Shown in pieces: positions 1 to 64,000 of a stretch of 64,000 nucleotides of DNA; within the stretch, counting starts at the first letter, position 1, and every line of letters starts with the position of its first letter. The stretch is taken from the NCBI GenBank assembly GCA_001972305.1, contig BDDD01006688.1, positions 23,563 to 87,562 on the forward strand. The letters are read 5' to 3'. The stretch is from Cephalotus follicularis. Lineage: Eukaryota; Streptophyta; Magnoliopsida; Oxalidales; Cephalotaceae. The notes under the pieces were generated by a model. It was given only the letters and a program-made list of their open reading frames with translations, was not told the origin of the DNA and did no database searches. Position numbers and translations under genes: made by a program.

Positions 1-316
1 CTCACTTAGTCATTTGGAATAATCCCCTCCCAGTTTTCTATTTCAGACGACGGTGAGCAGTTGCTAAGTCAAATTCTGTAGAGGATGGACCATGAGAGCA
101 GGGCATGCTACAAGGATTTCAACACATGCATAGCATAACTACATTAGCATTTAAATTATGCATTTGCTTATGTTTTTATATAAATGTTTTTCTTATGGTT
201 TTGCATTTAAAAGGCTGAGCCCTATAGATTTACTTTTCTTGCTTTGATGATATGGTTGAGGCTGAGCCCAACCCATACATGTTATTGGTTTAAATTGTGG
301 TTTTCTGAGGGCTGAG
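1..316 (+). mobile_element. Element A, left copy: part of LTR 3' half
   Basis: This stretch matches 63139-63440, inside the A LTR at the right end of the window, with shared blocks around the CTCACTTAGTCAT start and the GGATGGACCATGAGAG stretch. It breaks off at 316, where L1 is inserted, and resumes at 11801. The rest of this LTR lies left of the window, so I cannot tell a solo LTR from a full element. It is non-coding. Confidence 0.85.
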
Positions 317-1789
317 TGTAATACCCAGGTACGGTTTTGCAAAGGATCTTCCCTGTCATCTGCTCGTTCAGGTCTGGCCTGGTGTTTTATTATTCTTCCT
401 TGGGCCATTTGGGAGTCCTCTCTTGTGTATTATTGGGGCCCAACTGTGGTATGGGTGGAGAAAGTCATTTATTTTGACTAAGCCCATTAATGAAGCTTAC
501 AAGAGAAGCTCACTTTTACCAAGGTGATGAGACATGTTATGGGAGAGTGTGTGGAAGTGACATGTTGCCTTTGGGCAGAAGAGGGAGTCAGTAGGAAGAG
601 ATGGGTACGAAAAAGAAGAGAGAGAAGGAGAAGAGAAGAAGAAGAAGGAAGGAAGGAAGAAGGGAGAGCGCCGGGCGATCTCTATCTTGGTGAGTCGTGA
701 GTACTCCCTGTGAGGTTCAAGCTTTCTCTTCTGTTGGATTCTTACTTCTGGCGTGACCGAGTGTCTTCTCTGCAAGTCTTGTTTCTCTTCTTATCCATTT
801 CTTCTATGGTCGAACGTGGTTGAAGGTGATTTCTTGCTGGTCTTTGATGTCCCTACCCGAGTGTGGTATGGTGGATTCGACGTTCCTCAGTACTCTGAGC
901 AGTGAGTTGGTATCCCTGGCGTGTTTGACCTCTGAGATGGTGAAATGTGCATCCTCTGGTAGATCCGAAGCTCTAGGTGGGTTGTTTGAGTTCTTGGAAT
1001 GTGAGGAATCCAGTGGTATGGTGGATTCAGAGTTCTGAGGAACGGGTAAGCGTTGGAAGGGCTGGGCTTGAGAGACCCAGGTATGTGACGTTTTACTGTG
1101 AATTCGTTTATGGTCATACTAACTTAACCATTCTGTGTTGAGTTATTTATGAGCTTGTGTTTAGCACTAGATTCTGGGTAGACGAGGTTCCTCATGTCTT
1201 ATGCGACGAATGCAGCTGTTATGGCCATGTAAGATGTGTGCTCTTACCAAGGAGGTAGTGCGAGGTGCGTCCTGGCAAAGGAGTCAGTTGATGTGCGTCC
1301 CCTGTTGAGCAGAGCATGTTATGCTTTCCTTGCGGAGTAGTCCACGTCGGGCATCCCCTGCTGAGCAGTGTAAGTTAGGCCTTCCTTGCGGAATGGTCCA
1401 TGTCGGGCGTCCTTTGGTGAGTAGTGTATGTCAAGCATCTTCTTGAGCGTTTACTGGTTGAAGTGTTTCCTCGGTAGTGTTAAGCTCGTGATTACCGACG
1501 GGGGTGGGCTTGTGTAGCCCCTCGATCAAGGTTCATGTAGCCCATGACCATGTTGTTGGATCTTCAACGGAGTTTTTATTGTGCAGCTAAGGTGGTTCCG
1601 GCTATGGAAGTATGAGTTAGGAGGTTTTCCTTGGTTTGGCCGTCCTCCCGACCTCAGACCAGCTCGATCCCTGAAGATGTTTTTGTGAGTGAACCCTGGT
1701 GGATCTCTTGGGTACCTGGCCGGGGTGAGATTTCATCTCCTTAGTGTAAGTTGGGCGTTGGAGGGACCTCACGTGGTAGTCCCAGGCTT

Positions 1790-2239
1790 GGCGTTTGTCC
1801 CCGGTCCCTTGTGTTGATCCCAGGTTTTGCTGGTGGGGTTTTCCCTTAGCATTGCTGGCGTGGTGGTCCCTGGAAATTTTTGGTTTGGTGATTCCTTGGC
1901 TTGTTGGCGTGGTGGTCCCAGGCATTGCTGGTGTTGTGTTGATCCCTCGACATTGCTGGCGTGTAGATGCCAGGCGTTTCTGGTGGGGTGTTCCCTTGGT
2001 GTTGTTTGTGTAGTGGTCATCCGAAGCGTTGCTGGTGTGGCGATCCCTTGGCCTTGTTGGTGTTGTGTTGATCCCTGGCAATTGCTGACGTGGTGATCTT
2101 GGGATTCGCTGGTGTGGTGGTCTCCCCGGGCGCTTGCTTGTGTGGTAGTCTCCTCGGGTATTGTTTGCGTGGAAGTCTCTTTGGGGGTATCCTTGTGTTG
2201 AACTCTGACATTGCTGAGTAAGGTGTCTTCTCGGGCATT
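1790..2239 (+). repeat. L-family minisatellite 1
   Basis: Degenerate units of about 22-24 bp built on GGCATTGCTGGTGTGGTG plus a TCCC-type joint. E1 is inserted inside the array, which resumes at 4342-4400. Matching arrays lie near 9765-10140 in the 3' LTR and 51490-52110 in L2. Copy number differs between the three LTRs. Confidence 0.8.
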
Positions 2240-4341
2240 TGTAATACCCTGCTCGTTCGTAAATATATTTTTACTGATTTTATGTTTGTGTTTGGGCTTT
2301 TTAATTGTGTTTAATTTTAAAGTCCGGTTGCCCTTTGTTTTGGGCTTATGTGATTTTGGTTGTTTGATACAGCCTAAATATTTGGGTATGTCATGCTATG
2401 TAGGGTTGGCCTTTTAAATTATTTTTCTTATTATCCAAATTATTTTATTAAAAACAAATCACTTTTATTTTTATTTTTAAAATCCCTTAATTCCTTATTT
2501 TTCCCCTTTTCCTTTATTTTTCTTCCTTTTTTCTTTTCTTCTTATTTCCTTCTCCCTTCACCCGAAGTCTCCCTCTCTCCCTCATTATTTCCACACGGCA
2601 AATCTCCTTCTTCCTTTTCTATTCCCCACAAATCCTCTTCTTTTCCTTATGTGGGCAGATTTGGTCTCCATTTTTCCTTTTGTTGTGCCATTGCCATTCT
2701 ATAATTTCCTTCTTCATTCTCTGCCTTGTGCCATAGCCGAATTCTGCCTGTTAGTGTGTGATAATCTGCTGTGCAATTGTTTCCTTAAGTATGAAGAGGT
2801 AATCTCGATCCTTAGTTGTTTCTTTTGGGTTGAATTCACTTGGTTTGTTATGCATGTCAAAGCATGTTCTTGTTTTGTATTCTTTGGCCTCTGTTTTGTG
2901 TGCAACCGATTTTTGATAGTGTTGTAGTGGTATTCCTACTGTTTTTCTGGGTTCTTTATATCATTACAGGTCAGTTAATTCGTCTCCTCTAATGATAGTT
3001 TTGTTTCAATGTCATACTTTGAGTTTTTATGCTCTTGGTGTCTTGGTTTCGATTCCCATATCTAAATGTGTTGTCATTGTGTTAATATGGTTGTCAACAT
3101 GTTTTATGCACATAGATATGTCACAAACTGGTTTTATAACATGTAAAACTGATAAAAGACAGAATCTGGACACCCATGTATAAATGTCTTCTTGCTTCCT
3201 TTTGTAAGTTAACCCACCGTCAGGTTGTTTTCTTGTCAATTCTGTGTTTTTATGTCACCTACAAGTCATATATAATCATATGTTTATGTCCATATATCTC
3301 TGGTTTAATGTAGAAACCATTTGAACCATTTTCAGTATTGAATTGTCAAATTTCCAACTGTTCTGTCGCCCAGAACAGTCGGCTGTCTCTGTGGACAGTC
3401 GGCTGGAATGGATGAATAGCCGACTGCCACAAGAATGCAGTCGACTGCCTTAGGTTGAGTAGTCGACTGGAGGTATGAACACAGTCGACTGCCTGCACTT
3501 TAGTTTGAGTAGTCGACTGGACCTTTTGAATAGTCGACTATCTTGCTTCCCCAGTCGACTGGAGCCCTGTTTTAGTCTACTGTTTTGCCCAGAAATGTAC
3601 TGTTTTCAACTGTTTTAATTCGTTTGATCCCCGAATCGATCCGAATCTTTTCCAAACACTGTTAAGAGTCTGTTTAATACTTCTGGTGTGTTTTAGACTC
3701 TTATACGTATGTTTTTGAATGCCTTTTAGATTGTTGTGCTTCAAGTGGATTCCGTTTAAATTGTCTATTCGTAAGTACTTTGTGAGCGCATAAGGTACAG
3801 ATTTTCTGTTCCTTGGCTATCTAATATTTGAACTGAAAACAGTTTTACTAAGCTTCTTCATTTATGAAATTGAGAATGTTTTATGACTTTGACATGTTTC
3901 TAATTTAAAGTTGGTTTATGATTCCGACTTTATCCATACGATATGAAATGATACGATATGTTATGATACGATATGTTATGATACCGTTGTGAGCGGTTTT
4001 CTGAATATGTTGTGAGGAAACATATTTTATGTGATTTTGAATTGATTTCGATAAATCAATAATTTTGAAATAAATACTGAGTATTGTACCCACCTATTTT
4101 ATGTTTAGTGGACAAACATTGATAATTATGTTATATGTTTTAAATTGGAACTGAAATATGCTTTGAGTTTTCCGCAACTGCTCAATATGTTAAATGGTAA
4201 GTTTTAATGTTAAGATATGACTGCCACGTTTTTGGCTGTTATTGGCTAATAAAGTAAACTTATGATTTGATAAGTAATGTATATGCTCAATTAAGTCATG
4301 TTAACACCCTGTGACGACTCCCGCCGTCCGGGTGTGTTACA
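2240..4341 (+). mobile_element. E1: solo LTR, 2.1 kb, nested in L1 5' LTR
   Basis: It starts TGTAATACCCTG and ends GGGTGTGTTACA, with a perfect TSD GCATT at 2235-2239 and 4342-4346. There is no internal domain or second LTR, so it is a solo LTR. A pyrimidine-rich stretch lies at about 2490-2580, a phased palindrome array at 3376-3582, and three 15-bp units around ATACGATATG at 3936-3980. Its ends resemble E2 (24443-26453) and E3 (15242-15558). Short frames within it are not supported as genes. Confidence 0.92.
3376..3582. repeat. CAGTCGACTG palindrome array in E1, 21-bp phased
   Basis: Ten copies of the 10-bp palindrome or close variants (CAGTCGGCTG, TAGCCGACTG, TAGTCGACTG) start at 3376, 3396, 3417, 3438, 3460, 3482, 3510, 3531, 3552 and 3573. 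The steps are 20, 21, 21, 22, 22, 28, 21, 21 and 21 bp. Spacers of about 11 bp are largely unlike one another, although the bases after the word tend to alternate between CC and GA. Confidence 0.93.
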
Positions 4342-4904
4342 GCATTGCTAACTATGGTGTCTTCTCGAGCATTGCTGAGTACGGTGTGTTCTCGGGCATT
4401 TGCTGAGTGAAGAAGCTTCTCGTGTGTTTTGTTAAAGAAGTCTTCTCGGGCGTGAACCTTCTCGGGCATTATGCAAAGCGACCTTTTCGGACTTCCTGGT
4501 CTGGCGGTACGGCTGTTATAGTTTCTCCTCTTGTTTTTCTTGGGACAGTAGTAGACGAGCTTTGTTGTTCTCCTGTCCAGAACAGCTGGAGTAATTAGAG
4601 ATCCTTGGGCCTGGTATTCCGCAGTTCATTGGGTATCTTGAAGGTTGGTCTGATATTCCGTGGATGGTTTGGTGTTCCACCTCTGGGTTGGTAATCCATC
4701 TCTGGTCTTGCACTATGCCGTTGTTTGGTATTCTACAGTGGTCTAGGATGCGTGGCTCCTCTGGCATTGTGGTCTGTCGTGTGGTTTCCCCTTACGTTTG
4801 GTTCTCCTGGTGTTGCGGTTCCCCTGGCTTGTGGCTCCCCTGGCATCGCGGTTGCCGTTGTGGTTCCCTTAGCGTTGTGGTTCCCTTGGAGTACTTGTGG
4901 CGAG

Positions 4905-5290
4905 GTCTGGCATCCTGGTAAGGCATTATGCAGTGGCTGAGGTCTTGCATTCTGGTCTGGCATTATGCAGTGGCTGAGGTCTGGAATTCTGGTCTGGCAA
5001 TATGCAACGGCTGAGGTCTGGCATTCTGGTCTGGCAGTATGCAGCGGCTGAGGTCTGGCATTCTGGTCTGGCATTATACAGCGGTTGAGGTCTGGCATTA
5101 TGGTCTGGCAGTGTGCAGCGGCTGAGGTCTGGCATTATGGTCTGGTGCCGTGGTCTGGTCTAGCACTATCAAGAGCTTCTGGTTTGGCATTGTGGTCGGG
5201 CACTATATTGAGTTGTGGTCTGGCACTATGTCGAGCTTGTGGTCTAGCAACGTGATCTGGCTTGTGGTCGGGTACTTGCGGAGCTTGTTG
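4905..5290 (+). repeat. L-family minisatellite 2
   Basis: About six units of about 37 bp contain GGTCTGGCATTCTGG and GGCATTATGCAGCGGCTG, followed by shorter degenerate GGTCTGGCA units. Equivalents lie at about 10650-11060 (3' LTR) and 52330-52575 (L2). Confidence 0.85.
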
Positions 5291-6016
5291 TCTAGTACCT
5301 TGAAGTGTTAAGTGATCACGTGTAGAACTCGTGGGTGCTCTCCTCGGGTTTAAGTGATACGGTGCGTGTTGGTGTCTTGGAAGACAGTGATGAGGATTTA
5401 ATGAAACGGTGAGTTTGAGCTCCCAGCTCGTTGAAGTCCTCTGCTCCTTTCCTAGCGCATCCCTGGAGTGCTCTCCTCAGGTATTGTTGAGCAGTGGCAT
5501 TCTGGTTGGCATAGCTCCCTGGAATGAATGAAGTCTCGTGCGGCTTCCAGCTGTGTATGGCCTGCGTGGCTATCCTCTCATTCTTTGTAATTTCTAAGCT
5601 ATGTAACCTTGTATGTAATGAACTTCATACTAGTGGAACCTTGGCGCTGACTGAGGAAGTGGTCGTAGGCATATTCTATGCTGAACCACTATAAAATGAT
5701 GGTCTCATTCTTCTCTTCCTTTATTGTATATGCGTGCATGTTATGTAGGCCTGGTTCTGGTCCTCTGCCGGGGAGGCAGAGGATAGGCAAGACCTGGCGC
5801 ATGGCGCCAGGCCGCTGTAGTGGGAAGCCGAGGCGGAGGTGGACGTCCAGTCCTCTACTCTCGTGCTATGCTTGGATAAAAGAAAAAAAAATATAAGGGA
5901 GAAGATGAGAGAAGGAATGTATATGACAGGTTGGGCCATGGTCATGGTTAAAAGTCATCCCGATGGTAGTTTTCTTCTTAACGGCCCGGGCTCGGGGAAA
6001 CGGGTCGTTACAATTT

Positions 6017-6028
6017 TGGTATCAGAGA
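6017..6028 (+). promoter_or_regulatory. L1 primer-binding site (tRNA-iMet type)
   Basis: TGGTATCAGAGA lies four bases after the 5' LTR end. The plant consensus is TGGTATCAGAGC, so one position differs. It would prime minus-strand DNA synthesis. Confidence 0.85.
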
Positions 6029-6611
6029 GACCGGTTTAGTGGTCTTTGTGGTTCTGGAATTCTTTGAAGTTGGGAGGAACTTTAATGAATGAAAGTTGGT
6101 GATTCGTCTGGATACAAGGAGTATGTGACAGCACTGAGGTTTGGATTCTCCAATTTATGGTATGGCAGATAGTGTATTGGAGGACATCAGTTGGTTTTGT
6201 CACTGGCCTTGGACCTAATAAGTGATCCAGAGCGTCGAGAACCTGGTAAGCTGAGAATTTGATAAGTGGTAGTGGTTGCAGAGAATCAGTAAGTGGAGAA
6301 ACGTTTTTTTTCCTTATGTGATTTTCTTATTTCTATCACTTGTTCTCTAAAACTAACACATGTGCCGAGAATGTGTGGTGATAGGTTCTATGCTATGTGG
6401 ATGAGCCCCCCTTGGTGAGGATGAGTTTGCGTTCAATCTGACGACCATCTAACAGTCCATTGGTCTATGATGTGATTGTTAAGTGGTACTACCCCTGCGT
6501 TCCGTACCCAGATCTACACCTTTCGTTGGTCTATAACGAATTGTTACGTTGAGTACAGACACATAAGATCCGCTACTCTTGCCAACAGACCTTGTGGGTT
6601 GCTCTTGCATG

Positions 6612-6786
6612 TGATTGCCGGTGAAGGTGTGCTTGCGTAGCCCTTCTCTCGATGTTCACGATGCTATGATTGCATGTGATTGTCGGTGAAGGTGTGTTGG
6701 ACTAGCCCTTCTCTCGATGTTCACGATGCTATGGTGCATGATTGCCGACGGGGGAGGGCTTGCGTAGCCCCTCTATCGATGTTCAT
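6612..6786 (+). repeat. Tandem hairpin modules in L1 internal domain
   Basis: Three units of about 60 bp run GATTGCCGG, then GTGTGCTTGCGTAGCCC, then TCGATGTTCA. The middle can pair as GGGCT/AGCCC around a TGCGT-like loop in the third unit. Relatives sit near 1492, 7085, 9441, 51068 and 51137, and inverted in K near 41425 and 41490. Confidence 0.7.
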
Positions 6787-8239
6787 GCTATGGTTACAGA
6801 TGCTAGTGAAACCTGATTTGCGAGGCTCTCATGGCCGAGGAGGAGTGGGCATTCGATCCCTATTCCATTCAGCAATGCCATTGTCTATGATGAGCTGTTG
6901 GGTGTGACTGGGTTCCATACCCGTATCCGCTCATTTCATTGGTCTATGATGGAATGTTGCATGGAGGGCAGCCAAGGATTCGCTATTTCTTTGGTCAGAC
7001 CATGCTGAGTTCTCGAACATGGGGTTGCCGACCAGGGATGGGTTGTGCAGTGATGCGCTGACCTCCTAGTCAATGTCCTCATCATGATTGCCGACAGGGG
7101 AGTTGCCTGCAGGCCCCTCAGTCGATGTTCATTGTTTGTGCATTGACCCTCGGAGATGTGTCGTACTTGCGAGCCGAGGACCTTCGATGGAAGTTGCCAC
7201 TGGAGCTAGGTGATTGCAGACGAGGGTTGAGCTCGGGCGGTAATACGTGAGTTCACTCGATCGATGTTCTCCTACACTATGCTGATGAGGGGGTGCGAAC
7301 TGCTGCAGTAGCTGGCCCTACATTAACGCTGGTGATCTGCCGTAACTCTCAGGGGGAGGGCCGTGCCTGATCAGCCGGGAACCTCTGGGAGCGGTCATGA
7401 GTCCTCAGGGGGAAGGATCGCGCATGTAGGACCGAAGAACCTCTGTTGGAGACTGAGTCATGGTATCCATGTAATGAGACATGTGTGTGGATAGGTGCAC
7501 TCCCTGTAGCCATGATTTTTCCTCCAGCCCAATGTACGCGCTGTTGAGATGAGCTGATGGACTTCAGCGGCAGATGCTTGTATGGGCCTGAGGGCCAAGG
7601 TTTTGGTTTGATGTGTTGTTTTGCAGGTATTGTGGATGTGACTCCACCAGGATTGAGGATCTCAAGACACGGCCGATGTGGTTTCGGCTTATCTTGTTAT
7701 CTTGTTGACGTGATGTTGGCACAGCATATATTATTGATTGATGGTCATTCCGGTCGGGCAGTGGTATCTGCTTATATATATATTGCTGATGAATTTTCTA
7801 GCTGAGCTCTTATGGTCTATGGACTTCTGGTGCAGCTTTCTTTTATCACTGCTGATGTTTATTCCAGCAGGTTATATCTTATTATTGGTATCAGTATGTT
7901 GCGGAGGAATGTTGTGGTTATGATTTCAGGGAAGCTCTTCTATTGCTGAAGTAGTTCCCGTGGTCTTAAGCATCCTCTGGTCCTTTGATACTATTATTTT
8001 CCTGGGCAACCTTGGTTTCCTCTGGAGATGAACGTCTTGCTAACCTGTTTTCTCGGATGGGTTGTCCTCGGGGTTATGTTGGTTAGCACCTCTGGACCTT
8101 GAGGAGTCCTCAGGTTACGAACTATGGAGTCCTTGCTTGGATGGGTTCGTTAGTCATTGTGAAGGTCTTACCAGGTAGCATGATCTCTCCTCGGGCTTCT
8201 GTCATGGCAAGCGAGCGAATTTCGGGGGCAAAATTTTTT

Positions 8240-8253
8240 AAAGGAGGGGAGGA
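8240..8253 (+). promoter_or_regulatory. L1 polypurine tract
   Basis: AAAGGAGGGGAGGA sits immediately before the 3' LTR, as expected for the plus-strand primer. Confidence 0.85.
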
Positions 8254-8254
8254 T

Positions 8255-11200
8255 TGTAATACCCAGGTACGATTTTGCGAAGGATCTTCCCTATCATTTG
8301 CTTGTTGAGGTCTGGCCTGGCGTTTTATTATTCTTCCTTGGGCCATTTGGGAGTCCTCTCTTGTGTATTATTGGGGCCCAAATGTGGTATGGGTGGAGAA
8401 AGTCATTTATTTTGACTAAGTCATTTATTTTGACTAAGCCCATTAATGAAGCTTGCAAGAGAAGCTCACTTGTACCAAGGTGATGAGACATTTATGGGAG
8501 AGTGTGTGGAAGTGATATGTAGCTATTGGGCAGAATAGGCAGTCAGTAGGAAGATGTGGGTGCGGAGAAGAAGAGAGAGAAGGAGAAGAGAAGAAGAAGA
8601 ATGAAGGAAGAAAGGAGAGTGCCACGCGATCTCTGTCTATGTGAGTCGTGAGTACTCCCTGTGAGGTTCAAGCTTTCTCTTCTGTTGGATTCTTACTTCT
8701 AGCGTGGCCGAGTGTCTTCTCTGCAAGTCTTGTTTCTCTTCTTCTCCATTTCTTCTATGGCCGAACGTGGTTGAAGGTGATTTCTCGTTGGTCTTTGATG
8801 TCCCTACTCGAGTGTGGTATGGCAGATCAGAAGTTCCTCAGTACTCTGAGCAGTGAGTTGGTATCCGTGGCGCGTTTAACCTCTGAGATGGTGAAATGTG
8901 GATCCTCTGGTAGATCCGAAGCTCTAGGTGGGTTGTTCGAGTTCTTGGAATGTGAGGAATCCAGTGGTATGGTGGATTCGGAGTTCCGAGGAACTGGTAA
9001 GCGTTGCAAGGGCTGGTCTTGAGAGACCCAGGCATGTGACGTTTTACTGTGAATTCGTTTATGGTCATACTAACTTAACCATTGTGTGTTGAGTTGCTTA
9101 TGAGCTTGTGTTTAGCACTAGATTATGGGTAGACGAGGTTCCTCAAGTCTTATACGACGAATGCAGCTGTTATGGCCATGTAAGATGCGTGTTCTTACCA
9201 GGGAGGTAGTGCGAGGTACGTCCTGGCAGAGGAGTCAGTTGATGTCCGTCCCCTGCTGAGTAAAGCATGTTATGCTTTCCTTGCGTAGTAGTCCACGTCG
9301 GGCATCCCCTGCTGAGCAGTGTATGTTAGGCCTTCCTTGCGGAGTGGTCCATGTCGGGCGTCCTTTGGTGAGCAGTGTATGTCAAGCATCTTCTTGAGCA
9401 TTTACTGGTTGAAGTGTTTCCTCGGTAGTGTTGAGCTCGTGATTGCTGACGGGGGTGGGCTTGCGTAGCCCCTCGATTAAGGTTCATGCAGCCCATGATC
9501 GTGTTGTTGGACCTTCAACAGAGTTGTTATTGTGCTGTTGAGGTGGTTCCAGCTATGGAAGTGTGAGTTAGGAGGTTTTCCTTGGTTTTGGCCGTCCTCC
9601 CGACTTCGGACCAGCTCGGTCCCTGAAGATGTTTTTGTGGGTGAACCCTGGTGGATCTCTTGGGTACCTGGCCGGGGTGAGATTTCATCTCCTTAGTGCA
9701 GGTTGGGCGTTGGATTGACCTCGGGTGGTAGTCCCACGCTTGGAGTTTGTCCCGGGGCCCTTGTGTTGATCCCAGGTATTGCTGGTGGGGTGTTCCCTTG
9801 GCATTGCTGGCGTGGTGGTCCCTGGCAATTTCTGGTGTGGTGATTCCTTGGCATTGCTTGCGTGGTGCTCCCAGGCATTGCTGGTGTTGTGTTGATCCCT
9901 CGACATTGCTGGAGTGTAGATCCCAGGCTTTTCTGGTAGGGTGTTCCCTTGGTGTTGTTTGTGTAGTGGTCATCCCAGGCATTGCTGGTGTGGCGATCCC
10001 TTGGACTTGTTGGTGTTGTGTTGATCCCTGGAAATTGCTGGCGTGGTGATCTCGGGCATTCACTGGTGTGGTGGTCTCCCCGGGTGCTTGCTTTTGTGGT
10101 AGTCTCCTCAGGTATTGTTTGCGTGGCAGCCTCTTTGGGGGTTGCCTTGTGTTGATCTCTTCTCGGGTGTTTTGTTGAAGAAGTCTTCTCGGGCTTGAAC
10201 CTTCTCGGGCATTATGGAAAGCGACCTTTTCGGACTTCCTGGTCTGGCGGTATGGCTGTAATGGTTTCTCCTCCTCTTGTTTTTCTTGGGACAGTAGTAG
10301 ACGAGCTTTGTTGTTCTCCTATCCAGAACAGCTGGAGTGGTTAGAGATCCTTGGGACTGGTATTCCGCAGTTGATTGGGTATCTTGAAGGTTGGTCTGAT
10401 ATTTTGTCGATGGTCTGGTGTTCCACCTCTGGGTTGGTAATCCATCTCTGGTCTTGCACTATGTCATGGTCTGGTATTCCGCAGTGGTCTAGGGTGCGTG
10501 GCTCCTCTGGCATTGTGGTCTGCCATGTGGTTTCCCCTAACGTGTGGTTCTCCTGGTGTTGCGGTTCCCATGGTTTGTGGCTCCCCTGGCATCGTGGTTG
10601 CCATTGTGGTTCCCTTAGCGTTGTTGTTCCCTTGGAGTACTTGTGGAGAGGTCTGGCATTCTGGTCGGGCATTATGCAGCGGTTGAGGTCTGGCATTCTG
10701 GTCTGGCATTATGCAGCGGCTGAGGTCTGGCAGTATGCAGTGGATGAGGTCTTTCATTCTGGTCTGGCAGTATGCAGCGGCTGAGGTCTGGCATTCTGGT
10801 CTGGTAGTATGCAGTGGCTAAGGTCTGGCATTCTTGTCTGGCATTATACGGCGGTTAAGGTCTGGCATTCTGGTCGGCAGTATGCAGCGGCTGAGGTCTG
10901 GCATTATGCTCTGGCGTTGTGGTCTGGTGCCGTGGTCATGTCTGGCACTATGCAGAGTTTGTGGTCTGGCATTGTGGTCGGGCACTATGCTGAGTTATGG
11001 TCTGGCACTATGCCGAGCTTGTGGTCTGGTATCGTGGTCTGGTTTATGGTCGGGTACTTGCGGAGCTTGTTATATAGTACCTTGAAGTGTTAAGTGATCA
11101 CGTGTAGAACTCATGGGTGCTCTCCTCGGGTTTAAGTGATACGGTGCGTGTTGGTGTCTTGGAAGACAGTGATGAGGATTTAATGAAACTGTGAGTTTGA

Positions 11201-11795
11201 GCTCCCAGCTCGTTGAAGTCCCCTGCTCCTTTCGTAGCGCATACCTGGAGTGCTCTCCTCGGATATTGTTGAGCAGTGGCATTCTGGTTGTCATAGCTCC
11301 CTGGAATGAATGAAGTCTGGTGCGGCTTCTCGGCTGTGTATGGACTGCGTGGCTATCCTCTCATTCTTTGTAACTACTAAGCTATGTAACCTTGTATGTG
11401 ATGAACTTCATACTAGTGGAACCTCAGCGCTGACTGAGGAAGTGGATGTAGGCATATTCTGTGCCGAACCACTATAAAAATGACTGTCTCATTCTTCTCT
11501 TCCTTTATTGTATATGCATGCATGTTATGTAGGCCTCATTCTGGTCCTCTGCCGGGGAGGCAGAGGATAAGCAAGACCTGGCGCGTGGCGCCAGTCCGCT
11601 GCAGTGGGATGCCGAGGCGGAGGTGGATGTCCAGTCCTCTGCTCTCGTGGTATGCTTGGATAAAAGAAAAAAGTTATAAGGGAGAAGATGCGAGAAGGAA
11701 AGTATATGACAGGTTGGGCCACGGTCATCGTTAAAAATCATCCCGATGGTAGTTTTCTTCTTAACTGCCAGGGCTCGGGGAAACGGGTCGTTACA
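8255..11795 (+). repeat. L1 3' LTR
   Basis: This 3541-bp LTR is uninterrupted and aligns with the 5' LTR. It has a purine-rich tract at about 8565-8620, minisatellite 1 at about 9765-10140, minisatellite 2 at about 10650-11060, a TATAAAAATG near 11471 and the CTGGCGCGTGGCGCCAG hairpin near 11580. It differs from the 5' LTR by scattered substitutions and repeat-number changes, so the insertion is not very recent. Confidence 0.9.
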
Positions 11796-11800
11796 CTGAG

Positions 11801-12081
11801 CCCATTTAAAATCAACTGATTCCTCATTTGGGAGTGTGGATATAAATTGTGTTTTTCTTTACAGGGAGCATAGTCCGATAAACGAATACTACATTCCCGA
11901 TTTTCGTAAAAATTTAAGAGTTAGAAAAAATTTCAGGTTTTTGGAAAAAGTTTAACTTATTGATTTCTGTTTTATGGTTTTAAGAAGTTTTTAGATAAGT
12001 TTTAAGTTATCACGTGCAGGTTTCCAAAATGAGACTTGCCACGTGATGGACACATCTGTCTCGGTTGGGACGGGTGTGAAA
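11801..12081 (+). mobile_element. Element A, left copy: LTR 3' end
   Basis: This continues the LTR of 1-316 after L1 and matches 63432-63700, including ACAGGGAGCATAGTCCGATA and the terminal GGGACGGGTGTGA. The final CA appears mutated to AA. No primer site follows; the sequence passes instead into a D-type LTR terminus. Confidence 0.8.
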
Positions 12082-12115
12082 CCACGTGTCCGCCCTGCGG
12101 GCGTGAGGTGTTACA
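12082..12115 (+). mobile_element. Stub of a D-family LTR 3' end
   Basis: CCACGTGTCCGCCCTGCGGG followed by a GTGTTACA end matches the last bases of the D LTRs (to 18892, 37712 and 57484). It is followed directly by EPRV sequence beginning GTAAT. The simplest reading is a D-family LTR in the EPRV that was hit by A about 35 bp before its end. Confidence 0.6.
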
Positions 12116-12118
12116 GTA

Positions 12119-13196
12119 ATGAATAAATTGTGTAGGGCTATGTCTTTGAGAACATTTAGTGGTTCAGAAACTTGTAATAATTCAAACAGAGATAAAGAAT
12201 TAGATGAAAGAAGAAAACAATCGCAAAATTGGAAACCACCAAGGATTTCAAAAATTTCAATCAAAGAAATTGATAAAAGAATTCAAACAATTGAAAAAAC
12301 CATAAAAATTAATAAGACTAAACAAAATATTAAACCATTGGATGAAAAAATAAAACAACTAAATAAAAAAGTTTTTAAAAATTGCTACTATTGTGGAAAA
12401 CCTAATCACATTGCGAAATATTGTCATACTAGATTACGAATTAAGAAATTAGATGAATCTAAAAATCATTCCGACACTCTTAAAAATAATATTAAAGAAT
12501 CTCTAGATTAGAAACAATTTCCCCAAAATATTCTGAAACAAAACTTCAAATGATAAAAATTGACAAACCTTTTGAAATCAATAACGATTTGATTAGAAAA
12601 GATGTTCTTCAAGAAAAATATTTACGAAAAAGAAACAGATTTTTTAGAAAATATTATAAAACTGAACGAAATAATATTCGGACAATGTGATATGAGTACA
12701 TGACTAAAATCAAGACTTATGTTATGTTTTTCGATTATTTAAAAACTTACATTAACCAACAAGAAAATAAAAAACATTTTGAAGATGAGAAATTTCAAGA
12801 AGAAAACAAAAATTTAGAAAAAGAGAATGAACATTGTCCTACGGAAGAAATTATTGAAGAAATTACTAATATCAAAATTCAGGAAACAAAAGAAATTGAC
12901 ACACCAAAAATTCAAAATAATAACCAAACAATTTGTATGATTAATACTGATAAACAAAAAGAATCCAGTTTACTTTTACAATTAGTCGATAAAATTGATG
13001 ATCCAGAATTAAAAAGAGAATATTTATTAAAACTAAATGACTTAATGTCAAATGAAACTACAACATCAATCAGTCAACCATACACGTTACAAAAAATATT
13101 TCAAAAATTCAATAATCCACTATCTCAAAGTTTAATGTTACAAGATTTACAAAAAGAAATCAAAGATACTAAACAAAGACTTACAAAAATTTAAAC
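12119..13196 (+). pseudogene. EPRV coat-protein C-terminal region with zinc knuckle, broken
   Basis: A frame from ATG 12119 runs 130 codons. It is lysine-rich and has a CX2CX4HX4C knuckle at residues 89-102 (C89, C92, H97, C102; about 12383-12424), the nucleic-acid-binding motif near the end of Caulimoviridae coat proteins. Compared with the second copy (58144-58748), a one-base loss near 12506 makes the stop, and a W codon has become TGA near 12690. From 12700 a second frame of 164 codons is rich in Glu, Lys and Asn. The N-terminal movement and coat domains are missing. Confidence 0.75.
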
Positions 13197-13333
13197 AAAA
13201 AACGAAGAAACAAATTACACATTTATAACAAATATTATTACAAAATCATTCATCTTCTTCTGATAAAGAGATTGAACCAATTGATCCTATTAATCTAGAA
13301 ATTCAAGAAGAAACATCAACCAAATTTATCAAT

Positions 13334-13912
13334 TTGATAGAAAGAATAACATACCAAAAATGGCACGTTAACATTACCATTGTGATTCAAGATTCTTTTA
13401 AATTACAAACAATTGCCCTAATAGATTCAGGTGCACAAATGAATTGCATCCAAGAGGGATTAATCCCAAAAAAATTCTTTGAAAAAACTAAACAAAAATT
13501 ATTCACTGCTAACGGTGAAAACCTTAGTGTAAAATTCAAAAATCTAGATGTCCACATTTGTAATGATGGCATTTGCATCAAACAAACATTCATCTTAGTC
13601 AAAGATTTAGACATAGGAATAATCCTAGGTCAATCATTTTTAGAAGTTATTAAACCATTCAAAGTAAAAAATGAAAGAATTGTAACAAAAATATTTCAAA
13701 GAAAAATTTTATTCGCTTTCAATGAAAAATCTATTACAAAGGAAATTAACCTTTTGAAAACATTATCTATGTTTAAAGAACATTCGATAAATTTGATAAA
13801 ATCAAAAGAAAATCATTTGTACTTTATGAAACAAGAAATATCAAATCAAAAACTTGAACAACAATTACAAACTTCACAAACTCGAGAAAAAATTAATTCA
13901 TTAAAAATATAA
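13334..13912 (+). pseudogene. EPRV aspartic protease
   Basis: This 192-codon frame contains the retroviral-type active site ALIDSGAQMNCI (D31-S-G-A34, about 13424-13435) and downstream IILGQSFL, matching the flap/ILG pattern of pararetroviral proteases. The enzyme would process the polyprotein. It lies between the zinc-knuckle region and RT, as in the family, but in a different frame from what follows, so it is decayed. Confidence 0.8.
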
Positions 13913-13970
13913 TATAACCAATAATCTTTGTTCAGATCTTCCCAATGCCTTTTGACACAGGAAAAGACAT

Positions 13971-14614
13971 GTGGTGTCCTTACCAAATGAAAAAGATTTT
14001 TCTGAACGAAACATTCTCACTAAAGCAAGACCAATTCAAATAACACATGAATTAATGGAACATTGTAAAAATGAAATCCAAGAATTACTCAATAAAAAAT
14101 TAATTAGGCCTAGCAAATCCCTTTGGTGTTGTGTAGCCTTTTATGTCAATAAAAATTCAGAAATTGAACGTGGAATGCTAAGATTAGTCATAAATTATAA
14201 ACTATTAAACACTGCTTTACAATGGATTAGACATTCTATTCCAAACAAAAAAGATTTACCCAAAAGACTAATTGAAGCCAAAATATTTTCAAAATTTGAT
14301 TTAAAGTCAGGATTCTGGCAAATACAAATCTAAGAAAATGATAGATATCAAACTGCTTTTACTACTCCTTTTGATCATTATGAGAGAAACATTATATCAT
14401 TCGGATTAAAAAAATGCCCCCAATAAATTTCAAAAAATTATGAATGACATTTTCAACCCATTTTCATCATTTTCGATTGTGTATATTGATGATATTTTCA
14501 ATTTTTCAAATTCAATTGATCAACATTCCAGACATTTATATATAATTGTTCAAACCAATGATTTAGTATTATTGGTTACGCCCATTCAAAGATCTATTTT
14601 GTTTACTAAATTTT
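13971..14614 (+). pseudogene. EPRV reverse transcriptase, truncated
   Basis: A frame from 13971 carries RT fingers and palm with RLVINYKLLN and FSKFDLKSGFWQIQ (motif A with its catalytic Asp), then a stop at 14331-14333. After a frameshift the catalytic YIDD is visible at 14482-14493, followed by FNFSNSIDQHSRHL. The similarity fades before RNase H, which I cannot find. RT copies the pregenomic RNA into DNA. Stops and shifts rule out activity. Confidence 0.82.
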
Positions 14615-15241
14615 TTTAGAAATTATTACAAATAAAAACCATTTACCAATTTCATGTTCTGTAATTTCTATTGTTCATCTTGATAACAAATTAATTTGCA
14701 CGCGAAAATTTTTCCAAAAAACTTTTATTTGCAAATCCATCTTCCCATTTGTTTTATAGGAAATGGAATCTATTGAAGTCACTTTGTCTCCTACAGAGAT
14801 AAAGAAAAATATGAGTGATACTTTGTATCTCACTGAGATAAGGAAAAGAAATTTGACTCATAAACTCCTGCAAATGAATGAAACATTTGAAAACCATTTA
14901 CAATCATTATGTGTGCTTCATAGGATTCTTGTGTGCGAAGCTACTAAATTTTATTTCGTATGAAACAAGTTATTATTCAACAGTAGTAATCTCACTCATC
15001 AGAGACCATATAAAAAGAGTTCATTCTTTCATTTATTCACAGAAAAACCAGAAACAATGGAGACACTACCACTTGACAGAACAACAGAAAGAACAAAAAA
15101 AGAGAAAACTTCCATCTCCCACTGAGATAGAAGAAAATAAGAAAGAATCTATGATTTCTTCTGAGATAGAGATAAGAAATTCTAGAGCATTCTTTTTTCC
15201 AAACGCTATTTTAAAAAAATTGTGAGAATACAACCTTGAAG
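14615..15241 (+). other. EPRV region of uncertain function between RT and second ORF
   Basis: AT-rich sequence with stops in all frames in its first 150 bases. From 14763 to about 15215 two overlapping short frames (66 and 115 codons) repeat an S-P-T-E-I-like element about four times (near 14788, 14830, 15115 and 15160). I do not recognise a domain. RNase H should lie about here and is not visible. Confidence 0.45.
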
Positions 15242-15558
15242 TGTAACACCCCCGATCTGTGGGAGTCGCCACAGTCCATAATACCAAAACTAAACAGATC
15301 ACATCATGTTAAAAAGGTTCATCTTTATTAAAAACGTGATGGTTTAAAGCACATCCATAACATACAAAAACTGATCATAACTAAAATTTATGCAAAATCT
15401 AAAAGTCTTAAACTGAAATAACACATTATATAACCGAATCGTCGGGTAACCGGACTTTTAAAATTAAACAAAATTAAAAGCCCGAAAACACAAATATAAT
15501 ATCCGTAAAATATTTATGATTCCGTAAAAATATATTTACGAACGAACCGGGTATTACA
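15242..15558 (-). mobile_element. E3: 317-bp solo LTR of the E family, no palindrome array
   Basis: On the minus strand it begins TGTAATACCCGG and ends GGGGGTGTTACA, with TSD TGAAG at 15237-15241 and 15559-15563. Its first 100 bases on the minus strand parallel the start of E1 (CGTTCGTAAATATATTTTTA; a GTCCGGTT block). It lacks the 1.8-kb middle of E1, including the CAGTCGACTG array. Confidence 0.88.
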
Positions 15559-15586
15559 TGAAGGAGTAATAGAAACCATTCAAAAA

Positions 15587-16387
15587 ATGAGATGCCAAAA
15601 TGTACTCAACAATTTTCAGGTAATTCAAGATTTCCTCAGGCACATTCTTTCAAATCCCATTCAATTCCAAAAATTTTTTGTTGCATATCTTTCTTATTAT
15701 CATCCAAAAATCCAGCAAAAACAATGTCCAAAAGAACTAGACACTTGCAAATCTATACCTTTGGAACATTATTCTTGTACCTTCCATTTGGCATATACCA
15801 TTTACAAAGCCTGTTGGGATCTATCAGGACCCAAAGAATTCATTTTCCAAAAGAAAACAATTACTCCACAATTTCTCATGGATCATGGAATGCTTCTACA
15901 AATTATTTTTACTGATTCTAGCCATTTCCAACTTTTTGGGAAAATACTAACAACTATTGGATTGGACCTAATGGCTCGAGGATTCCAAAACATCCAGGCA
16001 ACGATCACATCCACACCCCTAGAATTCATCCGTGATATAAAACCTGTCAGACATCTAATAGAAATTAGAGGGTACAACCATATCCCACAACTAATCAACA
16101 TGGGACTATTAGATTGTTCCCTTCCTCTTCAAATACAAATTCGCCATTGGAATGCTAAAACAATTGCTAGCAACTGGAACCATTACTACCTTCCTTTTAA
16201 CTTTAGACTTATCATAGAAGATCAAATACAAAAAATCTATTCAATTCAAACCCAAATCCATATCAGTTTCAAAGAACAAACATATTGTGATCCATTGATA
16301 AATTCTTATAAAAAAGAAATATCTGAAAACACTGACTATCGCAAAAGACTCTTAGAAAATAGAACCCTTAATCAATGGATGATATAG
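15587..16387 (+). CDS. EPRV second ORF, 266 codons, uninterrupted, function unknown
   Basis: This is the longest intact frame of the EPRV, from MRCQN to QWMI. The predicted protein is basic to neutral and rich in Ile, His, Phe and Gln, with no signal peptide or clear membrane segment and no motif I recognise. It lies downstream of RT and upstream of the promoter. Some Caulimoviridae, such as florendoviruses, have a second ORF of unknown role in the 3' part of the genome, and this could be its counterpart (inference from position). The start could lie further upstream, because E3 sits only about 30 bp before it. Nothing suggests it is expressed. Confidence 0.5.
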   Translation: MRCQNVLNNFQVIQDFLRHILSNPIQFQKFFVAYLSYYHPKIQQKQCPKELDTCKSIPLEHYSCTFHLAYTIYKACWDLSGPKEFIFQKKTITPQFLMDHGMLLQIIFTDSSHFQLFGKILTTIGLDLMARGFQNIQATITSTPLEFIRDIKPVRHLIEIRGYNHIPQLINMGLLDCSLPLQIQIRHWNAKTIASNWNHYYLPFNFRLIIEDQIQKIYSIQTQIHISFKEQTYCDPLINSYKKEISENTDYRKRLLENRTLNQWMI

Positions 16388-16633
16388 TCAGAAAAGCTTA
16401 CCATATGATGAAACCATTCACAACCAACGGGAAATCCACATTAGCAACTTTGAAGTATGACGACCTGAATTCCCTTTTGTACTGTTCATGCATACATTGT
16501 ACCATATTGTACTGTATCAGACCATATTGCATTGTATGGAATTGAGGTATTCTTATACCTATTGTTATTGTATTGATTAATGCATGTATAGTCGGGATTT
16601 TGGACTGAGTTTCGGAGAATTCGTCGGACTGAC

Positions 16634-16640
16634 TATATAA
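16634..16640 (+). promoter_or_regulatory. Putative TATA box of D LTR
   Basis: TATATAA lies about 180 bp after the LTR start, followed by a pyrimidine-rich stretch near 16660-16740. It is retained in the solo LTR near 55292 but mutated to TATAGAA near 31835. If used, transcription would start near 16665 and the palindrome array would be in the transcript. Confidence 0.6.
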
Positions 16641-17175
16641 GTCAAGTTCCTTAACCATTTCTCTCATTCCACACATTTCTCATTCTTTTCCCTCTCTCTC
16701 TCTATCCTTTTCCCTCTCTTCCTCCCAGCTGATGCAGCCTCTATGTCCTTATTGCAGCTCCGGATTTGCTGCTCCATCGACAAGTAGAGATTACAAGTCT
16801 CCTTTTTATGGATTGAGCAACATAGCATCCGGTTCTTGAGAGTTTTCGGCCATTGATTGATCGTAGCTCTACTGTTGAAGCTTCGGTATTGGGTAGGACT
16901 TCTTTACTATATTGCCCATTGCTTTATTGATTGATTGATTGAATTGCATGATTGATTGATTGATTGTATTGTAATGTATTGTAAAACTAGGGTTTTATTG
17001 AATTCCTTGACCTAACGGATCTAGGGAGATTGAAATTGAAATTGGAAGGTTGTAACAAGTTTTACTAACCTCAAATGATTGATTTTAACCCTTGGTTTTC
17101 AAAGATTGGCTTTTAATTGGTTTTGACATGAGATTGGCCATATTTTTCTGCACAAAATTGACCCTACCCAGCAAA

Positions 17176-17505
17176 GACATCGACCCCAGCCCATGGACGT
17201 CGATGTCTTTCGCTTTGGAATGCTGCATCTTTGATTCTGCAGTAAAGACATCGATGTCTTTGAAAGGCGTAGACGTCTTTGCCTCGAGATTTCTTCGCCC
17301 CAGAGAAAGACATCGATGCGGAACATCGATGCGTATTTCCATGCCATTTTTTATCGAAACGCGTCGACGTCTTTCTCCAAGGGCATTGACGTCTTCGGCC
17401 AGATCTCTATACAAATAGAGAAAGATATCGATGTATTTCAAAGACATCGACATCTTTCCACTGTTTTAAAGGAGGCGTCGACGTCTTTCGCCAAGGACAT
17501 CGACG
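17176..17505. repeat. AAAGACATCGATGTCTTT palindrome array, D 5' LTR
   Basis: TCGA-type cores lie at 17180, 17200, 17251, 17270, 17313, 17326, 17364, 17386, 17428, 17447, 17478 and 17500. Many come in pairs 19-22 bp apart. Perfect or near-perfect 18-bp palindromes alternate with hybrid words such as GGCGTCGACGTCTTT. Confidence 0.88.
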
Positions 17506-17615
17506 CTTATTGGGCTGAAAGGAGTTTTTAGCTATTTCAAAGCTGGTTTTCAAATTCTTTTCAGATTGTCGCTTAACTGGAGCCTCACTTGAGGTGTTCA
17601 AGTGTTTGAAAACGG

Positions 17616-17875
17616 TTTTAATGATTGTATTGACACATTGATTGATTGCTTGAGTCATAAGTACTGTTGTGAGTCTAAGTCTGTACGATGGACGCACATT
17701 CCCATCCCTCCATTAGGCACCACCACTTATTGACTTTGCTTCGACGTTGTATTGATACATTGATCGATTGCTTGAGTCATAAGTGTTGTTATGAGTCTAA
17801 GTCAATACGATGGACGCACGTTCCCATTTCTTCATTAGACACCACCACTTATTGACTTTACTTGACATTATATTG
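17616..17875 (+). repeat. Two direct copies of about 130 bp in D LTR
   Basis: Both copies contain GCTTGAGTCATAAGT, TGAGTCTAAGTC and CACCACCACTTATTGACTTT. The same duplication is at about 32833-33090 and 56232-56485, so it predates the spread of the family. Confidence 0.8.
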
Positions 17876-18895
17876 ATATGATTGATTGAATTGTATGGAT
17901 CCTATAGGGCGACCTTATGATTCGTGTCAGCAGGTTAGGTTGTTGACTCTGTCCACCTATTCCGTCGTCCGTTTCATTTATTGTATTGTTCCTTTGATTG
18001 TATTGTCTTGCTGACGAGCATGATTGATCGACGATTGATGCTCCGTAAGGGCCATAGCTCCCTAACGGTAACAGTAGCTCCTTCGGTGTAGCTCATCGAG
18101 ATTGTATTGGCCCAGCCATAGGCTGGAAGATCTATGCGTTCCGGACCTGATCAGTCTGAGAAACATAGATAGATCTCCCACCCTTTTTAAAGGATTGCCT
18201 TCCGTGGGATTGATCACTGCTAACTGATTGGCATTGTATTGACCCGGGGTCGCGTGCTCTATAGGATATTGATTGATTGACTGGGTGTTTTATACACCAC
18301 CATTGAGTGTCTACCATTGATTGATTGTTATAGATCCTATCCGTATGATCTATTATGGGCCATTGTCATACGGTAGTCTGATCGCCAACTGTATACATGC
18401 ATTTACCATGCCATGCATCGATATTGTACAGAGCACATTGATATTGCATAGATTGTCACCGATATTGCACATTGTACATACATACATGCTGCATGAGGTT
18501 TCTGCTTAGCCAGTGTGGCTAACCCCATCCTTTGGGGTGGGGCTATGTTGTACTTTTGTGTGAGACATAGGTAGGGTAGCAGGTAGCGGCGGACAGAAGT
18601 ACTGAAGTCTCGTTTCTATCGCACGACTGCTTGGGTACCGCAGGGATGGTAGTGAGATTGTAGTGAAAGATTGAAATGTATTGTTTTCACATGATGTGAT
18701 GGGTATTGTATTGTAAAAGTTTGATACTGTATTGGACCGGATGCATGGATTTTTGTATTGTATCTTCCGCATGATATGTATTGAAAAATTTTAAATTTTT
18801 CTGCGTTATTATATTGCTAGTCCCAACCATTGCATTGTGTATTGGATTGAGAGTATTACCACATGTCCGCCCTACAGGCGCGGGTTGTTACAGAA

Positions 18896-18908
18896 TGGTA
18901 TCATAGAC
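18896..18908 (+). promoter_or_regulatory. D primer-binding site, degenerate
   Basis: TGGTATCATAGAC follows the 5' LTR by three bases. The first eight bases match the tRNA-iMet consensus; the rest is mutated. Confidence 0.75.
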
Positions 18909-19078
18909 ATTGGTTGGCCTGCTATCTAAGTATATTAATGCGTTGATTGATATTGACTGAATGGATTCGCATGATGTAGGTCCTTATCTATTCATGCTAT
19001 TGCTTTATTGGAAAAGTGATTGATATTGGAATTGAAAGATTTTGTATCTAATCTTCCCATTGTTGTCTTCTTATAACA

Positions 19079-19676
19079 ATGAACAATAGGGGAAGGCATG
19101 GCCGTCGAGGTGGAAGGAATGCTCCTACCCCTTCTCCTGTTGTTAATGAATCAGCTCCTGGTAACGTTTTTCCAGAGTATGATCCCAATGATCCACCAGT
19201 CGGGGCTGACCCTGAGGTTTGGAGACAGTTGTGTGCCACTATGGCACAGATACATACTCTGATGGGATGCCTGCATACTCGAGTGGATCGTAAACCAAGG
19301 AGAGATAACGCTCTCACCCTACCTTCTACTTCTACTTGCCAAAGTGGCAGTGACAGTGGTAGTGTTAAGTCGCAGAAGACTAATAGTAGCCCCTCTCCTA
19401 GTTCTCATGGTAACAATCAGGAAAGCGGGAACCCGTCCCATTCTCGGAGGAGAGGCAGATGGAGGAACGCACGTCGAGGAGGCCGATCTCCAGCACCTAG
19501 TCAGAGTACACCCTCCAGATTTTCTGAGAGTGGTAATCAGAGTCTACGGTTCCTTGTGTGCATTGTCAGAAGACCAACCATACTTCTAAGAATTGTAGAT
19601 GGTTTTTGGGCCATTGCTTAGTTTGTGGTGGTTTCGACCACATTGCTAGAGATTGTTCACGAAATCCCCGCTTATG
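19079..19676 (+). pseudogene. D gag, core deleted, frameshifted
   Basis: The N-terminal part (MNNRGRHGRRGG onwards, acidic YDPNDPP) passes within about 90 codons into an Arg/Ser-rich hinge. The retrotransposon gag core, usually a few hundred residues here, is missing. Two zinc knuckles of type CX2CX4HX4C follow in another frame at about 19565-19660 (C-VH-C and C-LV-C with HTSKNC and HIARDC). Gag would form the particle and bind RNA. The frame changes and the deletion make it a pseudogene. Confidence 0.8.
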
Positions 19677-19815
19677 AGGATTTTATCAGACACAGTGGTC
19701 ACCGCCTCCACAGGGACCAACTACCAGTGTACCGTCTTCTTCCAGTGGGACTTCGCAGTCTAGGGGGAAGCAGCCTATGAGTTTTGCTCCGACAGTTTAG
19801 GCTAGAGTTTTTGCT

Positions 19816-20357
19816 ATGGAACCGAGTGCTGCAGCAGGATCAGATGTCATGATCAGAGGTACCATTCAACTCTTTCATCTTCCAGCACGGGTTCTTATCG
19901 ATCCGGGTTCATCCCATTCATTCATTGCATTGCATTTTGTCTCCCATGTTGGTTTGAGGCCTGAGTACGTCCCTTTCTTGATGGAGGTGTCTACACCTCT
20001 CGGTGAGTCGGCGACTACCGATCGAGTGTGTAGGGATTGTGTTATTGAGATTGATGATCGTTGCTTATGAGCTGATCTTATTGTTTTACCGATGGATAGC
20101 CTAGATGTGATTCTGGGCATGGATTTGTTGTCTGCTAGCTTTGCTCAGGTGGATTGTTACCGGAAAGTTGTGGTTTTTAGTCCTCTGGGATGACCACCTT
20201 TTCGATTTCTTGTCACCTTAGAGCCATTGTTTGTTCCGATGATTTCAGCCTTGCATGCGGACAGATTGTTACGATAGGGATGCCAGGGGTTTCTGGCACA
20301 TGTGCTCGATACAGATAGGTGGCGGTCGAAGCTGGAAGATATTCCAGTGGTTTGCGA
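19816..20357 (+). pseudogene. D aspartic protease, interrupted by B
   Basis: The retropepsin active site reads VLIDPGSSHSFIA (residues 27-39 from ATG 19816), with Pro where most families have Ser or Thr. H has the same D-P-G. A stop at 20068 splits the domain; the continuation VILGMDLLSA is the usual ILGMDWL motif. The frame runs into the B insertion, whose TSD is TGCGA (20353-20357 and 27842-27846). Confidence 0.82.
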
Positions 20358-20552
20358 TGTAACGCCCAGGAATTTCGTTATTGTAATATTTCAATTTGAA
20401 TTGTAACCTCATCATGGAATTAATGAGAATATCAGAATTCCCGACTTTGATGATGTTTTCCAAACTCTAATAATATTGATTTTGGAAAAAGGGATGCTAA
20501 AGAAATGATAAAGTGAAAGATAAAGTCAAAACGACATAGTTTTGAGGCTAAA

Positions 20553-20700
20553 GCGTCTACGCCTTGAGTGAAGCGTCGACGCCTAAGAAATTAAAATGCG
20601 AACGTAAGCCATGCACATGCACGTCGACGCCTATGGATAGCGTCGATACCTTTGATGCCAAACGCTATAAGCGTCGACGCCTGAATGTAAACGTCGACGC
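20553..20700. repeat. GCGTCGACGC palindrome array, B proximal
   Basis: Cores at 20556, 20576, 20624, 20643, 20674 and 20694, with steps of 20, 48, 19, 31 and 20 bp. Spacers are unrelated to one another. Confidence 0.88.
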
Positions 20701-21485
20701 TTAGCATCCAATGTCGGACACGTTATGCACTGACAGAGAACATGGTGCAGAGGGCAAATGGGAATCATTCCTAGCCACCATCACATGCAAATTTTTATGT
20801 GTTGGGCATGCAATATAACTCCCTGCACTACCAGGACTGATATGACAGAAAAAAGGAGGGCATGGGACTTCATGCAGCTGGCTTGGCAGCTAGGGGAAGA
20901 CACCTGGTACGCGATGCAACCAGGTGTGGATAAGGAGAGAGGGTTGGCATTTAGGCAGATAAAAACAAAACGAAATCTGCATAAAACTCCTTGTTCTCCC
21001 TGAAGCAAACTGAGAGAAGAGAAAGAGAAACACTGTGAGAAAGTGGAGCTAAGAAATCAGTGTTGTGAAAGAGTTAGAGAGAGAGAGAGAGAGACCACCA
21101 TTGTTGAACATTTTGGAGCTTGGAACTTGAAGCTTGTAGGCTAGCAGCAACGGGGTGAACCTTGAGGCTGCTGAGACCGGATTCTAGGACTTAAAGAGGT
21201 GGATTGCAACTCCTAACTTGGGGTTCAAAGGTAGGGGGAAACAGTAGTGATCTCATACTTGTAATTTGGTATTAAAGCTAGTGTTCATGCCATGGATATT
21301 ATGCATGAATTGTTTTGTTTTTGAATGAATTGAGATTGAAGGATTGTTGTTATGGGTACTGTGATACACTAGTGACCATGCATGTGTAATCTAAGTTAAT
21401 AACTGGACTGGATTTTCATGAAAATTGGATTGTTTGTCCCTGGTTTTGTTTGGAACGATGATGATGGCGCCACTGGGCTGTCAAA

Positions 21486-21910
21486 GTGTCGACTCCCATG
21501 ATAAGCGTTGACGCCTTCATGTGTAAAATGGGTAGTAGACGTTGACGCACAAGAAAGCGTCGATGCCTTTCAAGAACAATTTGCAGAACGTGACATTTCT
21601 TACAGGTGCATGAAATGTCACTTATAATCGTATGAACTGTTGATGGATTGATGAAATGGTGTTACGTATGGGTAACTTGTAATGCGTACTACGCATGTAA
21701 TGAAAGTTTCTGGGATTTCATATGAGTTTGGGGGTTTGATTCTCCCCTGGAATGGAGACTGCTGGAATGATGCTTTCTGGTATCACAAAAGCGTCGACGC
21801 CTTTGGAAAAGCGTCAGCGCCTTTAGTTCTATCACACCTAGGAATCGAGTATACGAACGTTGATGGTTTGTGATGATAAGCGTTGACGCCCTGAGGATAA
21901 GCGTCGACGC
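21486..21910. repeat. GCGTCGACGC palindrome array, B distal
   Basis: Two clusters, with cores at 21489, 21508, 21542, 21560 and at 21794, 21814, 21860, 21883, 21904. Steps within pairs are 18-23 bp. The last unit is the 14-bp palindrome AAGCGTCGACGCTT. Confidence 0.85.
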
Positions 21911-22866
21911 TTATCCTCCTGTTTTGAATAGTCCTACTTGGATTGGACTCGTTAACTCCGAAACGACTCTAGGCGCGTTGAGCATATGGTTGCATTGCAC
22001 TTGCATTTGTATTGGGTCTGAATTGTGGATTGATGGATTGAAATGGATTGTTTAATTGCTTTAAAAATGAATTGTCATTTTTAGGAGTTGCATACATGAT
22101 TTATTACAAATCTTTATTTTGTACAAACTACTATGTTCAAATGAAATCGTAGTTTCAAATCGGATTGATGCATGTTTGAATGAACATGCCATTTAAAAAT
22201 GATTGTTACATATTTTGCATAAATATGTTGTTACAAGTATTTTATAACGCATAATTTACTTGGAAAATGGATTGATGCATGTTTTGAATAAACATGATGT
22301 TTAAACGGATTGTTATATATTTTGATAAATATATATATGTTTTCAAGTAATCATAGATAATTTGCTTGAATTGGATTGTGGATTGTGGATTTTGGCTTTT
22401 AGTCGCGTGGTGGAGATTGCCATGGATGGCTAATGGCGGGTTTCTTTCTAGGTGCCAGGAGTTGGCTAGAGTTACCCATGTGGATTGGTTACTTAGCTGC
22501 ATGCTAGTAACATTGGATTATGGTCTGCTTCATGTCGTCCGGAGTCAGGACAGGAGTGAGGAGTATAGCATCTGAGCCAGGAGGTGGCGATGTCTTCGTA
22601 GCATTTGTCTGCATTTTGGATTGTTGGATTGTAGCCATTCGGCATGTTTGCTATATTGGCGTTATACATGTATATACACAAATATATATATATGTATCAG
22701 ATACTATGTATTTGTAACGCCCGGGAGTTTCGCATATTGTAATTTTTGATTTTCAAGTGTAATCTTATTGTTGATTAATGAGAAAGATGAATTTCTCGGG
22801 TAATGTGTTGATTCTAAATCAATTAAAGTACTTAGAAGTGTGATCACTTAGTAAGTACTCTAAGAG

Positions 22867-23005
22867 CAGTCGACTGGTGCGGTAGACCAGCCGACTGGTT
22901 GACTGTGTATGGGAACAGTCGACTAGTGGGATGAACCAGTCGACTGGCCAGCTGTCGAGCCACATGGCAACGAACAGCCGGCTGTTGGGTGTGGACAACC
23001 GACTG
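22867..23005. repeat. CAGTCGACTG array, C proximal
   Basis: Units start at 22867, 22888, 22916, 22937, 22975 and 22996, with steps of 21, 28, 21, 38 and 21 bp. An extra GGTTGACTG overlaps near 22896. Confidence 0.9.
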
Positions 23006-23817
23006 GTTTGTGCTCTGTTTTATTGCATGTGATGAGATCACATGCAACAACTGACAAGAGCACCTTGCAGGCGCCATCTGATGATAGATGAAACGTGTAT
23101 GTCATGCACATAACTACTGGAACCTGCAAAGACTGAAGGAAAGGGTAGATTGACATGTGTGTGTGCATGCAAGTGATATAAGGGAACTAATGGCATTAAG
23201 TGCTAGGGAAAAATGGGTTGGAGAAGAGGGAGAGGAAACCACCTGCATAAAACGCCCTCCTCTTCACCTCTCTCGCCCAGTGCATGCAATGAAGGAAAAC
23301 ACAGTGAGTTTGAAAGGAGAAAAGAGGAAGAGGGATTTTGTCCAACTATTGAACCAAGAAGGAAAGCTTGGAGGAGACAAATTCGAGCTACTGGACTGGA
23401 GTTGGAGCTTCTGGGGAGCTCAAAACGTCACTGTTGGAACACAAAGAGGTGGACTTACAGATTCCTAACTTGGAATCAAGAGGTAGGGGAAGTTATGATT
23501 GTATTTTTGAGTTCAAGATTACTGCATGTTATACGATTGGTTGCCTGCTTGTATAAGCTGTGATGTCCAGTTGATATGCCATGATCACTGCTGGTTTACG
23601 CATGCCATATTTACTATGGAAAATCCTTGAACTTATGTTCATGCATGTTGAATTTTATCTTGGTATTGGATTGCTGGATAAAATGCATGCTTACTGTTGT
23701 GTTATATGAACCTGTTGAGGACTATTTGACGATATTATGTCTTGAGAATATATATGGTTGCTTGTAATGATCCCTTGAGTGATATATATTGGATTGCATG
23801 TAACTGGTTATACAGAG

Positions 23818-23983
23818 CAGTCGACTGTCGAAGGAAGACAACCGACTACTCAACCTAATCAGTCGACTGTTGAAGGATAACAATCGACTGACTGATGAAC
23901 AAGTCAACTAGTAGAAGGAACCAGCCGACTACTCATGTACTGATTACCCAGAACAGCAGACTGGTGAAGAATCCAGCCGACTG
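23818..23983. repeat. CAGTCGACTG array, C distal
   Basis: Units start at 23818, 23839, 23860, 23881, 23901, 23922, 23954 and 23974, with steps of 21, 21, 21, 20, 21, 32 and 20 bp. Variants include CAACCGACTA and CAGCCGACTG. Confidence 0.92.
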
Positions 23984-24576
23984 CCGAGCTGCTGTTTGGT
24001 TCTCTCTTGCTTAAAATGATGCGCGATGACCCCGACTCCGTTTAGGATGCATTAGAGCATTTGTATGCATTGCATATGTACTGTGCACTACCTTTTCATT
24101 GACTGATTATGACTGTTTATGATTTCTAGATTACAATGTTAATTTGGGAATGCATATGTGAAACCGAAAATGACTATTTGGAATGCAAAATAGCTCTTTG
24201 ATAATAACACGTTTTCAAACAACTGGGAAAGTGATTTCCACTCTACTGAACTGTCTAAAGTATTTTCTATCTATTAGAAATACGTATTTCAAATGTTGTC
24301 ACTTTCGAAAATATTTGAAAATGAATTGCCTATTGTCGATCTAAACGATCACTATTGTACTGCTTACTGCACTGTTTACTGTATTGATTCACTGCGTTGC
24401 TCTGTGAATTTACTATGTTTGTGCTTGAGCCACTAGTTGCATTGTAATATCCCGCTTCTATGTTGACATGTTTATATGTTTATTGTTGGGATTGTATCCT
24501 TTTGAGTTATGCTATGGTTTGTGGACCTCTTCGATTTTTGTTTGAATTTCTTTTATTTTTGCTTTCTGGGCACAAA

Positions 24577-24683
24577 GCGTCGACGCTCTTATTAGAACCG
24601 CCGACGCTTTGGCTGCTGTGTGGCACGTTGACGCCTAAACGTGTGACATCGACGCATTTTGTATTTAAGTGCTTAAGAGTCAA
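24577..24683. repeat. GCGTCGACGC array, E2 first cluster
   Basis: Cores at 24580, 24601, 24628, 24649 and 24680, with steps of 21, 27, 21 and 31 bp. Several units extend to AAAGCGTCGACGC or GACGCTTTG. Confidence 0.85.
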
Positions 24684-25453
24684 CGCTTTAGTCGGCTTTC
24701 CATACCAGTTTGGACGGTGACAGTGTTTTTGGAATGTTGGATTCTTTCCTTTTTCTGTCTATCCGATTTCCTTAAGTTTTTGACGCGTTTTGATTAGTAT
24801 AGTAATGTCTTAAAATACTGATTTTGTCAATTAAAAACATGGATTTTCGCATTTAACCAGACAAAATCGTTTTTAAAGCATAAACCCTTTCTGCGTTTTT
24901 ACAAACGAACAACAACTTTGCAAGCCATTTTCTACACTGATTTTGACGTCTTTTGCAGGTAACTTCTAAACGAAAATTGTAGCTAGTATTATGTAGTTTC
25001 TATACCACCCATTAATTCATATTGAAACATGCTAGAATTTGTTTGTGAGCATGATTTTAGAAGCCTATTGAAACTAAATTTCTGCTGTGTTCATTCGTGG
25101 GTTTTATGCATAATTTGTAATATTGATGATTAAAAACAAGAAATCATGTCATTGACGTATGAATATATATATATATATATATTACTGTTTTTACGGATTA
25201 TATACAGGAAAAATCAGATTGTAGTTCATGATTTTGTAAACTATTTTAAAACCATGTTTTGATATGAACATACTATGCTAAACTTGTTATTTCATGATTT
25301 TGTATTTATAATCACCGTACTGATTGTTACACACTCATATGACATGTTTTTAAGTCTGGTTATTGCTACTATAGCTTTTGTATATGAAAAATATGAGTTG
25401 TTCATGAGTTTGAAACTAGTTTTCTGCAACTGGTATTCTGTGTCTGACGCAAA

Positions 25454-25580
25454 CCGTCGACGCTTTCGTTCCGAGCATCGCCGCTTTGTGTTGTTTTGTG
25501 ACTTGGTCAGTCGACTCTTTGCTCGACACTTTGTCCTTTTGTGCGATGAAACCGTCGACGCCTAGGAACAAACTGTCGAC
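25454..25580. repeat. GTCGACGCTTT array, E2 second cluster
   Basis: Cores at 25457, 25478, 25511, 25523, 25555 and 25575. One unit reads TCAGTCGACTC, which resembles the word used in E1 and C. Confidence 0.82.
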
Positions 25581-27841
25581 GCTTTATGGCAGTTTTGATG
25601 TTTGTTTCTTTTTATGTTATGTGATGTTTGGACTTATATGTTTAGGTCTTAATATCATCAGTGGTGGAGTTTAGGACACTTCTAGGTTGCTTTTGTCCGG
25701 TATTCTAGTTTGTTTAGACTTTTGTCTTACTAAGGTACGGATTCTTCGTTCTTTGGTACTCTTTCGATTAAACTTTCATTAATTGATGATTTTGTACGTT
25801 TTACCAAACGGATTTATGTTCTTCGTTTTATTAGAAATAAAACCTATATTTTGATACAGATATTCTCGTTTTGATAATAGTCATATTAAAATATATTTTA
25901 TTACATCGGATATGGATATGCATATTTCTGTTATCGTAAATGTGTTATCGTTTTAGACATGGCTTCCACTTTCGGAGTATGTTAACTTCAGATACAGTTA
26001 AGATTTTGTTTTCAGATAAAATCAGAAATTGTTAAAATTGTTTTAGAACAAAACAATGTTTTTAGCATAATAACATATAGAGAAAAACCCTACCTATGAG
26101 GTATCATAGGCATGTTCTTTGGCACGGAGGACATGACACCTATTCAGAAGGATGGGGAAAACGTGTGATAAGAGTTACCCACTTGTCAGAGGATCAGCTA
26201 GGAGTTGGTCCATTGTGTCTTCAGTAGAGTTGATTATGTTATGAGTTTTATCAGCTTAGTTTTCTCAGACATCGGATTATGGTTGTTTAAGTTATGATTT
26301 GTTAAAATTTCAGACTCTGTTTTATATTATTTTATTATAAGATATGTTTTTAGACCACCACATCCGTTTCGCACCAGTCTTTTGTTTAGATTTCCGTTAT
26401 GTTTCAGTTTGGTATTATGACCTGTAAGGGCTCCCACCATCGGGGGTGTTACATGCATGGCGGAGACTGCCAGCGCCGGCTAGTGGTAGGGTTGACCTAG
26501 GAGCCAGGAGTTGGCTGGGTAACTCACTGTACTGTACTGTTGCCTCGCTTGGTTTCCTAGAGGAGGGACCGAAGTGGAAGTGTAACTTGGGGCCAAAAGA
26601 TGGCGGCGTTACACATACTGCCTGCCTGTTGTGGTCCTTTTACGGACTTACTGTACTGCCTATTGGTCCTTTTCGGACATTACTGTTCCTGTTCACGTAG
26701 CCCTGGTCGGGCTACTACTGTACTGTTATTGCATACATATATCTTTAATACATATGTCCCTACTGTTATTTTTATTGTACTGCTAAAATATACATATATT
26801 TCATATATGTAAACTGGTATTTCCTGCACTATATCATTTATGCATACATCACATGACATGGATTTAACGTTGATCCTGAACTACTTTTATGACTTAGTCG
26901 AGTGAGGACAAAGGCTAACCCCCTAATTTACAGATTGATGCAGTGGACCGGTTGGACCGGCTTGGACGAAGAACAAGCCTTATGTTGTTGTTGTTGGTTT
27001 CATATTCTGGTGGATTGTAATAAACTGGTTTTGCTTAAGTACTGCTGATGTACCGTACTTTTGACTTTGTTTAACGTTGGACTTTAATTTCGTATGGATC
27101 ACGCTCCGTTTCGTGGGCTCTTAACAATGACAGACTTGTTTTGAGTAGCGTGCAGTATGGGATGCACGTTACGTGTTTTTCAGCTTATGAGTTTAATGCT
27201 TCTGCAACTGATGTCTTGTTTTTTTTAAAGTTTAAATTTTTATGGTATTTACATGAGCTGAATCTAAATGTTAATTGCCTTTACCGCTTTGAATGTTGTC
27301 TTACCAAGAAATCAGGGCGTGACAGTATTGCATCCACGATTGCATACATTACATGACATGCATTATCTTGGATCCCGACTTGTATTTATGACTTTACTAC
27401 TTAGCCAAGTGAGGACAAAGGCTAACCCCCTACTATTGTAGATTGATGTGGCAGGTTTTATGGCTGTGCGTTGTTGGATTGAAGAGAAGACTGGGACGTT
27501 TTCTCTTATGTTTGTTATGAACAATGAACAATCGTTATTTACTTTGGGTTATGTATTTTAAGGATAATATGTTTATCCTGGATAATGATGATGTGTAATC
27601 GTATTCTTATAATCACGATGCGTTTCATGAGCAATCGACAATGATGTTGTGTTTTGTAATGAACAAATTCGGTATCACGTAGTATGGGATGCGTGATACG
27701 TACTTTAATTCGACTTATGTATATGAATGCTTCCGCTAACGAAAGTTTTAATTTATTCGTAAATTCGCATAAGCTGCATATTTTTGTGTCGATTGCTTTT
27801 ACCGCTTTAATGTTGTCTTATATGGGAAGTGGGGTGTGACA

Positions 27842-28053
27842 TGCGAGTTTGGAGATTTTTTTCCTCGGGACTTGACTTCGTTACCGCCAGACAGAAAGAT
27901 TGAATTCGTGATTGATTTGATACTTGGAACTGCACCGATTTCTGGAGCAGCGTATGGAATGGCACCGATAGAATTGAAAGAGTTAAAGTTACAGCTACAG
28001 AATCTTCTAGACAAAGGTTTAATAAGACCTAGTGCTTCACCCTGGAGAGCACC
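27842..28053 (+). pseudogene. D pol: protease-RT linker and start of RT
   Basis: After the B TSD the pol frame resumes with [40 protein letters not shown] and [13 protein letters not shown], the conserved run into RT of plant chromoviruses. It is cut at 28053 by I1 (TSD GCACC, 28049-28053 and 29015-29019). Confidence 0.85.
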
Positions 28054-29014
28054 TGTCACACCCCGTTTTTCGGTGCCATATTTAGACGAGCATATATGGC
28101 GATATCAGTATTAAACATACATTCCAGCATTTCATTTAACAGTTCATAAACAGTATGCGGAAGCAGTCAATAAGCCAGAATATATAAAAATATAAGTCTT
28201 CGCACGCATCCCATACTACGTGCGGTTACAAGTCAAATTATCCTTAACATAAGGAAACATCATAAACGAGGCATGATTCGTTCATTACAGTAATTTGAGA
28301 TTAAGCATTCTCCTAGATAATCTACTGTAGGATTACAATAACACAAGGGTTCGAATTGGACTTACCAGGAGATGATCAAAGTTCCCCTTTCTTCTTTGAG
28401 TTTTAACTCCAAACCTTCCAATGCAAGTTCTCCAATCACTTCCAGCAATTCTTTCAATCTCAAGTGTTTCTAACACTCTTTCTCAACTCATTTTCAGAAG
28501 ATATAGAAGTCCTAAGAGCTTAGAATTCGTCAGGTTATCAAACTCTACCTTCTCACCCTTATCCTCTCACTCACATGCATGTGTTTTCTTTCACTTTTCT
28601 TTCTTGATTCATGTAATTGCAGGGTCTGCAATCTTTGCAGAGGCGCAGAGGACATGCAAAGCATCACATTGCAAGTCATGGCCGCTTAGGACACTTGTCC
28701 CATTAATTTCCATGCCTAAGCTCAGCTTGACACCTGCACAGACACATGTTCTGTCGAATTTACAGTCGACTGGATTCATGTGGCAGTCGACTGGACATTA
28801 CACGAGTCAGGCAGTCGACTGATCCCCTATGTCAGTCGGAGGTCAATGTTCAAATTAGGGTTTCTTAAGTAGATTTCCATGAATTTGCATCCCAATTCAT
28901 TCCAAGCAAAATTACCAATTCACAAATTGCAATAATTGGACATTAAATTCAAATAAGTGCACATTTTATTAATCATTATTACACTGTACACTAATTGAAT
29001 TTGCGGTTCTTACA
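28054..29014 (-). mobile_element. I1: 961-bp solo LTR in D RT
   Basis: On the minus strand it begins TGTAAGAACCGC and ends CGGGGTGTGACA, with perfect TSD GCACC. It is much shorter than the other LTRs here. It carries four CAGTCGACTG-type words. The same family (I2) starts at 63789 in plus orientation. A 133-codon frame inside it has no family match that I recognise. Confidence 0.9.
28763..28842. repeat. CAGTCGACTG array in I1
   Basis: Four units start at 28763, 28784, 28812 and 28833, with steps of 21, 28 and 21 bp. The last unit ends GG rather than CTG. Confidence 0.88.
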
Positions 29015-29019
29015 GCACC

Positions 29020-29610
29020 TATCCTTTTTGTCAAGAAGCAAGATGGATCGCTCCGTATGTGTTTTGTCTATCGACAGCTCAACAAAGTTACAGCGAAGAA
29101 TAAATACCCCCTACCGCACATTGATGAGCTGTTCGACCAGCTCAGAGGAGCGATAGTGTTTCCTAAGCTTGACTTGAGATGGGCTACCACCAGTTGAAAG
29201 TCAGACTGGAGGATATTCCGAAGACAACTTTCAGATCGAGATATGGCCATTATGAGTTTCTAGTTATGCCTTTTGGTGTAACAAATGCTCCCGCTGCTTT
29301 CATGGACCTGATGAATCGAGTATTCAAACAGTATTTGGATCATTTTATTGTGGTCTTCATTGACGACCTCTTGGTCTATTCTAGAACCAATGAGGAGCCT
29401 GCCCAGTACCTCCACATTGTATTACAAACATTGAGAGATCATCGATTGTATGCCAAATTCGATAAGTGCAAATTTTGGTTATCGGAGGTTGCTTTTCTTG
29501 GGCATACTGTTTCTGGGGACGGTTTATCAGTGGATCCATCGAAAGTTGAGGCAGTGAAAGATTGGAAACAACCGACGATGCTTCCGAAGTCCGCAGGTTC
29601 TTGGGTTTAG
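29020..29610 (+). pseudogene. D reverse transcriptase
   Basis: RT resumes after I1 with [29 protein letters not shown] and FPKLDLR. A frame slip at about 29176 comes before GYHQLK. The frame from 29179 then holds [18 protein letters not shown], the catalytic [11 protein letters not shown] and [15 protein letters not shown]. Another slip near 29575 leads into [22 protein letters not shown]. The pattern matches Ty3/gypsy RT, the enzyme that copies element RNA into DNA. Two frameshifts make it inactive. Confidence 0.9.
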
Positions 29611-30122
29611 CAGGGTATTATCGTCGGTTTGTTGAGGGATTTTTCTGTATTGCTACACCTTTGACCAGATTGACACAGAAGAATGCCACTTTTGTGTACG
29701 ATAGGGATTGTGAAAGAAGCTTTCAAGAGCTAAATAGTATATTGATTTCCACTCCTGTCTTAACCTTGCCTGACGGGAACGAAGACTTTGTCATGTATAC
29801 TGATGCTTCCGGGAAGGGGCTTGGTTGCTTTCCTATGCAATATGGCAAAGTGATAGCATATGCATCGAGGAAGATCAAACCACATGAAGAAAACTATCCA
29901 GTGCATGACTTGGAGTTAGCGGCCATTGTCTTTGCTCTGGGAAAATGGCGCCACAACCTTTATGGGACCAGGTTCACGGTTTTCACCGATCTTAAGAGTT
30001 TGAAATATCTCTTTTCATAGAAAGAATTGAATATGTGACAGAAAAGGTGGTTTGAACTTCTTAATAATTATGATTGTGACATTGAATATCATCCAGGGAA
30101 AGCAAATATTGTTGCAGATGCA
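29562..30122 (+). pseudogene. D RNase H domain
   Basis: The frame from 29562 shows the RT-RNase H connection ([17 protein letters not shown]), then [10 protein letters not shown] with the first catalytic Asp, [12 protein letters not shown] with the catalytic Glu, and [12 protein letters not shown]. Stops at 30018 and 30036 lie before the conserved DIEYHPGKANIVADALSR. It would remove RNA from the RNA-DNA hybrid. Confidence 0.88.
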
Positions 30123-31080
30123 TTGAGTCGCAAATTGTCTTGTATGATTCTTTCCCATATTCATGTGCAACCAGCATTGCTTGACCGGATTAGAGATGCT
30201 CAGATAATGGACATTGAATTGCAGAAGGTGGCTACTTCTATTGATGGAGGATTGAAACCCGATTTCTCCCTATCTACGGATGGGTTATTGAGATACCGGA
30301 ACAGGATTTGCATTCCAGCCGATAGCGAGTTGAAGGAAGAGCTTCTTTCTCAAGCTCAAAAATCTCGTCTTTCTATCCATCCAGGGAGTACGAAGATGTA
30401 TCATGACCTAAAACTTAGCTATTGGTGGATTGGAATGAAGAGAGAGATTGCAAAATTTTTATCGAGATGCCTCACTTGTCTGCAAGTTAAGGCAGAACAC
30501 CAGAGACCGGCAGGCTTGCTTCAACCTCTGCTCATTCCTGAGTGGAAATGGGAGCACATTACCATGGATTTTGTGTCTGAGTTACCGCTGACTCGTGACA
30601 GACATGATGGTGTATGGGTTGTGGTCGATCGACTCACGAAGTCGACCCACTTTTTACCGATTCGGATGACTTATTCTAGAGAAGTGTTGTCCAGATTGTT
30701 CATGAAAGAGATTGTTAAAGCACATGGAGCTCCTGTTAGCATTGTTTCGGATCGAGACTCTCGCTTCACTTCTGGATTTTGGAGGAAGTTACAGGCAGCT
30801 ATGGGTACAGAATTGAGTTTCAGCACTGCTTCTCATCCCCAAATAGATGGTTTGTTCGAAAGGACCATTCAGACATTGGAGGACATGCTTCGTGTATTCA
30901 TTCTCGACTTTGGAGGTAATTGGGATGACTAACTGCAGTTGATTGAGTTCTCGTATAACAATAGTTATCATGAGGACATACAGATGGCTCCTTATGAAGC
31001 CCTATATGGTAGGAAGTGTCGATCGCCAGTTTGTTGGAAACATGTCGGTGAGAGGAGCATTTTGGGGCTAGAGATTGTAT
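30123..31080 (+). pseudogene. D integrase
   Basis: The zinc-binding region reads QKSRLSIHPG...CLTC: H86, C116 and C119 are present, but the first His of HHCC is Gln (about residue 79). The catalytic triad is visible as D149 (TMDFVSELP), D210 (VSDRDSRF) and E246 (FERTIQTLED). A stop follows GNWDD at 30930-30932, after which the frame continues QLIEFSYNNSYH, APYEALYGRKCRSPVCW and another stop near 31079. Integrase inserts the DNA copy into the genome. The lost His and the stops make it dead. Confidence 0.9.
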
Positions 31081-31604
31081 AGATTACCTCAGAGAAAGTG
31101 ATATTGATTAAAGATCGATTGATTATTGCACAGAGTAGACAGAAAAGCTATGTTGATGTTCATCGCAGAGGTTTGAAGTTTAGTGTTGGGGACCATGTTT
31201 TCCTCAAAGTGTCGCTCACTAAAGGAGTCATGAGATTCGGGAAGAAAGGGAAGCTTTCTCCTCGATTTATTGGACCTTTTGAGGTATTGGATCGGATTGG
31301 TTGACTTGCTTGCAGGCTTGCTTTGCCTCCACCATTGTCGGGAGTGCATGATGTGTTCCGTATTTCTTAATTGAGGAAATATGTCCGAGATCCCTCTCAC
31401 ATCATTGAGTACAGTCAGATTCTGCTGGAACCTGACTTGTCTTTTATCGAGACTCCTGTACAAATTGTTGACAGACAGATCAGAGTATTGAGGAAGAAGA
31501 CAATTCCTTTGGTTTGTGTTCTATGGCATTATCATGGTTCAGTGGAGCGCACCTGGGAGCGCGAGGACGATATGAGAGAGACATATCGCTTTCTATTTGA
31601 TTGA
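31081..31604 (+). pseudogene. D integrase C-terminus and chromodomain-like tail
   Basis: The GPY/F region is recognisable (VGDHVFLKVS, RFGKKGKLSPRFIGPFEVLDRIG). After two stops near 31302 and 31368 comes LRKYVRDPSHIIEYSQ, then the tail VDRQIRVLRKKTIPLVCVLW, WEREDDMRETYRFLF. This tail matches the C-terminal chromodomain-like end of plant chromoviruses, thought to steer integration to heterochromatin. Confidence 0.85.
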
Positions 31605-31644
31605 TTGATCGATTGACTGGTGAATCTGGGGACCAGATTCTTTT

Positions 31645-31657
31645 AAGGAGGGGAGAA
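31645..31657 (+). promoter_or_regulatory. D polypurine tract
   Basis: AAGGAGGGGAGAA lies directly before the D 3' LTR. Confidence 0.85.
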
Positions 31658-32383
31658 TGTGACCACCCGAATTCACTTTTGTACTGTTCATGCATACATT
31701 GTATCGTATTGTACTGTATCGGACCGTATTGCATTGTATGGAATTGAGGTACTCTTATACCTATTGTTATTGTATTGATTATATGCATGTATAGTCAGGA
31801 TTTTGGGCTGAGTTTCGGAGAATTGGCCGGACTGACTATAGAAGTCAAGTTCCTTAACCATTTCTCTCATTCCACACATTTCCCATTCTTCTCCCTCTTT
31901 CTCTATCCTTTTACCTCTTTTCGTCCCAGTTGATGCAGCCTCTATGTCCTTATTGCAGCTCCAGATTTGCTGCTCCATCGACAAGTAGAGATTGCAAGTC
32001 TCCTTCTTGCGGATTGAGCAACATAGTAGCCGGTTCTTGAGAGTTTTTGGCCATTGATCGATCGTAGCTCTACTGTTGAAGCTTCTGTATTGGGTAGGAC
32101 TTCTTTACTGAATTGCCTATTGCTTTATTGATTGATTGATTGAATTACATGATTTATTGATTGATTGAATGATTGTATTGTAATGAATTGTAAAACTAGG
32201 GTTTTTATTGATTTCCTTGACCTAACGGATCTAGGAAGATTGAAATTGAAATTGGAAGGTTGTAACAAGTTTTACTAAACTCAAATGATTGATTTTAACC
32301 CTTGGTTTTCAAAGATTGGCTTTTAATTGGTTTTGACTTGAGATTGGCCACATTTTTTTGCACAAAATTGACCCTACCCAGCA

Positions 32384-32712
32384 AAGACATCGACCCCAGC
32401 CCATGGATCTCAATGTCTTTCACTTTGGAATGCTGCATCTTTGATTCCGCAGCAAAGACATCGACGTCTTTGAAAGGCGTTGACGTCTTTGCCTCGAGAT
32501 TTCTTCTCCCTAGAGAAAGACATCGATGTGGAACATTGATGCGTATTTCCAGGCCATTTTTTATCGAAACGCGTCGACGACTTTCTCCAAGGACATCGAC
32601 GTCTTCGGCCATATCTCTATACAAAAAGAGAAAGACATCGATTCTTTCGAAGACATCGACATCTTTCTGCCTTTTTAAAGGAGGCATCGACGTCTTTCGC
32701 CAAGGACATCGA
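32384..32712. repeat. AAAGACATCGATGTCTTT array, D 3' LTR
   Basis: Same arrangement as 17176-17505, with scattered losses such as TCGAT to TCAAT near 32410 and ATCGAT to ATTGAT near 32535. These are transitions of the kind expected at CpG sites. Confidence 0.85.
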
Positions 32713-34766
32713 CGACTATTGGGCTGAAAGGAGTTTTTAGCTATTTCAAAGCTGGTTTTCAACTTCTTTTCACATTACCGCTTGACTGGAGCCTCACTTG
32801 AGGTGTTCAAGTGTTTGAAATCTGTTTTAATGATTGTATTGACACATTGATTGATGGCTTGAGTCATAAGCGTTGTTGTGAGTCTAAGTCGGTATGATGG
32901 ATGCACATTCCCATCCCTCCATTAGGTACCACCACTTATTGACTTTGCTTCGATGTTGTGTTGATACATTGATCGATTGCTTGAGTCATAAGTGTTGTTG
33001 TGAGTCTAAGTTGGTACGATGATGCATGTTCCCATTTCTCCGTTAGACACCACCACTGATTGACTTTACTTGACATTGTATTGACATGATTGATTGAATT
33101 GTATGGATCCTATAGAGTGACCTTATGATTCGTGTCGGCAGGTTAGGTTGTTGACTCTATCCACCTATTCCGTCGATCGTTTCAATTATTGTATTGTTCC
33201 TTTGATTGTATTGTCTTGCTGACGAGCATGATTGATTGATGATTGACGCTCCCTGAGGGCCGTAGCTCCCTAACGGTAATAGTAGCTCCTTCGGTGTAGC
33301 TCATCAAGATTGTATTGTCCCAGCCATAGGCTGGAAGATCTATGCATTCTGGACCTGATCATTCTGAGAAACATAGATATATCTCCCACCCTTTTTGAAG
33401 GATTACATTCCGTGGGATTGATCACTGCTAACTGATTGACATTGTATTGACCCGGGGTTGCATACTCTATAGGATATTGATTGATTGATTGGGTGTTTTA
33501 TACACCACCATTGAGTGTCTGCCATTGATTGATTGTGACAGATCCTATCCATATGCTCTATTATGGGCCATTGTTATACAGGTATTCTGATCGTGAATTG
33601 TATACATGCATTTTCCATGCCATGCATCGATATTGTACACAGCACATTGATATTGCATACATTGTCACTGATATTGCACATTGTACATTCATACATGCTG
33701 TATGAGGTTTCTGCTTAGCCAGTGGGCCTAACCCCATCGTTTGGGGTGGGGCTGTGTTGTACTTTTGTGTGCAACATTGTCACGCCCTGAACCGCGAGGG
33801 TAAACCCCCACGATCCGACGCGTGATATTCATTCCCTTCAGTCCATTTAGTCATATAATTCATACTCCAAAAAGTGCTATAAATTTAAAACTTAAAACAA
33901 AGTCATAATACAACAGCGGAATAATCAATCCAAATAAAAACTAACTCTTAAAATCTCCTGAAATTTTGGCGTGAAGTATTCGTTTATCGAGCTAAACTCC
34001 CTGTAAAGAAAAACACATTTTATATCTTGGGCTCAGCCCTCAACAACCACACTCCCGAAGGAGGAAACAGTAGTTTATCACAATATGTGGACCCTTCCAT
34101 GTCCTTCACATCAACACACATATTAAACAAGCACTGCCACATGTCGGCTGGTCGATAGCTGAATAAAACATGACTATAACATCTTTAGATTTGTCTCAAA
34201 TACATTAAGCTCTTTCTATACAATTTGTATAAACAAAACCATAAGTGGCCATACACAAAACCTGTTGTAGAGATCCGATCCGTCTCAACCTGTCTCAAAG
34301 CAATCCATCACCTGGGCATGAGCCTGACCCATTCCGCATACAGGGGAAATGGGTCAGCGACATAATGTCGTGTAGGTATACTATGTTACGCATGCAACAG
34401 TATAATAGTGATATGCGTGTAACAGTATATCAATGTATGTCATGTAGTGCATCAACATAATGGTGATATGCGTGTAGCAGTATAATATATATGTATGGCA
34501 TGTCGTGTGCATAAATGACAAATACGGACGGCGTCAGTATACCAACTGTCCCTAAGCAGTGGTATACTAGGCTGGTCCTAATCACATAAAAGGCCATAAG
34601 CCTACAGACACTCCATAAATAATCAGTCATCATGCGTAGGACCAAACAATCCATAGGTCTGAGTACTACTCCACCCCTCCGGCCCGAGATAGTACTACCA
34701 CCGACTACCTACCCTTTTGAGGTCGTAGTCGAGTGGGGTAGAGATAACGCTGATCACATCATGGCT

Positions 34767-34912
34767 AAGCCATAAAAACGGTCAGAGCCCGTAAGTATAG
34801 TGGTAAAGTCATAAAAACAGTCAGAACCCATAGTATGGTGGTAAAGCCGCAAAAACGGTGAGAACCCGTAGTATGGTGGTAAAGCCATAAAAACGGTCAG
34901 AACCCGTAGGCA
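34767..34912. repeat. 38-bp tandem repeat in F
   Basis: Four units starting at 34767, 34806, 34844 and 34882 share AAGCCATAAAAACGGTCAGA and GTAGTATGGTGGT. Confidence 0.88.
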
Positions 34913-35601
34913 CCAGTAACTTCCAGTGATGATGTGATGGAACACCCATAATCCTCGCGACGGAAACGTAGATTATGAATGGGTTATCTCATAGGTCTCA
35001 AACAATAATATATATCATAGTCGCACCTTGTAATACTCGTAACCCATAACATATATTCATTTAAAGGATAGGGACCATTTCATAAAGGATCTCATAGGAT
35101 CCACATCCGTCAAATCAAATAAAGATCATTCAATAGTCATAAGTCATTTTCCATATCCAATGGCCATTTCGTGTTCATAATCCATTTTGTAATCATTTTT
35201 TTATACATCATTTGGTTGGTCCCTATCGAAGTTATAGTGAATGGAAAGGGAATCCACATGGGAGTATCCGCGCTCAGATGTCCCAATGGAAGTACCTGGC
35301 CATTTTGAAATCCATAAAACAATGGAGAGGAAGTCAAAATAAGATATCCGCGTCTCGAAATCCCAATGGAACTATCCTGACCATTTTGAAAACAATTTAG
35401 AAACCATTTGCGTAAAACTCTTTTATTGAGAACTTTCCTTAAAACTTCACTTGAACATCGATTTAGAAATCAATTGTGATACAGAAGGATTCCATAGGTT
35501 ACAAAGCCTTAGGGAGGCTTTCTATGGAATTCATTTGAAGATAAAACCATTTTGGATGGAAAACCATGTAAAACGGTGTGTTTGGGCTGAACAGGGCACT
35601 A

Positions 35602-35812
35602 AGCGTCGATGCTTAGCCCTGGGCATCAACAGTTTTAAAAAGCACAAGTATAAAGCATCAGCGGTTTGTTTTAAAGCATAAGGCATCGACTGTTTGGTTT
35701 AACTCATAAAAGCGTCGACAGTTTTAGAAAGCATAAATATAAAACATCGACTACTTAGTTTAAGACATGAAGGCATCGACCGGTTTAGTTTTGAAAGCAT
35801 AAAGCGTCGACG
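35602..35812. repeat. GCGTCGAC/GCATCGAC array in F, about 30-bp steps
   Basis: Cores at 35606, 35626, 35658, 35686, 35715, 35747, 35776 and 35807, with steps of 20, 32, 28, 29, 32, 29 and 31 bp. Right halves read GGTTTT or TGTTTGG rather than completing the palindrome, except the first unit (AAGCGTCGATGCTTA). Confidence 0.8.
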
Positions 35813-37712
35813 GTTTTGATAGAAAATGCAGTTTGTGAAAGAGTTCGTAATTCAGTGAAAACCATATCCAAAACTGTTCAAAGCCCTTTAAGATTCATCC
35901 CATAGCCCGTGAATTAAGAGAAGGCAAGAACTCATCTCCTCTAAATTCAATATCGAACCCTTATATCATATGCCATATGCAATATACATATCCATCTGTA
36001 TACTCATATATATATATATATACAATCATGCATCCATACAAGTACAATTCGTACATATATCAATCCAAATAATCATTTAAAATGCATGAATATAATGCAA
36101 GCAATATGCCCGATTTTCGTAAAAATTTAAGAGTTAGAAAAATTTTCAAGGTTTTAAGAAAAGTTCAAATTTAAAGTGAGTTTATATAAAATCCATATGG
36201 TGACTTCCGAAAGGAAGTTGTCATATGGAACGTCATATCCGTTCTCGGTAAGGATATTGGTTGTTGTAGGGAACGGGTCTGACATACCTCGTAGCAACTA
36301 AGCTTGTAAAGCTCGAAAATCCTCTATCCTTGATCGTTTCCATTATCCTGCATGTACAACACATTTCCGTTACACTCCACGAACGGAAACCAAGCACAGC
36401 CGCCATCGGAGCTTCGGCCAGTTTCCGGCCATCTCATTTAGCTCCGGCAAAACCCAAAAACAGGTTCCACATTGGACGATATGTTCAAAACCATCGGAGG
36501 CTCACCGTGACTCACCGTGAAACGCGCTGTCACTGCCGGCCAGTAGTTTAACTCACTGAGTTGACTTGCCGGTCGTCCAGAACTCCGGCTACCACCATAA
36601 AACGCCTCACAAACATCAACTTTACACATCCTTGCCCTTAACTCGCCAAGACTCAGCGCTAAACGCACGGTCAAAGGCGGCAGCGAGTTGGCTTCACTGA
36701 GTCAACTCGTCAGTTCGAATCCGGCCGTTTCAAGCTGAATGGCGCCAAATCGGTCACTGAAATCGGTGTAGTCGGCCTCCTAGTTGAAGACCGGACCCAC
36801 CCGCGATGATTACCGATGGTGGAACCCACGGTAAGGGCAACAGTGACTTGGCGTCGGGGAGAAGGAAACGAGCAGAAAAAGAAGAAAAGAGAAGAGAAGA
36901 AGGATGGAGGCTTAACGTCGGCAGTGGAGGCTCTGACCGGTGAGCTCCTGGTCCGGCATCGTCGCCTTCTCCGGCGCCGAGGTCTCCCTCTCTTCCTTTC
37001 TGTCCCGCTGGTCTCTCTCCCTCACGTCTCTCCTTCTTTCTTTAGCACGGGCGCCTTATGCGCCCGTGTCTCACTTCTTTCTTTTCTTTAATGTTTGCCA
37101 CTTCTTTAGTATTTACTAGCCAAAATACTAAGGCATGGGTCCCGTTTAATCCGAAAACGACGATATTAATTATCCGAACAGGTACTAAAATAATCGCAAT
37201 AAAAATGCGAACATAGGGCCTTATTGTCGCACATTAAAAATGCATTTCATTAGTCATTTTGGACCTTATGATTTACGGCTCCAATACACGATGCCTTTTT
37301 ATCGATTCGGGCTCCATCGGCTCAATACGGTCATACACTGTGCCAATATTAAAATAATTATTTATGAAATTTCGGGCATTACAGACATAGATAGGGCAGC
37401 AGGTAGCGGCGGGCAGAAGGATTGGAGACTCGTTTTGATCGCACGACTGCTTGGGTACCGCGGGGCTGGTAGTGAGATTGGAGTGAAAGATTGAAATGTA
37501 TTGTTTTGACATGATGTGATGGGTATTGTATTGTAAAAGTTTGATACTGTATTGTACTGGATGGATGGATTTTTGTATTGTATCTTCCGCATGATATGTA
37601 TTGAAAAGTTTTAAGTTTTTCTGCATTATTATATTGCTAGTCCCAACCATTGCATTGTGTATTGGATTGAGACTAATGCCACGTGTCCGTCCTGCGGGTG
37701 CGGGGTGTTACA

Positions 37713-38369
37713 TGAAGACAAAACAAAAGAAGCAAGGAATCATTCAGTCACCAGCAATTTTGAAGAAATACGGCAAAAACATCAACATCATAGCCGCCAT
37801 TCACTGTTCATCGCCTTTGAAGACAAAACAGGCATAGTAACTACATTAAAGAAAGAAGACAAAATTGAAGAATAATTCTCCAACAAAGTCAACTCACCAA
37901 GGCTTATATAAAGGAGCCTCCTCATTCAAGCAAGAAGCAAGTTATTTTCTCCAACTTTCTTTGAAAGTTTTCGTTTTGAAGTTCTCCAAGTTCTCCTCAT
38001 TTCTCAAACCATTTTAATATTCTTTTTCTAGATGTATACACTTAGAGCCTGAGTGTAGACACTTCAGATCTTCCTACTCCACCAGTATTTAAACCATTTC
38101 CACGAGGCATTTGTAAACGTCCTCCAATATTCAAGTATTGTAAACCATTCCGGAACAGTTCCGGTAACCATCACTGTAAGTTTTGTATGAATTCCTATAC
38201 TTAAATAAATTCAGGTACTGTTCCATTTAAGTATTCATTGAGTTTTTCGATAACTGTTCATCTATATCGCCACTGTTCATTGAGTTTTCCGGCTAATGTT
38301 CCGGTAAGATTCCTTGAATCAAGGCAAAACAATTTAATTTAACTTTTCCATCGACATGATCGGTATATC
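37713..38369 (+). mobile_element. EPRV segment 2: intergenic promoter and leader
   Basis: The viral sequence resumes after D with the duplicated TGAAG, continuing the region after the second ORF. It contains the promoter at 37905 and the start of a long leader with short start codons and an AATAAA-like ATAAAT near 38204. H (TSD ATATC, 38365-38369 and 55008-55012) interrupts it. No other ORF is visible. Confidence 0.8.
37905..37912 (+). promoter_or_regulatory. EPRV pregenomic RNA promoter TATA box
   Basis: TATATAAA is followed by GGAGCCTCCTCATTCAAGCA, much like the arrangement downstream of the TATA box in caulimovirus promoters. The expected start is near 37935. With inserts removed the primer site at 57901 lies about 0.96 kb further on, a plausible leader position. 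Confidence 0.7.
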
Positions 38370-38865
38370 TGTCACACCCCGCTCGCAACAACACGTATGG
38401 TCATGGCAATTTAACATAAATATTCAGCTTATAAAATCTCAATAAAATTTAAAACTTCAATACCATTAAAATATGCGGAAGCAGTTAACAAATAAGCCGA
38501 ATAAGTAAACAAAATCACGCGTCCCATACCACGTGATATCAACATTAATACCATTAAGGCATTGTTAAATACCCTCAAACGGAGTGTGATCAAAAGTCGA
38601 TGAACATCATTAATATCTCAATACAGTAATCCAAATTAAAACATATCTCGATACATTGTTCAACATTTATTTAAGTAAATAAAACTCTATCTCCCCTCTG
38701 ATACGGTCGTGCTCTGGTGACGTCCATGTCACTGCATCGATCTGAAATAGTAGGGGGTTAGCCTTTGTCCTCACTCTGCTAAATTATAAGTGTAATTTAG
38801 GGTCTGTGATAAATAATGTCATGTAATGAATGCATCGTGATGCAATACATACTATATCTCGATGC

Positions 38866-38916
<51 letters not shown>
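38866..38916. repeat. (AT)n(TG)n microsatellite
   Basis: An AT run followed by about 16 TG dinucleotides. The same site in the other H LTR (53687-53729) has a longer TG run. Confidence 0.95.
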
Positions 38917-38917
<1 letters not shown>

Positions 38918-39531
38918 CAAATGGCTATAATCTCACGGTTCACAATCATGTCTAAAGGACCAATCAATTCACAATGGTACGAAGAGCGTCGCCAACTCCT
39001 GGCCCCAACGTCATACATCCCGACATCGGCCCCCAACTCTAGGAAGCACGAGCAGGTCACAGTACAGTGAATTACCCAGCCATCTCCTGGCCCCTGGGTC
39101 AACCGTACCACTAGCCATCGATGGCACCTCCGCCACGCAACTAGTACGGTGCAAATACAATCAGCAATCAATTCATTACACAATCTGTTTTCCAAGTAGT
39201 TTATAAGTCAAAAATACTTGAAAACAGTTCACATTTTCACGATGTTCACAATCTGTTTTCCAAGTAGTTTATAAGTTTCAAATACTTGAAAAAAAACCCA
39301 CGTTTTCACGATGTACAACTCTTTGAACAATTCACGATCTTTTGGAAGCCATTTTCACAATCCTCTGAAAATATATATTTGTTAAAACATACATTTTTGT
39401 GTAAAATAATGATTTATAACAATCATGTATGCACTTCCAAAAACGGTAAAACATTTCACAATCAATTCACAATTCAGTTCATAACAATACACAATGCATA
39501 ATCATGCTCAGAATGCAAGTTAGTTCCCCAA

Positions 39532-39776
39532 CAGTCGGCTGTCTCTCCTGACAATCGGTTGTTTTCCTTCAACAGTCGGCTGTCCCTCATTGGCAGTCGG
39601 CTGCCTTCAACCATTCAGTCAGCTTCCCTCTTGGCAGTCGGCTGCTTTCTCTTAACAGTTGGCTGCCCTCTTGGCAGTCAACTGTTTTCTCTCAACCAGT
39701 CGACTACCCTCCCTTGGCAGTCGACTACTCAACCTTCTGCAGGTATTCTCTATTAAGACGTATGAACAGTCGACCG
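39532..39776. repeat. CAGTCGGCTG/CAGTCGACTG array, H left LTR
   Basis: Units start at 39532, 39552, 39573, 39594, 39616, 39635, 39656, 39675, 39697, 39718 and 39767, with steps of 20, 21, 21, 22, 19, 21, 19, 22, 21 and 49 bp. Beyond K the array continues at 42741, 42763, 42784, 42805 and 42825 (22, 21, 21, 20). Spacers are pyrimidine-rich on the plus strand and tend to alternate between CCCTCTTGG and TTTTCTCTCAA types, which suggests a 42-bp super-unit. Confidence 0.93.
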
Positions 39777-39784
39777 GCTCGTTT

Positions 39785-42732
39785 TGACACGCCCCGTTCT
39801 CGAGCACCCCCGCCCTAGGACGGCCGTGCCAGGTGGAAGGATCCCCCACCTGGATCCCTAACCAAAACCCTCAACAAACAAAGGCTAACGCTAAGGCCAG
39901 GGCAGGCGTTAAAAACACACTGCCGAGGAGAGCCAATCTCCCCAGGCCAAATGCACCTAAGGCATAGGAACAAGAAATGCCTGTGCGCAAGGAAATGACA
40001 ACGTTTAACATAGGCCAAGTCTGGGATCAACACAAGGGCCCAGGGACAAATGCCAAGCATGGGAACAACTACCCGAGGTCCCACCAACACCCAACTTACA
40101 CTAAGGAGATGGAATCTCACCCCGGCCAGGTACCCAAGGGATCCACCAGGGCTCACCCGACAAAACTCCTCCAGGGACCGAGCTGGTCCGAGGTCAGGAC
40201 GACGGGCAAAACTAAGGAAAACCTCATACTCTCACTTAACGCCTGCGATGCCCGGGGACAAGCACCCGGGGATGCCATCATACCTCAGCTTAGGGTCAAC
40301 CAACCCGAGCTGCGAAGTCAACCTAAGGTTTGACCAACCATGAACATGCCACCCCTCCCCCAGCATCTCAGCAGAGGTGCCACGCACAAAGGGCCCAGGG
40401 AGAAACACTGAAGTTTCACCAAGGCTAGGGCTGGGGAGACCTGCTCCTCTGCCTAGGGTTAAACAACCCCCGAACTCACATGTCATCCCTGCACGCCCAA
40501 ACACCTACATAAACATCGCCAGGGCTGGGAAAACAGCTCATAACAACAAAGTATATAAAACAATAATGAATTATATACGGTCCCGGACAAAATGCCAAGA
40601 ACCCCACCACATACAAAAATCATATGCATGTTTACAAAAGAAGGTTTTACAAAACATAGACAACAACAAGTCTATACAAATACCCCATGAATGTCCCCAA
40701 ATGCATGAAGGTGCCCGTGGCCATGGAGCCATCCTAAGGTGCTGCGTCAGGCATCTACCTCTTTCAACACGCTATCTTTAGTGGATCTCAAGAACCCTGC
40801 TGCCCCGCTCCCTCTGCACACAAAACTGAGAAGGGATTAGTCCAACTGACTAGTGAGTAAGATCAAGGAATATCCTCGGCAAACCCATTTCCACCGGGGT
40901 GCCAAGAGCCAAGGAAAACGTGCCCTGCCCCAACTGGGCTGAAGGGCAACCCATATCCACTGCTTAACAAAACAAGGCAGGTTTGAAAATATACAAAGAT
41001 ATCAATAAAAGGAAAACCCGAGGAGACATCAGAGCTACCGACTCAATGACCAACCTCAAGGAAAGAAGAGTAAACAACAGGTTATATATCAAACATGCCA
41101 GGGACCCGACGATAAACAAAAGATCAACTCCAAGGATCAACAATTAACAAGGGGACTACTGGTACTGTATCAATCACAAGCACATTCCACACATGCACAT
41201 GCACACATCATACTCACACACTTTCATAGCCGGAACCACCTCGGCAAGCACAAATAACAACTCCGTTGATGATCCATCAACGCGGTCATGGGCTACTGGA
41301 CTATACACATCCCTTGTATACGCATATAGTTACCCACTTCCAGAGCACCGCATCAACATCGGTAGAAGGGCTACGCCAGCACTCCTTCCCCAGTAATCAC
41401 ATGTTTGGCGCACCTCACTACATGAACATCGATCGAGGGGCTACGCAAGCCCACCCCCGTCGGCAATCACGAGCTCAACACTACACCATATGAACCTTGA
41501 TGAGGAGCTACCTCATCGGCAATCACATAGCGTTAGTATCATCCAAGGGGCCCGCGAATTACCGCTCAGCTCTGCCCTTGACGAGATGACAGAGGAGAAC
41601 ATTGGCTCAGAGGTAAGTGTATCACTACTTAGACCATCTCGTGCCGGCAATCTCATGCCCGAGGACTCCATTATGGCCTGACCAGAGAAGATAGCGGATC
41701 CACGGTTGCCCTCACACATCATTTCATCATAGACCAATGAAATGAGCAGATCCGGGTATAGAACCCAGGCTCAGTCACACTCAACAGCTCATGATAGACA
41801 ATGGCACTGCTGAATGGAAAAGGGATCGAACGCCCACTCCCCCATCAGCCACAATAAGTCTCATACATAACCAAGCAACTAGTAACCAGTACCCAAGGAC
41901 AACAACACATGATATCAAATAAAGCATGAATACTTACACAAAAAGGGGAAATAACAAGTTCAACCCAGGCATTGAGCCCTCAGCTCAGAAACAACAATAT
42001 TCACATGCAATATCAACAAGATGACAGGAGAAGAAATCCTAGTCAAAGATAATATCATAGAAGGGCATATAACCAGTAAACTCTCAGTTATCAATTGATA
42101 GAAAGAAGAACATCCCACTCACTAGTATCAGCAGCTTCTTCAGCTACCTTCCTTGTTGTGCAGACTTCGTGCCTAGATCTTCCTCTGCAAGACCAACACA
42201 CAACAAAGCTTAGCTACCATGAACAACATCTCTGAAGTATGCATGAACCACATACATCCATGAAAACCAAGACGAAGCTCTTCCTCGGCCTTAAAGATTG
42301 TGCCTGCACCAACCATGCGATACACCACAACGTACTGAGGAGGACACTCTCCAGCTAGACGCGTAGTCGGGTGAAAGAAGTTCCAACCTCAAACAGCGAT
42401 CAAAGCTTCAGAAGAAAGACGAAGAAGAAAGATGAAAGATGAAAGCTCTCTCTCCCAAATGCTTATTCAGGCTTGAGATGATGGATATGACGTCTGCCGA
42501 AAACCAACTACCAAGCTTCTTAAGCAAGCTTTGCACATATCCCAATACCAACTCAAATATCTCTTATCTCTTAACCACATATCATAACAAAACCATTGGG
42601 CGTCCACCAAGCCCAAGCCAAACTAACACTATCCAAGAAAAGAGCCCAAGCCAACCACAACCAAGGAGAAAAAGAAAAATTTCCCCCAAGCCCCAAACAT
42701 CAATTTACCCAAAATTAATGCGGGTCGTTACA
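39785..42732 (-). mobile_element. K: L-related unpaired LTR-type element in H 3' LTR
   Basis: Plus-strand ends are TGACACGCCCCG and GGGTCGTTACA, with perfect TSD CGTTT at 39780-39784 and 42733-42737; 2948 bp. The inverse of 40030-40240 and 41200-41330 matches L-family LTR blocks (CGGGGTGAGATT; GACCGCGTTGATGGATC). The inverse of 41400-41900 instead matches the L1 internal domain. The purine-rich stretch at 42405-42440 corresponds to the GAAGAAG tract. No coding region is supported. Without paired LTRs I read it as a solo LTR. Confidence 0.82.
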
Positions 42733-43390
42733 CGTTTGCATAGTCGGTTGTTTACCATTAAGCAGTCGGCTGCTCACACTGAGCAGCCGACTGCTCTTGC
42801 TTAGCAATCGGCTGCCCTCCGTGGCAGTCAACTGGATTTGCGGGCAGTACACCAAAATAGCAGAAAATACATGCAATTCTCACCCTAACCCATTCAAAAT
42901 GGAGCATTCATCAACCACAACACACATTCATGCTCATATCACAGTCTATTGCATGCATTTCATCTATGGACATCCTTTATAATTGAACATAAATCACAAT
43001 TATAAAATACCCCTACCTTTGAATTCTAAGTTAGGAATTACAATCCACCTCTTTAAGTCCCGAATCCGAGGCGTTCAAAGCTCCCAAGTCCGTCCAATGA
43101 CTCCACCAAGCTTGGTTCTTCCACTGATTCGAGCCTCCAAGTCCTCAATCCAAGTACGGAGAATTTGGGTTTCAATTCTCTCTCTCTTTTCTCTCCTTTC
43201 TTCCTCACAAACTCTCTATTTCTTTTTCTCTCTTGGAAATGCTGATTGAATGAGGAGGAGAGTGTGTGTTTTTATGGGAAATTCGTGCCTCTCCTCACCA
43301 ACCGACAATGCTCAGCAACCATTGTCCTCTCTCCCACTTTCTCTGCAAAAACAGGTCTATCAAAACGTTTTTAACTGACAGACCGCATGG

Positions 43391-43467
43391 CAGTCGACTG
43401 CCTCACCTCGGCAGTTGGTTGTCTCAGCCGATAGCCCCAGCCGGCTGTTTCTCCCGGCAGTCGGCTG
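43391..43467. repeat. CAGTCGACTG array near H LTR start
   Basis: Units at 43391, 43412, 43438 and 43458, with a partial CAGCCGATAG at 43425. In the other LTR the matching cluster is at about 54778-54852. Confidence 0.85.
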
Positions 43468-43619
43468 GCTCCTTGCTTCTTCACATCATAACTTTCCTTA
43501 AAACTTTTCATTCAAGCTTTAAATTCCCATGGAGGAAAACTCATAATTCTCATTAATTAAATGCATAATTTACATTGGAAATTACAATATCACACTAAGG
43601 AAAAATCCCGGGCATTACA

Positions 43620-43634
43620 TCCACCCCTCCTTCA
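43620..43634 (-). promoter_or_regulatory. H polypurine tract
   Basis: The minus strand reads AAGGAGGGGTGGA directly before the 3' LTR. Confidence 0.85.
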
Positions 43635-43664
43635 AGGAATTTCGTCCTCGAAATTAAAACAGTA

Positions 43665-44393
43665 CTAAAACAAATGAGGGTAACGCTCCTTAACGTCTTC
43701 CTCACGTTCCCACGTCGCCTCATCGGGTCGATGGAACTGCCACTGAACCTTCACCATAGGAATGGTTCGGTTCCTCAGTACCTGCGTCTTCTAGTCCAGA
43801 ATCTACACTGGTAGCTCCTCGCAAGAAAGGTCATCTCGCACAGGAATAGAATCATAATCCAAGACATGTGATGGGTCTTGGATATATCCTCTCAGCATAG
43901 ACACATGGAAGACATCGTGCACGTTTGACAGTGCAGGGGGTAAAGCGAGCTGATAAGCCACCTTCCCAACCCTCTCTAGAATCTTGAAGGGACCAATATA
44001 ACGCGGAGCTAACTTCCCCTTCTTCCCAAACCTCTGTACACCCTTCCAAGGAGACACCTTCATGAATACATGATCACCCACGCCGAAGGTCAAAGGCCTC
44101 CTCTTCACACTGTCAACATAGCTCTTCTGCCAACTCTGAGCAGCAAGTAGCTTCTCTTTGATGAACCTGACTTTCTCCGAAGTCTCCTCCACAAAATCCA
44201 TCCCAAGTAAAGGTCGCTCACCAACCTCATCCCAACAGATGGGTGATCTACACTTCCTCCCATACAAAGCCTCGTACGGAGCCATACCGATACTGGAATG
44301 GTAGCTGTTATTATTTGAAAACTCTATCAGAGGAATGTGGTCCTCCCAAGTACCAGTAAAGTTGATTACACAAGCCCAGAGCATATCCTCCAA
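43665..44393 (-). pseudogene. H integrase C-terminus and chromodomain-like tail
   Basis: An open frame from MEDMLWACVINF to 43803 covers NNNSYHSSIGMAPYEALYGR, the GPY/F region (VGDHVFMKVS; KLAPRYIGPFKILERVG) and LRGYIQDPSHVLDY. After two stops near 43801 and 43790 the frame continues with TQVLRNRTIPMVKVQW and EATWEREEDVKERYPHLF, ending at 43665. The tail is typical of plant chromoviruses. It follows the integrase core after one TAG. Confidence 0.88.
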
Positions 44394-44396
44394 AGT

Positions 44397-45044
44397 CTAG
44401 ATGGTACGCTCTGACTGACCATCTGTCTGCGGGTGACAGGCAGTGCTCAGGTTCAGCTTCATCCCGAAACCTGTCTGAAATATCTTCCAAAAGTTGGAAG
44501 TGAAAATCGAGTCTCTGTCACAAACTATACTCACACGAACACCGTGCAACCTCACAATCTCCTTTATGTACAAACGAGCCAACTTGCTCGCAGAATCTGT
44601 GATATGAGTAGGTAGGAAAAGAGCAGACTTTGTGAGCCTGTCCACAATGACCCATAACGTATTGTGGCAGTTTCGAGTTAGAGGAAAACCCGAAACGAAA
44701 TCCATCGTCACACGTTCCCACTTCAACTCGGCAACTGGTAAAGGCTGCAATAGCCCGGTTGGCCTCTGATGTTCGATCTTGACCTGCTGACAAGTCAAAC
44801 ACTTCGCTACATACTCGGCAATCTCTCGTTTCATGCCAGACCACCAGTAATTCCTTTTCATGTCTTGATACGTTTTGGTGGTACCTGGATGTAAACTATA
44901 TTGTGACTTATGTGCTTCACGTAACAATTGACCGTTTATCACAGCATCATCCGAAAGACACACCCGCCCCCGGAATCTCAAGATAGAGTCAGAATGCATC
45001 CGAAAATCTGACTCCGGTCCCAGATTCCCACGAATCTCCAACAA
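44397..45044 (-). pseudogene. H integrase core
   Basis: All four zinc ligands are present (H45, H52, C82, C85 from M at 45044), as is the DDE triad: D115 (TMDFVSGFP), D176 (VCDRDSIFTS) and E212 (SERTI). The TAG just after SERTI replaces the usual Gln (CAG to TAG). Integrase joins element DNA to the target. Apart from stops and the Ser-to-Cys change before DRDS, the domain is well kept. Confidence 0.92.
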
Positions 45045-45296
45045 TCCAGGATCACATGATTGTGCATCCTTTATGTGATCTAGTAGCGGTAGCTGCGCTC
45101 ATATGCTAGCTACAAAGACCCCCGACGATAGATTAAATGGAGACCATCTCTAGAAGTCCTCTAGCATCTTCCACTGAGACACCATCATGCTAGCAATCAT
45201 AGCCTTAAGGCTTAAGGCATCCACAACTACGTTCGCCTTCCCAGGGTGATACTGAATGCTACATTCATAGTCGTTAAAGAACTCCACCCATCTTCG
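45045..45296 (-). pseudogene. H RNase H end to integrase linker
   Basis: Read with interruptions, the minus strand gives a degenerate continuation of RNase H ([29 protein letters not shown]) and the linker into integrase (LDHIKDAQSCDPGLLEI), with stops near 45103 and 45294. Confidence 0.75.
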
Positions 45297-45683
45297 CTAT
45301 CTCATATTCAATGCATCTTGATAGAACAAGTATTTCAAACTCTTATGGTCAGTGAAGATCTCAAACTGTGCCCCATACAAATAATGCCCCCATTTCTGAA
45401 GAGCAAATACAATCGCTGCCAGTTCAAGATCATGCGTCGGATAGTTTTCCTCATACGACTTTAGCTTCCAAGAATCATAAGTAACCACTCTAACACGTTG
45501 CATCAACACGTAACCCAATCCTCTACCCGAAGCATCACTATAGACTGCAAAGCCCTCATTACCCTCAAGTAATGCCAAAATAGGAGCAGTAGTCAACCGA
45601 TCCGTCAGCTCTTGAAAGCTGCCCTCACAATCCTCGTCCCATATGAACAAAGTCTTCTTATGCATTAACTTTGTCAATGGCAT
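45297..45683 (-). pseudogene. H RNase H
   Basis: This frame shows [34 protein letters not shown] (catalytic Asp), [21 protein letters not shown] (catalytic Glu) and [11 protein letters not shown]. It follows RT after a stop in the RT-RNase H connection near 45722, where a Tyr codon has become TAA. Confidence 0.9.
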
Positions 45684-45719
45684 GGCAATCCTCGAGAAGT
45701 TCTGGATGAACCTCCGATA

Positions 45720-46319
45720 TTAACCCGCCAATCCGAGAAAACTGCGTACCTCAGTCACATTCCTCGGTTGTGGCCAATCCCGCACAACCTCGGTCTTCGA
45801 CGGATCTACCGCCAAGCCCTCTCCAGATACAATGTGACCAAGAAAGATCACATGATCGAGCCAAAACTCACACTTGCCAAACTTGGCATACAACTGATGC
45901 TCTCTAAGAACCTGCAAAACTACTCTCAGATGATAGGCGGGTTCCTCCTCGCTCCTTGAGTACACCAGTATGTCATCGATGAACACCACAACAAACTGAT
46001 CCAGGTAAGGCCGGAACACATCGTTCATCAGCTACATGAATGCTGCTTGTGCATTGGTGAAACCAAACGGCATTACCAATAACTCATAGTGACCATATCA
46101 TGTTCGGAAGGCTGTCTTCTCTACGTCTCCTTCCTTCACCCTCAACTGGTGATAACTCGACTTCAGATCGAGTTTAGAAAACACCCTTGACCCCTGTAAC
46201 TGGTCAAACAAATCCTCAATGTGTGGAAGAGGATACTTGTTCTTAATGGTGGCCTTATTCAACATCATGTAGTCGATGCAAAGTCTCATCGACCCATCCT
46301 TCTTCTTTACAAATAACAC
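45720..46319 (-). pseudogene. H reverse transcriptase
   Basis: The first frame (46319-46098) holds [35 protein letters not shown] and [15 protein letters not shown]. Stops follow at 46098 and near 46034 around GHYELLVMPFG. The second frame (from 46028) has [18 protein letters not shown] with the catalytic Asp pair and [17 protein letters not shown]. All RT motifs are present, so the copy decayed mainly by point mutation. Confidence 0.92.
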
Positions 46320-46373
46320 TGGCGCACCCCATGGAGAAACACTGGGTCGAACAAAACCCTTATCAATTAGGTC

Positions 46374-47033
46374 TTACAACTGTAACTTCAATTCTCGCAA
46401 CTCCACAGGAGCCATTCGGTAAGGCGCCTTAGAGATAGGAGCCGTACTGGGTACCAGATCAATCACAAACTCCATGCTTCTCTTCGGTGGTAAAGACACC
46501 AAATCTACAGGAAAAACATCTGGAAACTCATTCACAACAGGAACCTCCTCCAGACTCTTACCTTTCTCCTTCCTTCTATCAATCACGTGCGCTAGAAACC
46601 CCTCACATCCTTTCTTCAGATACCTCGATGCACGAATGAATGATATAATCGGCGTCGAGAATCCTTTATCTCCCTTGAACTGAAATGTAGTACCATCAGG
46701 TAGACAAAAATCCACAGTCTTGTTGTAGCACTCCATGTAAGCACGATGGGCTGACAACCAATCCATCCCCAGCATGACATCAAAGTCATGGATGGGCAAC
46801 ACAATCAAATCAGCATATAACGAAATACCCGCCATGGATATCTCGCAACTGCGATACACTGCATCTGTTAACATGGAGCCCCCAGTGGGTGTACTCACAT
46901 CTAACATATATGTCATGCAATCAGGTGTAGCATCTAAGCATGATGCAAATCGCAAAGCGAGGAAAGAATGAGATGCTCCAGGATCCATCAATGCTCTAGC
47001 AGAAAACCCACAAATATATACAGTACCTCCCAC
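46374..47033 (-). pseudogene. H protease and RT linker
   Basis: This 219-codon open frame has the retropepsin site ALMDPGASHSFLA (D17-P-G-A20) and FDVMLGMDWLSAHRAYMECY, followed by EFPDVFPVDLVSLPPKRSME and APISKAPYRMAPVELRELKL, the conserved entry to RT. It ends at a TAA where D reads Q (CAA to TAA). Confidence 0.92.
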
Positions 47034-47056
47034 AACAGAAGTGGACTATGGAACCT

Positions 47057-47821
47057 CTATCTGAGTAAGAGTGAAGACTCTACCTTTTGCGATACCTTGC
47101 CGGTATCCCTCTGCTGCGACAGTATAGCTGCAGAACCACTACCACTCACCGGCCTGGTAGGTACTGTCGCTGCTCCCCTAGAGCAATCTCTCACTGAATG
47201 ACCCGCTGTTCCACACCTCAAACACAACCCTTTCTTTGCCCAACAATATTTCAATTGGTGACCTGTACGGCCACAGTGAAAGCAAACTCCAGACCTCGCA
47301 TCACTCCCCAGACTAGGAGCACCCTGTGAAGCTGACTGCTGAGATCTATTCTTCGGCGATTTCGATGGAGAACCGCTGCCATGCCATTTCAATGACGCAG
47401 GCCTAGACTGAGTAGATGCCTATTTACTCTGCCGTGCCTGGGCTCTCTTGGCTTGGTATTCATTCAATATACTTTCTAACAACCTCGCCTTCTGGGCGAC
47501 CTCCACAAAAGTACTGAGCTCCATGGCCCTAATCCGAGACCAAAGATCCTGTCGCAAACCCCTTAAGAACCTCCGGATCTTCTTCTCCTTATCTTCCACA
47601 AGATAGGCTGAATGCCTGGCAAGTTCCACAAATCTGGCTAGATACTCGGCCACAGTCATGTCACCCTGACGTAGCTCCAAGAGCTCCGTCTCTCTCATTT
47701 CCCGCTCTATCCGGGGTACACAAGTCTCTAGGAACTCCTCCTAAAACCCCTCCTGAGTACTAGCAACTCCGGTCTCGCTAATATCTCAAAGAGAACCTCG
47801 AGGATCGGTTGCGTTACGTTG
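47057..47821 (-). pseudogene. H gag, C-terminal part with two zinc knuckles
   Basis: From 47821 the minus strand enters the gag core in mid-domain (EEFLETCVPRIER, LLELRQGDMTVAEYLARFVE, SAYLVEDKEKKIRRFLRGLR), with early stops. A stop at 47420 separates the hinge. The next frame (47392-47057) has two CX2CX4HX4C knuckles at residues 37-50 and 57-70 (C-FH-C with HQLKYC; C-LR-C with HSVRDC). Gag packages the RNA. Confidence 0.88.
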
Positions 47822-49245
47822 GGTGTGAAACATTACATCCTTTGGTACTCTTCTCGAAAAGTACATTACATCATAAACTCATGTCTTGCAACATAATACT
47901 TAATCTTAAATTCAAACTTTACACATAAGCATCTTATGTAAAGATGTCATAACCATAGCATTGTTATAAATTCGCACAGGATCATCCTTCTACATAAACA
48001 TATAATACAGTGGAAAAACTTCGTTCTTATTACATATCAAAACATTTATGCAAACACTATTGCATATCCTTTCTTTCACAAATACTCCTTCTTAAGAGCT
48101 CCCTCTAAGCTCGCATTCTCCTCTTAATCCTTTCCTGAAAACATTTTATTTGAAAACAAACATCGAAAGGAATGAGCTCAAAATAGCTCAGTAAGGTATT
48201 TTTACTGTAAACACGTTTCATCGTAACCTTTTTCTAGTCAACATATATGACTAAAACATTTCATAAAACATATCACTTTTCTAGCTAAAATCATAACTAG
48301 ATATTTCGTAAACATGAAAGTCATAAAAACCTTAATGAACCCTTTTACATCGCTTCACCGGGGCATTGTGCACTCCTCAACTACTATCCTTGCATCACAT
48401 GCATGTCCGCGAGCACTTTACACTCCATTAACATCGAGCATTTCGCTTCTTTCCCCTTGGATCACCATCCAAGGGCAGTTCATTCATCATTTACTTTGAA
48501 TGATCAGCTCAAAGCGTTCATAAAAATCATTTCATAACATTTCTTTCACAATTCATAAACCTTTCTCTTCATTTGAGTAATTCACTCAAATGAGTTCATA
48601 AAAACAGTTTTGCATAGCTTTGCTAAAACTGATAATTCATATAGAAATTAGCATTTTCAGAGAAAACGTAAAACATAAACATTAAAGTAGACATCTTTAT
48701 GAATTCAGAAAGCTAAATATCATAATAATTGGTTGATAATTGAATCCGTTATGAATTTTTAAAAGTGGCTGGTTCCATATGAAAATAGGGCATGAGCAGT
48801 AAAATGAAACATTGATTCTCATCAAGAATTCGATAGAATTTCGAGATACATAAAACATAACAGTTAAAGAGGACATATTACGGTTTTCAAAACATCCAAC
48901 CATTTAATTTTTCATTAAGAAACGAGAAAGATATAATTTAAATATTTTGCTGAATAATCCAGGAATAAAACAGTACCCAAATAGTAATTTAAAACATGGA
49001 TTTTCGTCAAGAAATAGATAGAATCTTGAAACGTGTAAAGCATAAAAGTTAAAGAGGACATCTAAAGTTTCCAGAACATTTAACCATTCAAAAATTCATC
49101 AAGAATTGTGCAAGATATCAATAGAACAATTTGCTGCATAATTTTGAATCAAAACAGAGGAAGCTTTGGAATATTTGCCAATTTACACAATAGCAAATCA
49201 TATTTCTATACTTAATATATTTAATGGAAATTCGGGTCATTAAAT
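47822..49245 (-). mobile_element. J: 1.4-kb LTR-like insert in H gag, no clear TSD
   Basis: The gag frame is broken between LEKIF (49250) and the core at 47821 by AT-rich non-coding sequence. Its plus-strand left edge has GTGTGAAACATTACAT and its right edge AATTCGGGTCATTAAA, resembling LTR termini, but I find no matching 5-bp duplication. About 30 gag codons may be lost at the junction. It contains three degenerate repeats of about 180 bp (48668-49200). Confidence 0.65.
48668..49200. repeat. About 180-bp degenerate tandem repeat in J
   Basis: Three units begin near 48668, 48850 and 49035, marked by AAAACATAA followed by GTTAAAGAGGACAT and by TCAAGAA blocks. The last is incomplete. Confidence 0.75.
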
Positions 49246-49612
49246 CAAAGATCTTCTCTAGATACTATAACCACCTCTCAGCAATAGTGGCATCAAGCTC
49301 TCCTTTGAAACTAGGAGGATTCTGTCTCATGAACCGCTCAAGGTTCCTCCCAAACTGATTACCGTCATCACCTGCACCATGAGCAGGAGCCATCTACTGA
49401 GGATGAGCTTGGGCATATAACCGCCTTATCTCCCCTAAGTTAGCTGCATTGGCAGCCATCTGCTGCTGGAAATAGTCAGCCATACGAGCCATAGGATCTC
49501 TCCCATCATCTGCCCCTTGGGGGACATTACCCACTGGAACTTCCCCAGCATTTGCTTCCCCGGGAACATCCTAAATAACAACCCGACGTCTCCCATGCCT
49601 CCTTCCATCCAT
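49246..49612 (-). pseudogene. H gag, N-terminal part
   Basis: From the minus-strand ATG at 49612 the product starts MDGRRHGRRRVVI, then a stop. It continues GEVPVGNVPQGADDGRDPMA, MADYFQQQMAANAANLGEIR and FMRQNPPSFKGELDATIAER, ending LEKIF at J. The conserved PPSFxG stretch is typical of chromovirus gag. Confidence 0.85.
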
Positions 49613-49786
49613 TCGGTCTCCTATAAGAAAAGCATGATTAGTCGTCTTAAGGAAACAATTGTCAATTGCCAAGAAACTCATTCAAGTTAAGCATATATGG
49701 AATATGCTCAACTACCACTATTGTAGTATCAAATCATTCAGTTTCCAAGGATAGTATCCTAGCGATAGCTTATAACAGGGATATAA

Positions 49787-49798
49787 GCTCTGATACCA
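49787..49798 (-). promoter_or_regulatory. H primer-binding site
   Basis: The minus strand reads TGGTATCAGAGC, an exact match to the plant tRNA-iMet site, four bases inside the 5' LTR end. Confidence 0.95.
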
Positions 49799-49919
49799 CT
49801 ACTGTCACACCCCGCTCGCAACATCACGTATGGTCATGGCAATTTAACACAAATATCCAGCTTATAAAATCTCGATAAAATTTAAAACTTCAATGCCATT
49901 AAAATATGTGGAAGCAGTT

Positions 49920-52900
49920 TGTAATACCTAGGTACGGTTTTGCAGAGGATCTTCCTTGTCATCTGCTTGTTAAGGTCTGCTTCTTGTTTTATTATTTTCC
50001 TTGAGCCATTTGGGAGTCCTCTCTTGTGTAATATTGAGGCCCAAAGTGGCATGGGTTGAGAAAGTCATTTATTTTGACTAAGTCATTTATTTTGACTAAG
50101 CCCATAAGTGAAGCTTACAAGGGAAGCTAACGGTTACCAAGGTGAAAAGACGTGTGTCAAGGAGGAGTGTGTGAAGTGATATATGGCGTCTTGGGAAGAA
50201 GAAAGGAAAGGAGGGATTTCTGCATTCTTTTTGGGAGAAAAAGAAAGGAAGAAGAAGTGAGAGAGAAGTAGGCAGGAAGAAGAAGAAGGAAGAAAGGGAA
50301 GGTGCCGAATGAACTCTGTCTTGGTGAGTTGTGAGTACTGCTTGTGAGGTTCAAGCTTCCTCTTTCGCTGGATCCTTACTTCTGGCATGACTGAGCATTT
50401 CCTCTACAAGTCTTGTTTCTCTTCTTCTCCATTTCTTCTGTAGTCAAACGTGGTTGAAGGTGATTTTCACTGGTCCTTGATGTCCTTACCCGAGTGTGGT
50501 ATGGTGGATTCGGAGTTCCTCAGTATGTTGAGTAGTGAGTTGGTATCCCTGGTGTGTTTGACTTCTGAGATGGTGAAATGTGGATCCGCTGGTAGATCCG
50601 AAGCTCTAGGTGGGCTGTTCAAGTTCTTGGGATGTGAAGAATCCAGTGGTATGGTGGTTTTGGGGTTCCAAGGAACTAGTAAGCGTTGCAGGAGCTGGTC
50701 TTGAGAGACCCAGGTATGTGACGTTTCACTGTGGTTTTGTTGTGGTTATACTAACTTAACCATTTTGTGTTGAGATGTTTTGTGAGCTTGTGTTTTAGCA
50801 TTTAGATTCTGGGTAGACGAGGTTCCTCAGATCTTATGTGACGAATACAGCTGTTATGGACATGTGAGATGCGTGTTCTTGCTAGGGAGTCAGTGCGGGG
50901 TGCGTCCTAGCAGAGGAGTCAGTTTGATGTACATCCCCTGCTGAGCAGTGCATGTTAAGCTTCCTTGCAGAGTAGTCCACATTGGGCGTCGCTTGGTGAG
51001 TAGTGTATGTCAAGCATCTTCTTGAGCATTTGCCGGTTGAAGTGTCTCCTAGGTAGTACTGAGCTCATGATTGTCGGCGGGGTGGGCTTGTGTAGCCCCT
51101 CGATCGATGTTCATGTGGTAAGGTACACCAACGTGTGATTGTTGAGGAAGGAGTGCTCGCATAGCCCTCCTACTGATGTTCATGCGGTGCTCTGGTAGTG
51201 GGTATCTATATGCGTATATGAGGGATGTGTACAGTCCTGTAGCCCATGACCGCGTTGATGGATCTTCAATGGACTTGTTATTTGTGCTTGCTGAGGTGGT
51301 TCCAGTTATGGAAGTGTGAGTTAGGGAGTTTTCCTTAGTTTTGCCCGTCCTCCCGACCTCAGACCGGCACGGTCCCTGAAGATGTTTTGGCAGGTAAACT
51401 CTGGTGGATCCCTTGAGTACCTGGCCGGGGTGAGATTTCATCTCCTTAGTGTAAGTTTAGAGTTGGAGGGACCTCGGGTGGTTGTCCTATGCTTGGCATT
51501 TCTCCCCGGGCATCGCTGGTGTGATGGTCTCCTTGGGCATTGCTTGTGCAGCGGTCATCTCGAGCATTGCTGGAGTGGTGGTCTCCCCGGGCATTGCTTG
51601 TGTAGTGGTCTCCCCAGGCATTGCTGTTGCGGTGGTCTCCCCAGGCATTTCTGTTGTGGTGGTCTCCCCAGGCATTGCTGTTGTGGTGGTCTCCCCAGGC
51701 ATTTCTGTTGTGGTGGTCTCCCCGGGCATTGTTTGTGTGGTAGTCTTCTTGGGTATTGTGGAGCGTGGTGTTTCCCTTGGAATTGCTGAGCGTGGTGTTT
51801 CCCTTGGCATTGCTGAGCGTGGTGTTCCCTTGGCATTGCTGAGCGTGGTGTTTCCCTTGGCATAGCTGAGCATGTGTTCCCTTGGCATTATTGAGCGTGG
51901 TGTTCCCCTGGCATTTGCTGACTGTGGTGTTCCCCTGGCATTGCCTTATGTGGTGTCTCCTCGGGCATTTGTTGAGTAAAGCTTCTCGGGTGTTGAGTAA
52001 AACTTCTTAGGTGCTGAGTAAAGCTTCTCGGGTGTTACTGAGTAGAGCTTCTCGGGTGTCTTGTTGAGTTAAGCCTCCTCGGGCATTTGTTGAGTGAAGT
52101 AGCTTCTCGGGTGTTTTGTTGAAGATGCCTTCTCGGGCGTGAACCTTTTCGGCATTATGGCGAGTGACCTTTTCGGACTTCCTAGTCTGGCGGTACGGCT
52201 GTTATGGTTTCTCCTCCTCTTGTTTTCCTGGGACAGTGGTAGACGAGGTTTCTTGTTCTCCTGTCTAGAACAGCTTGGAGTGGTTAGAGATCCTTTGGTC
52301 TGGTATTCCCCAGTTGGTTGAGGTCTGGCATTCTGGTCTTGCCTTATGCAGCGGTTGAGGCCTAGCTTTGTGGCTCCCCCTGGAGTTGTGGTTCCCTTGG
52401 CGTTGTGGTCTAGTCTGGCATTTGCTGAGCTGTGGTCTGGTCTGGCATTTGCTGAGCTGTGGTCTGGTCTCGCATTTGCTGAGCGGTGGTCTGGTCTGGC
52501 ACTATGCAGAGCTTGTGGTCTGGCATTGTGGTCTGGCGCTGTGGTCTGGCATTGTGGTCTGGCTTGTGGTCTGGTACCTTGTAGTGTTAAGTGATCACGT
52601 GTAGAACTGGTGGGTGCTCTCCTTGGGTCTAAGTGATACGGTGCTTGTTTGTGTCTTGGAAGACAATGTTGAGGATTTAATGAAACGATGAGTTGGGGCT
52701 CTTAGCTCGTTGAAGTCCCCTGCTCCATTTCATAACGCATCCCTGGAGTGGTCTTCGGGTCTTGATGAGTAGTGGCTTCTGGTTTGGCATAGCTCCCTTG
52801 AATGAATGAAGTCTGGTGTGGCTTCTCTGCTATGTATGGCCTGCGTGGCTATCCTTTCATTCTCTGTAATTGCTAAGCTATGTAACCCTGTATGTAATGA

Positions 52901-53293
52901 ACTTCATACTACTGGAACCTCAGGGATGACTAAGGAAGTGGATGTAGGCATATTCTGTGCCGAACCACTATAAAAATGACTGTCTCATTCTTCTCTTCTT
53001 TTATCTTGTATGTGTGAATGCATGGATGCTATGTCCATACAGTTGTAGGTCTGGTCCCTGGCCGTGGAGGCAGAGGACAGGCAAGACCTTGGCGCGTGGC
53101 ACCAGTCTGCTGCAGTGGGAAGCCGAGGCGGAGGTGGACGTCCAGTCCTCTGCTCTCGTGAGATGCTTGGATATATAAAAAAACAGGAGAAGATGAGAGA
53201 AGGAAATTCATATCACCAGTTTGTGCCATGGGTTATGGTTAAAGTAATTCCAGTTTCTCGTAACGGCCCAGGTTTCGGGAACGGGTCATTACA
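49920..53293 (+). mobile_element. L2: solo LTR of the L family
   Basis: It begins TGTAATACCTAGG and ends GGGTCATTACA, with perfect TSD CAGTT at 49915-49919 and 53294-53298; 3374 bp. It aligns with both L1 LTRs: purine-rich tract near 50200-50300, hairpin modules at 51068 and 51137, minisatellite 1 near 51490-52110, minisatellite 2 near 52330-52575, TATAAAAATG near 52970. Minus-strand frames of 102-133 codons with MPGETTT repeats come from minisatellite 1. Confidence 0.93.
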
Positions 53294-53677
53294 CAGTTAG
53301 AAAATAAGCCGAATAAGTAAACGAAATCACGCGTCCCATACCACGTGATATAGACATTAATACCATTAAGTCATTGTTAAATGCCCTCAAACGGAGCGTG
53401 ATCAAAAGTTGATCAACATCATTAATATCTCAATACAGTAATCCAAATTAAAAAATATCTCGATACATTGTTCAACATTTATTTAAGTAAATAAAACTCC
53501 ATCTCCCCTCTGATACGGTCGTGCTCGGGTGACGTCCATGTCACTGCATCAATCTGAAATAGTAGGGGGTTAGCCTTTGTCCTCACTCGACTAAATTATA
53601 AGTGTAATTTAGGTTCAGTGATAAATAATGCCATGTAATGAATGCATCGTGATGCAATACATACTATATCTCGATGC

Positions 53678-53680
<3 letters not shown>

Positions 53681-53729
<49 letters not shown>
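53681..53729. repeat. (TG)n microsatellite in H 5' LTR
   Basis: About 21 TG dinucleotides, orthologous to 38866-38916 but longer. Confidence 0.95.
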
Positions 53730-53732
<3 letters not shown>

Positions 53733-54351
53733 CATATGCCAAATGGCTACAATCTCACAGTTCACAATCATGTCCACAGGACCAATCAATTCACAATCGT
53801 ACGAAGAGCGTCGCCAATTCTTGGCCCCAATGTCGTACATCCCGACATCGGCCCCCAACTCCTGGAAGCACGAGCTGGTCACGGTACAGTGAGTTACCCA
53901 GCCATCTCCTGGCCCCTGGGTCAACCCTGCCACTAGCCATCGATGGCACCTCCGCCACGCAACTAGTATGGCGCAAACACAATCAGCAATCAATTCAGTA
54001 CACAATCTGTTTTCCAAGTAGTGTATAAGTCGAAAATACTTGAAAACAATTCACATTTTCACGATGTTCACAATCTGTTTTCCAAGTACTTTATAAGTTT
54101 AAAATACTTGAAAACAATCCACATTTTCATGATGTATAACTCTTTGAACAATTCACGATCTTTTGGAAGCCATTTTCACAATCCTCCAAAAATATATATT
54201 TGTTAAAACATACATTTTCGTGTAAAATAATGATTTATAGCAATCATGTATGCACTTCCAAAAACGGTAAAACATTTCACAATCAATTCACAATTCAGTT
54301 CATAACAATACACAATGCACAATCATGCCCAGAATCCAAGTTAGTTCCCCA

Positions 54352-54550
54352 ACAGTCGACTGTCTCTCTTGACAGTCGTCTGTTTTCCTTCAACAGTCGG
54401 CCTCATTGGCAGTCGGCTGCCTTCAACCATTTAGTCGGCTGCCCTCTTGGCAGTCGGCTGCTTTCTCTCAACAGTCGGCTGCCCTCTTGGCAGTCAGATG
54501 TTTTCTCTCAACTAGTCGACTGCCCTCCCTTGGCAGTCGACTGCCCTCCC
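54352..54550. repeat. CAGTCGACTG/CAGTCGGCTG array, H right LTR
   Basis: This matches the left-LTR array, with a short loss near 54393 and a duplicated CAGTCGACTGCCCTCCCTTG at the end, where the 0.48-kb deletion begins. A second cluster is at 54778-54852. Confidence 0.9.
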
Positions 54551-55012
54551 TTGGGTTTCAATTCTCTCTCTCTCTTTTCTCTCCTTTCTTCCTCACAAAC
54601 TCTCTATTTCTTTTTCTCTCTTTGAAATGCTGATGGAATGAGGAGGAGAGAGTGTGTTTTTATGGGAAATTCGTGCCTCGCCTCACCAACCGATAATGCT
54701 CAGCAACCATTGTCCTCTCTCCCACTTTCTCTGCAAAAACAGGTCTGTCAACACGTTTTTAACTGACAGACTGCATGGCAGTCAACTGCCTCACCCCGAC
54801 AGTTGGCTGTCTTCACCGACAGCCCCAGCCGGCTGTTTCTCCCGGCAGTCGGTTGGCTCCCTGCTTCTTCACATCACAACTTTCCTTAAAACTTTTCATT
54901 CAAGCATTAACTTCCCACGGAGGAAAACTCATAATTCTCAATAATTAAATGCATAATTTCCATTGGAAATTACAATATCACACTAAGGAAAAATCCCAGG
55001 CGTTACAATATC

Positions 55013-55129
55013 CGTCTGACAGAGTGGAGGAAGTTAATTTTCAATTCAGTAATTAATTCAGTATTAAATTTAGTATTGAAAGATCCCTCTTCCGGTGCGG
55101 TGTAAAACCCCTAGTTAAGTGTGGAATCT
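55013..55129 (+). mobile_element. EPRV segment 3: leader
   Basis: Viral leader after H, with one copy of the GATCCCTCTTCCGG leader repeat (from 55080). It is cut by a D solo LTR with TSD AATCT. Confidence 0.78.
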
Positions 55130-57484
55130 TGTGACGACCCGAATTCCCTTTTGTACTATTCATGCATTCATTGTACCGTATTGGACCGTATTGTATTGTA
55201 GTGAATTGAGGTATTCTTATACCTATCGACATTGTATTGATCACATGCATGTATAGTCGGGATTTTGGGTAGAGTTTCGGAGAGTTGACCGAATCGACTA
55301 TATAAGTCAATTCCTTTGTCATTTCTCTCATTCTCACCATTCACCCTCTTCTCTCTATCCTTCTCCCTCTCTCTCTCTCTAGCTGAGAAGCCTCCATCTT
55401 CCACCATTGCGGCCCCGGATTGCATCTCCATCGACAAGGACATCGATTGCAAGTAGTGGGTTGGCGATTGAACGACATAGCAGCCGATTGAGTGACTGGA
55501 AGCTCAACTTTTGAAGCTTCAGTGATAGGTAGGACTTCCTTACTGAATTACCTATTGCTTTATCGATTGATTGACTGAATTGCATGAGTGATTGAGTGAT
55601 TGAATGATTGAATTGGAGTGAATGGTGAAACTAGGGTTTTTATTGATTTCCTTGACCTAAATGGATCTAGGAAGATTGAAATTGAAATTGAAAAGGTTGT
55701 AACAAGTTTTACTAACCTTAAATGATTGATTTTAAACCTTGGTTTTCAAAGAATGGCTTTAAATCAGATTTTGACTTGAGATTGGCCCTATTTTCTGCAT
55801 AAAATCGACCCTGCCCAGTAAAGACATCGACCCCTAGCCCAAGGACATCGATGTCTTTCTCATCAGAGTTCTGTATCCTTGATTCTGCCGTAAAGACATC
55901 GACGTCTTTGCCTCGAGATGTCTTTCCCCTGGAAAGACATCGATGCCAAACATCGATGCGCATTCCCAAGCTATTGTTATTCAAACGCATCGATGCCTTT
56001 CTCCAAAGACATCGACGTCTTCGGCCACATCTCTACACAAATAGGGAAAGACATCGATGTCTTTCCACCATTTCAAAGAGGTGTCGATGTCTTTCATCAA
56101 GGTCATCGATGCCTAATGTACTGAAAGGAGTTTTTAACTGTTTAAAGCTGGTTTTCAACTTCTTTTCACATTGCCACTTGACTGGAGCCTCACTTGAGGT
56201 GTTCAAGTGTTTGAAAACAGTTTTAACGTCTGTACTGATTGATTGATTGCTTGGGTCATAGGTGTTGTTGTGAGTCTAAGTCGGTAAAATGGACGCACGT
56301 TCCCATCCCTCCATTAGGCACCACCACTTATTGACTTTGCTTCGACGTTGTATTAATACATTGATCGAGTGCTTGAGTCATGAGTGTTGTTGTGAGTCTA
56401 AGTCAGTACGATGGACGCATGTTCCCATTTCTCCATTAGACACCACCACTTATTGACTTTACTTAACATTGTATTCACTCAATTGATTGATTGATTGTAT
56501 TGTATAGATCCTATAGAGAGACCTTATGATTCGTGTCGGCAGGTTAGGTTGTTGACTCTGTCCACCTATTCCATCGATCGTTTCATTTATTGTATTGTAT
56601 TGACCCGCTGACGAGCGGTACCGATTGATTGTCGATTGATGCTCCCTTGAGGTTGTAGCTCCCTAACGGTTTCAGTAGCTCCCTGAGGCTGTAGCTCATC
56701 GAGATTGTATTGACCCAGCCATAGATGGGAAGATCTATGAGTCCCATACCTAATCAGTCTGAGAACCGTAGATAGATCTCCTACCCTTTTTGAAGGACTA
56801 CCTTTCGTGGGATTGATCACTACTAACCGATTGACATTGTATTGACCCGGTCGCATGCTCTATAGGATATTGGTTGATTGATTGGGTGTTTCATACACCA
56901 CCATTGAGTGTCTGCCATTAATTGATTGATTGTTATAGATCCTATCTGTATGCTCTGTTATGGGCCACTGTCATACGGGTAGTCTGATTGCCAATTGTAC
57001 ATATGCATTTGCCATGTCATGCATTGATATTGTACACCGCACATTGATATTGTATAAATTGTCACCGATATTGCACATTGTACATGCATACATGTTGCAT
57101 GAGGTTTCTGCTTAGCCAGTGTGGCTAACCCCATCCTTCGGGGTGGGCTGTGTTGTACCTTGTGTGCGGCATAGGTAGGGCGGCAGGCAGTAGCGAACAG
57201 AAGGATTGAAGACTCGTTCTGATTGCACGACTACTTGGGTATCGTAAAAGCTGATAGAGACGTTGTAGCAAAAGATTGAAATGTAATGTATTGAAAAGGA
57301 CTGGTATGGTAAAAGATTTGTATTGTATTGTATGGATGGATATTCGTATTGTATCTTTCGCATTTTGATGTATTGCACAGTTTTAAGTTTTTCTGCATTT
57401 TTATATTGCTAGTCCCAACCATTGTATTGTGTATTGGATAGAGAGTAATGCCACGTGTCTGTCCTCTGGGCGCGGGGTGTTACG
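55130..57484 (+). mobile_element. D-family solo LTR in the EPRV leader
   Basis: It begins TGTGACGACCCG and ends GGGGTGTTACG (last A changed to G), with TSD AATCT at 55125-55129 and 57485-57489; 2355 bp. TATATAA is near 55292, the palindrome array at about 55815-56116, and the 130-bp duplication at about 56232-56485. No internal domain is present. Confidence 0.92.
55815..56116. repeat. AAAGACATCGATGTCTTT array, D solo LTR
   Basis: About a dozen words centred on ATCGAT or GTCGAT, several perfect over 14-18 bp, in the same layout as 17176-17505. Confidence 0.88.
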
Positions 57485-57489
57485 AATCT

Positions 57490-57900
57490 TTTCCATTTAA
57501 CTTCTTCAGTATTAAACTCAGTGTTTCATTTATTCCAAGATCCCTCTTCCGGAGCGGTGTAAAACCCCTGGTTAAGTGTGGAATCTTTTCCATTTAAAAA
57601 TTCAGTATTTACTTCAGTATTTCATTTTATTCCAAGATCCCTCTTCCGGAGCAGTGCAAAACCCCTGGTTAACTGTGGAATCTTATCCATTTAACAATTC
57701 AGTATTTACTTTCAGCCATTACAATTCAGTAATTACAATTCAGTACTTACAATTCAATATTACAATTCAGTATTTCCCTTACTTTAATTCAAGCCATTAT
57801 TATTCCCAGCTTATCCTACATCTCTTGTTTTACGTTATTTTATGCTCTTATATGTTATTTATCTTTTCTAAAATTGCGATTGGCTTCCGTCCCCCCTAAA
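57490..57900 (+). mobile_element. EPRV segment 4: leader with about 100-bp tandem repeats
   Basis: Two further leader repeats, from about 57537 and 57638, share GATCCCTCTTCCGGAGC, AAAACCCCTGGTTAA and GTGGAATCTT with the one at 55080. The D solo LTR landed in the GGAATCT of the first. After 57700 come short CAATTCAGTA repeats. No ORF is supported. Confidence 0.8.
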
Positions 57901-57913
57901 TGGTATCAGTGCC
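57901..57913 (+). promoter_or_regulatory. EPRV primer-binding site (tRNA-Met)
   Basis: TGGTATCAGTGCC differs at one base from the Caulimoviridae tRNA-Met primer site. It marks the origin of minus-strand DNA synthesis and conventional position 1 of the circular genome. Confidence 0.82.
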
Positions 57914-58143
57914 AAAAACTCGATGCAATTATATTTATTATTAACTGAAATTAAAGTCTAAATTTGTAAACGTCTGGGTAGGGTATTGGTTCCGTCAGTT
58001 CCTAAGGTTGTAGGTTGTTGGGGTGGTAAGGGCAAAAGGAGAGTGTAAGTCCCGTTGAGACCATCGAAAGATACCTAACTGGTGCTTAGGGTTGTCTTTA
58101 TACCTTAGACGTAGTGAAACAGAAAACTGTAAAATCATTAGTA

Positions 58144-58748
58144 ATGAATAAATTGTGTAGGGCAATGTCTTCGAGAACATTTAGTGGTTAAGAAATTAGC
58201 AATAATTCAAACAGAGATCAAGAATTAAATGAAAGAATAAAACAATCGCAAAATTGGAAACTACCAAGGATTTCAAAAATTTCAATCAAAGAAATTGATA
58301 AAAGAATTCAAACAATTGAACAAACCATAAAAATTAATAAGACTAAACAAAATATTCAACCATTGGATAATAAAATAAAACAACCAAATAAAAAAGTTTT
58401 TAAAAATTGCTACTATTGTAGAAAACCTAATCACATGGAAAAATATTGTCATACTAGATTACGAATTAAGAGTTTGGATGAATCTAAAAATCATTCCGAC
58501 ACTCTTAAAAATAATATTAAAGAATCTCTAGATTTAGAAACAATTTCCCCAAAATATTCTGAAACAAAACTTCAAATGATAAAAATTGACAAACCTTTTG
58601 AAATCAATAAAGATCTGATTAGAAAAGATTTTCTTCAAGAAAAATATTTACGAAAAAGAAACATATTATTTAGAAAATATTTTGAAACTGAACAAAATAA
58701 TATTCGGACAACGTGGTATGAGTACATGACTAAAATCAAGACTCATGT
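58144..58748 (+). pseudogene. EPRV second copy of the zinc-knuckle ORF, cut by G
   Basis: Closely similar to 12119-12738. It has a stop early on (after FSG, near 58189) where copy 1 reads Ser, but it reads through positions where copy 1 is broken. The knuckle is CX2CX4HX4C with Arg for Gly (C-YY-C-RKPN-H). It ends at G, TSD expected CATGT (58744-58748). The region 57914-58143 before it has no movement-protein or coat-protein coding, so the deletion was in the integrated molecule or its source. Confidence 0.82.
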
Positions 58749-59880
58749 TGTCACACCCCGTTCCCACAATGTACAACAATTAAGGCGGTAACAGCAATCG
58801 AAATAATATAATCCAGCTTATGCGATTTTATTGATAAACAAAAACTTTCAATAGCGGAAGCATTATAACATTTTAAGCTGAAAATAAACACGTATCACGC
58901 ATCCCATACTACACGATACCCAATTGTTTAATACCAACCCAATAAGATTGTCGATCGCTCACGGAACGGAGCGTGATAATAAATACGATTACAAAATATC
59001 ATTATCTGGGATAAACATGTTATCCTTAAATACAAAATATAAGAGAAAGCACTACAGTCTTCTCTTCAAACCAAGTACGTGCAGCCATGATAACCACTGC
59101 ATCAATCTGTAATAGTAGGGGGTTAGCCTTTGTCCTCACTCGACTAAGTAGTAAAGCCATAAATACAATTTGGGGTCTAAGACAATGCATGTCATGTAAT
59201 TTATGAGATCGTGTATGCAATACATAGTATCCGATAATAATACATATATATTTGTGTATATACATGTATAACGCCAATAGAGCAAACATGCCGAATGGCT
59301 ACAATCTAACAATCCAAAAATCAGACAGATGCTACGAAGACATCGCCAACTCCTGGCCCAAATGCTGTACTCCTCACTTCGGTCCTGGCTCTCGGACGAC
59401 TCAAAATAGGCCACAATCCAATGTTACTAGAACGCGGCTAAGTAACCAATCCACATGGATAACTCTAGCCAACTCCTGGCACCTAGAGAGAAACCCGCCA
59501 TTAGCCGTCCATGGCAACCTCCACCACGCGACTAACAACACAATCCACAATCCAATTCAAGCAATTCATGTATGATTACTTGAAAACATATATATATTTA
59601 TCAAAATATATAACAATCCATTTTAAGCGGCATGTTTATTCAAAACATGCATCAATCCATTTCCCAAGTAAATTATGCATTTATAAAACACTTGTAACAA
59701 CATATTTATCAAAATATGTAACAATCCTTTTTAAACAGCATGTCTATTCAAAACATGCATAAATCCTTTTTCCAAAACTATATTTAGTTTGAACATAGCA
59801 GTTTATGCGAAATAGCGATTTGCAATAATACATGAGTGCGACTCCCCTAAAAATGATAAGACACTTTTCAATCGATTAAC
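58749..59880 (-). mobile_element. G: B-family LTR, 3' part, minus orientation
   Basis: It starts TGTCACACCCCG on the plus strand. Its reverse complement matches B at 27330-27841 and 22060-22700 (GTGAGGACAAAGGCTAACCC; GCCAGGAGTTGGCTAGAGTT). It is cut near 59880 by element A, so the part where B has its palindrome arrays lies outside the window. Confidence 0.85.
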
Positions 59881-59997
59881 ATCACACCCCGTGTCACTTT
59901 TCCGTGATTGATGTGCGAATTATGTGAGTGTATTATTATAGTTATTATTATTATTATTATTAATTATTATTATAATATTAAAAAAAGAGAAGTGTGT

Positions 59998-60035
59998 GAA
60001 GTGCCCGGCGCTTTCTTGAAAGCGCCAGGCACTTC
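59998..60035. repeat. 38-bp hairpin in A LTR
   Basis: Arms at 59998-60015 and 60018-60035 match at 17 of 18 positions around a TT loop (left arm GAAGTGCCCGGCGCTTTC). Confidence 0.93.
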
Positions 60036-61199
60036 AAAAGGAAAATTAAATGGACAAAGGCACGGGCGCATAGCACCCCTGCCATTGTTGAGGTAAGAGA
60101 GGCGAAGGGCGTAAGAGAAGACGAGCGGGAGAATGAGAAGGGAAGAGAATGGGAGAACGGGCATGAAATGGAGAAAAACAAAGAGGGAGTTAGCGGGTAA
60201 AAGCAGAGAAAAAAAGAGAGAGGAAGAAACAGAGAATGGGAACAGTGAGAGATAGGCGCAAGAAAGAGAGATGATGGCGAGCAGCGATGATTCTGCCAAC
60301 GTCGCCATCACCGTCGGCCGCCCAAGTGAAAAGGTGAGTCCTTCAACATTCTTCTTCTCTGTCATCTTTTTCTTCTCCATTGTCACTTCTCCATTGATGC
60401 CGAAGCGTGAAGCTTCAATTTCAGCGTCGCCCTTTCCCCGCTGTGATCATCATTAGTGAAGGCTGAGCCAATTCAGTGGATTTGGTGCGGCAGTGAGCGG
60501 AATTAGTTGTCTCAAGGAGCTGACAATTCGGTTTGACAGTGAAGAAGAGTAGAAAAAAATCGGCTGTTGGCAATGGAATCTCCATTGTTGCAAGCTGTCA
60601 GTTTTAGTGAGGTGGGGTCATACTACTTGCTTTGAATTTCATTTTGAATGGTTACACAAACTGTTTCTTTTCAGGGAAGTAGCATGAATTGAATTTTTTT
60701 CTGTTATTATCTCTAAATTTTGGGTCCCTTAATGAATGATGAAGGGATGATTTTCTTGAGGAATTAGAAGTGTAAATTTGTTGATAAATTTAAGTATATT
60801 AGAATAAATTAATCTCCCTCTCATCTCTGCTAATTTTCTGATTTATAGTGGTGTGGGAATTAATGTTTTCTATGCTTTTAATGGATGGACAATGGATGCT
60901 AATGAGCTTAGAAATATCATTTGAATGCCCCTAAAGTTCAGCCTCTATGTAAGTGGATAAAAGGGTTGATTAGTTTTTTATTAATATGTAGAGATGTATT
61001 TGGATCATAATTAGTAATGATGGAGGCATTAGAAGGAATGATGAAATGATCATATGAAAATGTTAGTTAGTTAGTTGATAAACATGAATGTTTTGCTGAA
61101 TTGAAAGTTTAAGATATATGTAACCTAATTATTCCTTGTGCAATGCATTCTGGCCCTAGTAAAAGTGAAGAAATTGAGTTATTAGTTCATATCGGCACT

Positions 61200-61860
61200 T
61201 TAGCCGTCATTTTGTCGAAATGGCGTTTTAGTCACTTTTTTGACTTAGAGTGGTCTGATTGACTTGAAATTTTAATGGTTGACCTTTGAATAGGTTTAAA
61301 TATTACCTGTAATGTTTCGTGCCAAACAGACTTGGTTTGGACTAAAAAGTGAGGGGTCACGCTAAAATCGTTTTGAATCGGTGATTTTACAAAGGAGCAT
61401 ATAGCTCTATTTATCTGTTTGAATTGATTTTTGAGTGGCAGGCTCTTAGATATGTTTAAACATATTCTTGAAAGTTTGGTATCAAATGGATATGATTTTG
61501 TCTAAAAAGTCTCGTTTTTGCAGTTTTTATGGAAAAATAGCTCAAATCTCGGTTTTTCAAAGTAGCTCATAGCTCCGGTCATTGGTTTCACTTTATTTTT
61601 TAGTGGTAGACTCTTGGGTAGGAATAAATACCTTTCCCAAAGTTTCAACTCCATTGGATCTTAAAAAATGGTAAAAGGATGTTAACTTTGCTTTTGCGAA
61701 AAACTCGTTTAGTAATGACTTTACAAAGGAGAATAGAACTCAGCTTGTCGGTTTCACTTAATTTTCGAATAACAAACTACTATGATCTCTTAATTATGAT
61801 ATGGAAAGTTTCACTTCGATACGACATCTCAATGAATAAAGTATCTCATATGTGATATTC
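61200..61860 (+). repeat. About 165-bp degenerate tandem repeat in A LTR
   Basis: Units marked by TTTACAAAGGAGCATA (61388), TTTTCAAAGTAGCTCATA (61556) and CTTTACAAAGGAGAATAG (61718), each followed by a GGCAGGCTCTTAG-like block and a GAAAGTTT block. An earlier, weaker unit lies from about 61200. Confidence 0.78.
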
Positions 61861-62486
61861 ATGCAGAGTTAAGGATTTGATCGATGATAGTGGAGTTTCT
61901 AATCCATGACGTGGAATTCAATAGCCAAACTAGTTTTCAGCATTTGGTGTGACGCGGATCTTGTGGATGATCTAGAGCATCGATGGACTAGTTCGCGGGG
62001 GTTATTAGCATTGATACAATGAGTGGGACATTCCCTTCCTTTATTTTTATAGTCTTTGAGACTCTTGTTTCTATATGTGCCCCTTTGATTGTTATTGATG
62101 ATCTGATCAGGATTTGAATCCCACATGTCTTATGTTGAGTTTGTTATTGATTGTTATGTGATAGACTCTTGGTGACTAGGTCACCTTCTTGTTTTTCTTT
62201 ATGTATCATTGTTACCATGTTTTTGTACTCTGATGATGGGCACTATGTGGTCTGTACGTTTGACGCAAAAACTCTTCTTAGCATGTCCATTGGTCTATGA
62301 TGGGGTGTTATGTGGGAACTGCCCCCGGGTTCCATACCTAGATATTCGGCATACTATTGTCTATGATGGTATGCTGAGTATGAGTGCAGCAGTGCTGCTC
62401 CGTCACTCACTTGACTGACCATATTACTAGTCTGATGATATTTTGCCCGTGTGGCTACAGCCTTTGTGGTTGGATGACACTGATAT

Positions 62487-62606
62487 GCTTACATTTACAC
62501 CCATCGTGAGAGGTGGGGTACGTGCCGCTTACATGTACACCCATCGTGAGAGGTGGGGTACGTGCCGCTTACACGCATGCCCTTGGTGGTTGTGGGGTGC
62601 GTGCCG
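62487..62606 (+). repeat. 40-bp tandem repeat, three units
   Basis: Units start GCTTACA at 62487, 62527 and 62567. The first two are almost identical (CACCCATCGTGAGAGGTGGG); the third is diverged. Confidence 0.92.
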
Positions 62607-63703
62607 CTTACCATAGGCACTCTGCACCGGTGTATGATGGATGATGTACACATCTTGTAGCCTATTGGCCTATATGTATATTATTGCTACAGCCAGATTC
62701 AGTATTGCCATTAGATATGGCCAGATGGGAATTGACGGATATATGGAATTGACGGATATATGGATTTCACGGTGATATGATATGACGACAGATGTACCAG
62801 CATCCTCGGATGTTATGATTTTCTTTATGGGCACATACCTTGATTTATTATTCATGATCATGTCTCTGAGTCTTGATATTCATGTATACTGATTTATTGT
62901 GATATCGTTTTGTTGTGTTACCGTTGTTTTGGACATGATGAGTTTGGTTTTGGTTATATTCTCATTCTCTATTACAGTTATCATAAATTCAATTTCTGTG
63001 TTGAGTTAACTTTCATTATAAAGTCTTATTCATGTCTATGTTCTTTCCATGGATTCATTCTTATATATATTGTGGTTTATATTCTTTCAGCGCATCCGGT
63101 TGTTTGTATGGATGCAACGGGGAATGACTTGTCCCAACTCACTTAGTCATATGGACTAACCCCCTCACAGTCTTTCTTTTCAGATTATGCGAGCAGTTGC
63201 TAAGTCAGATTCAGTAAGGGATGGACCATGAGAGGAGGGCATGCTACCAATGTTTCAACACATGCATAATATCACTATCAACATTTATTTATGCTTTTAT
63301 ATAAATAAATTTCTTTTATGGTTTTGTTTTTAAAGGGCCGAGCCCTATACATTTACTTTTCATGTTTTGATAAAATGGTTAAGGCAGAGCCTAACCTATG
63401 CATGGTTATGAGTTGAAATTGTGTTTTGCTAAGGGCTGAGCCCACTTTTAAACTGTTGATTCCTCCTTCGGGAGTGTGTTTTTATAAACCGTGTTTCTTT
63501 ACAGGGGGCATAGTCCGATAAACGTATACTACATGCCCGATTTTCGGAAAAATTTAAGAGTTAGAAAAATTTTCAAAGTTTTGGAAAAAGTTTAACTTTA
63601 TGTTATTTTTCAAACAGACTTTAAGATATCACGTGGAGGTTTCCGAAAGTAGTCTTGTCACGTGATTGTCGTATTTGTCTCAGTTGGGACGGGTGTGACA
63701 TTT

Positions 63704-63715
63704 TGGTATCAGAGC
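63704..63715 (+). promoter_or_regulatory. Element A primer-binding site
   Basis: TGGTATCAGAGC, a perfect tRNA-iMet match, three bases after the LTR end. The A internal region starts here and leaves the window. Confidence 0.93.
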
Positions 63716-63788
63716 GATTGGTTTTAGATTCTCTAGACTTTTAAAGTAAAATGTTTTCAAGATTTTGAAGAAAAGGGAAAATGGTTTT

Positions 63789-63876
63789 TGTAAGAACCGC
63801 AAATTCAATTCGTGTACATTGTAATAATGATTTTAATGTCCAATTATTGCAATTTGTGATTGGTAATTTTGCTTGG
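63789..63876 (+). mobile_element. I2: start of an I-family LTR
   Basis: TGTAAGAACCGCAAATTCAA and the following bases match the reverse complement of the I1 right end, with a gap of about 23 bp. It is cut at 63877. Confidence 0.85.
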
Positions 63877-64000
63877 TGTTGACGTTTAAGTCTCAATCCT
63901 TGTTTTGATGATAACATATTTGCATCTAACTAAGTTACTTGATGTGCAAGGAATTACAAGTTGAATATCAAAGTCTAAAACCATTCTGCAGAAAAAGAAG
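63877..64000 (+). mobile_element. Probable start of a Ty1/copia LTR
   Basis: TGTTGACGTTTAAG and CCTTGTTTTGATGATAACA recall the LTR start of SIRE/Maximus-type copia elements (recalled family pattern). It interrupts I2. The rest lies outside the window. Confidence 0.5.

Follow-up and report, generated by a model that had tools for sequence, protein, structure and literature searches.

Phased palindrome arrays in the window

The window, a 64-kb stretch of Cephalotus follicularis DNA, contains a solo long terminal repeat (LTR) that is bounded by the target duplication (TSD) GCATT at 2235-2239 and 4342-4346 and surrounded by a larger LTR in which it is nested. It matches the LTR of the gypsy element E5 at 76% over 1936 bp. 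Within it lies array A, whose ten words start at 3376, 3396, 3417, 3438, 3460, 3482, 3510, 3531, 3552 and 3573. The steps of 20, 21, 21, 22, 22, 28, 21, 21 and 21 bp were recounted and are identical to those in a preliminary description of the window. That description also listed the series 21, 21, 21, 20, 21, 32, 20 for LTR C, 20, 21, 21, 22, 19, 21, 19, 22, 21 for LTR H and 21, 28, 21 for a feature called I1. We recovered these at 23818, 39532 and 28763, respectively, with a degenerate fourth word in the last (Table 1). The upstream array is absent from family A.

Table 1. Arrays and associated LTRs in the window
Feature	Position	Strand	Remarks
Solo LTR A	2240..4341	+	TGTAATACCC...GTGTTACA; holds array A
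Array A	3376..3582	+	Ten words, CAGTCGACTG or near variant
LTRs of gypsy element B	16458-18896, 31658-33777		Relative at 55130-57487
Words in an element B LTR	17197..17506	+	ACRTCGAYGT, irregular spacing
LTR Gb	begins 20358		Apparently resumes at 27325-27841 beyond LTR C
LTR Gb array 1	20553..20700	+	GCGTCGACGC
LTR Gb array 2	21486..21910	+	GCGTCGACGC
Solo LTR C	22713..27324	+	TSD GTATT; solo LTR G nested within
LTR C array 1	22867..23005	+	Upstream of CATAAAA (about 23246)
LTR C array 2	23818..23983	+	3' of putative promoter
Solo LTR G	24443..26453	+	TSD TGCAT; words of GCGTCGACGC type
LTR G array 1	24577-24686	+	Steps 21, 27, 21, 31
LTR G array 2	25454-25582	+
Solo LTR D	28054-29014		TSD GCACC; resembles gypsy E3 LTR; array 2 missing
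LTR D array	28763..28842	-	Steps 21, 28, 21; last word degenerate
LTR H array 2, rest	39532..39776	-
LTR H array 2, first part	42741..42834	-	Split by nested LTR, about 39784-42735
LTR H array 1	43391..43467	-
LTR H	starts 43619	-	Adjoins gypsy pol, 43803-47045
LTR H array 2 copy	54353..54543	-	Within partial LTR 53294-55007
LTR H array 1 copy	54779..54855	-

Spacing of the words

At up to two mismatches, the word matched 72 times in the window, compared with 18.15 matches expected and 30 in the largest of 100 shuffles. The exact spaced pair matched six times at five places and never in 100 shuffles. We also counted exact CAGTCGACTG pairs by step across the 1.58-Gb assembly to which the window belongs, using a palindrome of the same composition as the control. 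Pairs, which are copies related by descent and not independent events, numbered 8,471 at 20 bp (control 36), 25,896 at 21 bp (89) and 2,777 at 22 bp (7). Steps of 23-26 bp combined gave 236 (1), and steps of 27-28 bp gave 7,682 (13). Steps of 10-19 bp gave 1,082 (5), nearly all of them, among the matches listed, at 19 bp.

The preliminary description had proposed a distance autocorrelation. Computed from the surroundings of 73 perfect words found in 264 kb, with no neighbour called as a word, it rose to a mean word match of 0.50 at offset 21, compared with 0.24 in the background; minor peaks stood at 28, 42 and 49 (0.31-0.32). Window shuffles, autocorrelation and whole-genome counts thus exclude a chance origin, and both the strict 20-22 bp step and the recurrent 27-28 bp step are confirmed as real.

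The wider step amounts to 2.67 turns, and gaps of 50 and 60 between blocks likewise do not correspond to whole turns. Of 39 distinct wide spacers, 26 contain CACG (4.0 on average in shuffles); the 39 are drawn from the contigs listed first and mostly from one gypsy LTR type. Arrays A and C have no CACG in their wide spacers. The words of element B follow no regular step.

Conservation of words and spacers

We compared words and spacers in 12 representative arrays of 63, taken from a 200-kb stretch and the window. Mean identity within arrays was 0.865 for words, a figure raised by calling words by similarity, and 0.347 for spacers; between arrays it was 0.864 and 0.265. The preliminary description held that words are kept and spacers mostly are not, and named equal conservation of the two as evidence against its reading. 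The contrast seen in these 12 arrays bears out that claim and supports selection on geometry, as it had proposed, and on the word itself, rather than tandem duplication. Spacer identity in array A is 0.25-0.27, not above its own shuffles. Spacers of some other arrays (E4, C array 2 and H) are modestly more alike than shuffles. Spacers are not wholly free of constraint, and a central CAGGG is found in 30 of 190 distinct spacers, a motif count that also includes preselected loci.

The same contrast bears on a decayed minisatellite, in which a 21-bp unit would have been copied in tandem and then left to neutral decay. Local duplications are indeed present, with a period of about 40 in H and I1, and the modest excess of spacer likeness in some arrays is what such an origin would leave. 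For comparison, the spaced pattern matched 9 viral and 59 bacterial or archaeal stretches; 12 of these 68 loci hold at least four words in 150 bp, and the regular ones among the 12 were judged ordinary tandem repeats and rejected as relatives of the arrays. Seven of the 12, bacterial minisatellites chosen because they were clearly periodic, were used as controls and have spacer identities of 0.63-1.00, against about 0.35 here. Moreover, post-insertion changes are more frequent in words (41/647) than in spacers (18/886), the reverse of what passive retention would need. On the gap between 0.865 and 0.347 in the arrays compared, we reject this origin and give it almost no credence.

After insertion, words lost 11 of 124 CG and 26 of 279 CHG sites, compared with 70 of 368 and 55 of 445 in the rest of the stretch. 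CpG decay in words is somewhat below the rest but not clearly so (Mantel-Haenszel odds ratio 0.53, z -1.83), and CHH sites, which are few in words, decay more there (4/26) than elsewhere (104/2100). Because the words are made up of CHG and CG sites and lose them after insertion, yet match between families, selection in active copies is implied. Word position 4 is T or C. Among 218 words it shows T>C 98 times, T>A three times and T>G once, and deamination cannot generate such a tolerance.

One word in two superfamilies

We searched 24 LTRs for palindromes without a preset word, excluding two-letter-only words beforehand and shuffling each LTR 30 times. This search and the word-core counts were limited to the 200-kb stretch and/or the window, because 20 extra loci had been preselected for the exact pair. 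The best palindrome exceeded the shuffles in 13 of the 24 LTRs, and all 13 were centred on TCGA; in the other 11 no palindrome exceeded the shuffle maximum, and the best word count of LTR G equalled that maximum. CAGTCGACTG was the best palindrome in nine LTRs and above the shuffle maximum in eight, two of them Sirevirus-like (E1, E4) and six gypsy-type (E3, E5, E6, H, A, C). One identical word is therefore present in Ty1/copia Sirevirus-like and several Ty3/gypsy LTR families of one genome. A word not centred on TCGA, ATGCATGCAT, also rose above the shuffle maximum in two LTRs (16458 and 55130), and AT-repeat palindromes ranked next to CAGTCGACTG in another palindrome count. A third word family, ACRTCGAYGT, is present in both superfamilies with less regular spacing.

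The gypsy assignment of H, E3, E5 and E6 rests on Ty3-type RT/RNaseH, integrase, gag or SH3_Tf2-1 domains adjoining or between the LTRs; A, C and D were assigned through LTR homology to E5, H and E3, respectively. The E6 polymerase has a best identity of 71%, and its named relatives come from plants, Cucumis, Tanacetum and Vitis among them.

Homologous LTRs with different words

LTRs C and H are collinear homologues whose aligned part includes CATAAAA (at 534 and 343). Three collinear blocks align Gb to H, and Gb has its CATAAAA in a comparable position (623). In all three LTRs, array 1 precedes this motif and array 2 follows it; TATA and splice assignments were made by eye or pattern, and the promoter and its start sites are putative. 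Over both arrays, Gb has 14 GCG-type words and zero CAG-type words, whereas C and H have no GCG word. Homologous gypsy LTRs thus differ in word throughout their arrays, Gb carrying GCGTCGACGC. The arrays of Gb and H do not align unit by unit, which leaves a switch made word by word conjectural.

Relation to Sirevirus RM boxes

The preliminary description knew of no LTR element of this kind. However, the available text of Bousios 2010 (PMC2829016) already describes the RM boxes of Sireviruses (Ty1/copia), palindromic high-copy LTR words that lie upstream of TATA and, in addition, ahead of the envelope-like ORF, and that are conserved amid divergent flanks. Nearly all carry a CGG-CCG signature, Tnd-1 being listed without it. 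That text gives the Vitis word as CGGTCGACCG, which has a GTCGAC core in common with the word here, and it describes no fixed spacing. The Sirevirus-like E1 and E4 largely fit the published boxes as described there, with the word in the same position upstream of TATA. The arrays differ from that description in three respects: the word also fills Ty3/gypsy LTRs, it is mainly CAGTCGACTG at a strict 20-22 bp step with an additional step of 27-28 bp, and the arrays of C, H and Gb flank the putative promoter. A whole-genome search found zero CGGTCGACCG pairs at 19-22 bp, which excludes the Vitis word as the array word here.

E1 (contig C1) encodes a Ty1/copia gag (PF14223), and the ORF searched in E4 had no gag or pol match. 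Each element has two AAAAAGGGGGAGA tracts, of which the last adjoins the 3' LTR (GGGGGAGATTG/TTGG). We call the elements Sirevirus-like because TATCAGAGC, part of the Sirevirus junction between 5' LTR and PBS, has no exact match after either 5' LTR. At up to two mismatches, the LTRs of E1 and E4 hold 12 and 17 words, against the RM-box threshold of at least eight per element. A TATA-like CTATAAAAG at 4938 and CTATAAG at 158338 (contig C1) lie downstream of the words. Extra words at 7490-7674 and 159089-159160 (contig C1) lie just 5' of ORFs matching PF20167, which we take to mark the envelope-like ORF; the E4 match (63.5 bits) is above the cut-off of 45, and the E1 matches (39.4 and 27.9) are below it. 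As to the signature, CAGCCGACTG contains CCG only, and just 3 of 218 words are CAGCCGGCTG. The LTRs A, C, D, H, E3, E5 and E6 do not belong to Ty1/copia Sireviruses; their arrays would act like RM boxes but lie outside the published definition.

Searches on palindromic or tandem LTR motifs, made largely outside subscription journals, brought up Sirevirus work and, among the papers listed, no gypsy LTRs with such arrays. Nor did the literature searched report strict spacing with a 27-28 bp step, often with a central CACG; arrays flanking a putative promoter in homologous LTRs, one of which uses GCGTCGACGC throughout; or the ACRTCGAYGT family across both superfamilies.

A predicted platform for a host factor

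We think that the arrays probably serve as cooperative double-stranded-DNA binding platforms for a host transcription factor. A sequence-specific protein would occupy each 10-bp word, and because the words are palindromic it is probably a homodimer. Neighbours two helical turns apart would bind one face of the DNA and could cooperate, and the 27-28 bp step would accommodate another protein, frequently at the central CACG. Since the arrays flank the putative promoter in C, H and Gb and precede TATA in Sirevirus-like LTRs, they probably serve to activate transcription from the LTR or to keep it open. The use of one word by both superfamilies suggests that the reader is most likely a host protein exploited by unrelated elements. 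Homologous gypsy LTRs can differ in their TCGA-centred word throughout, which suggests that lineages of elements change from one related factor to another. The selection on geometry and the dimer-type DNA platform of the preliminary description are retained in this proposal; its undescribed kind of element is not, and its RNA pairing is disfavoured.

RYCGAC is the CBF/DREB core. Words with GTCGAC (101 of 218) and GCCGAC (70 of 218) contain it, which makes CBF/DREB a candidate reader, though only a lead; the core does not account for the palindromic flanks. More tentatively, a common operator code might extend across both superfamilies. TCGA palindromes would be read by a family of host dimeric proteins, with the flanking three bases (CAG, GCG or AC[G/A]) setting the channel in a typically two-turn layout, often around a central CACG. 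Unrelated elements would converge on one channel, and homologous LTRs would switch channel across all arrays.

The Su(Hw) array of Drosophila gypsy and the 21-bp repeats of HTLV-1 are arrays of host-protein sites in retroelement control regions, with words and hosts other than those here. In the LTRs of ONSEN and other COPIA elements that respond to heat, the available text of Pietzenuk et al. 2016 (PMC5059998) describes heat-shock elements. The likeness lies in host-factor sites gained repeatedly by LTRs of different families; that text describes no long phased palindrome array common to superfamilies.

Sirevirus palindromes were described in 2010, and the literature searched identifies no reader for them. 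The same word in Ty3/gypsy LTRs, the strict geometry and the different words of homologous LTRs should make the reader directly findable, and shared host control of unrelated elements would become a testable question. As the genome holds tens of thousands of word pairs, the putative factor could also affect many nearby genes.

Alternative readings

VANDAL elements are DNA transposons, and their VANC motifs were reportedly the subject of Hosaka et al. 2017. By analogy, the words might be read by a VANC-like anti-silencing protein encoded by one element and shared by unrelated families, which we consider unlikely. The available text of PMC5735166 describes a sequence-specific protein reading dense short motifs in noncoding repeats of these mobile elements. 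Those motifs differ among related families, and the word differences between homologous LTRs resemble such coevolution. On the other hand, the VANC motif in that text is YAGTATTAY in one orientation, with no palindrome or fixed step described, and a host factor explains sharing across superfamilies more simply. Among the ORFs of array-bearing elements that were searched against Pfam, no candidate gene was seen; they matched ordinary gag/pol domains, PF20167 or nothing, apart from weak leucine-zipper matches below the cut-off in one E1 ORF. The words could instead act in RNA, as hairpins, in intergenome pairing for packaging or as small-RNA templates, and to this we assign a low probability. 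As described in the available text of a 2023 paper (PMC10760457), work on maize (Bousios et al. 2016) ties palindrome clusters in the LTR cis-region of Sireviruses to small RNAs, and a role in RNA has been proposed for them. That text gives the maize copia word as CACCGGACNNNGTCCGGTG and finds generally no obvious peak of such structure in maize Ty3 elements. The strand at 3366-3592 folds far better than shuffles (z -7.3), arrays H2a, H2b and C1 fold better than with shuffled spacers (z -3.7, -2.9 and -2.5), and sense folds better than antisense in A, E5 and C array 1. However, spacers add nothing to the fold beyond the words in 7 of 10 arrays, which disfavours the RNA pairing suggested earlier as the selected function. 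Antisense folds better in E1 (-156 versus -90 kcal/mol) and E4 (-204 versus -142 kcal/mol), and RNA pairing would work without a 20-22 bp step. Sirevirus-like LTR arrays have 18 sense GCCGAC and 0 sense GTCGGC, a preference that breaks RNA self-pairing and likewise speaks against this reading.

Finally, recombination or template switching could have moved arrays between Sirevirus-like and gypsy elements, with retention by descent and function secondary. We find this distinctly improbable as the whole explanation. Arrays were sorted by their 220-bp flanks into 14 groups, some of which are two arrays of one LTR; flanks of this length were used because 400-600 bp flanks chained families through nested elements. 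The spacer motif CAGGG is absent from 9 of the 14 groups, most of them small. Conserved words and spacing are left unexplained, and spacer identity between arrays is 0.265. Where CAGGG does occur, it sits mostly at one offset (24 of 26), and it spans Sirevirus-like FAM0 (14/47 spacers), gypsy FAM5 (5/36), FAM6 (9/34) and FAM3 (1/27), and unclassified FAM9 (2/5). As an account of origin, exchange is compatible with a platform for a host transcription factor.

Genome-wide spacing of the word

Array A comprises ten words at 3376–3582, modelled on the 10-bp palindrome CAGTCGACTG (CAG-type, CAG-T-CG-A-CTG). On re-location, its steps (start-to-start distances of neighboring words) agreed exactly with those of the preliminary description, and the other step series quoted there were found again at 23818, 39532 and 28763. 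The window contains 72 word matches (two or fewer mismatches) against 18.15 expected. In an unselected 200-kb stretch we counted 137 words (at most one mismatch), compared to 0–8 for each of six control palindromes. The same stretch holds 44 occurrences of GCGTCGACGC (GCG-type), which only later proved to be a second array word. When every 10-bp palindrome in the stretch and the window was counted, 73 perfect copies of CAGTCGACTG (0.09 expected) and 17 of GCGTCGACGC (0.01 expected) were obtained; AT-repeat palindromes, with 69 and 72 copies, rank next to CAGTCGACTG.

The claimed excess of 21-bp spacing holds. Around the 73 perfect words, with no neighbor called as a word beforehand, mean word match peaks at 0.50 at offset 21 over a background of 0.24, with lesser peaks of 0.31–0.32 at offsets 28, 42 and 49. 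Across the 1,577,397,061-base assembly containing the window, exact CAGTCGACTG pairs number 1,082 at steps of 10–19 bp (5 for a control, the reversed palindrome of the same composition), 8,471 at 20 bp (36), 25,896 at 21 bp (89), 2,777 at 22 bp (7), 236 at 23–26 bp (1) and 7,682 at 27–28 bp (13), with 44,772 (126) over 22–50 bp in total; these counts include family copies and measure the sharpness of the spacing rule, not the number of origins. Pairs of GCGTCGACGC at 21 bp number 1,915 genome-wide (control, 3).

Words are conserved and spacers mostly are not

As the preliminary description proposed, words and spacers are unequally conserved. In 12 representative arrays of 63, mean identity is 0.865 for words and 0.347 for spacers within arrays, and 0.864 and 0.265 between arrays; calling words by similarity helps the word figure but not the spacer figure. 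Seven bacterial minisatellites with the same pattern have spacer identities of 0.63–1.00. Spacers of array A are no more alike than their own shuffles (0.37 versus 0.36), and those of E4 (0.49 versus 0.39), C array 2 (0.54 versus 0.41) and H (0.54 versus 0.46) are somewhat more so.

The spacers are not without signal. Of 190 distinct spacers, 30 contain CAGGG (shuffle mean 2.4, maximum 8); where an 11-nt spacer holds it, its position is central in 24 of 26 instances. CACG, mostly central, occurs in 26 of 39 distinct 17–18-nt spacers drawn from the 27–28-bp pair matches listed (shuffle mean 4.0, maximum 9); in arrays A and C no wide spacer holds it. An extended spacer, GGTTGAGTAGTCGACTG or near variants, recurs beside one word in array 2 of several gypsy families, at loci including C1:191209 and window 3452 and 23818.

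Elements of both superfamilies carry the words

Ty3-type Pfam domains lie beside or between the word-bearing LTRs of H, E3, E5 and E6, and LTR kinship ties A to E5, C to H and D to E3. E1 encodes a copia gag (PF14223). Both E1 and E4 have Sirevirus-type multiple polypurine tracts (PPTs) and words upstream of a putative TATA box; further words immediately precede an ORF with a PF20167 match, which passes its cut-off in E4 but not in E1. Because the Sirevirus primer-binding-site string was not found in either, we call them Sirevirus-like; no polymerase domain appeared in the ORFs searched (4 of 6 listed for E1, 1 of 5 for E4).

An unbiased search, with 30 shuffles per sequence, ranked the palindromes of 24 LTRs or LTR-like repeats, not all of them independent. 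The best palindrome exceeds the shuffle maximum in 13, and all 13 best words are centered on TCGA: CAGTCGACTG in eight (E1, E4, E3, E5, E6, A, C and H), GCGTCGACGC in two (Gb and C1:12346), and ACGTCGACGT or ACATCGATGT in three (C1:102703, window 16458 and window 55130). In 16458 and 55130 the shuffle maximum is surpassed too by ATGCATGCAT, a lower-ranked word lacking TCGA. No palindrome exceeds the maximum in the other 11, which include 31658 (LTR partner of 16458) and C1:48120, which shows a decayed array; the best words of D and G, CAGTCGACTG and GCGTCGACGC respectively, only equal it. The C1:102703 element has a copia gag and a Sirevirus-type PPT, and element B (16458/31658) encloses Ty3-type RT, RNaseH and integrase ORFs, so this third word family also crosses superfamilies. 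Words in element B lack the regular step.

The preliminary description knew of no such LTR element; the available sections of Bousios et al. 2010 (PMC2829016), however, already describe palindromic repeated motifs in Sirevirus LTRs, Vitis CGGTCGACCG among them, report sites for stress-related factors and suggest regulation by such factors. Our words resemble these motifs, as far as those sections describe them, but also occur in gypsy LTRs and follow a 21-bp rule. In maize, according to the portion consulted of a 2023 study (PMC10760457), palindromic structures are concentrated in copia LTRs, Ty3 generally lacking an obvious peak. In literature on palindromic or tandem LTR motifs, with subscription journals poorly covered, we found no report of such arrays in gypsy LTRs, a 21-bp rule, one word used by both superfamilies or homologous LTRs that differ in their words.

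Two arrays flank a putative promoter

The alignment of LTR C with LTR H spans 2145 bp at 58% and includes a CATAAAA common to both (534 in C, 343 in H). Gb and H share three collinear blocks at 64–73%; CATAAAA in Gb is at a like place (623), outside any aligned block. Family A has a single array, deep within the LTR. Gb contains 14 GCGTCGACGC-type words and no CAG-type words, whereas C and H contain no GCG-type words. Because individual units of the Gb and H arrays have no one-to-one alignment, replacement of a whole array looks the same here as change unit by unit.

Positions of the array A solo LTR (window) and of arrays around CATAAAA (LTR)
Feature	Position	Remarks
Solo LTR carrying array A	2240–4341	target duplication GCATT; inserted in larger LTR
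Gb array 1	196–343	upstream of CATAAAA
C array 1	155–293	upstream of CATAAAA
H array 1	152–228	upstream of CATAAAA
Gb array 2	1129–1553	downstream of CATAAAA
C array 2	1106–1271	downstream of CATAAAA
H array 2	785–1135	downstream of CATAAAA

Inserted copies decay

The preliminary description proposed comparing substitution rates in words and spacers. Words are alike across families, but after insertion they change more than spacers (41/647 versus 18/886 in LTR–LTR comparisons of six elements plus two comparisons from the H/I1 copies). This excess reflects word make-up, which is rich in CG and CHG sites. Changes in words versus the rest of the aligned stretch are 11/124 versus 70/368 at CG, 26/279 versus 55/445 at CHG and 1/242 versus 24/4899 at A/T sites; only at the few CHH sites do words change faster (4/26 versus 104/2100). 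That inserted copies decay, yet words remain alike across families, implies that active copies are under selection for the words. In a set of 218 words that includes copies, only one change not of deamination type was seen more than 10 times, T>C at position 4 (98, versus 3 T>A and 1 T>G), and the core variants are GTCGAC (101), GCCGAC (70) and GCCGGC (3).

Arrays as DNA or RNA

The preliminary description also raised base-pairing of words in RNA. The 3366–3592 strand does fold strongly (z −7.3), as a palindrome array must. Shuffling spacers alone alters the fold little in 7 of 10 arrays, the exceptions being H (two parts, z −3.7 and −2.9) and C array 1 (z −2.5). Every asymmetric word in the Sirevirus-like LTRs has GCCGAC on the sense strand (18 versus 0), an orientation that disrupts self-pairing of the transcript, and there the better fold belongs to the antisense strand. 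Gypsy arrays show orientations of 11 versus 6, and for A, E5 and C array 1 it is the sense strand that gives the better fold. These results, taken with the fixed step and the presence of arrays on both sides of a putative promoter, favor action as double-stranded DNA over the RNA option.

The best-supported model from these patterns is that a host dimeric DNA-binding protein would occupy the words on one helix face, a partner factor would sit at CACG in many wide gaps, and the bound platform would control LTR transcription. RYCGAC is the CBF/DREB core, which makes these proteins a lead as candidate readers; alone, they do not explain the palindrome or the two-turn step. A broader code of TCGA-centered palindromes, shared by both superfamilies and read by host dimeric proteins, seems rather doubtful; we rate it lower because element B words are irregularly spaced and a non-TCGA word passes in two LTRs.

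Other features of the elements

Several solo LTRs are present in the window. At 20358–27841 three LTRs are nested: solo LTR G lies inside solo LTR C, which in turn sits in LTR Gb, and Gb itself is apparently within the pol region of element B. The 5' LTR of E6 (C1:184062–192643) lacks about 1.3 kb present in the 3' LTR, array 2 included. The E3 pol region contains a perfect 394-bp tandem duplication (C1:68450–69237, copies 100% identical), either an assembly artefact or a recent event. At 314–6012 and 8252–11795 lies an element whose LTRs are very long (~3.5 kb) and whose internal part is short; tandem repeats of 25, 37 and 52 bp abound in it, and the best-palindrome search found none above shuffles in this LTR type. 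AT-rich ORFs at 12107–13912 and 58192–58791, with matches to the retroviral-type protease RVP (13229–13909) and DUF7588, may represent an endogenous pararetrovirus; 58140–58749 is 94% identical to 12115–12723.
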